A DNA stretch of 55,117 nucleotides from an uncultured Archangium sp. (GCA_903905455.1 CAIVGN010000036.1:1-55117); one strand, 5' to 3'. Positions 1-55,117 are shown, counted from the stretch's first letter. The notes: generated by a model from the sequence alone, not told the origin. A program made the numbers and translations.

Positions 1-467
1 ACCACCTGCGTGCCCGGGCCCGCGGTGATCGGCGCGCCCGGGGTGCTGCCCACCTGCACCGTGCCCACCGGCACCAGCGGCTGCGCGATGCACTCGGTGC
101 GCGGGGGCAGGCTCGCCTCGAGCGCCGCGATGTTCTGCTTCACCGTGGTGATGCGGCGGTTGGCGGCGATGAAGCGCTCCCGCCACGCCCGCTCGTCGAG
201 GGGCGCCTCGGACGGGCTGGGCGGGCTCGCCGGCCTCGGGGCCGCCGCGACGGCCTGGCGGGGGGCCGCCGGCGCCGCGTCCACCACCATCGCCGCGACC
301 TTCGCCTTCTTCGGCACCTGCGTGGGGTCGTCCGTGTAGTGGGTGCCGTCCGCGTCCTCCCACGAGTAGACCGTCTGGGCCACGGCGGGGACGGCGATCA
401 GGGCGGCGAGGGCGAGAGTGCGCACGGCCGCCCGAGACGGAGGGCCGCGCGCTCTATTCAAGGCCAT
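1..467 (-). CDS. DUF4124 domain exported protein (partial, C-terminus off left edge)
   Basis: Reading the minus strand from the ATG at 467 gives an open frame of 155 codons that runs off the left edge without a stop. Residues 1-30 form a signal peptide (arginine-rich start, then an Ala/Leu stretch ending near AVAQ). The mature part begins VYSWEDADGTHYTDDP, the hallmark of DUF4124, a small beta domain of unknown function in exported proteobacterial proteins. After it come an Ala/Pro-rich linker and a helical stretch around residues 80-120. The gene lies 32 bp downstream of the zinc-ribbon gene on the same strand and may be co-transcribed with it. The domain call is firm; the role is unknown. 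Confidence 0.75.
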   Translation of the reverse strand, partial: MALNRARGPPSRAAVRTLALAALIAVPAVAQTVYSWEDADGTHYTDDPTQVPKKAKVAAMVVDAAPAAPRQAVAAAPRPASPPSPSEAPLDERAWRERFIAANRRITTVKQNIAALEASLPPRTECIAQPLVPVGTVQVGSTPGAPITAGPGTQV

Positions 468-499
468 TTCCGGCGCGGCTCCAGGCCCCGCTTTTCTCC

Positions 500-2092
500 T
501 CAGGTCGGCGGCACGCCGGTGACCAGCGCCAGCCCACCGAGTGAGGCCGCCGGCTCGTCGCTCACGGCCGCCAGCGCGAGCTGCCCCAGCGCCCGCTCGG
601 TCTTCTTCGTCTTCCAGTGCGAGGTGAGGGCCTCGTAGAGCCGCGACGCCTTGCCGCCGCGCCACACCGTCGAGAGCGACGCCGCCCCGCCGTGCTGCCC
701 TTCGTAGTTGAGCTCACCAGGGAAGAAGAGCCGGCACCCCTCGTTGACCGTGGCCTCGCCGCCCTCGTCGAACTGCTGTTGGTTGTCCCCGCGCACGCCC
801 CGGGGGCCCAGCGCGACCGGCTGCTTCCACCCGTGCCGGAAGTACTTCACCCGCTCGAACGCATCGAGGAACTGGATGACGCCCAACCGCACCGAGTCGG
901 GAGGCAGGCCCATGGCGAGCAACGCCCGTCGGCCCGCCGCGCGCGGGTTGTCGTTGTCGCCGTTGTCGGAGTCGAGCACCTCCTTGATCGCCGCCACGGC
1001 CTTCTGCAGCGCGCCTTCGGGCAGCGAGCCCTGCACCGGGGAGAGCCACACCAACACCTGGCGATCGGTGTGCAACGGCACCAGCGCCTGGGCCTCCGCC
1101 GCGCGGGTCAAGGCGCTGACCTCGAAGCGCCGGCTGCGCCAGGTGCGCGGCACGAAGTCCCCCGGGATCTCCCGCTGCAGCGGCGGCGAGATGGCCCGCA
1201 CCGCCGCCAACCGCACGTCGCCCACCGGCGCGTGCACCGAGCGGCGCTGCTTCTGGAATTCGGTCCAGAACGCGTTCTTGGCCAGGGTCACCACGCGCAG
1301 CGGCTCTTCTCCCAGCTGGGCGTTGGCCACCTCGTTGAGCACCCGCGCTCCCTCCGAGTACCCGCGCGCCCCGCGGCCCACGAAGCCGGCCGACGGCACC
1401 AGCACCAGGTCCCCCGCGGCGAGCTGGAGCTGGCGACCGTTGGTGAAGTGCTCCGCCGACTCGCGCAGCATCTTCCGCTCCAGCGCGCCGTGGTGCCCGT
1501 CGACGCTCAGGGTGCGCCCCTCTTCCCCGGAGGCCCACAGCAGGCCGGAACTCACGCCCGCCGCGTAGGGCGTGACGCGCATGTGCCTCGGCTCGAAGAG
1601 CACCACCGCGCACTCCAGCCGGTGGTCGAAGGTCTTGAGGCACAGCGTCTCGAGCGCGAGGTTCGCCGCCAGCCCCGGGTCGCCGTCTTCTTCCAGCGAG
1701 ACCCGCAGGGCCTCGAAGGCCGCGTCGAGGGGGTGCGGCAACGCTCGCCCCTCCTTGTCCACCACGCGCAGGGAGACGAAGGCGAAGCGCTCGCCCGCCA
1801 GCTCGAGGCCGGCGAAGAGCTCCGGCACCGCCCCGGGAATGCGCTGCTCGATGACGGAGAGCTCGAAGCGCGGCGAGACCTTCGCCCACAGCGTGGCGTC
1901 GGGCTCGGGGTAGGGCGCCTCGTCGTCTTCTTCGTTCGCCCGCGGCGCGGTCTTCGTCTTGCGCGTCGAGACGCGCTCCTGCTCGATGACCAGGGCCGCG
2001 CTGCAATAGCCGCAGGCGACGCGGGCCGCGCCTTCGGGCACGTCGAGGGGTGCACCACACGAAGGGCAGTGGGGAGCCTGGATGCGCATCAT
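500..2092 (-). CDS. zinc-ribbon protein with degenerate SpoIIE/PP2C-like region
   Basis: 530 aa, cytoplasmic by appearance. The N-terminus holds a zinc ribbon: C9-x2-C12 and C27-x2-C30. Residues around 150-290 follow the layout of a SpoIIE/PP2C phosphatase: a stretch like AGVSSGLLW (family: nAGhpp.l), a G-x-L glycine position (HHGAL), then an L-x-x-GD element (LAAGDLVLVPSAG). The metal-binding Asp expected right after that element (TDG in active enzymes) is replaced by SAG, so the fold, if present, is probably not catalytic. A second, weaker pattern of this type (FFPGELNYEG) occurs near residues 440-450. The start could be Met1 or Met2 (2092 or 2089). It sits 10 bp after the membrane-protein gene on the same strand, so the two are probably one operon. 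The zinc ribbon is seen directly; the phosphatase likeness is inference. Confidence 0.6.
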   Translation of the reverse strand: MMRIQAPHCPSCGAPLDVPEGAARVACGYCSAALVIEQERVSTRKTKTAPRANEEDDEAPYPEPDATLWAKVSPRFELSVIEQRIPGAVPELFAGLELAGERFAFVSLRVVDKEGRALPHPLDAAFEALRVSLEEDGDPGLAANLALETLCLKTFDHRLECAVVLFEPRHMRVTPYAAGVSSGLLWASGEEGRTLSVDGHHGALERKMLRESAEHFTNGRQLQLAAGDLVLVPSAGFVGRGARGYSEGARVLNEVANAQLGEEPLRVVTLAKNAFWTEFQKQRRSVHAPVGDVRLAAVRAISPPLQREIPGDFVPRTWRSRRFEVSALTRAAEAQALVPLHTDRQVLVWLSPVQGSLPEGALQKAVAAIKEVLDSDNGDNDNPRAAGRRALLAMGLPPDSVRLGVIQFLDAFERVKYFRHGWKQPVALGPRGVRGDNQQQFDEGGEATVNEGCRLFFPGELNYEGQHGGAASLSTVWRGGKASRLYEALTSHWKTKKTERALGQLALAAVSDEPAASLGGLALVTGVPPT

Positions 2093-2102
2093 GGGCGCGA
2101 CT

Positions 2103-3401
2103 CTACCGGCCCTTCACCTTCACCGTCGGCGCGACCGACCGCTCGACCCCGGCGATGCGCCAGCGCGTCGCCAGCAGGCCCAGCTCGTTGCCCGAGCCCA
2201 GGTCACCCATGCCGCGGAACTCGGTCAGGCCCAGCGAGACGAAGCCCAGGAACACGCGCAGCAGCCCCTCGCCCACGTCGCCGCGCACGTCCACGCAGCG
2301 CTCCACGTGGTCCACCGCGCAGTCGCAGGTCGACGGCGTCAGCAGGCTCACCCGGCACTGCCCGGCGTCGAGGAAGACCACACGGCCTCCTCCGAGGCGC
2401 ACCAGCTCGCCGTCGCGGCGCACCAGCGTCTCGGGCACGCGCTCGGTCCCCCGAGTCACCTCGAGCTCGAAGACGTGGAAGCCGTCGCGTTCCCCTTCGC
2501 CCGTCACCTCGAGGGTGAAGGTGGGCGCCGGCAGCGGCTTCTTCCCCGCGCGCAGCACCTTCTCGAGCCGGGCCAACGAGCCCCCGCGGCCCGTCACGCC
2601 CACGAACTCGAAGCGGTTGCCCACCGCGAGCGGCAAGACGTCGGGGCCCCGGTCTTCGACGCCCAGCACCGCCAGCGTGGCGTCGACCTGCACCAGGTCG
2701 CGCGCGAAGTGCACCGGCAGCTCCTCGCGCCCGAGCCGGGTCGAGGTCAGCGTCAGCTCGCCCACGCCCCAGGCGCGCGCCTGCTCGGCCGACAGCCACA
2801 CCCGGCTGGGGAAGAAGAAGCCCTCGCGCTCGCCGGCGGCCTCGGCCTGCGGCGTGAAGCGCACCGCGTGGCCCACGTGGGCCTCGGGAGGCGCGGCCGG
2901 CGCGCGCACGTTGGGAATGGGCGTCACCGCCGCCAACCGCTGCGCGAACTCCCGCTGCAGCCGGTGCTTGTGCAAGGCCACGCCGCCCCCGACGAGCGCG
3001 CCCAGGGCCAGCACGCCCGCGGGCCACCACAGGGGCGGCCCCGGCTTCCACGCGCGCAGTGTCAGGCTGACGGTCAGTTGGACGAAGCAGAGCACCATCA
3101 GCGCCGCGCCCAGCGCGATGACGTGGCCCGCACCGCGCGTGGGGGCCTCGAAGCACGCCAACGAGACCGCGTAGCCCTGCCGTGACGAGAACCAGCCGAA
3201 GAGCGCCGCCAGCGGGGTGAAGACGAGGTGGAGCAGCGCCCACCAGCGATGGCCGGGCGGCGCCACCCGCAACGCGAGGCTCAGGCCCACCACGCTCAGC
3301 AGCACCGCGACGCCGAGCAGCACCGTCGGCTCCGCCGCGCGCTCCAGCAGCGAGACATCGATGGTGACGCGGGCTTCGTCGATCGACTCCACACACGGCA
3401 T
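2103..3401 (-). CDS. four-TM membrane protein with C-terminal extracytoplasmic domain, unknown function
   Basis: 432 aa. I do not recognise a family. Hydrophobic segments lie near residues 26-46, 53-72, 89-112 and 123-142, followed by a basic stretch and about 280 residues of soluble sequence with alternating beta-type pattern and a Cys cluster (CDCAV..C) near residue 350. No signal peptide precedes the first segment. The gene ends 10 bp before the zinc-ribbon gene, which suggests co-transcription and perhaps a joint membrane-plus-cytoplasmic role. Codon pattern matches the surrounding genes. Confidence 0.6.
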   Translation of the reverse strand: MPCVESIDEARVTIDVSLLERAAEPTVLLGVAVLLSVVGLSLALRVAPPGHRWWALLHLVFTPLAALFGWFSSRQGYAVSLACFEAPTRGAGHVIALGAALMVLCFVQLTVSLTLRAWKPGPPLWWPAGVLALGALVGGGVALHKHRLQREFAQRLAAVTPIPNVRAPAAPPEAHVGHAVRFTPQAEAAGEREGFFFPSRVWLSAEQARAWGVGELTLTSTRLGREELPVHFARDLVQVDATLAVLGVEDRGPDVLPLAVGNRFEFVGVTGRGGSLARLEKVLRAGKKPLPAPTFTLEVTGEGERDGFHVFELEVTRGTERVPETLVRRDGELVRLGGGRVVFLDAGQCRVSLLTPSTCDCAVDHVERCVDVRGDVGEGLLRVFLGFVSLGLTEFRGMGDLGSGNELGLLATRWRIAGVERSVAPTVKVKGR

Positions 3402-3435
3402 GGCGCGGGACTGTACGCGCCCGGATACACGAAGA

Positions 3436-3462
3436 CCCAGCCTCCGTTTGAGAGAGACTGGG
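3436..3462 (-). terminator. rho-independent-type hairpin downstream of cold-shock gene
   Basis: On the minus strand CCCAGTCTC and GAGGCTGGG form a 9-bp stem (one G-T wobble) around a 9-nt loop, followed by TCTTCG. It lies 33 bp after the cold-shock stop and 34 bp before the membrane-protein start, so it would isolate the short cold-shock transcript. The T-tract is weak, so termination is inferred. Confidence 0.6.
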
Positions 3463-3494
3463 CCTCGATGGACTTCAGGGGGTCTGCCGACGAA

Positions 3495-3701
3495 TCAGCT
3501 GACCACGCGCACGTTGGCCGCCTGGAGGCCCTTGGGCCCGCGGTTCACGTCGAACTCCACCTTCTGACCCTCAGCGAGGGTGCGGAAGCCGTCCGACTGG
3601 ATGGCCGTGTGGTGGCAGAACACGTCGTCGCCGCCGCCGTCCTGGCTGATGAAACCGAAACCCTTCGCATCGTTGAACCACTTCACAGTACCGAGAGCCA
3701 T
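3495..3701 (-). CDS. cold-shock protein, CspA family
   Basis: 68 aa, the normal length for a single cold-shock domain, an RNA/ssDNA-binding beta-barrel that acts as an RNA chaperone. The start is the ATG at 3701 ([11 protein letters not shown]); the longer upstream reading frame to 3806 lacks family features and overlaps the promoter. RNP1 (KGFGFI, residues 13-18) is intact. RNP2 reads VFCHHTAI, whereas most family members have VFVHFSAI; the aromatic residue at the fourth position after VF is therefore His instead of Phe. A hairpin terminator follows and a sigma70-like promoter lies about 75 bp upstream, so it is likely a monocistronic gene with a leader of about 70 nt. Confidence 0.93.
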
Positions 3702-3777
3702 GTTCTGATCTGCTTTCCAGATGACGGGTCGCATCATGCGCCCCGACGCCGCCCTGTCATTGGCCGGTGCGCGCGAA

Positions 3778-3806
3778 CAAATATCCAAACTCGATTCAGA
3801 TCGCAA
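3778..3806 (-). promoter_or_regulatory. candidate sigma70-type promoter of cold-shock gene
   Basis: Reading the minus strand, TTGCGA (3806-3801) and TATTTG (3783-3778) are separated by exactly 17 bp. Transcription from here would give a 5' leader of about 70 nt before the cold-shock ATG, a layout common for cold-regulated genes. It is a match by eye only. Confidence 0.4.
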
Positions 3807-3848
3807 ACCAGAGCGGGGACCCCTCGCAAAACCCCCGAAATCTGAAGC

Positions 3849-4106
3849 TCAGGGCAGCAACTGCAGCTCGTGGACGAAGAAGTATTCGCGGCCCAGCCCC
3901 TCGACCTGCACCTCGACCAGGGGTCGCGACGGGACCTGCGCCGGGACGTCCTCGACGAGCACCGCCAGCACCTCGCCCTGCGCGCCGTGGAAGCGCACGT
4001 CGGCGCTCTCATCGAGGCCGTCGAGCAACACCAGCACCCGCGCTCCGGGCTGCAGCGGCGCCGGCTCTTTCGAGGCCAGCGCCGGGCCGGCGGGATTCGG
4101 CCTCAT
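3849..4106 (-). CDS. small 85-aa protein coupled to the NrsF-like anti-sigma gene
   Basis: The ATG at 4106 overlaps the stop of the preceding anti-sigma gene as ATGA, the classic layout of translational coupling, which is the main support for this start. The 85-aa product has no signal peptide or membrane segment. It begins with a Pro/Ala-rich stretch and continues as short beta-strand-like blocks (GARVLVLLDGLD, EVLAVLVED, LVEVQVEG), suggesting a small barrel such as an SH3-like fold. I do not recognise a family. Its place in the operon suggests a part in the same ECF signalling module or a target of it. Confidence 0.65.
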   Translation of the reverse strand: MRPNPAGPALASKEPAPLQPGARVLVLLDGLDESADVRFHGAQGEVLAVLVEDVPAQVPSRPLVEVQVEGLGREYFFVHELQLLP

Positions 4107-4753
4107 GGGGCGAACGACTTCCTGCGTGCCGTGAAGGAGAGGGCCACCACGGCCACCGCGGCCAGCGACCACGAGGCGAGGTGAAACACGGCGATGTGCG
4201 CCGCGTTGCGACCACACATCAGCTCGCCCAGCAGCGCCCCGGTGGTACCCACCGCCAGGCCGGCGGCGATGGCGCGCCCGGCGTTGAAGGCCATGCCTCG
4301 CAGTAGCAGCAGCGCCACCACCATCGCCGGCACCGCGACGCCGAGGTGCGACAGGGTGCACACCCACTCCGGCGACGTCGACAGCGAGCTCACCTGCGCC
4401 GGCCGGGTGCCGACCAGGGTCACCGCCGAGACCGCCGCCAGGGCCCACCCCCCGCGACGCCACCCCACACCCCCGGGCCGCGCCGCGCTCCACGCGAGCA
4501 GGGGACCGACGAGCGCGAGGGCCGCCAACGAGAGCCACCGCGCGGCGAGCGTCGCGGGCTCGGCGGCCCCCGAACCCAGCACCCCGACGGCGATCAACGC
4601 CGCGAAGCCCAGCGAGGCCGCGACGAGAAGAAGGGCGTGCGTCTTCCACGTGGTCCGCGGCCGGCCGAGCTCGGCCACCATCGCCGCGCGGGCCGCCTGC
4701 AGTGCGCTGAACGCGGGGGGTTCGGGGCGCAGGTTGGTCAGTTCATTCATCAC
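4103..4753 (-). CDS. NrsF/DUF1109-like membrane anti-sigma factor
   Basis: 216 aa. A soluble N-terminus of about 45 residues precedes six hydrophobic segments (about 43-63, 71-88, 100-118, 135-155, 163-180, 188-206). This size and layout, and the position directly after an ECF sigma gene, match NrsF-type (DUF1109) anti-sigma factors, in which the cytoplasmic N-terminus binds sigma. A Cys lies in the last loop (ELMCGRNAAH), where family members often carry conserved Cys residues. The GTG at 4753 gives a GTGA overlap with the sigma stop and has GGAG 8 nt upstream; the ATG at 4750 is an alternative. The family call rests on topology and context rather than strong motifs. Confidence 0.7.
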   Translation of the reverse strand: MMNELTNLRPEPPAFSALQAARAAMVAELGRPRTTWKTHALLLVAASLGFAALIAVGVLGSGAAEPATLAARWLSLAALALVGPLLAWSAARPGGVGWRRGGWALAAVSAVTLVGTRPAQVSSLSTSPEWVCTLSHLGVAVPAMVVALLLLRGMAFNAGRAIAAGLAVGTTGALLGELMCGRNAAHIAVFHLASWSLAAVAVVALSFTARRKSFAP

Positions 4754-5295
4754 GACAGCGTCTCCAACAGGTGCCTCAGCTTCTCGTAGCCCCGGTGCGC
4801 GCGAATGCGGGCGGCCGTCTCCGAGATGTTCAACGAGCGCGCGATCTCCTCGAACGAGAGGCCGTGCACCTTGTGCATCAACACCGCTTCCCGTTGCTGC
4901 ACGGGCAACGCCGCGAAGGCCGCCTCGATGAGCTTGCGCGCCGCCGGGTCAGAGTGCTCCGGGGTCACCGAGGGCTCGAGGCTCGGAGGCACCTCCATCA
5001 ACAGCTCGACCTGCTGCTTCTTCTTGCGCAACGTGTCCCGGGCCGCGTTCCCCGCGATGGTCAACAACCACGGCACCACCTTCGCCCCGCGCTCGTAGCG
5101 GTCGGCCGAGCGCACCACCGAGAGGAACGTCTGCTGCAACAGGTCATCGGCCTGGTGGCGGTCTCTCACCATGCGGGTGAGGAAGCCGTGCACCCCGCCG
5201 GCGTGCCTGTCGTACAGCGCCTCGAGCGCTCGGTTGTCTCCATCGCAAAACTGCTCCATGAGCGCCTCGTCTGACGCTGCTTCGCTGTCAGCCAC
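4750..5295 (-). CDS. ECF-type RNA polymerase sigma factor
   Basis: 181 aa. Region sigma2 spans about residues 20-90, with the DLLQQTFLSVVRS core-binding helix and the PWLLTIAGNAARDTLRKKK -10-recognition region. Region sigma4 spans 122-178 with the helix-turn-helix LSFEEIARSLNISETAARIR. No region 3 is present, as in all ECF sigmas. The stop overlaps the start of the NrsF-like gene, so sigma and anti-sigma are co-translated. A GGAAC motif (5357-5353 on the minus strand) upstream resembles ECF -35 elements and could reflect autoregulation, but I found no convincing -10 partner. Confidence 0.9.
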   Translation of the reverse strand: MADSEAASDEALMEQFCDGDNRALEALYDRHAGGVHGFLTRMVRDRHQADDLLQQTFLSVVRSADRYERGAKVVPWLLTIAGNAARDTLRKKKQQVELLMEVPPSLEPSVTPEHSDPAARKLIEAAFAALPVQQREAVLMHKVHGLSFEEIARSLNISETAARIRAHRGYEKLRHLLETLS

Positions 5296-5363
5296 TCCAG
5301 ACCTCCCTTACGCACGCCACCCTGCGCTGTTTCACCTCTCGAAAGACAAAGTGTTCCGGGCCG

Positions 5364-5394
5364 TTGCGGGGCCGGTCGTCACAGGGACTATAAG
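5364..5394 (+). promoter_or_regulatory. candidate promoter for nuclease gene, possibly giving a leaderless mRNA
   Basis: TATAAG (5389-5394) is a good -10 element; TTGCGG (5364-5369) with a 19-bp spacer is a weaker -35. A start point 7 nt after the -10 would fall at or next to the GTG start codon at 5402, and no Shine-Dalgarno sequence fits in between. Confidence 0.35.
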
Positions 5395-5401
5395 AACGGG
5401 C

Positions 5402-6166
5402 GTGAACCACCGCGCCTTGATCAGCTTGTTGGTGCTGGCTTCCCTGTCCGCGCTCGCCGACGGCGCCTCGCGTCGCAGCGGCCGCTCCCGGAAACCGCCG
5501 AAGGAGCACCACGACGCGCTCGGGGCCATCGTGCTCAACGGCACCCGCGTCCAGGTCCGGTGGACCGACGGCGACTCGTTCTCCTTCAAGGAAGGGGAGC
5601 ACAAGGGCCTGGGCACCCGGCTCGTCGGCTACAACACCCTCGAGGCCTACGGGCCGGTGCACCAGTGGGGTGAGTGGACTGCCCAGGAGCTCTTCACCCT
5701 CGCCAAGGCCTCCAGCACCGTCGCCGCCGCGCAAGAATGGGAATGCACCTCCGACGGCAAGGTCGACGGCTACAAGCGGCTGCTGGTGCGCTGCCCGAAG
5801 CTCGCCGTGGAGATGGCCCGCGCCGGTCACGGCCTCGCCTACGCCGTCGACGGAGAAAAGCCCGACCCCGAGGTCGTCGCCGCCCAGGCCGAGGCCATCA
5901 AGGCCAGGCGCGGCATGTGGGAAAAGGGCACCACCAACGGCGTCATCACCAGCCTCCACGCGGTCGGTGAAGAAGGCGCTGAGAGCCCCGAGGCCTACAA
6001 CCGCGTCGTCGATACCCGCACCGGCCAGGCCCTCAAGCGCAAGCACGCCCAGCGTTACGCGACCTGCGAGAACGTCTGCCTGGACACCGATGGCCAGAAG
6101 TCCTGCATGGTCTACGTGCCCTTCAAGCACCGCTACCGTGGCCAGCCCGACTGCCTGCTCCCCTGA
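5402..6166 (+). CDS. exported thermonuclease-family (SNase-like) nuclease
   Basis: 254 aa from GTG 5402; upstream in-frame codons encode no family features, and this start gives a clean signal peptide (residues 1-21, ending ALADGA). The SNase fold spans about 41-175. It keeps the catalytic set of staphylococcal nuclease: calcium-ligand Asp in WTDGDS (56-58), Arg73 in TRLVGY, Glu81 in NTLEAYGP, and Arg126 in GYKRLL. The family hydrolyses DNA and RNA 5'-phosphodiester bonds with Ca2+. About 75 extra C-terminal residues contain four Cys (TCENVCLD..KSC..C), consistent with disulfides outside the cytoplasm. It is divergent from the ECF operon; a -10-like TATAAG lies 8 bp upstream. Confidence 0.85.
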   Translation: MNHRALISLLVLASLSALADGASRRSGRSRKPPKEHHDALGAIVLNGTRVQVRWTDGDSFSFKEGEHKGLGTRLVGYNTLEAYGPVHQWGEWTAQELFTLAKASSTVAAAQEWECTSDGKVDGYKRLLVRCPKLAVEMARAGHGLAYAVDGEKPDPEVVAAQAEAIKARRGMWEKGTTNGVITSLHAVGEEGAESPEAYNRVVDTRTGQALKRKHAQRYATCENVCLDTDGQKSCMVYVPFKHRYRGQPDCLLP

Positions 6167-6204
6167 GCCCCGCCGCGGCGGCGAAGAACTGCGCCAGGGG
6201 GAAG

Positions 6205-7536
6205 GTGGTGAAGCGCAACCTCCCGCTCCTGCTCGTCACCCTCGTCGCCACGGGGCTCTTCGAGCTCTTCTTCCACTTCGACTGGGACTCCGGCGTCGTC
6301 CGCGCCGGCGTGGTGGTGGCGCTGCTGGGGCTGATGCTCTTCGCCCGCGCGCTGGGCCGGGGCCGCACCCGGAGCGCGTGGCCCCGCTGGATGCTCGTCG
6401 TCAGCTCGGTCGTCGTCGCCTTGCTCGTGTACTGGCACTTCAAGGAAGGGCTGCTCTCGACCTGGCGCCAGCGGCGCTCGGAGATGGGCGACATCCACGT
6501 GCGCACCGTGCGCCTGCTGCGCGAGGGCATCTCGCCGTGGGGCTTCGGCACGGTGCTCGAGAGCGGCGCCTTCCGGTACCTCATTCGAGACCCCGCCTCG
6601 CTCGCCTGCCGCGCCGGCAGCCCGCCGCCCGACGAAGCGCAGCAGGCCACGATGTGGGACTCCCCCAGCCGCGGTGACGAGCTCTTCCCCGAGCGCATCA
6701 CCGCGCCCGGTTGCGAGTACGCCCACGCGTTGCTGGCCGTCGTCGGGTACCGCTACGGCCCGGCGATGATCGCCGCCTACGTGCCCCTCATCGGCGCGCT
6801 GGGGCGGGGCGGCGAGTACGTCACGCACCTCCTGTTCCTGCTCGCCATCCTCGGGGCCCTGGCCGTGCTCCTGCGGCCGCTCTCGCGCGAGGGCCTGTTG
6901 ATGGCATGCGTGGTGCTGCTGGGCCAGAGCGTGCTGCGCTGGGACACGCTCTACGAGTCCGACTGCGACCTCATACCCACCGCGATGATGTTGTGGGCGC
7001 TGGTGGCCTTCGAGAAGGGGCGCTTCGGGGCCGCCGGCGCCCTCACCGCGCTCACCCTGGCGGCCAAGGTGTTCCCCGCGGTGTTTCTCCTGCCGCTGTT
7101 GATCCAGGACCGCCGCGGCCGCGCGGCCGGTGCCTTCCTCGTCGTCTCGGCGCTCGCCTGGGGGCCGGCCTTCGCCGTCGACGGCGTCGGCGTCTGGGAC
7201 AACGTCTTTCGCTTCAACCTCGAGCGCGCGGGCGACTCGACGGCGCTCTCGTTCTTCGCGCCCCCGGCGGTGATGCTCGCGGTCCGCCTCGGGGTGGTGG
7301 CCAGCTGCGCGCTGGCCTTCTGGCGCTTCGTGCTGCGCCCGGGCGCCTTCGAGCCGATGGCCTTCGTGGCCTTCTGCATGGGCCCGTTCTTCGTGTTCTC
7401 GAAGGTCTTCCACAACAACTACCTGGTGTGGTGGCTGCCCGTGGTCGGCGTGGTGCTCGCCCGCGCCCTCACGGCGCCGCGCGCGGCTTCACGCCCAGCC
7501 ACGGCCCCAGCGGCGTCTTCCACACCAGCAGGGTGA
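6205..7536 (+). CDS. GT87-family (DUF2029) integral-membrane glycosyltransferase
   Basis: 443 aa with about ten membrane segments. GT87 enzymes are GT-C-type transferases that use polyprenyl-phosphate sugars at the outer face of the inner membrane; mycobacterial members add mannose to PIMs. Seen here: an acidic/histidine first loop (EMGDIHVRTV), the YRYGP motif, EKGRFGAAGALTALT followed by KVFPAVFLLPLL, and FRFNLERAGDSTALSF, all in GT87 order. The start is GTG 6205 or 6208; AGGGGG precedes both, and 6208 has the better spacing. The last 68 nt overlap the convergent acyltransferase gene, giving a low-complexity Ala/Pro tail. The acceptor is unknown; envelope glycolipid or polysaccharide is likely. 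Confidence 0.8.
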   Translation: MVKRNLPLLLVTLVATGLFELFFHFDWDSGVVRAGVVVALLGLMLFARALGRGRTRSAWPRWMLVVSSVVVALLVYWHFKEGLLSTWRQRRSEMGDIHVRTVRLLREGISPWGFGTVLESGAFRYLIRDPASLACRAGSPPPDEAQQATMWDSPSRGDELFPERITAPGCEYAHALLAVVGYRYGPAMIAAYVPLIGALGRGGEYVTHLLFLLAILGALAVLLRPLSREGLLMACVVLLGQSVLRWDTLYESDCDLIPTAMMLWALVAFEKGRFGAAGALTALTLAAKVFPAVFLLPLLIQDRRGRAAGAFLVVSALAWGPAFAVDGVGVWDNVFRFNLERAGDSTALSFFAPPAVMLAVRLGVVASCALAFWRFVLRPGAFEPMAFVAFCMGPFFVFSKVFHNNYLVWWLPVVGVVLARALTAPRAASRPATAPAASSTPAG

Positions 7537-8542
7537 AGCTCAGCAGCGCGAAGGCGAAGGTCAGCGCGGTGGTGGCCCCGTACTCGAGCCACCCCGGGCC
7601 CTCGCGCTGCGCGAAGAAGAGCTGCAGCGCGAGCACCACCGGGTAGTGCACCAGGTAGACCCAGTACGACGACTCCACGAGGAAGCGCAGCCACGGACGG
7701 TCCTTCGAGGGCACGCCGAAGGCCAGGCCCAGCGCGCCGAGCGTCATCAGCCAGGTGACGAGACCCGAGAGCGTGAGCCAGCCGGGCTGCCAGTGTCGCC
7801 CGCCGGTGAAGATGAAGAGCCCCAGGCCGAAGCCCGCCGCCAGCAGCCACCCCGCGTGGCGCTGGAGCGCCGGGAGCGCGTCCCGGGCCGGCCACAGCCA
7901 CCAGCCGAAGGCGAAGAAGAGCCCGAAGTGCAGCAGCTCGAAGGGCCTCGGCCAGAAGAAGAGGTCGGGTCGCGTCTCGGGGTGCACCCACAGGCCCGCG
8001 CAGGTCAGCCCCGCGAGCGCGAGCAGCGAGGGGGGAAAGCGCAGCCCTCGCCGCACCAGCTTCGAGGGGCCGTCCCACGCCGGCAGCGCCCACGCGGCCG
8101 CGCAGAACACCCAGAGGTAGATGAGGAACCACAGGTGCAGCGGCGAGGCCGGCGCCCCCGTGCCCTGGGTGTACGCGGGCGACATCAGGCCCAGCGCGTG
8201 GCTCTGCCTCCGCAGCCACCAGTCGAGACCCAGCACCACGGGCAGGGCGAACAGCAGCGGCACCAGCAGGCGCCGGCTGCGATCGGCGAGGTAACCCCGG
8301 GGGCCCCGACGCTCGAAGACCAGGTGCGAGAAGAAGCCCGAGAGCGCGAAGAACACCTGCATGCGGAAGCAGTGCAGGAACCCGGTCACCGTCACCAACG
8401 CCTCGACGGGCGAGGTGTCGGCCACGAAGTACCAGGGCGCGACGCCGGGGAACCACGCGTAGGTGGCGTGGTAGGCGAGCCCGAGCAACATCGCGCCGGC
8501 GCGAATGGCGTCGAGCCCGTCGTAGCGAGCGGAAGGCGCCAC
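7469..8542 (-). CDS. acyltransferase-3 family membrane protein (OafA/OpgC-like)
   Basis: 357 aa, about ten membrane helices. The N-terminus RYDGLDAIRAGAMLL followed by LAYHATY matches acyltransferase-3 proteins, where this His sits in the active region. QVFFALSGFFSH and a following RGPRGYLADRSRRLLVPLL give the second family block (RxxR at the membrane face). These enzymes move acetyl or succinyl groups onto extracytoplasmic sugars, lipids or glucans. It is convergent with and overlaps the GT87 gene by 68 bp and is followed 13 bp on by the mreB stop region, on the same strand as mreB. An opgC-type role is possible but not provable. Confidence 0.82.
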   Translation of the reverse strand: MAPSARYDGLDAIRAGAMLLGLAYHATYAWFPGVAPWYFVADTSPVEALVTVTGFLHCFRMQVFFALSGFFSHLVFERRGPRGYLADRSRRLLVPLLFALPVVLGLDWWLRRQSHALGLMSPAYTQGTGAPASPLHLWFLIYLWVFCAAAWALPAWDGPSKLVRRGLRFPPSLLALAGLTCAGLWVHPETRPDLFFWPRPFELLHFGLFFAFGWWLWPARDALPALQRHAGWLLAAGFGLGLFIFTGGRHWQPGWLTLSGLVTWLMTLGALGLAFGVPSKDRPWLRFLVESSYWVYLVHYPVVLALQLFFAQREGPGWLEYGATTALTFAFALLSFTLLVWKTPLGPWLGVKPRAAP

Positions 8543-8555
8543 CGCGGGCTTCAGC

Positions 8556-9863
<1,308 letters not shown>

Positions 9864-10817
9864 ATGAGCGCCGACGTCTCCGAGACCGAAGAAGCCCTCG
9901 ACCAGCTCGACCCCATCGAAGACGCGTGGCTGCAGCAGGAACCCGAGGTCGTCGAGAAGCTGGCGAAGGAGCGGCTGGCGAAGACCCCCGACGACGCCCA
10001 GAGCCACGCCTGGCTGGGCCTTGCGTTGTGCGTTTCGGCGAAGACCGCCGCCGGGCAAGCCGCGCTGAAGAAGGCCTTCGAGCTCATCCGCGTGGCCGAG
10101 GCGAAGAGCAGCGACGCCGACGAGAAGCACATCCTCACCTGGGAGCTCCACGGCATCGCCAACCGCCTGGTGGACACCCTCGCCGAGAACCCCACCCTGG
10201 GGCTCGGCGCGGCGCAGTTCATCATCGACGGGCTCAAGCTCGAGCACGCCCCCAGCCTGCGCATGATGTCCGAAGACGTCGCGGTGCGCGAAGGCGACCC
10301 CATCAAGGCCGCGGGGCTGCTCAAGCGTGCCCTCGTCGTGGACGCCACCGACCCCGAATCGCACTACCTGGCGGCCCGCCTCTTCGCGCGCCTGGGCAAG
10401 AAGCCGCAGGTGCTCTCGCACTTGCAGAAGGCCCTCGACAACGCGGCCGGCACCATCGCGGTGCGCACCCTGGCCCGCTTCGAGCCCGACTTCGACGGCT
10501 TCCGCAAGGACGCCGAGTTCACCGCGCTCATCGACCTCTTCCCCACCGACGCCCTGCTGCGGCCGGTGTATGTGGCCCTCGACGGCGGTGACTTCGCGAC
10601 GGTCGCCGAGCGCTGCGCGGCCGCCGCGGGCTCGGCGGCGAACGCCCTCGACGTGCTCTACCCGTGGCGCGAAGCGCTCGAGCTGCTCCTCGACCAGGAG
10701 AGCGGCGACGACCCGGCCCTGGTGACCACGCTCGAGCGGGTGCAGGGCGACATCGAGGCCCACGAAGACCTGGAAGAAGAGAGCCCGGTGTACTCGCGCT
10801 TCTGCGGCGACGCCTGA
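9864..10817 (+). CDS. TPR-like helical repeat protein, unknown partner
   Basis: 317 aa from ATG 9864; the in-frame extension upstream to 9705 is Arg-rich noncoding-type sequence and was left out. The protein is acidic and helical with several TPR-like units (SHAWLGLALCVSAKTAAGQAAL at about 44-64; ESHYLAARLFARLGKKPQVLSHL near 169-191). No signal peptide or membrane segment is seen, so it is probably cytoplasmic. It is followed by the exonuclease gene after 4 bp, so the two are likely translated from one mRNA, though nothing in the sequence gives a DNA-related role. Confidence 0.65.
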   Translation: MSADVSETEEALDQLDPIEDAWLQQEPEVVEKLAKERLAKTPDDAQSHAWLGLALCVSAKTAAGQAALKKAFELIRVAEAKSSDADEKHILTWELHGIANRLVDTLAENPTLGLGAAQFIIDGLKLEHAPSLRMMSEDVAVREGDPIKAAGLLKRALVVDATDPESHYLAARLFARLGKKPQVLSHLQKALDNAAGTIAVRTLARFEPDFDGFRKDAEFTALIDLFPTDALLRPVYVALDGGDFATVAERCAAAAGSAANALDVLYPWREALELLLDQESGDDPALVTTLERVQGDIEAHEDLEEESPVYSRFCGDA

Positions 10818-10821
10818 ACCG

Positions 10822-11703
10822 ATGCGCGTCCACCTCGTCGACGGCACCTATGAGCTGTACCGGGCGCACTTCAGCCACCGGCCCGACCACGCCGCGCCCG
10901 ACGGGAAGGACCTCAAGGGCAGCCTGGGCGTGGTGCAGTCGCTGCTGGGGCTGCTCGCCGACCCGGCCGAGGCGGTGACGCACCTCGCAGTCGCCTTCGA
11001 CAACCCCATCACCTCGTTCCGCAACGAGCTCTTCGAGGGCTACAAGAGCGACGTCGGGGTGCCGCCCGAGCTGCGCGCGCAGTTCGACGACGTGGAGCGC
11101 GCGGTCTCGGCCCTGGGCGTGGTGGTGTGGAGCATGGGCGAGTTCGAGGCCGACGACGCCCTGGCCACCGCCGCGGTACGCTTCGCCCAGGACCCACGCG
11201 TCGAGCAGGTGCGCATCTTGACCCCCGACAAGGACCTCTCGCAGGTGCTGGCGGCCGAGCGCGTGGTGCAGGTGGACCGCATGCGCGAGCGGGTCATCAC
11301 CGAGGCCTCGCTGTGGGCCGACAAGAAGCTGCGCCCCGGCAGCGTGCCCGACTTCCTGGCGCTGGTCGGTGACGACGCCGACGGCATTCCCGGGCTCGAG
11401 GGGTGGGGTGCGAAGTCCACCGCCGACGTGCTCGCGGTGCACCCCCACCTCGACCAGATTCCCCCGGCGCTGGGCGACTGGAAGGTGAAGCCCCGCGGCG
11501 CCGAGAAGCTCGCGGCCTCGCTCGCGCGCGGGCGCGAGGCGGCGACGCTGTACCGCACGCTGGCGACGCTGCGCCTCGACGTGCCGTTGCCCCAGTCGCT
11601 CGACGACCTCGAGTGGAAGGGCGCGCCGCAGGCCGCCTGGCGCGCGTGGTGCGACGCGGTGGGCAGCACCTCGCTGCGCGACCGCCCGCGCCGCTGGCGT
11701 TGA
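10822..11703 (+). CDS. stand-alone 5'-3' exonuclease / flap endonuclease (PolI N-domain type)
   Basis: 293 aa. It matches the 5' nuclease domain found at the N-terminus of DNA polymerase I and in ExoIX-type proteins. Metal-binding acidic clusters: HLVDGTY (Asp7), EADDALATA (around 110-118), TPDKDLSQV (about 135-143) and VGDDADGIPGL, which opens the helix-3-turn-helix DNA-binding motif (GIPGLEGWGAKST). The positively charged FRNELFEGYKSD arch region is also present. The family removes RNA primers and 5' flaps. There is no polymerase domain. The stop abuts the convergent 107-aa gene in a shared TGATCA palindrome. Confidence 0.88.
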   Translation: MRVHLVDGTYELYRAHFSHRPDHAAPDGKDLKGSLGVVQSLLGLLADPAEAVTHLAVAFDNPITSFRNELFEGYKSDVGVPPELRAQFDDVERAVSALGVVVWSMGEFEADDALATAAVRFAQDPRVEQVRILTPDKDLSQVLAAERVVQVDRMRERVITEASLWADKKLRPGSVPDFLALVGDDADGIPGLEGWGAKSTADVLAVHPHLDQIPPALGDWKVKPRGAEKLAASLARGREAATLYRTLATLRLDVPLPQSLDDLEWKGAPQAAWRAWCDAVGSTSLRDRPRRWR

Positions 11704-12027
11704 TCAGGCCGCGGCGCGCTCGTCGATGAGCTCATCGACCAGGTCGAGGATGGCGCACAGGAACTCCTTGCGCGCGGCGCGCACCAGTTCGGTGCGGCCG
11801 GTCACCGCGATGCCCATCGAGAGCTCCTGCTGCAGCTCGAGGTACTGTTGGCGGAACTCCATGGCCTGCCAGCGCAGCGCCTGGCGGTTCTCCTGCTCGG
11901 CGTTCACCAGCGCGCGCAGCTGGGCCAGCGCCCAGTGCTCGAAGACCGCGTGCTGTTCCGGCGTGGCGCCCAGGACGGCGCTGATCCGCTTGAGGCTCTC
12001 GGCGAGATGGTGCTGGCTGGGTGACAT
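11704..12027 (-). CDS. small all-helical protein, unknown function
   Basis: 107 aa from ATG 12027. No signal peptide or membrane segment. The sequence is almost wholly amphipathic helix, with a Gln/Glu-rich middle (ENRQALRWQAMEFRQQYLELQQEL) split by one Gly and closing on acidic LVDELIDERAAA, consistent with a coiled-coil or helical bundle. I do not recognise a family. A 7-bp inverted repeat lies just upstream of the start codon. The gene is convergent with the exonuclease gene, with no spacer between stop codons. Confidence 0.55.
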   Translation of the reverse strand: MSPSQHHLAESLKRISAVLGATPEQHAVFEHWALAQLRALVNAEQENRQALRWQAMEFRQQYLELQQELSMGIAVTGRTELVRAARKEFLCAILDLVDELIDERAAA

Positions 12028-12028
12028 G

Positions 12029-12058
12029 CGGCTCCGGGGTTGTTTCGGGGAGGAGCCG
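12029..12058. repeat. inverted repeat next to the start codon of the 107-aa gene
   Basis: CGGCTCC (12029-12035) and GGAGCCG (12052-12058) form a perfect 7-bp stem around a 16-nt loop. In the minus-strand mRNA the hairpin would end 1 nt before the ATG and would include any ribosome-binding site, so it could control initiation. It could also be an operator. Confidence 0.4.
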
Positions 12059-12155
12059 GGGCAAAGCAGTCGGTGTGCCAGCGCTAACTCGTCTGATTAG
12101 TTACGGAGGGGTTGGGTCGCCGCGCGCGACGGGTCGGCCCCGACGCCCGGGCGCC

Positions 12156-13094
12156 TCAGGGCGAGGGCACCGACTGCTTGTGGGTCAGGGCGGTCGACGC
12201 GAGGCCGCGCACGTCGAAGCTCCACACGCCCAGGAGGTAGACGAACTGCTGCACCGTGCCGGGGTGGTCGACGGGCATGTCGCGCTCGTAGGCGAGGTGC
12301 ACCTCGAAGGGCCCCTTGTGAAAGATGAGGTCGACGGTGAAGTCGAGCTCGCTGGGGCGCAGCACGACGTCGCTCGTCCGGTCGGTGAACATGGTGGCGT
12401 CGAGGCCGAGCGAGAACAGGTCGTCGAAGGTCGAGACCTCGGCGTGCAGCGAGTAGCGCAAGAGCGCGAGGCCGGTGTTGTCGGGGCGCGCGGCGTAGGT
12501 GGGGTTGAAGAGGAAGCCGCCCAGGGTCACCCAGCCCGACACGTCGCCCTGCCACAGCGCATCGGCCAGGGAGGGGAAGAGCCGCGCGAACGAGTAGAGG
12601 TAGCGGGCCCGGGCGTCGACGTAAGTCTGGGTGAAGGTCCCCATGTCCACCGGGCGGTCGTGCTCCACGCGCGCGCCGACCTCGAGGTCCCCGGGGCCCA
12701 CGCCGAAGGTGCTCGTCAGGCCGCCGATGAAGTCGAACTCGGTGGGGGCGAACACCAGCGCGCCCCGCCGCGTCGAGTCGGAGAAGAAGCTCACGTCGAG
12801 TGGAATGCTCAGCAGCCGCCCCAGCAGGTCGACGTCGAAGTGGGCCCCGTAGCGCAGCAGGGCGAGGCCGGTGTTGTCGGGCCGCGCGGCGTAGCTGGGG
12901 TTGAAGAGCGAGACGCCGAGCATCGCCGCGCCGCTCAGGTTGAAGTTGCGCTCTTCGCCGCCGACGGCGCCGCCGTGGGCGCTGCCCTGCTTGTCGAGCG
13001 CCCAGCCCGTGGTGGCTGCCGTCGACAGGAGCGCGCACAGCAGGCGACACGTGGCGGAGACTCGGGGCAGCGGCTGCGGGAAGGAACGGTGCAC
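12156..13094 (-). CDS. outer-membrane-type beta-barrel protein with internal duplication
   Basis: 312 aa from a GTG at 13094, chosen because it gives a signal peptide (CRLLCALLSTAATTGWA) and avoids the upstream neighbour's frame. The mature protein is two homologous halves. Each starts with FNPxYAARPDNTGLALLRY, continues with alternating strands, and holds a TDRT/SDST..LxPxEfDF block, then a DRPVDMGTFTQ or DMPVDHPGTVQQ block. This is the pattern of a duplicated transmembrane beta-sheet. I do not recognise a named porin family. The two halves also match at nucleotide level (12453-12512 against 12849-12908, 55 of 60 identical), so the duplication or its homogenisation is recent or selected. Confidence 0.65.
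   Translation of the reverse strand: MHRSFPQPLPRVSATCRLLCALLSTAATTGWALDKQGSAHGGAVGGEERNFNLSGAAMLGVSLFNPSYAARPDNTGLALLRYGAHFDVDLLGRLLSIPLDVSFFSDSTRRGALVFAPTEFDFIGGLTSTFGVGPGDLEVGARVEHDRPVDMGTFTQTYVDARARYLYSFARLFPSLADALWQGDVSGWVTLGGFLFNPTYAARPDNTGLALLRYSLHAEVSTFDDLFSLGLDATMFTDRTSDVVLRPSELDFTVDLIFHKGPFEVHLAYERDMPVDHPGTVQQFVYLLGVWSFDVRGLASTALTHKQSVPSP
12453..12512. repeat. direct repeat copy A inside the duplicated barrel gene
   Basis: 60 bp that match 12849-12908 at 55 positions by direct comparison. Both encode the ARPDNTGLALLRY segment that opens each half of the protein. Confidence 0.85.
12849..12908. repeat. direct repeat copy B inside the duplicated barrel gene
   Basis: Partner of the 60-bp copy at 12453-12512, 396 bp away, in the same reading frame (396 is 132 codons). 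Confidence 0.85.
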
Positions 13095-13156
13095 GTGACC
13101 CGCACCAGACCACGGGCCTTCGCGGGACCTTCGTGGTGAGTTGCCCCCTTGCGGCC

Positions 13157-15982
13157 TCAGTCCACCGAGTCGGGGGGCCGGGTGATCCACGCCGCGATGA
13201 ACAGGTCGATCTCCCCGCGCATGACCTCCTTGACGCGGGGCGAGCCTTCGCCGGTGCGCGGGTCTTCGACGCGGGGGCTCTTCCCCACGAAGTACCGGCG
13301 CACCTCGGCGCCGCCTTCGCCCTGGCCCGAGAGCAAGGTCATGGTCAGCGACTTGAGTTCCAGCACGCCCAGGGCGCCGCACAGCGTCACCTCGCGGCCG
13401 GTCTTCTCGTCGCGCGCCGAGACCTCGGCGCCGACCTTCTCCACGAAGCGGCCGAGGCGGCGCTTCACCTCGCGGCCCTCGAGGCGCAGCGTGTCGGGCA
13501 CCTCGAGCTCCGAGGCCGACGGCCGGTACACGCGCACGTAGGCCGAGAGCCGGGCGTCGTCGTCGATGCGCCGGTGCGTGCCGCGCTCACCCGAGAGGAA
13601 CCCGTACACCCCGGGCCCGTGGAGGTGGAGCACGGCGCGCAGCGGCTCGTCGCCCTCGGCCACCGGCTTCACGTCGTAGCCGCGGCGCTCGGCCCAGCCC
13701 CGGTACATGGTCACCAGCTCGCGCACCCAGGCCTCGCTCGCCTCGCCCGCGGCGCCGGCCTGGATCTCCAGCCACGCGTCGTCGACGTCCTTCCCGCCAC
13801 CGGCGGCGACCCGCGCCTCGGCGAGCCGCACTTCGCGCGCGGCCTCTTCCACGGCGCGCACTGCCCCCGCGAGCTGCAGCTCGCCCTTGGCGTCGCGGGC
13901 CCGCCGCCTCGCGACCTGGCAGAGCTCGCGCAGGCGATCGAGCTCGCCCAGCTGCGCGTCCATGGTGCGGAACGAGCGGAGCACCGCCGCGGCGCGCTCC
14001 CCGTCGTCCCAGAAACCGGGCGCCTGGCTCTGCGCCAGCAGCTCGCGCCGTCGCGACTCGAGCTCCGGCCGCTTTGCCGCGCTGGCCACCGCGGCCGCGC
14101 GCCCCACGCAGGCCTCGGCCTCCTGGGTCAGCGACTTCTGGTCGAACTTCTTGCGAGTCACCTGGCCCCCGGCCGCCGGCAACTGGGCCTGGGCCGTCGC
14201 CTCGCGCTCGCGGGTCACCTTGGGCTCGGCCACCGCGTGCACCGTGCCCTTGTGGGTCACCACCTTCACCGGGGTGCCCGGGGGCAGCGGGCGCCGGGCG
14301 ATCTCCACGGCCAGCGCCGCGGTCAGCGTCTTTTCGATCTCCCGCTGCAGGAAGCGCGCGCCGTGCGACGGCGAGTAGCCGCGCTCCACCAGCAGCTCCA
14401 CCACCTCGGGCGCGACCTCCACGTCGAGGTGCCGCGCGCGAATGCCCTCGCGCTCCAGCACCCGGCCCACCTCGCGCTGGGCGATGCGGCGGATCTCCAC
14501 CTTGCCCAGCGGGCGGAAGTGGCACAGCCCGTCGAAGCGGTTCAGGAACTCCGGGCGGAAGGTCGCGGCGATGCGGCGCTCGATGTCGCTGATCAGCTCC
14601 TCGTCACCCCGGCGCGCGGAGAAGCCGATGGTGCCCTCGCGGTACACCTCGGCGCCCACGTTGGAGGTGCACACGATGAGGGTGTTGTTGCAGGGCACCG
14701 TCTCGCCGGCGGCGTTGATGAACTGCCCCTCGTCGAAGAGCTGGAGGAACCGGTCGTGGCACTTGGCGTGCGCCTTCTCGAACTCGTCGAGCAGCAGCAC
14801 GGTGAACACGTGCCCGTCGAGCAGCTTGGTGAGCTCGCCGCGCTTGCCTGAGAGGCCCTGCGCCCAGGGGTTGCCGAACAAGACCTGCTCGTCCCCGAAG
14901 TCGGGGTAGTCGGCCATGTTGAGGCGCACCAGCCGGTCGGTGGAGCCGAAGAGGTACTCGGCGAGCAGCTTGGCCAGGTGCGTCTTGCCCACGCCGGTGG
15001 GGCCCGCGAAGAGGAACACGCCCAAGGGGCGCTTCGGGTTGTTGAGGCCCGCCTTGAGCAGGGCCACCGAGCGCAGCACCGCGGCCACGGCGTCGGTCTG
15101 GCCCAGCAGGCGGGTGCCGAAGAAGCGGCTCACCTCGTCCAGGTCCAGGGCCAGCGAGTCGTCGGCCATGAAGCGCGGCAGGCGGGTGGAGTTGCAGAAA
15201 CGGGCCAGCACGTCTTCGCTGGTGACCCGCTCGTGGGCGGCGCCGGCGGCCTCGGTCACCGTCTCGCGGAGCAGCTCGATGGCCTTGCGCGGCAGTCGCT
15301 GCGCGAGGAGGAACTTCGCCGAGAGCCGCAGCGCGAGGTCGCACGCCGAGCCGTCGATGGGGATCTCCTGCTCGACCTCCAGCTCCTCGGCGACGCGCCC
15401 GAGGATCCACCGCGCGCGCTCCATGGACGGCTCGTGCACCATGAACAGGTGGAGCTTCTCGGCCAGGGCCTCGTCGCTGCGCAACAGCTCGTGGGCTGCC
15501 CGGGCGTCGGTCTCGAAGATGAAGTGCACCCGCCCGGTGCGCAGGGCGCGGATCAACACCGGCACCAGCGAGCTGCCGCGCACCTGCCCCACGTCGCGCA
15601 TGAAGAGCACGGTGTTGGGGTGCTGGGCCGTCTCCTCGATGAACTCCTCGAGCAGCTCGGCGGCGTCCTTGGGGTTGCTGGTGCGCGCGAAGATGCCGGC
15701 GGCGGTCATCTCGAGCACCCGGGCGTCGAGCAGCGCGGCGGGCGCGTTGCCCTGGGCGATGCGCCGCGCGAGCTCCTGCACCACCGCGCTCTTGCCCACG
15801 CCCGATTCCCCGGCGAGCAACGGCGCCTTGCCGCCGCGGGTCAGCAGGGTGGCCAGCTCGGCGGCGGCCTGGTCGAGGCCGTAGCCCTCGGGGAGCCGGT
15901 GGGCCGCGGCCAGGGCCGTCAGGTCACGCTCGATGAGGGTCTGGACCGAGTCTCTGGGGGGCTGCCTGGTCTTCTTCGCCAT
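13157..15982 (-). CDS. ClpA/ClpB-type AAA+ unfoldase fused to a release-factor-2-like (PCRF) region
   Basis: 941 aa. NBD1: Walker A GESGVGKS (58-65) but a Walker B of VLFMRD with no following Glu, so hydrolysis there is doubtful. NBD2: Walker A GPTGVGKT (327-334), Walker B LLLDE (396-400), sensor-1 TSN (449-451), arginine finger FLNRF (479-483), sensor-2 GAR (541-543), all intact. There is no ClpB middle coiled coil. From about 619 to 815 the sequence follows bacterial RF2: LLAQSQAPGFWDD (family: L.dP.lWdD), helical PCRF region, then IQAGAAGEASEAWVRELVTMYRGW and GVYGFLSGERGTHRRI. RF2 has AGAGGTEA..W..ML.RMY.RWA and YGyLk.E.GvHRLvR at these points. The RF2 GGQ domain is not present. Residues 816-941 are unassigned. 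Family assignment of both halves is firm; ribosome targeting is inference. Confidence 0.85.
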   Translation of the reverse strand: MAKKTRQPPRDSVQTLIERDLTALAAAHRLPEGYGLDQAAAELATLLTRGGKAPLLAGESGVGKSAVVQELARRIAQGNAPAALLDARVLEMTAAGIFARTSNPKDAAELLEEFIEETAQHPNTVLFMRDVGQVRGSSLVPVLIRALRTGRVHFIFETDARAAHELLRSDEALAEKLHLFMVHEPSMERARWILGRVAEELEVEQEIPIDGSACDLALRLSAKFLLAQRLPRKAIELLRETVTEAAGAAHERVTSEDVLARFCNSTRLPRFMADDSLALDLDEVSRFFGTRLLGQTDAVAAVLRSVALLKAGLNNPKRPLGVFLFAGPTGVGKTHLAKLLAEYLFGSTDRLVRLNMADYPDFGDEQVLFGNPWAQGLSGKRGELTKLLDGHVFTVLLLDEFEKAHAKCHDRFLQLFDEGQFINAAGETVPCNNTLIVCTSNVGAEVYREGTIGFSARRGDEELISDIERRIAATFRPEFLNRFDGLCHFRPLGKVEIRRIAQREVGRVLEREGIRARHLDVEVAPEVVELLVERGYSPSHGARFLQREIEKTLTAALAVEIARRPLPPGTPVKVVTHKGTVHAVAEPKVTREREATAQAQLPAAGGQVTRKKFDQKSLTQEAEACVGRAAAVASAAKRPELESRRRELLAQSQAPGFWDDGERAAAVLRSFRTMDAQLGELDRLRELCQVARRRARDAKGELQLAGAVRAVEEAAREVRLAEARVAAGGGKDVDDAWLEIQAGAAGEASEAWVRELVTMYRGWAERRGYDVKPVAEGDEPLRAVLHLHGPGVYGFLSGERGTHRRIDDDARLSAYVRVYRPSASELEVPDTLRLEGREVKRRLGRFVEKVGAEVSARDEKTGREVTLCGALGVLELKSLTMTLLSGQGEGGAEVRRYFVGKSPRVEDPRTGEGSPRVKEVMRGEIDLFIAAWITRPPDSVD

Positions 15983-16048
15983 GGGGAGGTTGCTCCTACT
16001 GACGTGCGACGCCGCGCTCGCTGACGCCGCGCGAAAGCTGGCACAGCC

Positions 16049-16786
16049 TCACCCCCAACGGTCGAGGAACGTGCCCAGCAGCACCCAGCGCCGGCCGTGT
16101 CCTTCGCGCCCCTGCTGGGCCACCAGCGGCGTGGTGTAGTGCCAGAAGGGCAGGCGGTAGCAGGTGACCCCGCCTCGGGTGGCGATGGACTGGATCTCCG
16201 AGAGGTGGCCCTCCTTCTCGTAGACCAGGAACTGGTGCCCGACGCCCTCGGTGCAGAAGGTCAGGTGCAGGTCGGTGTAGCCGTCGCAGCCCAGCGGCTC
16301 GTCGGGGTGGTGATCGTTGTGCGGGCCGGAGTAGTCGCCGGGCCGGTAGCAGAGGGTCTGCAGGCCCCACTGCCGGCGCAGCGGGTAGCCCGAGAGCGCC
16401 TCCGCGAAGGCGTGGAACGACTTCGAGCGCAGCATGGCGATGAGGCCGATCTCCTCGGCGCGGCCGCGGGCGGGCGACTTCTCGTCGTCGAGCATCGCGG
16501 TCTGCACCCGCACCGACTTGGGCAGCCTCTCCTTGTACGCGACCTTCATGCCCCAGGTGGCCTTGCGGGGAATGGCCAGCTCCATGGGGAACATGCGCTC
16601 GCCCAGCGAGGCGTCGAGCAGCGAGGCGAGGGCGCGGGCCTTGGTGGCGTCGATCAACGCCTCGGAGCCCACGAAGCGGGTGGTGCCGGTGGCGAGCACG
16701 CCGCTCAAGGTGGGGTGCTTGCCGTCGAGCACGCGGCGTCCCTCACGGGTGAGCAGCGACGAGAACTCCTTCGGGAAGCGCTTCAC
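16049..16786 (-). CDS. 2OG-Fe(II) oxygenase-like protein
   Basis: 245 aa from GTG 16786, which overlaps the lipoprotein stop as GTGA; the frame farther upstream is the lipoprotein gene read in another frame. A C-terminal double-stranded beta-helix pattern is visible: CYRPGDYSGPHNDHHP supplies the H-x-D iron ligands (HND), FWHYTTPL the distal His, and GRRWVLLG a possible Arg for 2-oxoglutarate. The N-terminal 130 residues are helical and basic. Prolyl-hydroxylase-type enzymes have this ligand order, but the substrate is unknown and I cannot name a subfamily. Translational coupling to a DUF6438 lipoprotein is seen; a functional link is not established. Confidence 0.6.
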   Translation of the reverse strand: MKRFPKEFSSLLTREGRRVLDGKHPTLSGVLATGTTRFVGSEALIDATKARALASLLDASLGERMFPMELAIPRKATWGMKVAYKERLPKSVRVQTAMLDDEKSPARGRAEEIGLIAMLRSKSFHAFAEALSGYPLRRQWGLQTLCYRPGDYSGPHNDHHPDEPLGCDGYTDLHLTFCTEGVGHQFLVYEKEGHLSEIQSIATRGGVTCYRLPFWHYTTPLVAQQGREGHGRRWVLLGTFLDRWG

Positions 16787-17247
16787 TGGGCCGCCCCGCC
16801 GGTGCCGGTCACCCACTGCGAGGTGCCGAGGAGGGTGTCGACGTCGGCCTCGAGCGCGGTGAGCTCCGCGGGCGCGTGGGCGTCGCCGAGGTAGTGGCGA
16901 ATGGTCTTGTCCTTGAAGCGCAGCTCCACGGTGGCGAGGTCGGTCACCTCGCGCGTGGTGTAGGCCGGCTTCCAGCGCTCGAAGCCCGAGGCCTCGAGGC
17001 GGGCGACGAGCGTGCCCAGCGCGGCCGGGTCGAGCTGCGCGGTCGAGGTGCCGGTCACCGCGACGAAGCGCTCCCCCTCGAAGGTGACCGCGCCGTCGGT
17101 CATCACCCGCACCGAGTACAGCGGGCACTTGCCGAAGCACGCCTCGCGCTGGAGCGAGACCAGCACCGTGGGCGCGGCCTTCTTCGGCTCCGGGGTCGAC
17201 CTGCACGCAGAGAAGAGGAGCATCGTCAGCAGCACGCTCGAGCGCAT
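16783..17247 (-). CDS. DUF6438-type lipoprotein
   Basis: 154 aa. A short signal peptide ends in the lipobox LFSAC (Cys15). The mature part matches the DUF6438 pattern: VSLQREACFGKCPLYSVRV (two Cys, CFGxCPxYSV), a TFEGERFV strand, then YTTREVTDLATVEL and KTIRHYLGD followed by ELTALEADVDTLL. The two Cys are probably a disulfide outside the cytoplasm. Function unknown. It is divergent from the ECF sigma gene at 17319 and its stop overlaps the start of the oxygenase-like gene. Confidence 0.78.
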   Translation of the reverse strand: MRSSVLLTMLLFSACRSTPEPKKAAPTVLVSLQREACFGKCPLYSVRVMTDGAVTFEGERFVAVTGTSTAQLDPAALGTLVARLEASGFERWKPAYTTREVTDLATVELRFKDKTIRHYLGDAHAPAELTALEADVDTLLGTSQWVTGTGGAAQ

Positions 17248-17318
17248 GCGCAGCGGCTTACGCGCCGGCGTGGAGCGAGTCGATTGAAGAACGCCGCCCG
17301 GGCCCCGTTGAAGGCGCC

Positions 17319-18041
17319 GTGACTGCCCTCACCTTCACGAACGAAGTGTCGCTGCCCAGTTGGCCGAAATCGATCGGGCGCCCGAAGGCCCGTGCTACGG
17401 TCCCCTCCGCTTTGGCCACAGACGACCTCACGCTCGTCGAGCGCGTTCGCACCGGAGATCAGCGGGCGTTCAAGCTCCTCGTCGAGCGCTATCAGCGCAA
17501 GGTGTTCTCCGTCGCCCTCGGGATGCTGAAGGACAAGGAAGAGGCGCGCGACGTCGCGCAGGAGGCCTTCATCAAGGTCTACCGCTACCTCGACCACTTC
17601 AAGGGCGACGCCAGCTTCTACACGTGGCTGTACCGCATCACGGTCAACATCTGCATCGACGTGATCCGCAAGAAGGGCTCGGGTCGCGGCCCGAACCACG
17701 TGGAGTTCGACGAGGGCGTGCAGATGGACGTGGCCGAGGCGAACATCGGGGCGCTCGGCTCCCGGCTGGGCACCAACCCCCAGAAGTCGGCCCTCCGCGC
17801 CGAGCTCGCGCAGCGCATCACCGAGGCCATCGGGCAGATCCCCGAGGCGCACCGGCAGATCCTCCTCCTGCGGGAGGTCGAGGGCATGAGCTACGAGGAC
17901 CTGAGCCGCACGCTGAAGATCCCCAAGGGCACGGTGATGTCCCGGCTGTTCCACGCGCGCCTCAAGATGCAGAAAATCCTCAATGAGTACCTCGAGTTGG
18001 ACGAGTCGCGGCAGGGTGTTGGTCCTGAAGAAGGTTCCTGA
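17319..18041 (+). CDS. ECF-type RNA polymerase sigma factor (RpoE-like)
   Basis: 240 aa from GTG 17319. An N-terminal tail of about 35 residues, Pro/Ser-rich, precedes sigma2 (about 37-118: DLTLVERVRTGDQRAFKLL, EEARDVAQEAFIKVYRYL, FYTWLYRITVNICIDVIRK) and sigma4 (about 170-225: HRQILLLREVEGMSYEDLS, LKIPKGTVMSRLFHARLKMQ). These are textbook RpoE-like blocks. A later start (TTG near 17413) would remove the tail and cannot be excluded. It is followed after 48 bp by a membrane anti-sigma-like gene, an exported protein and an outer-membrane barrel, the usual architecture of an envelope-stress regulon. Confidence 0.92.
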   Translation: MTALTFTNEVSLPSWPKSIGRPKARATVPSALATDDLTLVERVRTGDQRAFKLLVERYQRKVFSVALGMLKDKEEARDVAQEAFIKVYRYLDHFKGDASFYTWLYRITVNICIDVIRKKGSGRGPNHVEFDEGVQMDVAEANIGALGSRLGTNPQKSALRAELAQRITEAIGQIPEAHRQILLLREVEGMSYEDLSRTLKIPKGTVMSRLFHARLKMQKILNEYLELDESRQGVGPEEGS

Positions 18042-18089
18042 AAATATCGCTGGTCGGCGTCCGTTTCGAAGCACCAGGCGGTGAATCCC

Positions 18090-18689
18090 ATGAAGAACCC
18101 AGCGCGCGAAAAGTTCCTCCCCATGCTCTCGGCCTACGTCGACGGCGAGCTGACCCCCGAAGACCGTCAGTTGCTCGAGCAGCACCTCACCAACAACAAG
18201 GAGTCTGCCGGCCAGGTCGCCGACTTCCGCGCCGCCGACGGGCTCATGCGCCACGCCCTGGAGATGCAGGCCGACGGGCTCGACTGGAAGGGCTTCGCCG
18301 ACGACGTGATGTCGAAGCTCACGCCCGAGAAGTTGCCGCTCTTCGAGCGCCTCAAGCTCACGCTGGGCGAGATGTTCACCTACCAGCGCGGGCCGCTCAT
18401 CGCGGGCTTCGTCGGGGCGGCGGTGGCGGTGGCGATCGTCGTGCCGGTGAGCCTGCGGTACGCGACCCCAGACGGCTACGGCGCGGCCAGGATGCAGGTG
18501 CAGACGGTCTCGGCCGACGGCGACCCGCGCATCCAGCCGGTGGTGATGGAGACCGAGACCGGCGACGCCATCATCTGGGTCGTGGAGTCGACGCCCGACG
18601 GCGGCAAGAAGAAAAAGGACGGCGAGCACTCGGAAGAGACGCTCACCGAAGAGCCCAGCACCCCCGACGGCAAGCAGGGGGAGCTGTGA
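18090..18689 (+). CDS. membrane anti-sigma-factor-like protein lacking the zinc motif
   Basis: 199 aa from ATG 18090 (GTG 18081 is in frame; GGCGGTG sits 6 nt before the ATG). Residues 8-55 look like the N-terminal anti-sigma domain (LSAYVDGELTPEDRQLLEQHL), but where HxxxCxxC zinc ligands normally follow, it reads NNKESAGQ, so no zinc is bound. One membrane segment lies at about 106-123 (LIAGFVGAAVAVAIVVPV), followed by a periplasmic tail with a Lys/Asp/Glu-rich, repetitive end. Directly after an ECF sigma gene, it is almost certainly its antagonist. The last 4 nt (GTGA) overlap the next start. Confidence 0.78.
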   Translation: MKNPAREKFLPMLSAYVDGELTPEDRQLLEQHLTNNKESAGQVADFRAADGLMRHALEMQADGLDWKGFADDVMSKLTPEKLPLFERLKLTLGEMFTYQRGPLIAGFVGAAVAVAIVVPVSLRYATPDGYGAARMQVQTVSADGDPRIQPVVMETETGDAIIWVVESTPDGGKKKKDGEHSEETLTEEPSTPDGKQGEL

Positions 18690-19099
18690 AGAAGTGGTTG
18701 CTCACCGCCGCGCTGCTGTCGTTGCCCGTGCTCGCCGCCGAACCGGTGGTGCCCGTCCAGGCTGACGTGGTCTTCGCCTCCACGGCCCCCGGCGCCGTCG
18801 ACCCGTCGCTCGAGAAGATCCGCGACGCGATGGCCGCGAAGGTGAAGTACCTCACGATGAAGAAGCTCGACTTCAAGAAGCTCGAGCTGCTGCAGGACAA
18901 GGTGCAGACCATCCCCCTGCCCAACCAGCGCTTCGCCGAGTTGACGCTGCAACACCTCAAGGACAACGTGGCCACGCTCAAGCTCAAGCTCGGGCCGACC
19001 GAGGCCGTGTATTCGCTGGGCCGCGACAAGTCGCTCTTCCTCCAGGCAGGACCGCACAACGGCGGCGATTTGTGGCTGGTTCTCTCCCAGCCGAAGTGA
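18686..19099 (+). CDS. small exported protein of the sigma operon, unknown function
   Basis: 137 aa. GTG start overlaps the anti-sigma stop (GTGA). Signal peptide MKKWLLTAALLSLPVLAAEP with cleavage near AAEP. The mature 117 residues have no Cys; a Lys/Leu-rich helical part (MKKLDFKKLELLQDKVQ) is followed by short strands. I recognise no domain. Coupling to the anti-sigma gene suggests it belongs to the sensory circuit or is a periplasmic target of it. Confidence 0.7.
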   Translation: MKKWLLTAALLSLPVLAAEPVVPVQADVVFASTAPGAVDPSLEKIRDAMAAKVKYLTMKKLDFKKLELLQDKVQTIPLPNQRFAELTLQHLKDNVATLKLKLGPTEAVYSLGRDKSLFLQAGPHNGGDLWLVLSQPK

Positions 19100-19122
19100 G
19101 CTGACGTAGGCTCGCGCGCCTG

Positions 19123-20514
19123 ATGTGGCTCGCGCTCTTCTTTCTCACCACGGCGAGCCTGGCGGACGGCGGCGTCGACGAAGCCCCTGTTGCCGGGCTC
19201 GAGGCGCACCCGGCGGTGCCTGTTCCGCGCGAGGCTGCGGGTGACGCGGGCGTGGCCGAGCCCCCCTCGAACGTCTCCCTGCACGGCGCGCTCGAAGCGG
19301 ACCTGGGCTTGTTCCCCGGCGGCTTCGGCGCCAACGGTCCCGATCTCCTGACCACGGTGCACCCGGTGCTGGGGTTCGCGGTGGGCGAGGTGTTCGGCCT
19401 CGAGCTGGGGCCCACCTTCCGCCTGCGGGTCATCGACGCCGACGCCGACAACCGGCCCAGCGACCTCGGCGGCTTCCTGCGTGGCCCCGACTGGGACGAG
19501 CTCTCGGACTTCGGGCAGATCGTCTCGTCGCTGCGCATTGGGCGCGAAGGCGGGCCGTTCGCGATTCGCGTGGGGCCCATGCGCAAGAAGACCCTGGGCC
19601 TGGGGCACCTGGTGTGGCGCTACTCGAACCAGGTCAACCCGAACTACCACCCGGCCAGCGCGGCGCTCGACTTCCGGGCCGGGCCGGTGCGCGGCGAGTT
19701 CTTCGCCTCCGACGTCCTGGGCGCGCGGCTGTTGGCCGGCGAGGTCTCGTGGGATCTCGGCGGCACCTTCTCGTCGGACGCCGCGGTGAAGGACCGCTAC
19801 GTGTTGGCGCTCTCGGTGGCGCACGACTTCAACCTCGCGGGCCGCCCCTTCAACCCCGTCGCCGGCGCCACGCCCTTCACCCCGCAGCCGGCCACGTTGC
19901 TCAACCTCGACGCGAGCGCGGTGCTGGTGCGCAACGCCACCTTGCGCTGGTTGGTGCTGCTCGGCTCGGGCGCGCGCGCCAACGCGAAGGGTGACCTGGG
20001 CTTCCTGGTCGGCACCGCGGTCGACGCCACGGTGAAGGAGGTCGGCTTCTCGACGCGCTTCGAGCTGCGCAAGCAGGCCGGGGGCTTTCGCCAACACTTC
20101 TTCGGGCCGATGTACGAGCTGCAGCGCTTCGTCGACGTTGGCTACCGCGGCCCGTCGGTGCAAGATGCGTTGCTGCCCGACGGGCTGTCGGCATTCGCGG
20201 AGCTGCGGGTGGGCATCGGCACCCGCGTCACCTTCGATGTCGCCGCCGAGTACTTCTTCTGGAACCGCCTCGACCTCGACGGCAGCTTCTCGCTGGCGCT
20301 GCTCAACGACTGGCTCTACTTCACGCTGCGCAGCACGATGCTCGGGCTCGCCCAGGCGCCGCGCTACGCATTCTCAGGCGGGCTGCGGCTGCGGCTCTTC
20401 GCCAGCTTCTACCTGCTCGCCGAGGGGGCCACGGTCTTCCTCCCCCAACCCGATGGCTCGTTGATCCGCGGGGTCGGCGGTTCTGCCGGCGTGGGCATCG
20501 ATTTCGAGCGCTGA
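19123..20514 (+). CDS. outer-membrane beta-barrel protein
   Basis: 463 aa. Signal peptide residues 1-15, then a short Ala/Pro-rich spacer and a long series of alternating amphipathic strands (for example [51 protein letters not shown]), ending in GVGIDFER. The arrangement fits a porin-like barrel of 14-18 strands; I see no named family motif. It lies 23 bp after the exported-protein gene as the last member of the ECF operon, so envelope stress probably adjusts its level. Confidence 0.65.
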
Positions 20515-20647
20515 CCTTGGGCGTGTAGGCATTCCACTTCAACCGTGGGGCTTCGGGGACTTGACCCAGGGGGCCTGCCGGGATGTGCACGCTCTTGCCA
20601 TTTACGTGGTGAATCCGAACGGTTGCCTCGCAGATAATGATCCGACC

Positions 20648-21343
20648 ATGAGCGCCTACCGCATTCGCACTGGGGACACGCTGTCAGGCATCGCGCAGCG
20701 CTACGGCACGTCGGTCTCGGCGCTGATGAAGTCGAACCCGTCGATCTCCAACCCGAACCTCATCTACTCGGGGCGCACGCTGAGCATCCCCGGGGGGCGC
20801 GACGAGTTCCGCGCGGCGCGGCCGGCGGTGCACTCGAGGCCCTCGCAGCCGGCCCGCCCCTCGCGACCCGGCGCGCCTGCGGCCACCCCCTCGAACGTCC
20901 CGGCGGGGGCGAGCAAGCCCTTCGACGTCGCGCGGCAGTACCTGGGGTGGAACGCGCGCGACCTGAAGGTCTCGGGCAACGCGGTGGGGCGCGCCATGCA
21001 GGACTGGGTGCCCAACAACGTGAACTGCGCGAACTTCGTCTCGGGCGCGCTCATCGCCTCGGGCGAGCTGCGGCAGGGCCAGGGCAGCGCCTCGGTGAGC
21101 GGGTTGATGGGCAACCTCGATCGCGACGCGCACTTTCGCCGCGTGTCGCTGAGCCAGGCGCGCCCCGGTGACGTGGTGTCCATGCGCACGCCCGGGGGAC
21201 ACCACGTGGTGATGTTCGCCGGCTGGAAGAACGGGCGCCCGCTCTTCCTCGGCTCGAACAACGTGAACCCCGACGGCAGCCAGCGCGTGAGCTACTCGCA
21301 GATGCGCTACCCGATCATGGCCATTCATCAGTACCGCGGCTGA
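20648..21343 (+). CDS. LysM domain protein with NlpC/P60-like cysteine peptidase
   Basis: 231 aa from ATG 20648. LysM spans 4-48 ([34 protein letters not shown]), a peptidoglycan-binding module. A Pro/Arg/Ser-rich linker (55-88) leads to a papain-like region: catalytic Cys127 in [12 protein letters not shown], His185/His186 in [12 protein letters not shown], and a polar third residue around LGSNN. Such enzymes cut peptide cross-links of the wall. There is no signal peptide, so export would need another route, or the protein acts after lysis or in a contractile device. The frame upstream of 20648 lacks family features. Confidence 0.82.
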
Positions 21344-21367
21344 CGGAGGGCGTGCTTTCGTGGGGTG

Positions 21368-22291
21368 ATGGCGCCTGCTTCACCCCCGGTTCAACCCCGC
21401 CTCTTCGGTACGCAGGCGCAGCGACGCGCGCAGCTGCGGGTGGTCAACGCCTCGCGCGTCGGGCTGTCCGACCTCTACTACGTGCTGCTCGGGGCGAAGT
21501 GGCGCAGCGTGTTTGCCTTCATCACGTTCTGCTTCCTGGCCATCAACGCGCTCTTCGGCCTCGTGTTCTGGGGGCTGGGCGGGGTGCAGGGCACTGACGG
21601 CACCTACCTCGACCACTTCTTCTTCAGCGTGCAGACCTTCTCCACGGTCGGCTACGGGGCCATGTTCCCGCTCTCGAAGCTGGCGCACGGGGTGGTGGTC
21701 ACCGAGTCGGTGATCTCTCTTTTGATGAACGCCATGGTGACCGGCCTGGTGTTCGCGAAGTTCGCCCGGCCCAGCGCCCGCGTGGTGTGGTCGAGGAGCG
21801 CGGTGGTGTGCGACCGCGACGGGGTGCCCACGCTGATGTTCCGCATGGCCAACGAGCGCGCCAACCACGTGGTCGAGGCCACGCTGCACGCCGCCGTGGT
21901 GCGCGCCGAACGAACGAAAGAGGGCGAGCCGATCCGCAAGGTGGTCGATCTCCAGCTCATTCGCAGCAACAGCCCCACCTTCATCCTCACGTGGACGGCG
22001 ATGCACGCCATCACCCCCGACTCGCCGCTCTACGGCCTGACGCAGGAGGGGCTGGCCAGCCAGCAGGCGGAGATCGTGCTCACCCTGATGGGCCTCGACG
22101 ACACCATCATGCAGACCATCCACAGCCGCACCTCGTTCCTGCCCAGCGAGGTGTCCTTCGCGCACAAGTATGCCGACGTGGTGGGCTTCCTCGGGACCGA
22201 ACGGGTGATCGACTACGCGCGCATGCACGACGTGGTGCCCGCGCGGCTGACCTGGGCGTTGATGGGCGTCGACCGGCCGCCCGAGAACTAG
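21368..22291 (+). CDS. inward-rectifier potassium channel, KirBac type
   Basis: 307 aa from ATG 21368 (GTG 21365 in frame). Two membrane helices (about 47-70 and 105-130) flank a pore loop with the K+ selectivity filter TVGYG (93-97). The N-terminus has the slide-helix region (SDLYYVLLGAKWRSVF). The C-terminal 170 residues are the immunoglobulin-like cytoplasmic domain of Kir channels (LMFRMANERANHVVEATL, PLYGLTQEGL). Ion flow is gated by lipids and cytoplasmic signals in the family. The stop codon shares a CTAG palindrome with that of the convergent histidine kinase. Confidence 0.93.
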   Translation: MAPASPPVQPRLFGTQAQRRAQLRVVNASRVGLSDLYYVLLGAKWRSVFAFITFCFLAINALFGLVFWGLGGVQGTDGTYLDHFFFSVQTFSTVGYGAMFPLSKLAHGVVVTESVISLLMNAMVTGLVFAKFARPSARVVWSRSAVVCDRDGVPTLMFRMANERANHVVEATLHAAVVRAERTKEGEPIRKVVDLQLIRSNSPTFILTWTAMHAITPDSPLYGLTQEGLASQQAEIVLTLMGLDDTIMQTIHSRTSFLPSEVSFAHKYADVVGFLGTERVIDYARMHDVVPARLTWALMGVDRPPEN

Positions 22292-24720
22292 CCCAGCGCG
22301 CGGGTCAGGGCGGCGACCGCTTCTTCGAGGCGCCACGGCTTGACCAGCACCGCGCTGATGCGCAGGCGCTGGCGGGTGGCGTCGTCGAGCTCCGAGGCCA
22401 TGCCGGAGGAGACGATGACCGGCAGCTCGGGGCGCACCTCGCGCAGCTCGCGGGTGAACTCCTCGCCGCTCATCTGGGGCATCGAGAGATCGGTGAGCAC
22501 GGCGTCGAAGCCCCGGGGCGCGGCGCGGAAGGCCTTGAGCGCCTCGCGGGGGTCGTCGAACACCGTGGTGCGGTAGCCGAGGGTCTCGAGGAGCCGGGCC
22601 GACACGCGCGCCATGCCGGGGTGATCATCGACCAGCATCAGGTGCTGGCCGGCGCCGGGGCGGGTGAGCTCTTCCTGCAGCGGGGGGAGGTACACGTGGA
22701 ACGAGGTGCCCTGGGCGGGCGCGCTGTCGACCACCACGGCGCCGTCGTGGCCCTGCACGATGCTCTGCACCACGGCCAACCCGAGGCCGGTGCCGCTGCC
22801 GTCGAGGCGGGTCGAGAAGAAGGGCTCGAAGATGCGGCGGGCGGTGGTCTCGTCCATGCCCACGCCGGTGTCGGCGACGGTGAGGCGCACCCAGCGACCC
22901 GACTGCAGGGGCGGGTGCCGGGCGGCGAACGAGAAGTCGACGTCGACGGTCTCGAGGGACACGGTGAGCGTGCCCTGGCTGGTGGGCATGGCCTGCAGGG
23001 CGTTGGTGCAGAGGTTGGTGATCACCTGGTGCAGCTGGCCCACGTCACCGAGCACGCGGGGCAGCCGCGCCGCGACCACCTCGCGCAGGTGCACGCCGCC
23101 GGCGGTGGGCTCGAGGAGCTTGAGCGTCTCGCGCACCAGCGGGGCGAGATCGAGGGGCTTGCGCTCGGGCGGGCGGCGGCGGCCGAAGGTGAGCACCTGC
23201 TGCGTCAGTTCCCGGCCGCGACCGGTGGCCTGGAGGATCGCCTGGGCCACCTCGGAGGGCTTGCCGCTGAGGCCCTGGAGGCGCTGGGCGTGGGCCACGA
23301 TGACCGTGAGCAGGTTGTTGACGTCGTGGGCAATGTGCGAGGCCAGCCGGGCGAGCGCCTCGTTCTTCTGCGACTCGGCCATCTGCGCTTCGAGGCTGCG
23401 CTGGAGCACCTCGGCCTCGCGCACCTGGGTCACGTCGCGCGAGAGGGACACGAGGCGGTAGACGCGGCCCGCGGCGTCCATCACCGGGACGATGGCGGTG
23501 TTGAGCCAGCGGCGGCCGGTGGGCAGCGCCAACTCCTGGTCGTAGACCACCGGGGCCCGGGCGCGGATCGCCTGTTCCCAGCGCGCCTCGAGGATGCGCA
23601 CCACCGGGCCGGCGAGCACCTCGGCGGCGGAGTGGCCGACGATGGCCGTGCGCTGGAGTCCGGTGACCAGCTCGCCGGTGGGGTTGATGTCCTCGCACTC
23701 GACCCGGCCGTCGGGGTGCACCCGGTAGAGAATGATGGAGTCGTTGGAGTGGAGAAAGATGTCGCGGAAGCGCCGCTCGGACTCGTTGAGCGCGGTCTCG
23801 GCGAGGTGGCGCTCGTTGCTCTCGAGCGCGAGGGACACGAGGTCGGCGAGCGCCCCGGCGAACGACTCTTCGCCCTGGTGCCAGCGGCGCGGGCCGCCGA
23901 CGTGCTCGAGGCACAGGGCGCCGACCAGTTCGCCGCGCAGCCGCACCGCCACCACGATGCTGGCGCGCACGCCCTCGGGGGCGAAGTACAGGCCGATGAT
24001 CGGCTGGGTGCGGGCCTCCTGGAGATCGGCGATGGAGAACGAGCGCTGGGCCTGCAGCTCGTCGAAGTAGCCGCGGAGCTCCGGGGTCACGGACAGCTTC
24101 ACGGTGGCGCTGTGGGCGCGCGTGCGGCCGTCGTAGAGGTCGGCCTGGCGCAGCGAGGCGCGCGTCTCGTCGAAGAGCCACACGCCGCAGCGCGTGACCT
24201 GGATGCCGCGCACCGCGGCCTCGTTGATCTCCGAGAACGCGGTCTGCAGATCGCCGCCCTGGAACGAGGGGTGGCGGGCGAGGTGCACCAGCTCGGTGGT
24301 GCTCTCGCGCCAGCGGCGCTCCATGGTCTCGTGGGCGAGGACCTCGGCGCGCTCTCGCTCGACGCGGGCGAGCACGGCGCTCAGGCCGGCGAGGTGAGGG
24401 CGGAAGAACCAGTCGTGGGCGCCCTCGGTCAGCCAGCGCACGATGACGGGTTCCTGGGCGATCTCGCCGAGCACGAAGAGCGGGGCGTCGAGGCCGGTCT
24501 CGTCGAGCAAGGTGCGCCAGGCAGGCGCCGGCGAAACGCCCTCGTCCAGCGCGACGATGAGACACAGCAGGGGGCGCAGCTTGACCAGCTTGAGGCGCGC
24601 GGCGTCGAAGCCGGTGACGCGGGTGACCTCGCAGGTGCGGCCGCTGGCGCGCAGCACCTCTGAGATCCGCGCCAGGTCGGTCTCACTGCCCCCCACGAGG
24701 AGTACCTGCGGCTGGTTCAT
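22288..24720 (-). CDS. hybrid sensor histidine kinase (pseudo-receiver, GAF, PAS, HisKA, HATPase, REC)
   Basis: 810 aa from ATG 24720; ATG 24741 is a second choice. Domains: receiver-like fold 4-118, GAF 160-300, PAS 315-435, HisKA with phosphorylatable His465 (HIAHDVNN), HATPase 560-680 (N-box ITNLCTNALQAM, G1 DTGVGMDE, G2 GTGLGLAV), and C-terminal receiver 693-805 with Asp744 (LTDLSMP) and Lys794 (LVKP). The N-terminal receiver lacks the usual acidic pair and has Arg107 in place of the conserved Lys (FFRPHL), so it is probably a phosphorylation-independent module. No membrane segment is seen; the protein is cytoplasmic. The output may be the C-terminal receiver or an unlinked partner. Confidence 0.93.
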   Translation of the reverse strand: MNQPQVLLVGGSETDLARISEVLRASGRTCEVTRVTGFDAARLKLVKLRPLLCLIVALDEGVSPAPAWRTLLDETGLDAPLFVLGEIAQEPVIVRWLTEGAHDWFFRPHLAGLSAVLARVERERAEVLAHETMERRWRESTTELVHLARHPSFQGGDLQTAFSEINEAAVRGIQVTRCGVWLFDETRASLRQADLYDGRTRAHSATVKLSVTPELRGYFDELQAQRSFSIADLQEARTQPIIGLYFAPEGVRASIVVAVRLRGELVGALCLEHVGGPRRWHQGEESFAGALADLVSLALESNERHLAETALNESERRFRDIFLHSNDSIILYRVHPDGRVECEDINPTGELVTGLQRTAIVGHSAAEVLAGPVVRILEARWEQAIRARAPVVYDQELALPTGRRWLNTAIVPVMDAAGRVYRLVSLSRDVTQVREAEVLQRSLEAQMAESQKNEALARLASHIAHDVNNLLTVIVAHAQRLQGLSGKPSEVAQAILQATGRGRELTQQVLTFGRRRPPERKPLDLAPLVRETLKLLEPTAGGVHLREVVAARLPRVLGDVGQLHQVITNLCTNALQAMPTSQGTLTVSLETVDVDFSFAARHPPLQSGRWVRLTVADTGVGMDETTARRIFEPFFSTRLDGSGTGLGLAVVQSIVQGHDGAVVVDSAPAQGTSFHVYLPPLQEELTRPGAGQHLMLVDDHPGMARVSARLLETLGYRTTVFDDPREALKAFRAAPRGFDAVLTDLSMPQMSGEEFTRELREVRPELPVIVSSGMASELDDATRQRLRISAVLVKPWRLEEAVAALTRALG

Positions 24721-24750
24721 CGAGCCCCGGAGCTTTACCATGTTGGCCAG

Positions 24751-25308
24751 GTGAAATCGGGGCTCAAGCCGGTGCAGATCGTCGTCGCGGTGCTGGTGGC
24801 CACGGTCGGCGTGTGCTGTCTGGCGACGGCCATCCCCAACTTCTTGCACTTCGGGGCCCGCTCGAAACAGTCGGAGGCGAAGGCGCACCTCCGGGAGGTG
24901 ATGATCGCCCAGCGCGCCTTCTTCGCTGACCAGGGGCGGTGGGCGGGCAGCTTCGAGGAGCTGGGCCTGGTGCTGGAGCGGGGCAACCGGTACCGGGTGG
25001 CCTTGAGCCAGGGCGGCGAGGTGTTGGTGCCCGGGCACCCCGACGGCGGGCCGCACGCCATCCTCGGCGTGGACGACTCCAGGTTCGGGCCGGGAGTACC
25101 CGACTCGGCGCACCCGCCGGCGATGCCCCGCGTGGCGTGGGAGCAGCTCGGGGTGCAGGGCGGTGCGCTGACCGTGGTCGCCACCGGGAACATCGACGTC
25201 GATGCCACGCTGGACGTGTGGTCGATCTCGTCTGCGGGGCGGGTCATCGACGGCCGGCCGGTGGACGCCGGCGTGCCGTACTGCCACGTGGACGACACGA
25301 AGCGCTGA
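24751..25308 (+). CDS. pilin/pseudopilin-like single-TM protein
   Basis: 185 aa from GTG 24751. An N-terminal membrane helix (about 8-28) runs straight into IPNFLHFGARSKQSEAKAHL, the typical helix of type IV pilins and type II pseudopilins, followed by the EAKAHLREVMIAQRAFFADQ pattern seen in pilin-like myxobacterial proteins. A Gly-Phe-type prepilin peptidase site is absent, so processing is unlikely, and it may be only structurally related. The C-terminal 130 residues are beta-rich and end with one Cys. Divergent from the hybrid kinase by 30 bp, and stop-to-stop with the kinase gene at 25309 in a TGATCA palindrome. Confidence 0.6.
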   Translation: MKSGLKPVQIVVAVLVATVGVCCLATAIPNFLHFGARSKQSEAKAHLREVMIAQRAFFADQGRWAGSFEELGLVLERGNRYRVALSQGGEVLVPGHPDGGPHAILGVDDSRFGPGVPDSAHPPAMPRVAWEQLGVQGGALTVVATGNIDVDATLDVWSISSAGRVIDGRPVDAGVPYCHVDDTKR

Positions 25309-27528
<2,220 letters not shown>

Positions 27529-27576
27529 GGGGCGAAGGGTGCACGGTAGCACCTGATCAGCGGGAGACCGAGGGCC

Positions 27577-28758
<1,182 letters not shown>

Positions 28759-28778
28759 GCCGTCGACTGTACCGCCCC

Positions 28779-30263
28779 TCAGCCCGACGCGGTGAGAACG
28801 AGCGACCGGCCGCAGACGTTCTCCCCGAGCCGGGCGTCGTGGGTGACCAGCAGGAGCGCGCCGGGGAAGTCCCGCAGCGCGACCTCGAGGCGTTCGATGG
28901 CCGGGAGATCGAGGTGGTTGGTCGGCTCGTCGAGCACCGCGAGCCAGGCGTGGCTCCCCAGCCCCAGCGCGAGGCGCAGCTTCCGGCCTTCACCGGGGGA
29001 GGGCGCGGTGGTGCGCAGCAGCCGCTCGGGCTCGACGCCCAGGGCATGCACGAGCTGCAACACGCGGCCGCGCGCCTCGGGCTCCAGGGCCTTGACCAGC
29101 GCGAGATCGGCTTCGGTCTCCTCGAGGGTGAGCTCCTGGGGCAACACGAGCCGGCGGGCCAGGGGCACGTCGCACGACGCGAGCACCTCGCGCAGCAGGG
29201 TGCTCTTGCCGCGCCCGTTGGGGCCCTGGAGCCAGAGGTGCTCTTCGCGGCCCAGCTGCAACACCACCTCGCGCAGCAGCACCTCGCCGTGGGGCAGCCG
29301 CACGGCGCCGTGGAACTGCACCACCGTGCGCTTCGGGGAGGGCTCGTAGCGGACGAAGAGCGCCTGGCCCGCCTCGTCGTGCACCTCGAGGGCCTCGAGG
29401 GCGTCGCGCACCACGCCGGCCTTGCGCTCGACCCTGCGCAGCGTCGAGGCGTGGGCCTGCTCGGCGGTCTCGGCGCGGAACTCGGCGCCCAGGCTGCGCG
29501 CGTCGCCGTCGTGGCGGCTCTTCATGCGGGCGCCGGCGCTGCGTTGGCGTTCGCTGGCGGCGAGCGCGTGGCGGCGGGCATCGAGCTTCTTCTCTTCCTT
29601 CTTCAACTGGCGCTTCGTCTCGCGCTGGTGCGTGCGGGTGAGCTCGGCTTCCTCGAGCCACAGCGCGCGCGCACCCGAGAACGGGTGGGGCCAGAGCCGG
29701 GCCTGGCCGTCGGCGAGGCGCAGGGTGGCGGTGGTCACGTCGTCGAGCAGCGCGCGGTCATGGGAGACGATGACCCCCACGCCCCGGTAGTCCCCCAGCG
29801 CCGCGCGGAGCAACGCGAGGCCCTCGAGGTCGAGGTGGTTGCCGGGCTCGTCGAGGAGCAGCACGTCGGGCTCGCTCCACAGCGCGGCGCCGAGCTGCCA
29901 GCGCTTGCGTTCCCCCGGCGAGAGCGTGGGCCAGCGCTCCAGCTGCCCGGGCACGAGGCGCAGCCGCCCGGCGAGCTTGCGCGCCAGCCCGTCGGTGGCC
30001 CAGGCGAAGGCGTCGAGGTCGTCCTCGCGGGCCTCGATGCGTTGGGGGCACCAGGTGACGCGGGCGCCGGGAGGCTCGAGGCGCAGCTGGCCGCTGGTGG
30101 GCCGCAGCTCGCCGCGGGCCAGGCGCAGCAGGGTGGTCTTGCCGGCGCCGTTGGGGCCGACGAGCCCGGTCCAGCCGGGGGCGAGGTGAAAGGTGAGGGC
30201 TTCGAACAGCGCTGGCGACGACGGGAACGCAAAGCCCAGGGACTGGGCGCGCAGGGAAGGCAT
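28779..30263 (-). CDS. ABC-F family ATPase
   Basis: 494 aa, two ABC domains in one chain and no membrane segment. NBD1: Walker A GPNGAGKT (36-43), signature LSPGE (114-118), Walker B VLLLDEPGNHLD (134-145). NBD2: Walker A GPNGRGKS, signature altered to PSPGEGRK, Walker B AVLDEPTNHLD. A Lys/Glu-rich linker (about 215-245, RETKRQLKKEEKKLDARR) joins them, as in ABC-F proteins that act at the ribosome. It could be a translation factor or antibiotic-resistance ATPase. ATG at 30263 follows GGAG. It ends 20 bp before the MBL gene, on the same strand. Confidence 0.88.
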   Translation of the reverse strand: MPSLRAQSLGFAFPSSPALFEALTFHLAPGWTGLVGPNGAGKTTLLRLARGELRPTSGQLRLEPPGARVTWCPQRIEAREDDLDAFAWATDGLARKLAGRLRLVPGQLERWPTLSPGERKRWQLGAALWSEPDVLLLDEPGNHLDLEGLALLRAALGDYRGVGVIVSHDRALLDDVTTATLRLADGQARLWPHPFSGARALWLEEAELTRTHQRETKRQLKKEEKKLDARRHALAASERQRSAGARMKSRHDGDARSLGAEFRAETAEQAHASTLRRVERKAGVVRDALEALEVHDEAGQALFVRYEPSPKRTVVQFHGAVRLPHGEVLLREVVLQLGREEHLWLQGPNGRGKSTLLREVLASCDVPLARRLVLPQELTLEETEADLALVKALEPEARGRVLQLVHALGVEPERLLRTTAPSPGEGRKLRLALGLGSHAWLAVLDEPTNHLDLPAIERLEVALRDFPGALLLVTHDARLGENVCGRSLVLTASG

Positions 30264-30361
30264 GGAAACTCCAAAGTGCTCGGGGGGGAACCACCGCGAT
30301 GCTGGCTTCGGAATCAGGCGTTCATGAGGGCGACCCGCGAGGGCCGCGCTGACCTCTTACT

Positions 30362-31567
30362 TCACCCGTGCTCGGGCGTGAAGGTGCGCAGGGCTTCGGC
30401 CTTGCCCTTGACGGCGAGGGGCTCGGTGGCGCGCCACTTCGCATCTCCGGGCGTGAGGCGGCCATGGGTGGCCTCGCTGATCAGCAGGTCGGTGCCCACG
30501 GTCTTGGTGAGGCCCTCGATGCGCGAGGCGGTGTTCACCGCGTCACCGATGACGGTGTACTCGCGGCGCTGCTCGCTGCCCACGTCGCCCACCACGGCGC
30601 GGCCGGTGTGAATGCCGATGCCGATCTTCAGCGCGGGCTCGCCGCGGGCGACGCGCTTCTGGTTGAGGGCCGCGAGCGCTTCGATCATCTCGAGGCCGCA
30701 GGCCACCGCGCGCTGGGGGTGATCGGCCTGCGGGAGGGGCGCGCCGAAGTACGCGAGGATGCCGTCGCCGATGAACTTGTCGAGCGTGCCGCCGTGCTTG
30801 AACACCACGGCCACCATCTCGGTGAGGTACTCGTTGAGCCAGCGCACGATGAGCTCGGAGTCGGCGCCATCGGACATCGCGGTGAAACCCCGGATGTCGC
30901 TGAAGAGGATCGACACGTCCTTGTGCTCGGGGCGCACGTCGTCGAGGGACGCGAGGCGCTCGGTGACCTGGGGGCTGAAGTAGCGGCCGAGGCGGGCCTG
31001 GCGTTGTTGCTGGGTGGTGAGCTCCAGGACCATGGCGCGCACCAGTTCGATGCCGCCGAGGGCCGCGGTGACCGAGGTGCCCATCACCAGCAGCACGGTG
31101 GGGATGCCGTGGTTGAGCTCCTGGCCGGCGAGGAAGATCAAGGTCACGGCGGCCCCGGTGGCGATGGCCCCCACGGCGAGCAGCAGCGCGCGGTGGAAGG
31201 TGAGCATCGAGAGCAGCGGGAGCACGAGGAAGATGGAGGCCGAGAGCGCGGCGGTGAAGCCCGGCGAGGGCTCATGCTCGAGGGCGAGCAGCTGCGAGGC
31301 GAAGACGAAGGGCACGTCCAGGATGGCCAGGGCCCAGGCGCCGCGGCCGCGCCACGAGGGCATCAGCAGCAGCAGGCCGAGCACCAGCGCCGAGCTCAGC
31401 GCGTAGAGCCCCACCGGCCACTTCGCCACCACCCACACGTGGAAGTAGCCCATCAACCACCACACGGAGACGGCCAGGGTGCGCAGCGCGGCGAGGGGCA
31501 CGGCGAGGCGGGCGCGTTGGCTGTCGAGGGTCTGGGCGAAGGCGCGCTCGAGCTGGGGGTTCGTCAC
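30362..31567 (-). CDS. class III adenylate/guanylate cyclase with membrane N-terminus
   Basis: 401 aa from GTG 31567; the farther-upstream frame is antisense to lspA and was dropped. Membrane helices occupy about 30-185 (six). The cyclase homology domain spans about 215-395: metal Asp in [10 protein letters not shown], substrate Lys and metal Asp in [13 protein letters not shown], then [15 protein letters not shown] and [15 protein letters not shown]. The Lys and the Thr at the specificity positions fit ATP. Product cAMP would act in the cytoplasm. It is divergent from lspA with 75 bp between. Confidence 0.9.
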
Positions 31568-31642
31568 CGGGGGAGGTGTAGGCCACCCGGGGGCCCGCTC
31601 CAAACTCTTGCACCCCGGGGGGCCCGGTGGTGAAGGGCGCCC

Positions 31643-32230
31643 ATGCCGCGAAAGTATGTGTGGCTGGTAGCCGTTGCCTTCGTCGTCATCGCGCTCGACC
31701 AGTGGACGAAGTTCATCGTGCTCGACCGGCTGACCACGGCCTTCGACGACGCGCCCTCGAAGCTGGGCGTATTCTTCGGCAAGGCGCCGGAGCCGGGCTT
31801 CGACGGGTACCACTTCCGCTCCAAGGACCAGATCGTCCTCTCGGACGACTACTTCCGGTTCCGCTACGCCGAGAATCCCGGGGCCGCGTTCGGGTTGTTC
31901 CGCAACGTGCCTCCGGACCTGCGGGGGCCGCTGTTCCACCTCGTGTCCATTGGCGCGGTGATCCTCATCGCCTTCTATTTCTCGAAGTTGCGGGGCGCGA
32001 AGGACGAGCGCTTCGCGAAGTGGGGCCTGCCGCTGGTGCTCGGGGGGGCGCTCGGGAACTACCTCGACCGGCTCTCGCGCAGCTTCGTGATCGACTTCCT
32101 CGAGGCCCACTGGCTGGAGAAGGCGTACTGGCCGGCGTTCAACGTGGCGGACACGGCGATCGTGGTGGGCGTGGGGCTGCTGCTCATCGACAGCTTCGTG
32201 CGCAAGGAAGTGATTCCGGTCACGAAGTAG
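31643..32230 (+). CDS. lspA: lipoprotein signal peptidase (signal peptidase II)
   Basis: 195 aa, four membrane helices (8-28, 95-114, 127-143, 170-186). Catalytic Asp pair: Asp142 in GNYLDRL and Asp170 in FNVADTAI. The family block [10 protein letters not shown] near the N-terminus and ENPGAAFG before the second helix are also present. It removes signal peptides from lipid-modified prolipoproteins before the conserved Cys. It is about 25 residues longer than typical LspA because of an insert at about 38-65 in the first periplasmic loop. Next genes encode a kinase and several lipoproteins. Confidence 0.96.
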
Positions 32231-32262
32231 TGGGGGCGCGCGCGGGTTGGTAGAAGACGCGC

Positions 32263-33801
32263 ATGTCGGTCACTGACCCCAACCTCGACGGTCCTCCCGT
32301 TCCGTCCGTGCAGGTCGCGGAGCAGGACCCGTTGATCGGCCTCGAGCTGGGCGGCTTTCACGTGGTGCGGTTGCTCGCCGCGGGGGGCATGGGCCTGGTC
32401 TACGAGGCGCTGCACCGGGCCATCGGCCGGCGGGCGGCGGTCAAGGTGCTCAAGCCCGAGGTGGCGGCCGACGCGGAGTGGACGCGGCGGTTCCTCTCGG
32501 AGGCGCGCGCGCTGGGGTCGCTCAAGCATCGAAATTTGATCGAGGTGCTCAACTTCGGGAAGACGCCTGACGGGCGCGACTACCTGATGATGGAGTTCCT
32601 CGATGGCGAGCCGCTCGACGCGTACATCCGCCGGCTGGGGCAGCTCGCGCCGGCCGTGGCGCTGGGCATCGTCGACCAGATCCTCAACGGGCTGGCCGAG
32701 GCGCACAAGAAGGGCGTGGTGCACCGCGACCTGAAGCCCAGCAACGTGTTCCTGCTGCGCGAGCACAACGGCGAGCTGCTGGTGAAGGTGCTCGACTTCG
32801 GCCTGGCCAGGCAGGAGCCCATCGCGCTCATCGACGGCGCGATCCAGCTCACCCAGCGCACCGACGGGGCGTCGCTGCTGGCGGGCACCCCCGAGTACAT
32901 CGCCCCGGAGCAGGCCCAGGGTCGCAAGGTCGAAGGCTCGGCGGACCTCTACTCGCTGGGGGTGATGCTCTTCGAGATGGTCACCGGCCGGCTGCCCTTC
33001 GAGGCCGAGAGCGTCACCGCGCTGCTGCAGAAGCACCTCTCGGAGCGGCCGCCGCGATTGTCCACGGTGATGAACAACGCGCCCGAGGGGCTCGAGGAGT
33101 TCATCGAGTCCCTGCTGCAGAAGGAGCCGGAGCTGCGGCCGTCGTCGGCCGACGGGGCCCGCGTGACGGTGCAGCGACTGCTCAAGCGCCTCGCGCAAGA
33201 TTCCACGGCGGTGCGCGCGATGCCCGTGGAGCCGGAGGTGAGCTCGAAGCACGCGCCGACGATGAAGATCGACCGGCCCATCGAGCTCCAGGAGAAGCCG
33301 CGGCGGGGCTGGGTGTGGGCGCTGGTGGCGCTCATCGTGTTGCTGCTGATGGGGGTGTTGCTCGCGGGGCGCGGGCAGCCCGAGAAGATCGCGACGCCGG
33401 TGGCCGAGGTGACTCCGGTGGTGGTCGCGCCCGTGGTGGTGACGCCCGTCGTGACCCCGGAGCCCGTGGCTGAACCGGTGAAGGTCACGGCGCCGCCCGA
33501 CGACATGGTGGCCTTGCCCTCGAAGCTCGAGACCCCCAAGCCGAAGACCGAGCTCGTGGTGCGCAAGGTGTTCATCGACAGTGTCGAGTGTCAGCCAACC
33601 GCCGACTGGAAGAAGCGGCTGGGCGGGGACCTGGCGCAGATGGGCAACGAGGACCGGGTGCTCAAGAACCCGAAGCTCTACGAGCTGTGGGACCGGTCTC
33701 AGCCCAACGTGGTGGGCCAGGTGAACGGCGCGCGGACGGTCAGCGAGTGCGTGGCGGCCCAGTTGGCCTACGAGAAGTTGAAGGGGCAGCTGGGTTTCTG
33801 A
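32263..33801 (+). CDS. transmembrane Ser/Thr protein kinase
   Basis: 512 aa. Kinase domain 31-310: [11 protein letters not shown] loop, Lys61, HRDLKPSN with Asp156, DFG 178-180, [11 protein letters not shown] membrane helix lies at 349-368, followed by a Val/Pro/Thr-rich periplasmic stalk (about 375-420) and a small domain with two Cys (VECQP and SECVA). Hanks-type kinases with an outside sensor domain are common in myxobacteria. It starts 32 bp after lspA on the same strand. Confidence 0.93.
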
Positions 33802-33873
33802 GCTTCAACCGCAACGGACTCGGGCGTCATTGAATCGACAGGGCGGCGGGCCTTGGTAGAAACGACGGCTCGC

Positions 33874-34812
33874 ATGCTCACCCTCAAACGATGGTTGTGT
33901 TTCGCGGCGTTGGCTGCCGCGAGCCTGGCGTTGGCCCAGGCCCCCCGGCCGTCCGTGATGCCGTTCCCGCTCGAGTTCAAGCGCACCCCCTCGGGGTTCT
34001 CCAAGGAGGACAAGGAGGCGATGCAGCGCGACTACACGCGGCTGCTGCGGCTGGCGGGTGGGCAGGTGCCCGACTTCGCGCGCTACGACCTCGCGTTGAA
34101 GGAGCTCAAGCGGCAGGACTGCGAGCGGGAAGACGAGTGCCTGGTGCAGCTGGCGAAGAAGTCGGAGGCGCTCTACGCGCTGTACGCGAGCGTCGACTCC
34201 ACGCTCGAGGGCGCGGTGCTGGTGACCGGCCGCGTGGTGCGTGACGACGGCAAGGTGGCGTGCGCCTCGCAGAGCGTGAAGCTGGCCCGGGGCAAGGACC
34301 CGTTCAAGGACATCGCCCGCAACGCGCTGACGCAGCTGTTCAGCCAGTTGAAGGTGGGCGAGCTCGAGGCGGTGCGCAAGGTCGAGGTGGCGAAGGCCGA
34401 GCCGGTGAAGGTGGAGCCGGTCAAGGTGGTGCCGCCGGTCGTCACGGATCCGCCCCCGGCGATGCCTCCGTTGGTGACCGAAGATTCGGGCGCAGGTGCA
34501 CGCGCGGCTGGCCAGGGGCTGGTGTTCGGTGGCGCGGGGATCGCGGTGGTCGGCGCTGTGCTCGCGGCCGTCGGTGGCCTCAATGGTTCCGCGCTGGGGC
34601 TCCAGAATGAGCCGGTGCCGTTCGCGAAGCTCGACGCACTCACCTCGGCGCGCACGTTGACCACGGTGGGGTTCGTGGGGCTCGGCGTCGGCGCGGTGAG
34701 CGCGGCCGTGGGCGCGATTCTGTGGGGCACGGCGGGTGCGGCCCCGGTGACGCAGGTTTCAGTGGTGCCCACGGTGGGCGGCGGTGTCGTGCAGCTGGGA
34801 GGGCGGTTCTGA
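33874..34812 (+). CDS. exported protein with C-terminal membrane-type helices, unknown function
   Basis: 312 aa from ATG 33874, which gives signal peptide MLTLKRWLCFAALAAASLALA; the earlier TTG at 33853 would spoil it. The mature part has a two-Cys segment (CEREDECLVQLAK, a pattern like other myxobacterial proteins that sum several factors), then a Val/Pro/Lys-repeat linker (KAEPVKVEPVKVVPP), and two Gly/Ala-rich hydrophobic segments near 218-236 and 266-286. No family recognised. Its stop overlaps the next start as TGATG, so it is coupled to the propeller lipoprotein gene. Confidence 0.6.
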   Translation: MLTLKRWLCFAALAAASLALAQAPRPSVMPFPLEFKRTPSGFSKEDKEAMQRDYTRLLRLAGGQVPDFARYDLALKELKRQDCEREDECLVQLAKKSEALYALYASVDSTLEGAVLVTGRVVRDDGKVACASQSVKLARGKDPFKDIARNALTQLFSQLKVGELEAVRKVEVAKAEPVKVEPVKVVPPVVTDPPPAMPPLVTEDSGAGARAAGQGLVFGGAGIAVVGAVLAAVGGLNGSALGLQNEPVPFAKLDALTSARTLTTVGFVGLGVGAVSAAVGAILWGTAGAAPVTQVSVVPTVGGGVVQLGGRF

Positions 34813-37130
34813 TGCGCTCGGTATTCTTGTCGGTGATGTGCGTGGTGTTGGCCGGGTGCAACTTCGGCGCGACGACCTGTTCGACGACGGCTGAGTGTAC
34901 GGGCGCGGCGACGTGCATGTCCGGGTTCTGCGTGTTGCCGGAAGATGCGGGCGCAGGCGGTGGCGGCGGGTCAGGGGGTGGCGCGGTGACCGGCGGTGGT
35001 GCGGGTGGTGGGAGCACCATGGGCGGTGGCGGAGGGAGTGTTGGTGGTGGCGGCGGTGGCGCGACTGGGTGCATCGACCGAGGTGGTTGTGTGCTTGGGG
35101 AAGAGTGCGTTGCACCGATGTGCAAGCCGGTGGGGTTGCGGATTCGGCTGCTCAATGCGTCGGTGACGGTCGGCTACACGCCGGTGACGGTCAGCGGCAT
35201 CATCGAGAGGACTGACGGTACGTCTGCGACGGGCGTGAACTTGCCCACGGCTGTGGGGCTCACGTTGCTGCCGGCCGCGCCCCTGGAGACGTCGTCGTCG
35301 GTCTCAGTCGCGGCTGATGGGAACTTCAGCTTCACGGTGAACGCGGCGCCTGACGTGGTGACTCAAGCTGACACGACCATCGTGCTGAAGGCTTCGCCTG
35401 CAACGGATGCGACGTTGATGGTGGCGGTGCGGACGCTGCCGCCGACGGTGACGGTGGAGGTGCTGGCGGCGGATGCGGGGGGGAGGCCGACGAGTTGGGG
35501 AAACCCGACGGCGTACCGGCGAGACGAGGTGGCGCTGGTGAAGGTGAGCGCGACGGAGAGCATCGAGGTGAGGGCGCTGAAGGTGGGAGATGCGGAGGCG
35601 ACGCCGGGTGGAGCGTGCGGGTGCAACCTGAGCGACCCGATGTGCGCGTGCTTCCAGGCGGAGTTGTGGAAGCCGACGTTCGGGTTGATGACGGGGACGA
35701 TGCCGCTGCAGGTGTTCGCGGTGAATGCGCGTGGAGTGGGGGTGGATGGGGGCGTGGCGGTGGATGGTGGGAGCCCGGTGGTGGCGGTGACGCGGTTGCG
35801 GTGGACGGTGACGCCGTCGGCTTCTGGCTTCGGAATTCGGGCTGCGCCTGTCGTCGATGATGAGGGGACTGTGTACGTGGGCGATCAGGCCAGTTCGACG
35901 GTCGGAACCATCTACGCATACCGCGCCATTGGCAAAGCGAAGCCGGGCTGGGACGCCGGGGTGAGCGTGGGTTCGGTGACGAGCCTGGCGTTCTGGCGAG
36001 GCCCGGACCCGAGCGCGGGCACCACCGCGGATGACGTCGTGTACTTCAACGCGAACAACGCAACGAGCGGGGTGCTGAGCGCGGTCTCAACGGCAGGAGC
36101 GCTGTCTGCGGGGCGATGCGACAGTTTTACTTCGGCGCCTACGGCAATGGTCGGGCTGAATACCTACTCGGCGATTGCCATCGCGGAAGAGAGCGGAAGC
36201 AACGGGACCGGCACGCTGTCGGCCGTCGCGACGTTCAATGCGCAGGGCGCGACGCTTGGTGCGGCGTGTATGTGGAACCCGGCCGCGTCGCTCGCACGGG
36301 CTACTCAACCGATGTTGGAGCAAATTGCCGTTTCTAGCCCGGCAGCATCGGACACTCAGGGTGTTCACAACCTGATGGTGACAAGACCCGCGGGCTCCTC
36401 GAATCAGTACCTCATCGACGTTGCTCGCATCGCTGGCTTGGCAGTTCAGCGTCGCACCATCACCCCGCCCAATAGCTTTGATCTCGCGGCGACGGTCAAT
36501 ACCGTCGCGAGCGGGAGCAGCAGTGCCTCCATGAACGGCCTGGCATTCATCGGGGCTGCGGCACCAGGCCAGTTCGGCCCATTCGCATTGGCAGGTACTC
36601 TCGCTCCTACCGGTCTCTGGAAGGTGTCGTCGACTGCGACTGCCAGCAAGTTCCTCGATTCAGTCTCAGCGCCGGTCGTCGACCGAACAGGCCGCATCTG
36701 GTCGCACTCGAACGGCAACATCAACTCGACGGACTTTGGTACCAGCGACACCAGCGTGCCGTTCACTGGCTCCGTGGTTGCATCCCCAGTGTTGACGCAG
36801 AATGCCGGCGGCTTCGCCGACCGAATCTTCGTGGTCAACACGAGCGGCACGCTGGCCAGCATGAAGTTGACCGACGCAGCGACCGAGTGGTCCGGTTCGA
36901 CGGGGCTCAACTCCGTCTCCGCGAGCCCGGCCTTCGACTGCAACCGCCTCGCGAGCACGGCCGCCAAGGCGGCCACAGGCATCCTCTACATCGCCAGCGG
37001 CAACGGGAAACTCGCCTCCATCATCGTCGACTCGCCGAAGTTGGACATCGCGGCGAAGTGGCCCAAGTACCAGCGCGACGCGTTCAACTCGGGCAACACC
37101 TTCCTCAACTTCGACAACTGCGCTCCTTGA
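34812..37130 (+). CDS. PQQ-propeller-like lipoprotein, paralog 1
   Basis: 772 aa from ATG 34812; the lipobox VLAGC gives Cys16. Two Cys-rich clusters (TTCSTTAECTGAATCMSGFC; CIDRGGCVLGEECVAPMC) flank a 40-residue Gly/Thr/Ser linker that probably spans the surface layer. The mid part holds Ig-like strands (VTVEVLAAD), and the rest repeats in a PQQ/BamB-type propeller manner: EGTVYVGDQ..GTIYAY, DRIFVVNTSGTLASMK, GILYIASGNGKLASI and the closing KWPKYQRDAFNSGNT, an element typical of PQQ-like propellers. The next gene is its paralog, with blocks of near-identical DNA. Surface lipoprotein of unknown ligand. Confidence 0.7.
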   Translation: MRSVFLSVMCVVLAGCNFGATTCSTTAECTGAATCMSGFCVLPEDAGAGGGGGSGGGAVTGGGAGGGSTMGGGGGSVGGGGGGATGCIDRGGCVLGEECVAPMCKPVGLRIRLLNASVTVGYTPVTVSGIIERTDGTSATGVNLPTAVGLTLLPAAPLETSSSVSVAADGNFSFTVNAAPDVVTQADTTIVLKASPATDATLMVAVRTLPPTVTVEVLAADAGGRPTSWGNPTAYRRDEVALVKVSATESIEVRALKVGDAEATPGGACGCNLSDPMCACFQAELWKPTFGLMTGTMPLQVFAVNARGVGVDGGVAVDGGSPVVAVTRLRWTVTPSASGFGIRAAPVVDDEGTVYVGDQASSTVGTIYAYRAIGKAKPGWDAGVSVGSVTSLAFWRGPDPSAGTTADDVVYFNANNATSGVLSAVSTAGALSAGRCDSFTSAPTAMVGLNTYSAIAIAEESGSNGTGTLSAVATFNAQGATLGAACMWNPAASLARATQPMLEQIAVSSPAASDTQGVHNLMVTRPAGSSNQYLIDVARIAGLAVQRRTITPPNSFDLAATVNTVASGSSSASMNGLAFIGAAAPGQFGPFALAGTLAPTGLWKVSSTATASKFLDSVSAPVVDRTGRIWSHSNGNINSTDFGTSDTSVPFTGSVVASPVLTQNAGGFADRIFVVNTSGTLASMKLTDAATEWSGSTGLNSVSASPAFDCNRLASTAAKAATGILYIASGNGKLASIIVDSPKLDIAAKWPKYQRDAFNSGNTFLNFDNCAP
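35491..35830. repeat. nucleotide-level duplicate block shared with 37751-38090
   Basis: The run at 35491-35559 is almost identical to 37751-37819 (same offset of 2260 bp), and homology continues past a less-conserved patch to about 35830. Third codon positions here are mostly G, unlike the C-rich usage elsewhere in this gene. Confidence 0.75.
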
Positions 37131-37155
37131 GTTGCAGTTGAGCCGTGGAGCGGGA

Positions 37156-39375
37156 TTGATTCGTTTCGTCTCGTGCAGCCTGTTGTTCGCCGTGGTGGCC
37201 GGTTGTTCCTCGAGTGAGCCTGTGACTGATGCGGGCGCAGGTGGTGGCACCGCGACCGGCGGCGGCTCCGCCCTCGGCGGCGGAGGGGGCGGCGTCATCG
37301 GTGGTGGCTCCGGTGGAGGCGCCATGACTCCCACCTGCACCACGGAGGCGGACTGCGCGGTGGGTGAGGCCTGCGCAGCGCAGGCATGCCAGGCGGTGCC
37401 GCTGCAACTTCACCTCTCGACGCAGTCCCTTCAACTCGGGATCCAACCGGTCAACGTGGACGGAGTGGTGGAGAGACAAGACGGCTCCCCTTCGACGGGC
37501 GTGCACCTGCCTCGGTTCGTAGCGTTCACGCGGCCCACGGGTGGCGTGCTCGAGAGTCCCGCATCGCCCGCGATCATCGCCGGAGACGGTTCCTTTCATT
37601 TCGTCGTGCAGGCGGCCATCGGGGTCACCGCGAGTGCGAGCCTCGTGGCCACCGCGGCACCCGCGTCGCCGACCACCTTGACGGTGGAGATTCGGACGAT
37701 GCCTCCGACGGTGACGGTGGAGGTGCTGCCGGTGAGTGGGACGCGGCCTGCGAGTTGGGGGAACCCGACGGCGTACCGGCGAGACGAGGTGGCGCTGGTG
37801 AAGGTGAGCGCGCCGGAGCTCCTCGAGGTGAGGGCCCTGAAAGTGGGAGACGCGGAGGCGACGCCGGGTGGCGCGTGCGGGTGCGCCGTGGGTGACCCGA
37901 CGTGCGCGTGCTTCCAGGCAGAGCTGTGGAAGCCGACGCTCGCCGCGGTGACGGCGACGGTGCCGCTGCAGGTGTTCGCGGCGAATGCGAATGGAGTGGG
38001 GGTGGATGGGGGCGTGGCGGTGGATGGGGGGAGGCCGGGCGTGGTGGTGACGCGGGTGCGGTGGACGGTGACGCCCAGCGGCGACGCCTTCAGGTCGGCT
38101 CCCGTGCTCGATGATGAAGGCACCGTCTACGTAGGCGACCAGCGCAACACGACGAACGGGAACATCTACGCGTACGACCCCAGGGGCACTGTGAAGGCGG
38201 GCTGGGACGCCGGGGTGAGCGTCGGTTCGGTGACGAGCCTGGCGTTCTCTCGCGGCGTCGATGCCGCTGTCGGAGTCACCGTCGATGATCGCGTCTACTT
38301 CAACGCCAACACGACCAGTGGCGGCATGCTGCGCGACGTCAGCGTCGGCGGCGTGGTCTCCTCGGGTTGGTGTGATTCCAGCACGGGCAATGTGACTTCG
38401 CCTGTCCGGCGCAGCGACTCGGCGATGGCCCTGGTGGCGGAGGCCTCGAGCGGCGTCGTTTCTGCCATTGCGCACTTCGGGGCTGTGGGCGGCACCAGCG
38501 GTGCCGCGTGCATGTGGAACGACGGCGCCGGTGTGTCTCGCGCGCTCAAGGCGTTCACGGACGACACGAGGCCGACGCCTGCCGGCAGCCTGGTCCAGGG
38601 CACCCACAATCTGATCGTCGCCAACACGGCGCCAGCCGGACCATTTCCCGCGCTCCTCTACGTGGGGCCGGCAAATGGGCTCACCGTCAGGCAGCGCGAC
38701 ATCGTCGCTTCCAACGCCTTTGGCTCGACCGTCGCGAACCTCAATTCCCCGACCATCGGAACCGATCCCGCATCATCCGCGAACGGGATCTCGCACCGCG
38801 GAGTGGCATCGGCTGGTTCGCTCGGGGAGTTCACCCTCGCCGCGAACATCACGGCCGGAGGTGGCCTCTGGCGATTGAGTCCTCGCGACAGTCGATACCC
38901 GGGCTCGAGCGTGTCTCCTGCCGTCGTCGGGCGGACCGGTGTCGCGTGGTCTCATGCTGGCGGCTTCCTCAACTCGACCGACTTCGGCACCCGCGACACC
39001 AGCGTGCCGTTCCCCGGTGCCGTGGTGGCCTCCCCGGTGCTGACGCAGGACGCCGCCGGCTTCGCCGACCGAATCTTCGTCGTGAACACCCTCGGAGACC
39101 TGGCCAGCATGAAGTTGACCGGAACTGCGATCGAGTGGGCCGGTGCGACGGGACTCACCTCCGTCTCCGCGAGTCCGGCCTTCGACTGCAACCGCCTCGC
39201 GAGCACGCCCGCCAAGGCGGCCACGGGCATCCTCTACGTCGCCAGCGGAGACGGGAAACTCGCCTCCATCATCGTCGACTCGCCGAAGTTGGACATCTGG
39301 GCGAAGTGGCCCAAGTACCAGCGCGATGCGTTCAACTCGGGCAACACCTTCCTCACCTTCGACAACTGCCCCTGA
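37156..39375 (+). CDS. PQQ-propeller-like lipoprotein, paralog 2
   Basis: 739 aa from TTG 37156, preceded by GGAG at 5 nt; TTG 37132 and 37138 are in-frame alternatives. Lipobox VVAGC follows a short signal. It has the same order as paralog 1: Gly-rich linker, Cys cluster (CTTEADCAVGEACAAQAC), Ig-like region with the ALKVGDAEATPGGACGC block, propeller strands (GTVYVGDQ, GNIYAYD, DRIFVVNTLGDLASMK, GILYVASGDGKLASI) and KWPKYQRDAFNSGNT at the end. A short GCTTC/GAAGC hairpin follows the stop (39382-39394). Function as for paralog 1. Confidence 0.7.
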   Translation: MIRFVSCSLLFAVVAGCSSSEPVTDAGAGGGTATGGGSALGGGGGGVIGGGSGGGAMTPTCTTEADCAVGEACAAQACQAVPLQLHLSTQSLQLGIQPVNVDGVVERQDGSPSTGVHLPRFVAFTRPTGGVLESPASPAIIAGDGSFHFVVQAAIGVTASASLVATAAPASPTTLTVEIRTMPPTVTVEVLPVSGTRPASWGNPTAYRRDEVALVKVSAPELLEVRALKVGDAEATPGGACGCAVGDPTCACFQAELWKPTLAAVTATVPLQVFAANANGVGVDGGVAVDGGRPGVVVTRVRWTVTPSGDAFRSAPVLDDEGTVYVGDQRNTTNGNIYAYDPRGTVKAGWDAGVSVGSVTSLAFSRGVDAAVGVTVDDRVYFNANTTSGGMLRDVSVGGVVSSGWCDSSTGNVTSPVRRSDSAMALVAEASSGVVSAIAHFGAVGGTSGAACMWNDGAGVSRALKAFTDDTRPTPAGSLVQGTHNLIVANTAPAGPFPALLYVGPANGLTVRQRDIVASNAFGSTVANLNSPTIGTDPASSANGISHRGVASAGSLGEFTLAANITAGGGLWRLSPRDSRYPGSSVSPAVVGRTGVAWSHAGGFLNSTDFGTRDTSVPFPGAVVASPVLTQDAAGFADRIFVVNTLGDLASMKLTGTAIEWAGATGLTSVSASPAFDCNRLASTPAKAATGILYVASGDGKLASIIVDSPKLDIWAKWPKYQRDAFNSGNTFLTFDNCP
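37751..38090. repeat. nucleotide-level duplicate block shared with 35491-35830
   Basis: Second copy of the block described at 35491-35830. A further near-identical block covers the ends of both genes (about 36990-37120 and 39250-39370), while the middle parts (about 36080-36700 against 38330-38940) are clearly more diverged. Confidence 0.75.
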
Positions 39376-39381
39376 GAGGGG

Positions 39382-39394
39382 GCTTCCCCGAAGC
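39382..39394 (+). terminator. weak hairpin after paralog 2
   Basis: GCTTC and GAAGC with a CCC loop, between GGGG runs, then TCTCT. An alternative fold pairs CCCCG with CGGGG. Too short to call a terminator firmly. Confidence 0.25.
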
Positions 39395-39443
39395 GGGGTC
39401 TCTGCGCTAGGCGCTCCCCGCGGTCATCACTGGCGGGGGCGTC

Positions 39444-42293
39444 ATGTACGTGCAGCGAATTGGGGTTCTGTTTTTTCTGGTCGTCGTCGCGGGCTGTGAG
39501 CAGAAGCGGGGCGCCTGCCACAACGAGACCTGCACCACCGAGCAGCGCTGCGACGAGACCACGTACCACTGCGTCGACGACCTCCGCCCCGTGCTGAGCC
39601 TCACTCCGCTGACCGAGGTGATCACCGCGGCGACCTTCACCGTCACCGGTTTCGTGAAGGACGACCTCCTGCTCACCAACGCCGAGTGGCGGGCCGGAGA
39701 CCGCGCCTGGACCACCATCGACGGCGTCGACGTCGACGGCGGCTTCGTCCTCACCATCGACGCCCCGTTGGTCGACGCTGAGCTGGTCGTCGTCTCGGCC
39801 CGTGCAAACGACGTACACGGCGAGGTCACCGCGCATACCGAGGTGAAGGTCGATCGCGTCGGTCCTGCGCTGCTCCTGAAGGTCCCGGACGAGAACTCGG
39901 TGCAGGGGGCTGACAGCTTCCAGGTCGACGTCATTGCGCACGATGGCAGCGGCTCCATCGCCTCCTTCAGCCTCCACGGCGCGCCCGTGGCGAACCCGGT
40001 GAACGACGGCCGCGTCTCGACGACGGTCACCGTGCCTGCCAACGCGAACCACCTCGCGATTCCCGTGCTGGCCACGGCCACCGACGCGCGCGGCAACGCC
40101 ACCACGAAGACCTTCACCTTCTTCGGTGACCGCGTCGCCCCGGAGGTGACCTTCACTTCACCGGCGCTCAATCAATTCATCACCACCGCGACCTTCACCG
40201 TCGAGGTCGTGGTTGTAGAGCCCGGCGCGCTCCAGGGCGTCGTCTTCCACGTCGGCACCACCGACGTGCCCGGCGTCATGGGCGCCAACGGCCATTGGAC
40301 CGCCTCGCTGCCTGCCGGCGAAGTGGAGCAGGACGCGATCATCACCGTCACGGCTACCGACGACGCGGGCAACGTCGGCAGCGCCTCGCGCACGGTGCGC
40401 ATCGACCGCGTGGTGCCCACCATCAGCATCACTGCGCCGACGGCCTCTGGCCTCTTCCGCGCCGCGGTACCGGTCTCGGTGCAGACCTCCCCGGGCACCG
40501 CCACGGTCAGCGCCACGCTCGAGGGGCAGACCACGATGCTCACCGGCGGCCCAACGACGTGGACTGGTTCGCTCGCGGTGCTCTCGCACGACTACGCGCC
40601 GCTCGCGGTGCAGGTGCGCGCGCTCGATCTCGCCGGGAACGAGGGCACGGCCACGGTGACCATCGGGGTCGACACCATCGCGCCGGTCATCACCTTCACC
40701 GCCCCGGGCTCGATGCAGAAGTTCAACGCGCTCGATTTCTCGGCCACCCCGGAGGTCACCTCCACGTGGACCGTCGTGGACGGTGATGCCCAGGCCGCGA
40801 CCACCACGGTCAACGGCGCTGCCTCGACGGCGCTCAGCTTCGCGCGGGCCACCGTCGCCACGGACAACCCGACCACCTACACCACCACCGTCACCGCGGC
40901 CGATCGTGCGGGCAACAGCACCACCGCCAGCCGCAGCTACCTCGTCGACCGGGTTGCGCCCTCCATCACCACCTGGACCCCCGCGGCGAACGCCCGCAAC
41001 GTCGACCCGCGCGTGAGCGTCGTCACCTTCTCCGAGCGCGTCGACGTCGGCGCCAACGCCACCTCGCCGGCGCTGACCATCAGCGGGCTGGCGAACCCGG
41101 CGGCCTCCGCCTGGGACGCCGCGCACACCACCTACACGCTGGACCTCGATACCTTGCCCTACCGGGTGCTCGACCTCGGCGTGTCGGCGGGGCTGCAGGA
41201 CGGGTTCGGAAACCTGCTGGTGGTGCCCGCCTCGCGGCGCGTGCACACGGCGACCGGGTACAAGACGAGCATCACCGTCCCCATCGGTCCCGCGACGGGG
41301 CTCGTCGCCACCGAGGCCATCGCCTCGTCCGACCCCGACGGCATCGCCACCATCCTCGTGCGCACCTCCAGCAACACCACGCCCATGCGCATCTTCAAGG
41401 ACACGGGCGGTACGTTCACCGAGATCACCACCACGCTGCTGCCCGAGCGCTGGAGCGTCAATTCGTGGAACGTGGTCAACCCCACCACGCTGGCCAGCGA
41501 CCATCGCTTCGCCGTCAGTTCCTTCAATTCGAACGGTGGCACGTGGTCGACGCAGGCCTTCCTCAACGGCGTGGTGGAGAACTCGACGGTCCCGGAGACC
41601 ACCAGCAAGACCTTCGTGACCAGCCCTGCCTCGTTCTGCGAGGGCACGACCACGCCCGTCGCCTGGGTGGCCGGATCGGCCTACACGCGGGGCACCTCGT
41701 TGCTCACGCTGCCGTGGTCACCCACGGCGGTCAGCCCCTCCCGCAACGGGTGGATTGGCTACGACGCCTATTCGAGCGCGGCGTCGCTGCGCTGGGTGCA
41801 CTTCAACTGCGCGCAGGTCGTGGTGTTGGGGCGCACGTCCTGGCTGTCGTCGTCGGCGGGCTTCGAGTCGAGCTCAGCCGGGTGGGACGTCAGCGGGGCG
41901 CTGACGCCCAACGGCGACTGTCACGGCGTCGCATGGACCACCTCGGCGAGCCGCTACATCGCGTTCCAGGCGATGGGCGACTGCACCACCGGGAGTACGG
42001 CCCCCCATTGCCTCGGCACCTTCCCAGCAGTGGCCACGGCGCCGACCGAGGCGCGGCTCGCGCCGTTCGCGGGCAATGGCGCGAACTCGATGCTGATGAC
42101 GTTCAAGAACTCGGCCGGGGCCTACGTGCTGGCGCAGATGCTCCCCGGGGTCTGCACCATGAGCAACGCGACCACGCTGCTGACCTCGGCCCCCGCGCAG
42201 CCCTACCGCTCGCACATGCCCGTGCAGATCGGCAACCGGCCCGCGATGCTCGTCGTCACCTTGCTGGGCGAGACCAAGCTGCTGGTGCCCTGA
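39444..42293 (+). CDS. lipoprotein with bacterial Ig-like repeats
   Basis: 949 aa. Signal peptide with lipobox VVAGC (Cys18), then a Cys cluster (GACHNETCTTEQRCDETTYHC, EGF/defensin-sized). About five Ig-like domains follow, each ending in a V/D-R/T-hhAP block (VDRVGPALLL, FGDRVAPEVTF, RIDRVVPTISI, VDTIAPVITF, VDRVAPSITTW) with TATDxAGN in between, and an SbsA-type Ig (NARNVDPRVSVVTFSERV) at 515-600. The C-terminal 300 residues are Ser/Thr-rich with paired Cys and unknown fold. Probably a surface stalk or adhesin. It ends 7 bp from a convergent gene. Confidence 0.75.
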   Translation: MYVQRIGVLFFLVVVAGCEQKRGACHNETCTTEQRCDETTYHCVDDLRPVLSLTPLTEVITAATFTVTGFVKDDLLLTNAEWRAGDRAWTTIDGVDVDGGFVLTIDAPLVDAELVVVSARANDVHGEVTAHTEVKVDRVGPALLLKVPDENSVQGADSFQVDVIAHDGSGSIASFSLHGAPVANPVNDGRVSTTVTVPANANHLAIPVLATATDARGNATTKTFTFFGDRVAPEVTFTSPALNQFITTATFTVEVVVVEPGALQGVVFHVGTTDVPGVMGANGHWTASLPAGEVEQDAIITVTATDDAGNVGSASRTVRIDRVVPTISITAPTASGLFRAAVPVSVQTSPGTATVSATLEGQTTMLTGGPTTWTGSLAVLSHDYAPLAVQVRALDLAGNEGTATVTIGVDTIAPVITFTAPGSMQKFNALDFSATPEVTSTWTVVDGDAQAATTTVNGAASTALSFARATVATDNPTTYTTTVTAADRAGNSTTASRSYLVDRVAPSITTWTPAANARNVDPRVSVVTFSERVDVGANATSPALTISGLANPAASAWDAAHTTYTLDLDTLPYRVLDLGVSAGLQDGFGNLLVVPASRRVHTATGYKTSITVPIGPATGLVATEAIASSDPDGIATILVRTSSNTTPMRIFKDTGGTFTEITTTLLPERWSVNSWNVVNPTTLASDHRFAVSSFNSNGGTWSTQAFLNGVVENSTVPETTSKTFVTSPASFCEGTTTPVAWVAGSAYTRGTSLLTLPWSPTAVSPSRNGWIGYDAYSSAASLRWVHFNCAQVVVLGRTSWLSSSAGFESSSAGWDVSGALTPNGDCHGVAWTTSASRYIAFQAMGDCTTGSTAPHCLGTFPAVATAPTEARLAPFAGNGANSMLMTFKNSAGAYVLAQMLPGVCTMSNATTLLTSAPAQPYRSHMPVQIGNRPAMLVVTLLGETKLLVP

Positions 42294-42300
42294 GTTCGCC

Positions 42301-43050
42301 TCAGTCGTAGCTCTCGAGGTGCAGCTGCGCGCGCTGCGCCCCGCCCTGCGTCTTGAGCACCTCGCGCACCTCGAGCAGCATCTTCTTCACCCCGCACACG
42401 TAGACGTGGGGCGTGCCGAAGGCCGCGAGCTCCTGCCACAGCGAGAGCACGTGGCCCTGCACGTAGCCGCTGCGCCCCACCCAGCCCGGGCCCGGCCGCG
42501 AGAGGGTGAGCAGGAAGCGGAACTGCGGGTGCTGCCGCGCCAGGGCCTCGAGCTCGTCGGCGAACAGCGCGTCGTCGAGCGAGCGCACCCCGAAGAGCAC
42601 CCACAGCGGCTCGCTGCGCCCCGAGGCCAGCGCCTCGTGCACCATGCCGCGAAAGGGCGCCACGCCGGTGCCGGTGGCCACGAAGAGGGACGGCCCGGCT
42701 TCGACGTCGCGGGTGAAGGTGCCCTGGGGCCCCTTGACCTCGAGGCGGGTGCCCACCGGCACCTCGTGGAGAAAGGTGCTCCCCGCGCCGTCGTCGACCC
42801 GGGTGACCACCAGCTCGAAGCGCACGCCGGCCGCGGGCACCGACGAGAGCGAGTACGCGCGCCGCAGGGGCCGGCCCTTCTCGTCGAGCACCGGCAGCAC
42901 CAGGCTCACCCACTGGCCCGCGCGGTGGAGGAAGGGCTGGCCGTCGACGCGCTCGAAGAGGAGCTCGCGCACCCGGGGGGTGACGAGGCGCGCGGCCACG
43001 AGGGTGGCCTCGAAGGTCTCGGGAGGGGCAGGGCGACTCGGTTCGGCCAT
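42301..43050 (-). CDS. ferredoxin-NADP reductase-like flavoprotein
   Basis: 249 aa from ATG 43050 (MAEPSR). FAD-binding barrel with RRAYSLSS (63-70) and GPQGTF; NAD(P) domain with ATGTGVAPFRGM (125-136) and YVCGVKKM near 222-229. The C-terminus ends in ESYD, as in bacterial ferredoxin reductases whose terminal residues stack on FAD. There is no iron-sulphur domain. It would move electrons between NAD(P)H and a ferredoxin or flavodoxin in the cytoplasm; which partner is unknown. Divergent from lgt by 86 bp. Confidence 0.88.
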   Translation of the reverse strand: MAEPSRPAPPETFEATLVAARLVTPRVRELLFERVDGQPFLHRAGQWVSLVLPVLDEKGRPLRRAYSLSSVPAAGVRFELVVTRVDDGAGSTFLHEVPVGTRLEVKGPQGTFTRDVEAGPSLFVATGTGVAPFRGMVHEALASGRSEPLWVLFGVRSLDDALFADELEALARQHPQFRFLLTLSRPGPGWVGRSGYVQGHVLSLWQELAAFGTPHVYVCGVKKMLLEVREVLKTQGGAQRAQLHLESYD

Positions 43051-43136
43051 GGGCGGCTGTCTACCAGCACGACCGGAAGATCGGCCTGCCCGCCCGTGTT
43101 GGCGAGGCCCGCTGAAGAGAGTACGGAGCCCCACCC

Positions 43137-44393
43137 ATGTTGCCGGTCCTCTACCGATTCGTCTTCGACACCGACTTCTCCAAGGTGTTGCTCTATTTCT
43201 TCGCCGCCGGGCTGGTGGTCTACGCGGCCTGGAACGGCTGGCAGAACGCGACCGGGCCCGATGACAAGCACGGCAACCCCACGGCGCCCTCGCAGGAGGA
43301 GCGCCGCAACCGGGCCATCACCTACGGCCTCGTCGGCATCGCCCTGGCTGTCTTCGGGCTCTACTACGCGCTGCCGAACATCCCGGTGCTGGGCAAGGGC
43401 AAGGGCGAGGGCATCCCCATTCACACCTACGGGGTGATGATCGGCCTGGGCTTCATCACCGCGGTCACGGTGTGCGGCTGGCTGTCGGTGCGCGAGTGGC
43501 CGGGCAAGCTGGGCCTCGAGCGCCGGGACCAGTTCTATGACCTGACGTTCTACCTGTTCATCGGCGGCATCGTCGGGTCGCGCATCCTCTTCATCATCGT
43601 CAACTGGAAGGACTACGCGGCCCACCCGGCGCGCATCTTCGATCTCGGTGGTGGCCTGGTGTTCTACGGCGGGCTCATCGGCGCGTCGTTGATGGCCGTC
43701 TGGTACACCCGCAAGCACCACATCGACTTCTTCCGCCTGGCGGACATCGCCATTCCCACCGTGTCGCTGGGCCAGGCCTTCGGGCGCCTGGGCTGCTTCT
43801 CGGCGGGCTGCTGCTGGGGTGACGTGACCACGCACCAGAAGGCCCCCTTCGCGGTCGAGTTCCCCGGGGCGGCGGCGCAGAACCTCTTCGGTGGGGTGGG
43901 TGGAACGCCCAGCCTGGCGTACTCGTCGATGGCCGACGGCTCGAACGACACGCGCTGGGTCATCGAGGCCACGGGCCAGGTGTTCCCCCAGGCGGTCGAC
44001 GGGGCGGTGCGCATCTCGGAGTGGGTGGCGCGGCACGGGCACACGCTGCCGGTGCACCCCACGCAGCTCTACGAGTCGCTGGGGCAGATCATCCTCTTCG
44101 CCACGTTGATGACGGCGCGGCGCTGGCGCCGGTTCCACGGGCAGATCTTCGCCATGTGGCTGATGTGCTACGCGGTGCTCCGCTCGTCGGTGGAGCTGTT
44201 CCGCGGGGACCTGGAGCGCGGCACCATCCACGGGCTCATCCCCAGCATCCCCTCGGGGGCCTGGTACAACATCTCCACCAGCCAGTTCATCTCCATGGCC
44301 ATGTTCAGCTTCGGGGCCTACCTGCTGGTGACCAACCTGCGCCGGGTCAAGGCGCTGCCCACCGTCGATCTCTCAGCGCTGACGACGGCCTGA
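43137..44393 (+). CDS. lgt: prolipoprotein diacylglyceryl transferase
   Basis: 418 aa, seven or more membrane helices. Lgt signature: GSRI near 147-150, GGGLVFYGGLIGA (171-183), GRLGCFSAGCCWG (216-228) and HPTQLYES (307-314). It attaches diacylglycerol to the lipobox Cys of prolipoproteins, the step before LspA. Two oddities are seen: an N-terminal extension of about 90 residues with two extra helices, and an insert at about 250-300, together making it about 120 residues longer than usual. The signature has Cys where enterobacterial Lgt has GRLGNF; this Cys-rich variant occurs in other lineages. Confidence 0.93.
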   Translation: MLPVLYRFVFDTDFSKVLLYFFAAGLVVYAAWNGWQNATGPDDKHGNPTAPSQEERRNRAITYGLVGIALAVFGLYYALPNIPVLGKGKGEGIPIHTYGVMIGLGFITAVTVCGWLSVREWPGKLGLERRDQFYDLTFYLFIGGIVGSRILFIIVNWKDYAAHPARIFDLGGGLVFYGGLIGASLMAVWYTRKHHIDFFRLADIAIPTVSLGQAFGRLGCFSAGCCWGDVTTHQKAPFAVEFPGAAAQNLFGGVGGTPSLAYSSMADGSNDTRWVIEATGQVFPQAVDGAVRISEWVARHGHTLPVHPTQLYESLGQIILFATLMTARRWRRFHGQIFAMWLMCYAVLRSSVELFRGDLERGTIHGLIPSIPSGAWYNISTSQFISMAMFSFGAYLLVTNLRRVKALPTVDLSALTTA

Positions 44394-44418
44394 GCTTTTT
44401 GCGGTTAAAGTCCCGCCC

Positions 44419-45597
44419 GTGCCGGCCCGCGTAGACGCATCGCTCGCCAAGAATCGCCCCGACTCCGAAGACGCGATGATGCGTTGCAACGAGCTCGAGA
44501 GCGATCTCGCCGAGTTGCGCGCGGCCTACGACCTGTACTTCCAGGGCGTCGACCGGCTGCCGCCGCTCAAGAAGCACGACCTCTTCAAGAAGGGCTACGC
44601 CAAGCTCAAGGGCAGCCAGATTCGGCAGACGGCGGCGAAGTTCCGCATCGAGACCATCGGGCAGAAGCTGTTGACCTACGAGCGCCTGTGGGACCGCACG
44701 CTCAAGGAAATCGAGAACGGCACCTACAAGCGCGACCTGGCGAAGCTCAAGCGCAAGGACCAGCGGCAGCACCAGAAGCCGAAGTCGGCCGACTCGGATT
44801 CGGCGTTCGACGTGGACGAAGATCTCGACCTGTCGGATCTCGACGACGAGGGTGATGGCGATCTCGCCGCGGCGCTGGCGGCGGCCGAAGCGGCGGCCGC
44901 GCGGCCCTCAGCCCCGGCCATCAGGCCCGTGACCAGCCTGGCGCCGGCCATCACCCCGGTGACGCCGCCGGGTGGGGTGAAGCCCCTGACGGGCCCGGTG
45001 CCCGCGGTGACTCCCCTGCCGCCGGCCGGTGGCGTGCGGCTGACGCCGGCGATCCCCGTGGTGACGCCGGCGGGTGGCGTGCGGCTGACGTCGGCCATCC
45101 CCGCGGTGACGCCGGCGGGTGGCGTGCGCTCGGCTCCGGCCATCGCCGCGGTCGGGACGCGGCCGCCGGTGGTGACGCCGCCGCTGGGCCTCAAGCCGAT
45201 GACGCCCGCCATCCCCGCGTTGACCCCGCCGGGAGGCCGCCCGGTGGCGCCGAAGATCAGCTCGGGCAACTTCCCCGCAGCCGCGCCCGCGGTACCTGCG
45301 CGACCGGCGACCGGCATGGCCCCGGCGTTCAAGCCCGCGACGCCCTCGCGCCCGCCCGGGCCGGTGGCGGCCGACGGTGGCCTGTCCGACACGAAGATCA
45401 AGGCCATCTACGACGCCTACGTGATGGCCAAGAAGCGCTGCGGTGAAGACACGCGCGCGGTGACGCTCGACTCGGTGTCCAGCTCCCTGAAGAAGCAGGT
45501 GCCCGAGTTGATGAAGAGCCACAACGCCAAGAGCGTGGAGTTCAAGGTGGTCATCAAGGACGGCAAGGCCGTGCTGCGCGCGCTCCCCAAGGAGTGA
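44419..45597 (+). CDS. MXAN_5187-like protein with Pro-rich repeat linker
   Basis: 392 aa from GTG 44419. A helical N-terminal domain (20-120: ELESDLAELRAAYDLYFQG, LKKHDLFKKGYAKLKG) is followed by a highly acidic stretch (DVDEDLDLSDLDDEGDGD), a 180-residue Pro/Ala/Gly/Thr linker holding a 15-residue repeat (PAIPxVTPAGGVRLT), and a basic C-terminal domain (335-392) with TKIKAIYDAYVMAKKRCGED and VEFKVVIKDGKAVLRAL. From memory of myxobacterial proteomes I associate this C-terminal domain with the MXAN_5187 family; no function is known to me. No membrane segment, so cytoplasmic. Confidence 0.65.
   Translation: MPARVDASLAKNRPDSEDAMMRCNELESDLAELRAAYDLYFQGVDRLPPLKKHDLFKKGYAKLKGSQIRQTAAKFRIETIGQKLLTYERLWDRTLKEIENGTYKRDLAKLKRKDQRQHQKPKSADSDSAFDVDEDLDLSDLDDEGDGDLAAALAAAEAAAARPSAPAIRPVTSLAPAITPVTPPGGVKPLTGPVPAVTPLPPAGGVRLTPAIPVVTPAGGVRLTSAIPAVTPAGGVRSAPAIAAVGTRPPVVTPPLGLKPMTPAIPALTPPGGRPVAPKISSGNFPAAAPAVPARPATGMAPAFKPATPSRPPGPVAADGGLSDTKIKAIYDAYVMAKKRCGEDTRAVTLDSVSSSLKKQVPELMKSHNAKSVEFKVVIKDGKAVLRALPKE
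45028..45150 (+). repeat. 45-bp tandem repeat in the Pro-rich linker
   Basis: GGTGGCGTGCG begins at 45028, 45073 and 45118, a constant 45-bp step (15 codons). Degenerate copies extend on both sides through about 44935-45240. Confidence 0.8.
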
Positions 45598-45630
45598 ACC
45601 GTCGGCCTCGCCGCGGGCTCACAAGGCCAC

Positions 45631-45978
45631 ATGAACCCTGATCTCGTTCCCTGGCTGGTGATGGGCGGCGTCTTCGCCGCGGTGATGCTCCTCAAGCGCC
45701 TGGGCCAGGTCTCGAGCGCCGACGCGAAGAAGATGGTGCAGGACGGCGCAAAGCTGGTGGACGTGCGCTCGGCCGGCGAGTTCGGCAGCGGCCACATTCC
45801 CGGCGCGCTCAACGTGCCGGTCGGGGAGATCGGCGCGAAGTTGAAGCTGCTGGGCGCGAAGGACCAGCCGGTCATCGTGTACTGCGCCTCAGGCACGCGC
45901 AGCGCCATGGCCCGCTCGGTGCTCAAGGCCCAGGGTTTTCAGAAGGTCTTCAACCTCGGCTCCATGAGCCGCTGGTAG
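45631..45978 (+). CDS. membrane-anchored single-domain rhodanese
   Basis: 115 aa. An N-terminal membrane helix (7-21) is followed by a rhodanese domain: VDVRSAGEFGSGHIPGALNVPV (43-64) and active-site Cys85 in VYCASGTRSAM. Rhodaneses move sulphane sulphur via a Cys persulfide. The six-residue loop CASGTR is of the rhodanese rather than the phosphatase type. It stands alone between the MXAN_5187-like gene and a strong hairpin terminator. Confidence 0.9.
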   Translation: MNPDLVPWLVMGGVFAAVMLLKRLGQVSSADAKKMVQDGAKLVDVRSAGEFGSGHIPGALNVPVGEIGAKLKLLGAKDQPVIVYCASGTRSAMARSVLKAQGFQKVFNLGSMSRW

Positions 45979-45987
45979 GCCAACAAG

Positions 45988-46021
45988 AAGCCCGGTCTCC
46001 CGAAGAGGGGAAACCGGGCTT
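45988..46021. terminator. bidirectional hairpin terminator
   Basis: AAGCCCGGT (45988-45996) and ACCGGGCTT (46013-46021) make a perfect 9-bp stem with an extra CCC/GGG pairing inside. It sits between two convergent stop codons (45978 and 46047) and has T-rich flanks, CTTCTTGTTGG on the minus side, so it can end transcripts from both directions. Confidence 0.8.
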
Positions 46022-46046
46022 CGGTGCTGCAGTCGCCGAAGCGGCC

Positions 46047-49000
46047 TTACGGCATGCAGTTCTGGGTGTACTGAATCTCGAGCGGCACGCCGGGCTGCGG
46101 GGTCGCGGTGCTGTTGAACTTGATGGAGTTCGACGCCGCGTCGTAGGTCCACGTGGTGGGGCCGGACGGCACGACCTGGCCGTTGACCTTCACCACCACC
46201 TGGGTGGTCGACTGGTCCGGTGAGTTGTTCAGGTAGAACTGGGTGCGGAAGCCGAAGGCGGTGCGCCCGAGGTTCTGCAGCGTCGACGACCAGTTGGTGT
46301 TGCAGATCTCGTCGGACACGCCCGAGGTGTACTGGACGATGGGATCGTAGCGGCCGGAGTTGGCGCCCGTCTCGTCGTAGGTGCAGCTGCCCGGCGCCGT
46401 GCTCGCGCGCGGGGTGACCGCGCTGAAGGTGAAGTACGAGAGCCGCTGGAAGCCTTTCACGTTGACCAGCAGGTTTTGGTAGTAGCTCACCGGCTGCGGC
46501 GACTGGTCGGTGGCATCCGAGATGACCACCACCGCGAGGTTGGCGTCGGTGCGCAGGAAGCCCGCGTTCTCGCTCGACACGATGGGCGGGGTGAGGGCGA
46601 GCACCGCGGTCGCCAGCGGCGTCTCGCCACCCGAGCCGTCGGTGCCCACGTTGACCAGCCGCGAGAAGACGCCGGAGACGGCCGGCGTGGTGGGCTTGAC
46701 GTACTTGAGGGTGCTGGTGGCGTCCTTCACGAGGCGACCGCCCCAGCCCTTGCTGTTGTTGTTCACGCAGCCGATGCCGGGGATGCCGCACTCCATCTGC
46801 TGCTCGGTCGTGGTGGTGACGCCGATCTGGTAGTCGACGTTCGCCGCGACGGCGTACTGGATGAAGCTCGAGAAGTTGGCCGCGAGCGCGTTCTGCTTGT
46901 CCTGCATCGAGCACGAGTCATCGACCACCAGGAGGATGTCGGCCTTGGGCTGGAGGTCCTGCGTATAGGTGTCGACCTGCACGCCGGTGGTGTCGCTGCG
47001 GCCCTGGAGGCCCACGAGGTAGGTGATGCTCTGGCCGTTCTGCAGGGCGGAGATGGACACCGCGCCCGAGTCGTTGCCCACGTCGATGGGCACGTAGCGC
47101 GCCTGGAAGGTGACGGGGGCGCCGCCGCCGTTGATGGTCAGGCCGCCCATGGGGATGTTGGGGGTCGAGGTGAGGTGGAACTCGGGGCACGCGGTGGTGC
47201 CGGGGCAGTTGGGCCCGCCCGGGGGCTGGCCACCGGCGGCCTGCATGCCAAAGGCGGTGATGGTCACCGGGGCGCTGCAGGTGTTGTAGATGTTGAAGTC
47301 GCGCGAGGCCGAGCGGCAGCCGAGCTTCACGGTGCCGAAGTCCATCGGGTCGGGCGTCACGGTGAGGCACGAGGGGCCGACCGAGGTGCTCAGCGGGATG
47401 TTGACGCGGGGCCGCGCGGCCGAGGTCGAGTTGAAGACCAGCTGGCCGGTGAGGGTTTGCAGCGTGGTGGGCGTGGTGCCGGTGGGGGCGACGCGGACCA
47501 CGACCTGGAAGCTCTCCTGCGGCTGCAGCTCCTTGTCGACGATGTTGCCGCCGACGATGGAGTACGCGAGGTCGCTGCCGGCGCCCAGCTCGATGCCCGA
47601 GAGGTAGCAGACCTCGCCGGCGGTGACCGAGTTGTTGGTGATGGTGATGGGCAGGTCCTTCTGCGTGCCCGGGGTGACCAGGCCGAAGTTGGCGTTCGCG
47701 GGCGAGGTGACGAAGGTGCAGGGGGGCAGCTGCTGCACGTCGGCGACGATGTTCACGGTGATCGCCGGCTCCGAGGGATCGTTGGAGTACAGCGTGAAGG
47801 TCGCGCTCTTCATCCCGATGGACTGCGGCTTCAAGGTGACGCTCAGGTCGACGAAGTTGAGGCCGGCGATGGCCTGCAGCCCGTTGGCCTGGGAGTAGGG
47901 CGAGGCGAGGTCGACGACGAACTCGTCGGCGGCGGTGCCGGGGCCGGGCACGAAGTCGAAGAACGGCGCGCCGTAGCTGCCGTCGCTGGCGAGCTGGCCC
48001 AGGTAGAGGTTGGAGGTGGGGTCAGGCATGGGCGGCCGCGAGCCGATGTTCTGCACGTTGATCTTCCGCACCACCGCGAAGTTGGTGTTGCCGGGGAAGA
48101 AGCCGACGCGCCCGAAGGACAGCGTGGGCCGGGGCGAGACCTTGATGCGCGGGCCGCCGCCGGTGCAGTTGAGGGTGATGGTGCCCGAGGGGTTCTGGGT
48201 CAGGCCGGTGCGGAAGGTGAGGGTGCCGGTGCGCGCGCCGAGCTGCGAGGGGTTGCAGGCGATGCGCATGGACGTGGGCACGCCGTTGGGCGCGACGGTG
48301 AACCTGGACGCGTCCTGGCCGGCGGGCACCGCGTGGTAGAAGTCGGCCGAGTTGGTCGAGGTCACCTGGGTCAGCACGATGGGCACCGACGCGGGGTTGA
48401 TGAACACCACGTCGCGCAGCGTCTCCGAGCCGGGGTTCACGTAGCCGTAGTTGATGGTGGTGGGGCTCCAGGTGAGCGTCTCGGTGCTGCCGTGGCCGCG
48501 CAGGGTGACGGTCTTCTCGGGGCACTCGCCGGCGCCGCGCATCACCACCTGGGCTTCGTACTGGCGCTCCTCGGTGGGGCTGAAGGTGACGACCACGTCG
48601 GTCGACGACATCGCGGGCACGGGCACGGCGCCCATGGGGGTGTTGACCTGGTAGCCGAAGTTGAGCGCGTCGGCGCCGGTGATGGGGCCGGTGTTGCCCG
48701 AGGCCGGGAGGCTGGTGGGGTTGGCGAAGCCGACGGCGAAGGGCAGCGTCTCGCCGATGGGCGTCTTGCCGAAGTCGATGACGTCGGGGAGATCGCAGGA
48801 GCCCTTCTCGCCCTGGCCCAGCAGGGTGATGACCGCGGTGGCGTCTTCGAAGCGCGTGCCCTCGGTGGTGAGGAGCAGCTTCGAGAGGTAGTTCCCCTTC
48901 AGGCCGCGGGGCGTGAAGTTGAGGATGAATTCCTGCTGCGACGAGGGCTGGAGCACCATGGTGTCGAACTCGGCCTCGAACACCGAGGTCGCGGTGGCGG

Positions 49001-49304
49001 GCACGTGGCCAGGCAGGCCGATGGCCACCTCGTCACCGTCGCTCTTGTCGAGCTTGGCCAGGGTGAGTTTGCCGGCGCCGGTGTTGCGCACGAGCATGCT
49101 CAGCGTCTTGCGCTCGCCGATGAGGGCGTTGCCGAAGTCGAACGTGGCGTCGCGGCTGCTGATGCGCTCACCGGCGGCGTCGCGCCAGATGACGACGACT
49201 TCGCCGTTGGTGCGGCCGATCTGTCCACCGCCGCAGTTGCAGCCGGCAGTGAGGGCGAGGGCAAAGGCGAGCAACGCGCTTCGCGCGACGAAGGGGTGAC
49301 GCAT
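46047..49304 (-). CDS. large lipoprotein with choice-of-anchor-D repeats and VWA domain
   Basis: 1085 aa from ATG 49304 (GGAG 6 nt upstream). Lipobox ALTAGC, then NCGGG. Residues about 40-780 are a chain of Ig-like domains of the ASPM/SPD-2/Hydin type, each with the F/FGxxxxG strand (TFDFGNALIGERKTLSMLVRN, VIDFGKTPIGETLPFAVGF, NFGLVTPGTQKDLPITITN, DFGTVKLGCRSASRDFNIY). A VWA domain follows (about 785-1000) with the MIDAS start VDDSCSM (DxSxS present) and a metal-dependent-adhesion layout; the rest is a C-terminal beta domain with one Cys at the end. Probably a surface adhesion or assembly protein. A promoter candidate lies at 49338-49365. Confidence 0.85.
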   Translation of the reverse strand: MRHPFVARSALLAFALALTAGCNCGGGQIGRTNGEVVVIWRDAAGERISSRDATFDFGNALIGERKTLSMLVRNTGAGKLTLAKLDKSDGDEVAIGLPGHVPATATSVFEAEFDTMVLQPSSQQEFILNFTPRGLKGNYLSKLLLTTEGTRFEDATAVITLLGQGEKGSCDLPDVIDFGKTPIGETLPFAVGFANPTSLPASGNTGPITGADALNFGYQVNTPMGAVPVPAMSSTDVVVTFSPTEERQYEAQVVMRGAGECPEKTVTLRGHGSTETLTWSPTTINYGYVNPGSETLRDVVFINPASVPIVLTQVTSTNSADFYHAVPAGQDASRFTVAPNGVPTSMRIACNPSQLGARTGTLTFRTGLTQNPSGTITLNCTGGGPRIKVSPRPTLSFGRVGFFPGNTNFAVVRKINVQNIGSRPPMPDPTSNLYLGQLASDGSYGAPFFDFVPGPGTAADEFVVDLASPYSQANGLQAIAGLNFVDLSVTLKPQSIGMKSATFTLYSNDPSEPAITVNIVADVQQLPPCTFVTSPANANFGLVTPGTQKDLPITITNNSVTAGEVCYLSGIELGAGSDLAYSIVGGNIVDKELQPQESFQVVVRVAPTGTTPTTLQTLTGQLVFNSTSAARPRVNIPLSTSVGPSCLTVTPDPMDFGTVKLGCRSASRDFNIYNTCSAPVTITAFGMQAAGGQPPGGPNCPGTTACPEFHLTSTPNIPMGGLTINGGGAPVTFQARYVPIDVGNDSGAVSISALQNGQSITYLVGLQGRSDTTGVQVDTYTQDLQPKADILLVVDDSCSMQDKQNALAANFSSFIQYAVAANVDYQIGVTTTTEQQMECGIPGIGCVNNNSKGWGGRLVKDATSTLKYVKPTTPAVSGVFSRLVNVGTDGSGGETPLATAVLALTPPIVSSENAGFLRTDANLAVVVISDATDQSPQPVSYYQNLLVNVKGFQRLSYFTFSAVTPRASTAPGSCTYDETGANSGRYDPIVQYTSGVSDEICNTNWSSTLQNLGRTAFGFRTQFYLNNSPDQSTTQVVVKVNGQVVPSGPTTWTYDAASNSIKFNSTATPQPGVPLEIQYTQNCMP

Positions 49305-49337
49305 GGGAAACTCCAGGTGGGGAAAGAAGGCGCGCAT

Positions 49338-49365
49338 CCTCTAGTCTGTAGGGAGAGGAGATCAA
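49338..49365 (-). promoter_or_regulatory. candidate promoter of the VWA lipoprotein gene
   Basis: On the minus strand TTGATC (49365-49360) and TAGAGG (49343-49338) are 16 bp apart, 34 bp upstream of the start. Partial matches to the sigma70 consensus. Confidence 0.3.
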
Positions 49366-49423
49366 CCCCCCGACACTGTGTGTCGCGCACTCTGCTGACG
49401 CACCCGGTCGTACCCGGCTCGAT

Positions 49424-49440
49424 TTCTCAAGATGTGAGAA
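49424..49440. promoter_or_regulatory. inverted repeat, possible operator
   Basis: TTCTCA-AGATG-TGAGAA, a perfect 6-bp inverted repeat with 5-bp spacer, in the middle of the divergent region. Its A/T-rich arms stand out in this GC-rich DNA and it is placed to serve both flanking genes. No regulator is named by it. Confidence 0.35.
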
Positions 49441-49575
49441 CGCAGCGACCTCCGGCACGGCACGTACTTGTGGGCGCGCAGCGCAGTGTGTAGACGCTGC
49501 GACTTCGCCAAAGTTGATCCACCGCCCATCGCTGTCGCGGGAGACTGGCCGGTCTCTTCGCAGGAGAAGAAAAGC

Positions 49576-50667
49576 ATGCGTTCGTCGAACTCCACTCACG
49601 CCCTCGCCCTCGGCGCCGCCATCGGCTTCGCCTTCGCCGTTTTGCCCTCTTCGTGTGGCAAGGCGCCCGTCATCGTGCGCTGCAACGCCAGCAACTGTGC
49701 GGGCTGCTGTGACGAGAGCGACTCGTGTTTCAAGGGCATCTCGCCTGACGCCTGTGGCGCCGGCGGCCAGAGCTGCTCGATGTGCTCGGTGGGCCAGACC
49801 TGCGCGCGCCTCGACCAGGCCTCGGAGTTCGGTGGGCGTTGCACCGGCGGCACGGCGACGGGCGGCGGGACGGGTGGCGGCAGCGCGACGGGCGGCGGTT
49901 CGGCGACGGGCGGCGGCAGCGCGACCGGTGGCGGCTCGGCGACGGGCGGCGGCGGCGGCACGGGTAACTGCAACGCGACGAACTGCTCGACGGGTTGCTG
50001 CAGCGCGGCCGGGGTGTGCATCACCAACACCACGCCTTCCCGCTGCGGCATGGGCGGCGGCGCGTGCACCAGCTGCATGATGGGCAACACCTGCGTCAGC
50101 GGCGCCTGCGCCCCCTGCGCGGGCTGCATCGACGTGAACACCGGCGCCTGCCTCGCGGACGGCCTGACCAACAACGCGAAGTGCGGCAAGAACGGCGCGT
50201 TCTGCCAGGCGTGCGACGTGACGGGCGCGGGCCAGACCTGCCAGGGCGGCACCTGCTTCGGCGGCACCTCGTGCAACTCGGGCAACTGCGCTGGCTGCTG
50301 CGACGGCAACACCTGCAAGCTCCCCGGCACGTTCACCAACGCGCAGTGCGGCCAGGGTTCGCCCGGCGCGGCGTGCATCGGCTGCTCGGGTGGCGCGACG
50401 TGTGACGCGGCCGACGCGGGCGCGTGCATCGGCGGTGGCGGTACGGGCGGTGGCAGCGGCTTCCCCGGCCTCGACGGCGGCGGCGGGCTCCCCGGCTTCT
50501 GCGACGACATGACGCCCTGCGCTTCGGGCCAGTGCTGCGACTCGACGCTCGGCCTGCTCGGCCTGTGCGTGAACACCGGCGACTCGTGCGGCGCGCTCGA
50601 CCCGTCGAACTTCGCGTGCATCATCGCCAGCTGCACCTGCAAGAGCTCGGGCACCTGCAGCCCCTGA
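49576..50667 (+). CDS. Cys-rich exported (probably lipo-) protein with TGGGSA repeats
   Basis: 363 aa from ATG 49576, with GGAG 10 nt upstream. Hydrophobic N-terminus 8-25 ends in LPSSC, a possible lipobox. The rest contains about 45 Cys in blocks of the form NCxGCCDxxxxC, SCSMCSVGQTC, CSTGCCSAAGVC, CAGCCDGNTC, CASGQCCDS, giving a disulfide-knotted chain, plus a Gly/Ser/Ala/Thr repeat at about 93-131. The pattern resembles surface proteins of other myxobacteria and metallothionein-like or notch-type Cys arrays, but no family is claimed. A strong terminator follows at 50698. Confidence 0.7.
   Translation: MRSSNSTHALALGAAIGFAFAVLPSSCGKAPVIVRCNASNCAGCCDESDSCFKGISPDACGAGGQSCSMCSVGQTCARLDQASEFGGRCTGGTATGGGTGGGSATGGGSATGGGSATGGGSATGGGGGTGNCNATNCSTGCCSAAGVCITNTTPSRCGMGGGACTSCMMGNTCVSGACAPCAGCIDVNTGACLADGLTNNAKCGKNGAFCQACDVTGAGQTCQGGTCFGGTSCNSGNCAGCCDGNTCKLPGTFTNAQCGQGSPGAACIGCSGGATCDAADAGACIGGGGTGGGSGFPGLDGGGGLPGFCDDMTPCASGQCCDSTLGLLGLCVNTGDSCGALDPSNFACIIASCTCKSSGTCSP
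49852..49966 (+). repeat. 18-bp tandem repeat encoding SATGGG units
   Basis: Four exact-length SATGGG copies in a row, with degenerate TATGGG/TGGG copies before and GGGTG after. Low-complexity coding repeat prone to slippage. Confidence 0.85.
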
Positions 50668-50697
50668 GCTGAGCGGCGCTTCGGCGTGACACTTCGA

Positions 50698-50727
50698 GGG
50701 CGGTGCGGAACTTCATCCGCGCCGCCC
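50698..50727 (+). terminator. rho-independent terminator of the Cys-rich gene
   Basis: GGGCGGTGCGG (50698-50708) and CCGCGCCGCCC (50717-50727) form an 11-bp stem (one G-T pair) with an 8-nt loop, then TTCGTGTTTCTGT. Because it overlaps possible upstream start codons of the polymerase gene, it supports that gene starting at 50748. Confidence 0.8.
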
Positions 50728-50747
50728 TTCGTGTTTCTGTCAGCCCC

Positions 50748-51773
50748 ATGGCCGCGAGCAGGAGCGAGTCGCTGGAGATCGAAGTCGCCGGGCGCGTGGT
50801 CAAGGTCTCGAGCCCCGGCAAGGTGTTCTTCCCCGAGGCGGGCATCACCAAGCTCGACCTCATTCACTACTACCTGGCCGTGGCTGACGGCGCGTTGGTG
50901 GGCGTGAAGGACCGCCCCATGGCGCTCAAGCGTTTCCCGGATGGCGCGGCCGGCGAGTTCTTCTTCCAGAAGCGCGCGCCCCCGGGAAAGCCCGATTGGG
51001 TCGACACGGTGACGCTCTCGTTCCCCTCGGGGCGCAGCGCGGAGGAGGTGGTGCTCCGCGACGCCGCCGGCCTGGTGTGGGTCGCGCACCTGGGCTGTCT
51101 GGACCTGAACCCGCACGCCATCCGCGCCAGCGATCTCGAGCACCCCGACGAGCTGCGCATCGATCTCGACCCTGGCCCCGGCGTGCCGTTCTCGCAGGTG
51201 CGCGAGGTGGCGAAGGTGGTGCACGAGGTGCTCAGTGGGCTGGGCCTGTCGGGCTACCCCAAGACCTCCGGCAGCCGGGGCATTCACGTCAACGTGCGGC
51301 TCGAGCCGAAGTGGGGCTTCATCGAGGTGCGCCGCGCCGCCCTCGCCCTGGCCCGCGAGGTCGAGCAGCGCGCGCCGGCCATCGCCACCAGCAAGTGGTG
51401 GAAGGAAGAGCGGCACGGCGTCTTCCTCGACTACAACCAGAACGCGAAGGACAAGACCGTGGCCTCCGCCTACTCGGTGCGCCCCACCCCCGACGCGCGC
51501 GTGTCGGCTCCGTTCTTCTGGAACGAGTTGCCCGACATCGAGCTGGGCGCCTTCACCGTGAAGACCGTGCCGCAGCGGTACAAAGAGAAAGGTGACCCCG
51601 GGGCGGGCATCGACGGCCAGGCGTTCTCGCTGGAGCCGCTGCTCGAGCTGGTGAAGCGACACGAGGCCGAGGGGCAGGGTGACGCGCCGTGGCCTCCGCA
51701 CTACGCGAAGCAGGAAGGCGAACCGAAGCGCGTCGCGCCTTCGCGCAAGAAGAAGGACCCCGAGGCCTCGTGA
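50748..51773 (+). CDS. stand-alone LigD-type polymerase/primase domain (NHEJ family)
   Basis: 341 aa from ATG 50748. It matches the archaeo-eukaryotic-primase-type polymerase domain of bacterial LigD. Motifs seen: FPEAGITKLDLIHYYLAVA, ALKRFPDGAAGEFFFQKRAP, catalytic Asp139/Asp141 in IDLDPGPG, PKTSGSRGIHVNV with His180, VFLDYNQN with the third Asp at 228, and YSVRPTPDARVSAP. These proteins fill and ligate-prepare broken DNA ends, often adding ribonucleotides. No ligase or nuclease domain is attached and no Ku gene lies in the window. The stop overlaps the next start as GTGA. Confidence 0.9.
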   Translation: MAASRSESLEIEVAGRVVKVSSPGKVFFPEAGITKLDLIHYYLAVADGALVGVKDRPMALKRFPDGAAGEFFFQKRAPPGKPDWVDTVTLSFPSGRSAEEVVLRDAAGLVWVAHLGCLDLNPHAIRASDLEHPDELRIDLDPGPGVPFSQVREVAKVVHEVLSGLGLSGYPKTSGSRGIHVNVRLEPKWGFIEVRRAALALAREVEQRAPAIATSKWWKEERHGVFLDYNQNAKDKTVASAYSVRPTPDARVSAPFFWNELPDIELGAFTVKTVPQRYKEKGDPGAGIDGQAFSLEPLLELVKRHEAEGQGDAPWPPHYAKQEGEPKRVAPSRKKKDPEAS

Positions 51774-52252
51774 AGCGCCTGCGCACGTTGGGGTTGGTGC
51801 AGGGCCGCGGCGCGCTGCCGAAGTCGCTGCGTGAGGCCTGCTACGACGAGCGGCTGGTCGGCGGGCTGAGCATCTCGCTGCGCGCGTCGGCGGACGAGGT
51901 GATGGGGCCGCTGACCCACGCCATGGGCGGCCCGGCCACGAAGTTGAAGGTGCTCGACGTGCGCACCGGCACGCCGATGGTCATCGAGGTGCAGTGGGGC
52001 GAGCTGAAGGAGAAGTGGGAGGTGGAGAGCGTCGAGGCGCTGATCACCAACCTCGGCGACCTGTTCCGCGACGAGGACGACGTGAAGCCGCTGGTGGTGC
52101 TCGGGGAGTGGGAAGACATGCTGCAGGTCTGGGCGCTGCGCTGGGACGTGCTCGAGGTGCTGCTGTCCACGCAGTTGCTCGACGAGGCCCGGAACGTGGC
52201 GACGCTGCGGGCGCGCTTCGACGAGGACGAGGACGAAGAAGCGGAAGACTAG
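51770..52252 (+). CDS. small acidic protein coupled to the LigD-type polymerase, unknown function
   Basis: 160 aa from GTG 51770 inside the polymerase stop (GTGA). The first ten residues are basic (KRLRTLGLVQGRG); the rest is acidic and ends in EDEDEEAED. Predicted mixed alpha/beta, no signal or membrane segment. No family recognised. The coupling suggests expression in fixed proportion to the polymerase, perhaps as partner or inhibitor. Its stop shares a CTAG palindrome with that of the convergent hemerythrin. Confidence 0.65.
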   Translation: MKRLRTLGLVQGRGALPKSLREACYDERLVGGLSISLRASADEVMGPLTHAMGGPATKLKVLDVRTGTPMVIEVQWGELKEKWEVESVEALITNLGDLFRDEDDVKPLVVLGEWEDMLQVWALRWDVLEVLLSTQLLDEARNVATLRARFDEDEDEEAED

Positions 52253-52755
52253 GCGGCGCGCCGTTCGCGCATCTCGGCCTGGATGGACTCGAGCTCGTCG
52301 ACGTAGAGCATCCGCTTGAGCGCGGGGAAGATGATCGACTCTTCGAGCGCCTGGTGGTGCTCGAGCCGCGCGCGGAGATCGTCGACCGCCGACGCCAGCT
52401 CGAAGCGCAGCGCGTGCAGCCGCGTGATGTCCCGGGCGAGGGTGCGGCACAGCAACCGGACCCGCGCGATGGGCCCTTCGAGCGCGAGGTGCTCCCGCTT
52501 CATCTGCGCGAGCGCGTCGTCCACGATGCGGTGCCGACCTGCCAGGCGCGGCGCCAGCGAGTCGTCTTCGTCGGCGCAGTGCATCGGCAACATCCACTCG
52601 ACGTAGTCGGAGATGGTCTCGGCCGTCTCTCGCGCGCTGGCCGTGGCGTTGCCCGACGCGAGGCACTCGGCGAGGCAGACCACGTGGCGCAGCTCGACGT
52701 GCGCGTCGAGCAACACCTCGACCACGTCTCGCTGGTGCTCCACGCCGAGGTTCAC
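52249..52755 (-). CDS. hemerythrin HHE-domain protein
   Basis: 168 aa from GTG 52755. A four-helix bundle with candidate ligands His19 and His24 (DAHVELRH), His59 with Glu63 (MHCADED), His89 (REHLALEG), His133/His134 and Glu138 (EHHQALEES). This is the spacing of non-haem di-iron hemerythrins that bind O2 or act as iron or redox sensors. Residues C27, C31, C60 and C103 are seen as well. Cytoplasmic. The gene is divergent from the small lipoprotein. Confidence 0.85.
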   Translation of the reverse strand: MNLGVEHQRDVVEVLLDAHVELRHVVCLAECLASGNATASARETAETISDYVEWMLPMHCADEDDSLAPRLAGRHRIVDDALAQMKREHLALEGPIARVRLLCRTLARDITRLHALRFELASAVDDLRARLEHHQALEESIIFPALKRMLYVDELESIQAEMRERRAA

Positions 52756-52813
52756 CGGGCGACGGTGTAGATGAAATTTTGCAGCCCGTCAGTACCGCGC
52801 CCACGATTCGTTC

Positions 52814-53074
52814 ATGCGCGGCGCACTGGGCTTGATGGTTCTCGTGGGACTGTTCGGGTGTCGGTACCTCTCGGCGCCCACGCCGCAGGTCTCGCCCGCG
52901 CGGCCGGGGCTCCTCTCGGCGGGCAACGGGAGCGATCCCACGAGGCAGCCGGATGATTTGCCCGAGCGGCGGTGTGTCATTGGCTGCGGGCCGGGCATGC
53001 ACTGCGATGAGAAGCTGGCCGAGTGCGTGGTCGATCACGGCCGGAGCGACGCAGGCGTGTCGTGGTTGCCTTGA
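52814..53074 (+). CDS. small lipoprotein
   Basis: 86 aa with lipobox LFGC (Cys16) after a short hydrophobic start. The mature part is Pro/Gly-rich with a Cys motif RRCVIGCGPGMHCDEKLAEC, four Cys likely in two disulfides, like a tiny version of the Cys clusters of the nearby lipoproteins. Function unknown. No terminator separates it from the His-rich gene 28 bp downstream. Confidence 0.65.
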   Translation: MRGALGLMVLVGLFGCRYLSAPTPQVSPARPGLLSAGNGSDPTRQPDDLPERRCVIGCGPGMHCDEKLAECVVDHGRSDAGVSWLP

Positions 53075-53102
53075 GCGTCACGCGCGACTAACGGCAGCGT
53101 CA

Positions 53103-53435
53103 GTGTTCGACCGGCGCGACCGACGGGAATGGGCAGTGCTCGGGCTGGTCGCCCTGACGTGGTGCTTGCTCGTCGCCCCCGTACTGCACCGGGAGACGCA
53201 CTCGCACGGGACGAAGCACTCGCACCAGGGGCCGGGGGATTCTCGGCCGTCGCAGGACTCGCGGGAGTCGCACGGCTCCGGGAGCTTTGAGCACTTCGCG
53301 GTGAGCTTCGTGGCTCCTGGCGAGGTGATGGCGCGCGCTCACGTCGTGGTTGCGATGCGGGAGCTGGCTGCGGTGGTGCGGGTCGCGCCTTCGGTGCGCG
53401 GGTTGCGCCGGGTGGAGATGTCGCAGGCTCCGTAG
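53103..53435 (+). CDS. small single-TM His-rich protein
   Basis: 110 aa from GTG 53103; earlier in-frame codons belong to the previous gene's region. One membrane helix (9-26) leads to a periplasmic HRETHSHGTKHSHQ (five His in 14 residues) and a Ser/Asp/Gly-rich linker, then a hydrophobic C-terminal half. The His cluster suggests metal binding. It precedes a TonB-dependent receptor by 82 bp, so a metal-uptake partner is plausible but not shown. I do not know the family. Confidence 0.55.
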   Translation: MFDRRDRREWAVLGLVALTWCLLVAPVLHRETHSHGTKHSHQGPGDSRPSQDSRESHGSGSFEHFAVSFVAPGEVMARAHVVVAMRELAAVVRVAPSVRGLRRVEMSQAP

Positions 53436-53447
53436 TGCTGCGCGTTG

Positions 53448-53492
53448 GCCCCTCACCCCGACCCTCTCCCCGCTTTCGCAGGGCGAGGGAGC
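53448..53492. repeat. REP-like extragenic palindrome (CCCTCACCCC type)
   Basis: The element reads CCCCTCACCCCGACCCTCTC, then CCCGC, a TTTC turn and GCAGGGCGAGGG. CCCTCTCCCCGC and GCAGGGCGAGGG fold into an imperfect hairpin. CCCTCACCCC..CCCTCTCCC..GGGAGAGGG is a widespread intergenic repeat in many proteobacterial genomes; from memory this is a member. It fills most of the spacer before the receptor gene and could also act as a terminator for the His-rich gene. Confidence 0.6.
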
Positions 53493-53517
53493 TTTGCTCT
53501 CTGCCTGAGGCCACGTC

Positions 53518-55117
53518 ATGCGTGTGCTGTGTTTGCTCTTTCTCGTCTGCGCCACCTCGGCGCGGGCGCACGAGGGCGTTGAAGAAGATGCCGGTGTCCC
53601 GGCGCCCATGCTCACCACCGTGCGCGAAGCACGCCCCACGCACGGCGCGTCGGAGGTGGTCATCGGCCGCGACGTCATCGCCGCCGCACCGCGCTCGGGC
53701 GCGACGGACCTGCTGCGCCTCGTGCCCGGCCTCGTCGCCTCGCAGCACTCGGGCGAAGGCAAGGCCCAGCAGTTGTTCCTGCGCGGCTTCGACGCGGTGC
53801 ACGGCCAGGACGTCGAGCTCAACGTCGCCGGGCTCCCCGTCAACGAGGTCTCGCATCTCCACGCGCTGGGCTACGCCGACCTGAACTGGCTCATCCCCGA
53901 GGCCGTGCGCGAGGTGAAGGTCACCGAAGGCAGCGCGCGCGCGTGGCAGGGGGACTTCGCCGTCGCCGGGTCCGTGCGCTACGAGCTGGGCCTCGAGGAG
54001 CCGGGCGTGGTGCTCTCCGTCGGCGCCGGTCGCTTCAATCGCTACCGGCTCTTCGCGGGCTTCAGGCCCGAGGGCCACGACGAGACCTTCGCCGCCGTGG
54101 AGTACGTGCAGGGGGATGGCTTCGGCGCCCAACGCGCCTTCGGGCGCATCTCGGCGCTCGGGCAGGCGGTGCTGAAGTTCGACCGGGTGAAGCTCCGCGC
54201 GGTGGTGGGGAGCTACGGCGCACAGTTCGCCTCGCCGGGCGTGGTGCGCGAAGACGCGTTTCAAGCGGGCGCCGCCGGGTTCTTCGAGGCCTTCGGTCAA
54301 ACGCAGGGCGGCTCGTCGTCGCGGCACCAGGTGCTGCTCGCAGCCGAAGTGCCCCACGAGACCGGCCGCACGCTGTTCGAGCTGTATGGGCTGCTGGTCG
54401 ACCTGCGGCTGCGCAACAACTTCACCGGCTTCCTGAACAACCCCGCGGGCGACGGGCTCGAGCAGACCCAGGCCACCAACACCGAGGGGCTGCGCGTCAC
54501 GCACACCCAGCACCTCCACGTGGGCGACCAGGTGTTGCTGCTCGACGTGGGGATCGCCGGGCGGCGCGATGGCGTTGACCAGGCGCAGCGCGGGTACAAC
54601 GAGGCCGATGGCAGCCTGCGCGCGCCGGTGGTCTCGGGCGCGGCCACGTCGTTCCGCGAGGCCCTCGACGCCACCGTCACGCAGACCCTCGGCAGCGCGT
54701 GGGGTGAGCTCGCGTGGGCACCGGGTCCGTGGCGGTTGATGCTCGGTGGCCGGGTCGACGTGCTGCACGTGGAACTGCACGACGCGTTGGCCTTCTCGGG
54801 AACCGGCGCCTCGCGCACCTCGCTGGGGCCCCACTTCGGGCTCAAGGCGGGCCTGGAGCGGGGCCTGGGGGAACACTTCCGCGTCTACCTCTCGTACGGC
54901 GACGGCTTCCGCACCCCGCAGGCGAGGCAGCTCTCGGACGGCGAGCGCGCGCCCTTCGTGAACGTGCACGGCGGCGAACTCGGCGCGAAGTTCGAGTCAC
55001 GGCGGGTGAGCGCGAGCCTGCTGGGCTTCGCGAGCTTCGTGCAGAACGACTTCTTCTTCGACCACACCCAGGGCACCACCAGCTTCGTGGGGCCTACCTT
55101 GCGCGGGGGAGGCCAGG
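53518..55117 (+). CDS. TonB-dependent receptor (partial, C-terminus off right edge)
   Basis: ATG 53518 opens a signal peptide (VLCLLFLVCATSARA) and at least 533 residues without a stop to the window end. A plug domain is seen: EVVIGRDVIAAAPRSGATDLLRLVPG, LFLRGFDAVHGQDVEL, NVAGLPVNEVSHLH and EVKVTEGSARAWQGDFAVAGSV, in the order of TonB-dependent receptors that take up metal chelates, sugars or cobalamin. Barrel strands follow, including YLSYGDGFRTPQARQLSDGE. There is no N-terminal signalling or carboxypeptidase-like domain. The cargo is unknown. Confidence 0.88.
   Translation, partial: MRVLCLLFLVCATSARAHEGVEEDAGVPAPMLTTVREARPTHGASEVVIGRDVIAAAPRSGATDLLRLVPGLVASQHSGEGKAQQLFLRGFDAVHGQDVELNVAGLPVNEVSHLHALGYADLNWLIPEAVREVKVTEGSARAWQGDFAVAGSVRYELGLEEPGVVLSVGAGRFNRYRLFAGFRPEGHDETFAAVEYVQGDGFGAQRAFGRISALGQAVLKFDRVKLRAVVGSYGAQFASPGVVREDAFQAGAAGFFEAFGQTQGGSSSRHQVLLAAEVPHETGRTLFELYGLLVDLRLRNNFTGFLNNPAGDGLEQTQATNTEGLRVTHTQHLHVGDQVLLLDVGIAGRRDGVDQAQRGYNEADGSLRAPVVSGAATSFREALDATVTQTLGSAWGELAWAPGPWRLMLGGRVDVLHVELHDALAFSGTGASRTSLGPHFGLKAGLERGLGEHFRVYLSYGDGFRTPQARQLSDGERAPFVNVHGGELGAKFESRRVSASLLGFASFVQNDFFFDHTQGTTSFVGPTLRGGGQ

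What the first reader, a model, noticed from the sequence alone, without database searches (positions are those of the whole stretch)
13157..15982. Clp-type AAA+ unfoldase fused to a GGQ-less release-factor-2-like region
One continuous 941-codon frame joins two AAA+ modules (a probably hydrolysis-dead first and an intact second one) to a region that follows RF2 from the PCRF helices into the first part of the RF core, including AGAAGEAS for AGAGGTEA and GFLSGERGTHRR for Y(G)xLKxExGVHRL. The peptidyl-hydrolase GGQ domain is missing; an isolated GGQ at residues 605-607 lies in the linker and out of context. RF2-like folds bind the ribosomal A site, so the layout suggests an unfoldase that docks on ribosomes, for example for stalled complexes, quality control or factor removal. 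I know of no characterised protein with this design.
Basis: partly seen in the sequence, partly recalled or inferred. Interest (0 to 1): 0.8.

Follow-up and report, generated by a model that had tools for sequence, protein, structure and literature searches.

The report
Clp unfoldase fused to dead RF2
A protein-unfolding motor kept across one family of myxobacteria is welded to a copy of the translation termination factor RF2 that has lost both its stop-codon-reading and its peptide-releasing loops, which suggests, but does not prove, a motor aimed at the protein-making machinery.

Summary
The frame lies on the minus strand (15982 to 13157, 941 aa) and joins a ClpA/ClpC-type double AAA+ unfoldase to a region homologous to release factor 2. 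It is no artefact: about 80 of 195 Myxococcota genomes sampled carry it, all but one in the window's own family, usually as one intact frame, with dN/dS well below 1 in every domain. Its fold is predicted to remain, shortened, but the GGQ triplet is gone (0 of 31) and the SPF stop-codon loop is deleted. D1 keeps Walker A but lost Walker B; D2 is intact. D2 carries an invariant [ILMV]GF at the ClpP-docking position (31 of 31), like the genome's ClpA and unlike its ClpB. The Clp N-domain is absent and the GYVG pore loop is replaced. Most likely this is a ClpP-coupled unfoldase whose pseudo-RF2 domain replaces the N-domain as targeting module, perhaps for ribosomal or termination complexes. Ribosome binding is inferred, not shown. 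No held paper describes the fusion.

The parts
13157..15982 (-). whole fusion gene, 941 aa, ATG start
   Evidence: AGGAG at 15993-15997; conserved as one frame in relatives
15173..15931 (-). AAA+ domain D1 (residues 18-270), starts directly without a Clp N-domain
   Evidence: Pfam AAA, AAA_lid_9; alignment with own ClpA/ClpB
15788..15811 (-). D1 Walker A GESGVGKS (58-65)
   Evidence: G-x-x-GVGK[ST] kept in the aligned members
15587..15607 (-). D1 degenerate Walker B LFMRDVG (126-132); own ClpA has LFIDEIH
   Evidence: x-R-D in 30 of 31, PD in one
14531..15031 (-). AAA+ domain D2 large part (318-484), Walker A GPTGVGKT, Walker B LLLDEFEK, sensor-1 Asn, Arg finger intact
   Evidence: Pfam AAA_2 2.5e-34; motifs 31/31
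14852..14878 (-). D2 pore-loop region FGNPWAQGL (369-377), replaces GAPPGYVGF; Trp373 invariant
14621..14629 (-). [ILMV]GF tripeptide (452-454) at the position of the ClpP-docking loop of ClpA/ClpC
   Evidence: 31/31 members; own ClpA LGF, own ClpB gap
14261..14509 (-). D2 small domain (492-574) with sensor-2 GAR
   Evidence: Pfam ClpB_D2-small 2.7e-12; GAR 31/31
14138..14242 (-). linker (581-615); holds the incidental GGQ 605-607 (14162-14170)
13793..14137 (-). RF2 domain 1-like helical bundle (616-730) with QAPGFWDD motif
   Evidence: Pfam PCRF, hhalign, model helices
13493..13792 (-). RF2 domain 2-like (731-830); SPF stop-codon loop deleted (IDDD at 13556-13567 lies where RF2 has VRISPYDS)
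13325..13492 (-). GGQ-domain equivalent (831-886); GGQ triplet position is LGR (13448-13456), long trailing helix (22 aa) deleted
13175..13324 (-). RF2 C-terminal part (887-936), RRY...VEDPRTG...V.RGEID.FIAAW; most conserved piece of the RF region

Best explanation
It is a ClpA/ClpC-type AAA+ unfoldase in which a catalytically dead copy of release factor 2 at the C-terminus has replaced the usual N-terminal Clp domain as the part that chooses targets. SHOWN from sequence: D1 keeps the ATP-binding Walker A but not a normal Walker B; D2 is an intact motor; D2 keeps a ClpP-docking tripeptide; the RF2 part keeps domains 1, 2 and 4 and (predicted) a shortened domain 3 but has lost the stop-codon loop and the GGQ triplet; the whole is under purifying selection. 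INFERRED: a hexamer works by D2, hands unfolded chains to ClpP, and the pseudo-RF2 domains bring it to translation complexes (ribosome A site or stalk base, or proteins that normally meet RF2) without reading a stop codon and without releasing the peptide, so that a nascent chain or a bound factor is pulled out and degraded.
For: Architecture and homology. Predicted RF fold: E. coli RF2 1gqe, Z 23.7, 312 of 334 residues aligned, rmsd 4.7, Foldseek E 3e-18, on a model of mean pLDDT 86. Clp part: best PDB matches are ClpC and ClpC-ClpP complexes; [ILMV]GF 31/31 in a loop whose other residues vary, shared with own ClpA (LGF) but not own ClpB; a ClpP gene is present. No N-domain: the protein starts at D1. 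D1 Walker B lost, D2 intact, GGQ and SPF lost in all 31. Conservation: single copy across the family, no internal stops; dN/dS roughly 0.02-0.3 in all RF pieces. Ordinary RF1, RF2 (with SPY, GGQ and a CTTTGAC frameshift site) and an ArfB-like GGQ protein exist elsewhere in the genome, so this is an added function and not a substitute. Weak context: RNase J lies downstream in 7 of 20 loci, 88-117 nt away in two, with YajQ and RimO following in several.
Against: No ribosome or ClpP binding was tested. Residues by which RF2 reads the codon and senses the decoding centre (SPF loop, switch-loop Trp) are lost, so the binding mode may differ. The D2 pore loop lacks GYVG. A 330-residue C-terminal extension sits on the D2 side, where ClpP docks, and could get in its way. 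No conserved operon ties the gene to translation.
Confidence: 0.4

Rival explanations
1. The pseudo-RF2 part is an exapted protein-binding or scaffold domain with no link to ribosomes. It took over the role of the lost N-domain (adaptor or substrate docking, or hexamer stabilisation) and the Clp motor degrades ordinary substrates.
For: The residues that serve translation termination directly are gone; the GGQ-domain equivalent is the fastest-evolving piece; the branch from true RF2 is very long, 2.29 changes per site; no conserved translation operon.
Against: The whole RF2 outline is kept, including domain 1 and the C-terminal RTG region (76% mean pairwise identity, dN/dS about 0.02 in the window's genus), which is more than a generic scaffold needs.
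Confidence: 0.35
2. It regulates termination itself: the pseudo-RF2 part binds proteins that bind RF2 (RF3, PrmC, stalk proteins) or RF2 itself, and the motor removes or degrades them.
For: Retained domain 1 is the GTPase-facing part of RF2 (general knowledge of RF structure); complete RF2 outline in the model.
Against: The PrmC target (GGQ loop) is gone; no genetic link seen.
Confidence: 0.12
3. A ClpP-independent remodelling machine (ClpB-like, or a subunit-splitting ATPase) that docks by the RF2 part and remodels ribosomal complexes without proteolysis.
For: Altered pore loops, D1 without Walker B, bulky C-terminal domain on the D2 side.
Against: The [ILMV]GF loop is invariant in 31 of 31 in an otherwise variable loop and is absent from own ClpB.
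Confidence: 0.1
4. Artefact: frameshift or assembly join of a clp gene and a prfB gene, or a decaying pseudogene.
For: One relative (G151) is split by a 1-nt indel in the linker and one (G025) has lost the AAA part.
Against: Intact in some 80 genomes, several of them single contigs, with purifying selection in every domain.
Confidence: 0.01

Closest known systems
ClpA / ClpC (Clp/Hsp100 unfoldases that feed ClpP)
   Same: Two AAA+ domains, D2-small, no long ClpB middle domain, [ILMV]GF docking tripeptide; about 30-33% identity to the genome's own Clp proteins
   Different: No N-domain; D1 Walker B lost; GYVG pore loop replaced by xWA[QP]; C-terminal RF2-like extension of about 330 aa
ClpB
   Same: AAA+ core, similar HMM score
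   Different: No middle domain, and has the ClpP-type loop that ClpB lacks
Peptide chain release factor 2 (PrfB)
   Same: Whole-length homology, domain order, QAPGFWDD and C-terminal RTG...GEID.FI motifs, predicted fold
   Different: SPF loop deleted, GGQ lost, switch-loop Trp lost, 22-aa helix deleted, fused to a Clp motor
PrfH and ArfB/YaeJ (specialised RF relatives)
   Same: RF-derived factors with a non-standard role; PrfH is among the fold matches
   Different: From general knowledge, those keep GGQ and hydrolyse peptidyl-tRNA; this one has no GGQ and carries its own ATPase
Vms1 with Cdc48 (eukaryotic ribosome quality control)
   Same: Analogy only: an RF-fold protein working with a AAA+ unfoldase; the Vms1 family and its CDC48-interaction motif are described in PMC6514570
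   Different: Unrelated RF superfamily (aeRF1) and separate proteins

Membership tests
Clp/Hsp100 two-ring AAA+ unfoldase | Two AAA+ domains with Clp-type D2-small domain | tested here: met
   Pfam AAA, AAA_lid_9, AAA_2, ClpB_D2-small; ClpA model matched over 19-574
Clp/Hsp100 two-ring AAA+ unfoldase | Catalytically competent D2 (Walker A/B, sensor 1, Arg finger, sensor 2) | tested here: met
   31/31 members
Clp/Hsp100 two-ring AAA+ unfoldase | Catalytic D1 Walker B | tested here: not met
   DE replaced by RD (30 of 31) or PD
Clp/Hsp100 two-ring AAA+ unfoldase | Clp N-domain | tested here: not met
   D1 begins at about residue 18; no Clp_N among the 25 best Pfam matches
Clp/Hsp100 two-ring AAA+ unfoldase | Aromatic GYVG D2 pore loop | tested here: not met
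   replaced by xWA[QP] with invariant Trp373
ClpP-partner unfoldase (ClpA/ClpC/ClpX) | [LIV]G[FL]-type docking tripeptide in the AAA+ loop | tested here: met
   IGF 17, LGF 7, MGF 5, VGF 2 of 31; own ClpA LGF, own ClpB none
ClpP-partner unfoldase (ClpA/ClpC/ClpX) | Binds and activates ClpP | not testable with these tools
   needs biochemistry; one ClpP gene found in the genome
Bacterial class I release factor RF2 | RF2 fold: PCRF domain 1 and domains 2/4 | tested here: met
Bacterial class I release factor RF2 | SPF stop-codon-reading loop | tested here: not met
   6-residue deletion in the aligned members
Bacterial class I release factor RF2 | GGQ catalytic motif | tested here: not met
   0 of 31; AGR, EGA, EGT etc. 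in its place; PF00472 finds RF1, RF2 and an ArfB-like protein in the genome but not this one
Bacterial class I release factor RF2 | GGQ-domain fold | tested here: inconclusive
   hhalign continues through it at low column confidence; predicted strand-strand-strand-helix at good pLDDT, but with RF2 rows in the alignment; the fusion-only model gives strand-strand-helix there at low confidence
Bacterial class I release factor RF2 | Binds the ribosomal A site | not testable with these tools
   needs binding assays

The most novel reading that the evidence does not exclude
A single-chain bacterial ribosome-quality-control protease: a Clp motor brought to stalled or terminating ribosomes by a codon-blind, non-hydrolysing RF2 mimic, extracting nascent chains or bound factors into ClpP.
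Probability: 0.3. Interest if true: 0.9.

Novelty: new variant of a known kind. Interest (0 to 1): 0.67.

Why it matters
AAA+ proteases normally find targets through N-domains and small adaptors. Here a translation factor seems to have been stripped of both its activities and fused to the motor, and kept across a family that already has normal RF1, RF2, an ArfB-like protein and, in most genomes searched, NFACT-domain (RqcH-type) proteins. If the RF2 part binds translation complexes, bacteria have a one-chain counterpart of the RF-fold/Cdc48 teamwork of eukaryotic ribosome quality control, testable at once because Myxococcus carries the gene and is genetically workable. Even if not, it is a clear case of a release factor turned into something other than a release factor.

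Tried and rejected
Frameshift or assembly artefact: rejected by conservation. 'GGQ domain absent': replaced by 'GGQ motif absent, domain shortened'. Linker GGQ as a functional motif: in 3 of 31 only. Ancestral stand-alone RF part: the one candidate, G025, still shows the fusion's N-terminus (MARKRSATAASPERDLTELARAG) and broken frames, so it is a relic with the AAA part deleted. Operon clue: no shared neighbours between the window's genus and the others. Placing the RF part within RF2 by tree: monophyletic (100/100) but on a branch of 2.29, so its source cannot be told. That it is the studied M. xanthus Clp MXAN_4832: that gene lies near other Clp genes; in a 9.0 Mb Myxococcus genome the Clp cluster sits at 5.93-5.96 Mb and the fusion at 1.77 Mb, so probably not; this is by position, not by locus tag. 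Full-length model: low confidence (pLDDT 63) with 14 sequences, used only for the Clp match. Plasmids: no match at E 1e-80; phages: only matches of about 26% identity to the RF part, as expected for phage-encoded RF2. Supplementary Table S1 of PMC11423568, which lists eight M. xanthus clpA/B/C genes, could not be opened. Net charge of the RF part gave no clue.

Full report
WHAT IS THERE. The reported frame is real and lies on the minus strand, 15982 to 13157 (941 aa, ATG, with AGGAG 10 nt upstream). Pfam gives AAA (55-138), AAA_lid_9 (188-251), AAA_2 (318-484, E 2.5e-34), ClpB_D2-small (492-574) and PCRF (642-804, E 2.8e-19).

IT IS CONSERVED. P0001 finds one full-length, stop-free copy in most genomes of the window's family, at 60-91% identity, plus one genome of a second family. 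In the phylum sample 85 of 195 genomes match at E 1e-75; a few of these are fragments at contig ends. Record titles of close copies read Archangium, Myxococcus, Myxococcaceae, Archangiaceae. Other Myxococcota sampled have neither the fusion nor a close stand-alone RF part. Two broken copies exist: G151 has a 1-nt indel in the linker; G025 is a relic that still begins like the fusion but has lost the AAA part. dN/dS between close relatives is well below 1 in every region, lowest in the RF C-terminus and highest in the GGQ-domain equivalent.

THE MOTOR. Aligned with the genome's own ClpA-like (L002), a further Clp (L003) and ClpB-like (L004) proteins (these names rest on architecture and motifs), the protein starts directly at D1, so the N-domain that docks substrates and adaptors in ClpA/B/C is missing. 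D1 keeps Walker A; its Walker B LFIDEIH has become LFMRDVG, with RD in 30 of 31 members, and one of the two D1 arginine-finger positions is Glu. D2 is complete in 31 of 31: GPTGVGKT, LLLDEFEK, TSN, FLNRFD, GAR. The D2 pore loop GYVG is replaced by xWA[QP] with an invariant Trp. At the position of the ClpP-docking loop all 31 have [ILMV]GF, while the residues on either side vary; own ClpA has LGF, own ClpB has a gap. The low-confidence full-length model (pLDDT 63) still finds ClpC and ClpC-ClpP complexes first in the PDB. A single ClpP gene was found in the genome. ClpP coupling is therefore likely, though inferred.

THE RF2 PART. Profile against profile, 18 fusion RF regions versus 17 true RF2 sequences align over own-RF2 10-360 with E 1.4e-29. 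A joint alignment shows what changed: RF2's VRISPYDS..RRHTSF becomes ID..DDARLSA, so the stop-codon loop is deleted; GAGGQKVNK becomes (L/A)GRFVEK or EGAYLQR, so GGQ is lost (0 of 31); the 22-residue helix after the GGQ domain is deleted; WGSQIRSY becomes GGAEVRRY, so the switch-loop Trp is lost; KDxRTG...V.DG.ID.FI becomes EDPRTG...V.RGEID.FI. The predicted structure of 608-941 (pLDDT 86, pTM 0.78) has the helical domain 1, domain 2, and strands 225-235, 243-251, 257-262 with helix 266-278 where the GGQ domain should be. It superposes on E. coli RF2 1gqe with Z 23.7 over 312 residues at 4.7 A. RF2 rows were in that alignment, so this is not independent of the homology; the fusion-only model gives strand-strand-helix in the same place at low confidence.

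CONTEXT. No neighbour is shared between the window's genus and the others. In 7 of 20 loci RNase J lies downstream, at 88 and 117 nt in two, with YajQ and RimO following in several; this is suggestive only. The genome has canonical RF1, RF2 with a CTTTGAC frameshift site, and an ArfB-like GGQ protein, and NFACT-domain (RqcH-type) matches are found in 38 of 40 relatives, so the fusion is an addition to normal termination and rescue. The NFACT matches come in pieces and were not examined further.

MECHANISM. The simplest reading is that the pseudo-RF2 part, having lost both activities but kept its outline, stands in for the missing N-domain as the targeting module of a ClpP-coupled unfoldase. 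Whether the target is the ribosome, an RF2 partner or something else cannot be told from sequence. I give ribosomal or termination complexes 0.4, an exapted domain unrelated to ribosomes 0.35, RF-partner control 0.12, and ClpP-free remodelling 0.1.

LITERATURE. Searches for the fusion, for GGQ-less release factors and for RF2 with AAA+ proteins found no description. A survey of release factor evolution (PMC6514570) does not contain the word Clp. M. xanthus is said to have eight clpA/B/C genes (PMC11423568). The studied MXAN_4832 lies near other Clp genes (PMC6617876), and in Myxococcus genomes that kind of cluster sits far from the fusion. Papers of subscription journals are mostly not held, so a description elsewhere is possible.

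NOVELTY AND SCORE. New architecture built from two known families: new variant of a known kind. Interest 0.67; it would rise to about 0.9 if ribosome targeting were shown.

Noticed in passing
L128:8100-9284 (genome G025): Relic of the fusion: its N-terminus (MARKRSATAASPERDLTELARAG) is followed at once by the RF part in broken frames; the AAA+ region is deleted.
   Followed up: yes
L129 about 4141-4149 (genome G151): Fusion split by a 1-nt indel in a CGCGCGCG run in the linker; sequencing error or recent mutation.
   Followed up: partly
L006:1464-1470: Own-genome RF2 gene carries the classical CTTTGAC programmed frameshift site with a short leader frame.
   Followed up: partly
window 14852-14878: D2 pore loop GYVG of Clp unfoldases replaced by xWA[QP] with an invariant Trp in 31 of 31; a changed substrate grip.
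   Followed up: partly
L112, L122 (and L108, L121, L126, L111, L113): RNase J gene downstream of the fusion, 88 and 117 nt in two loci and 3-7 kb in five; YajQ and RimO follow in several.
   Followed up: partly
L003 (own genome C167): A further long Clp ATPase (frame 1034 aa) without a middle domain but with an MGF loop.
   Followed up: no
window 17319-18689: ECF sigma factor followed by a zf-HC2 (anti-sigma-like) protein, on the strand opposite to the fusion, shared within the genus.
   Followed up: no
window 10822-11703: Stand-alone 5'-3' exonuclease (polymerase I N-domain type), conserved in the genus.
   Followed up: no
window 46047-49337: 1096-aa protein with a choice-of-anchor D domain and weak CglD / MIDAS adhesin matches.
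   Followed up: no
window 34722-42293: Three consecutive large frames (802, 747, 949 aa) without any NCBIfam match.
   Followed up: no
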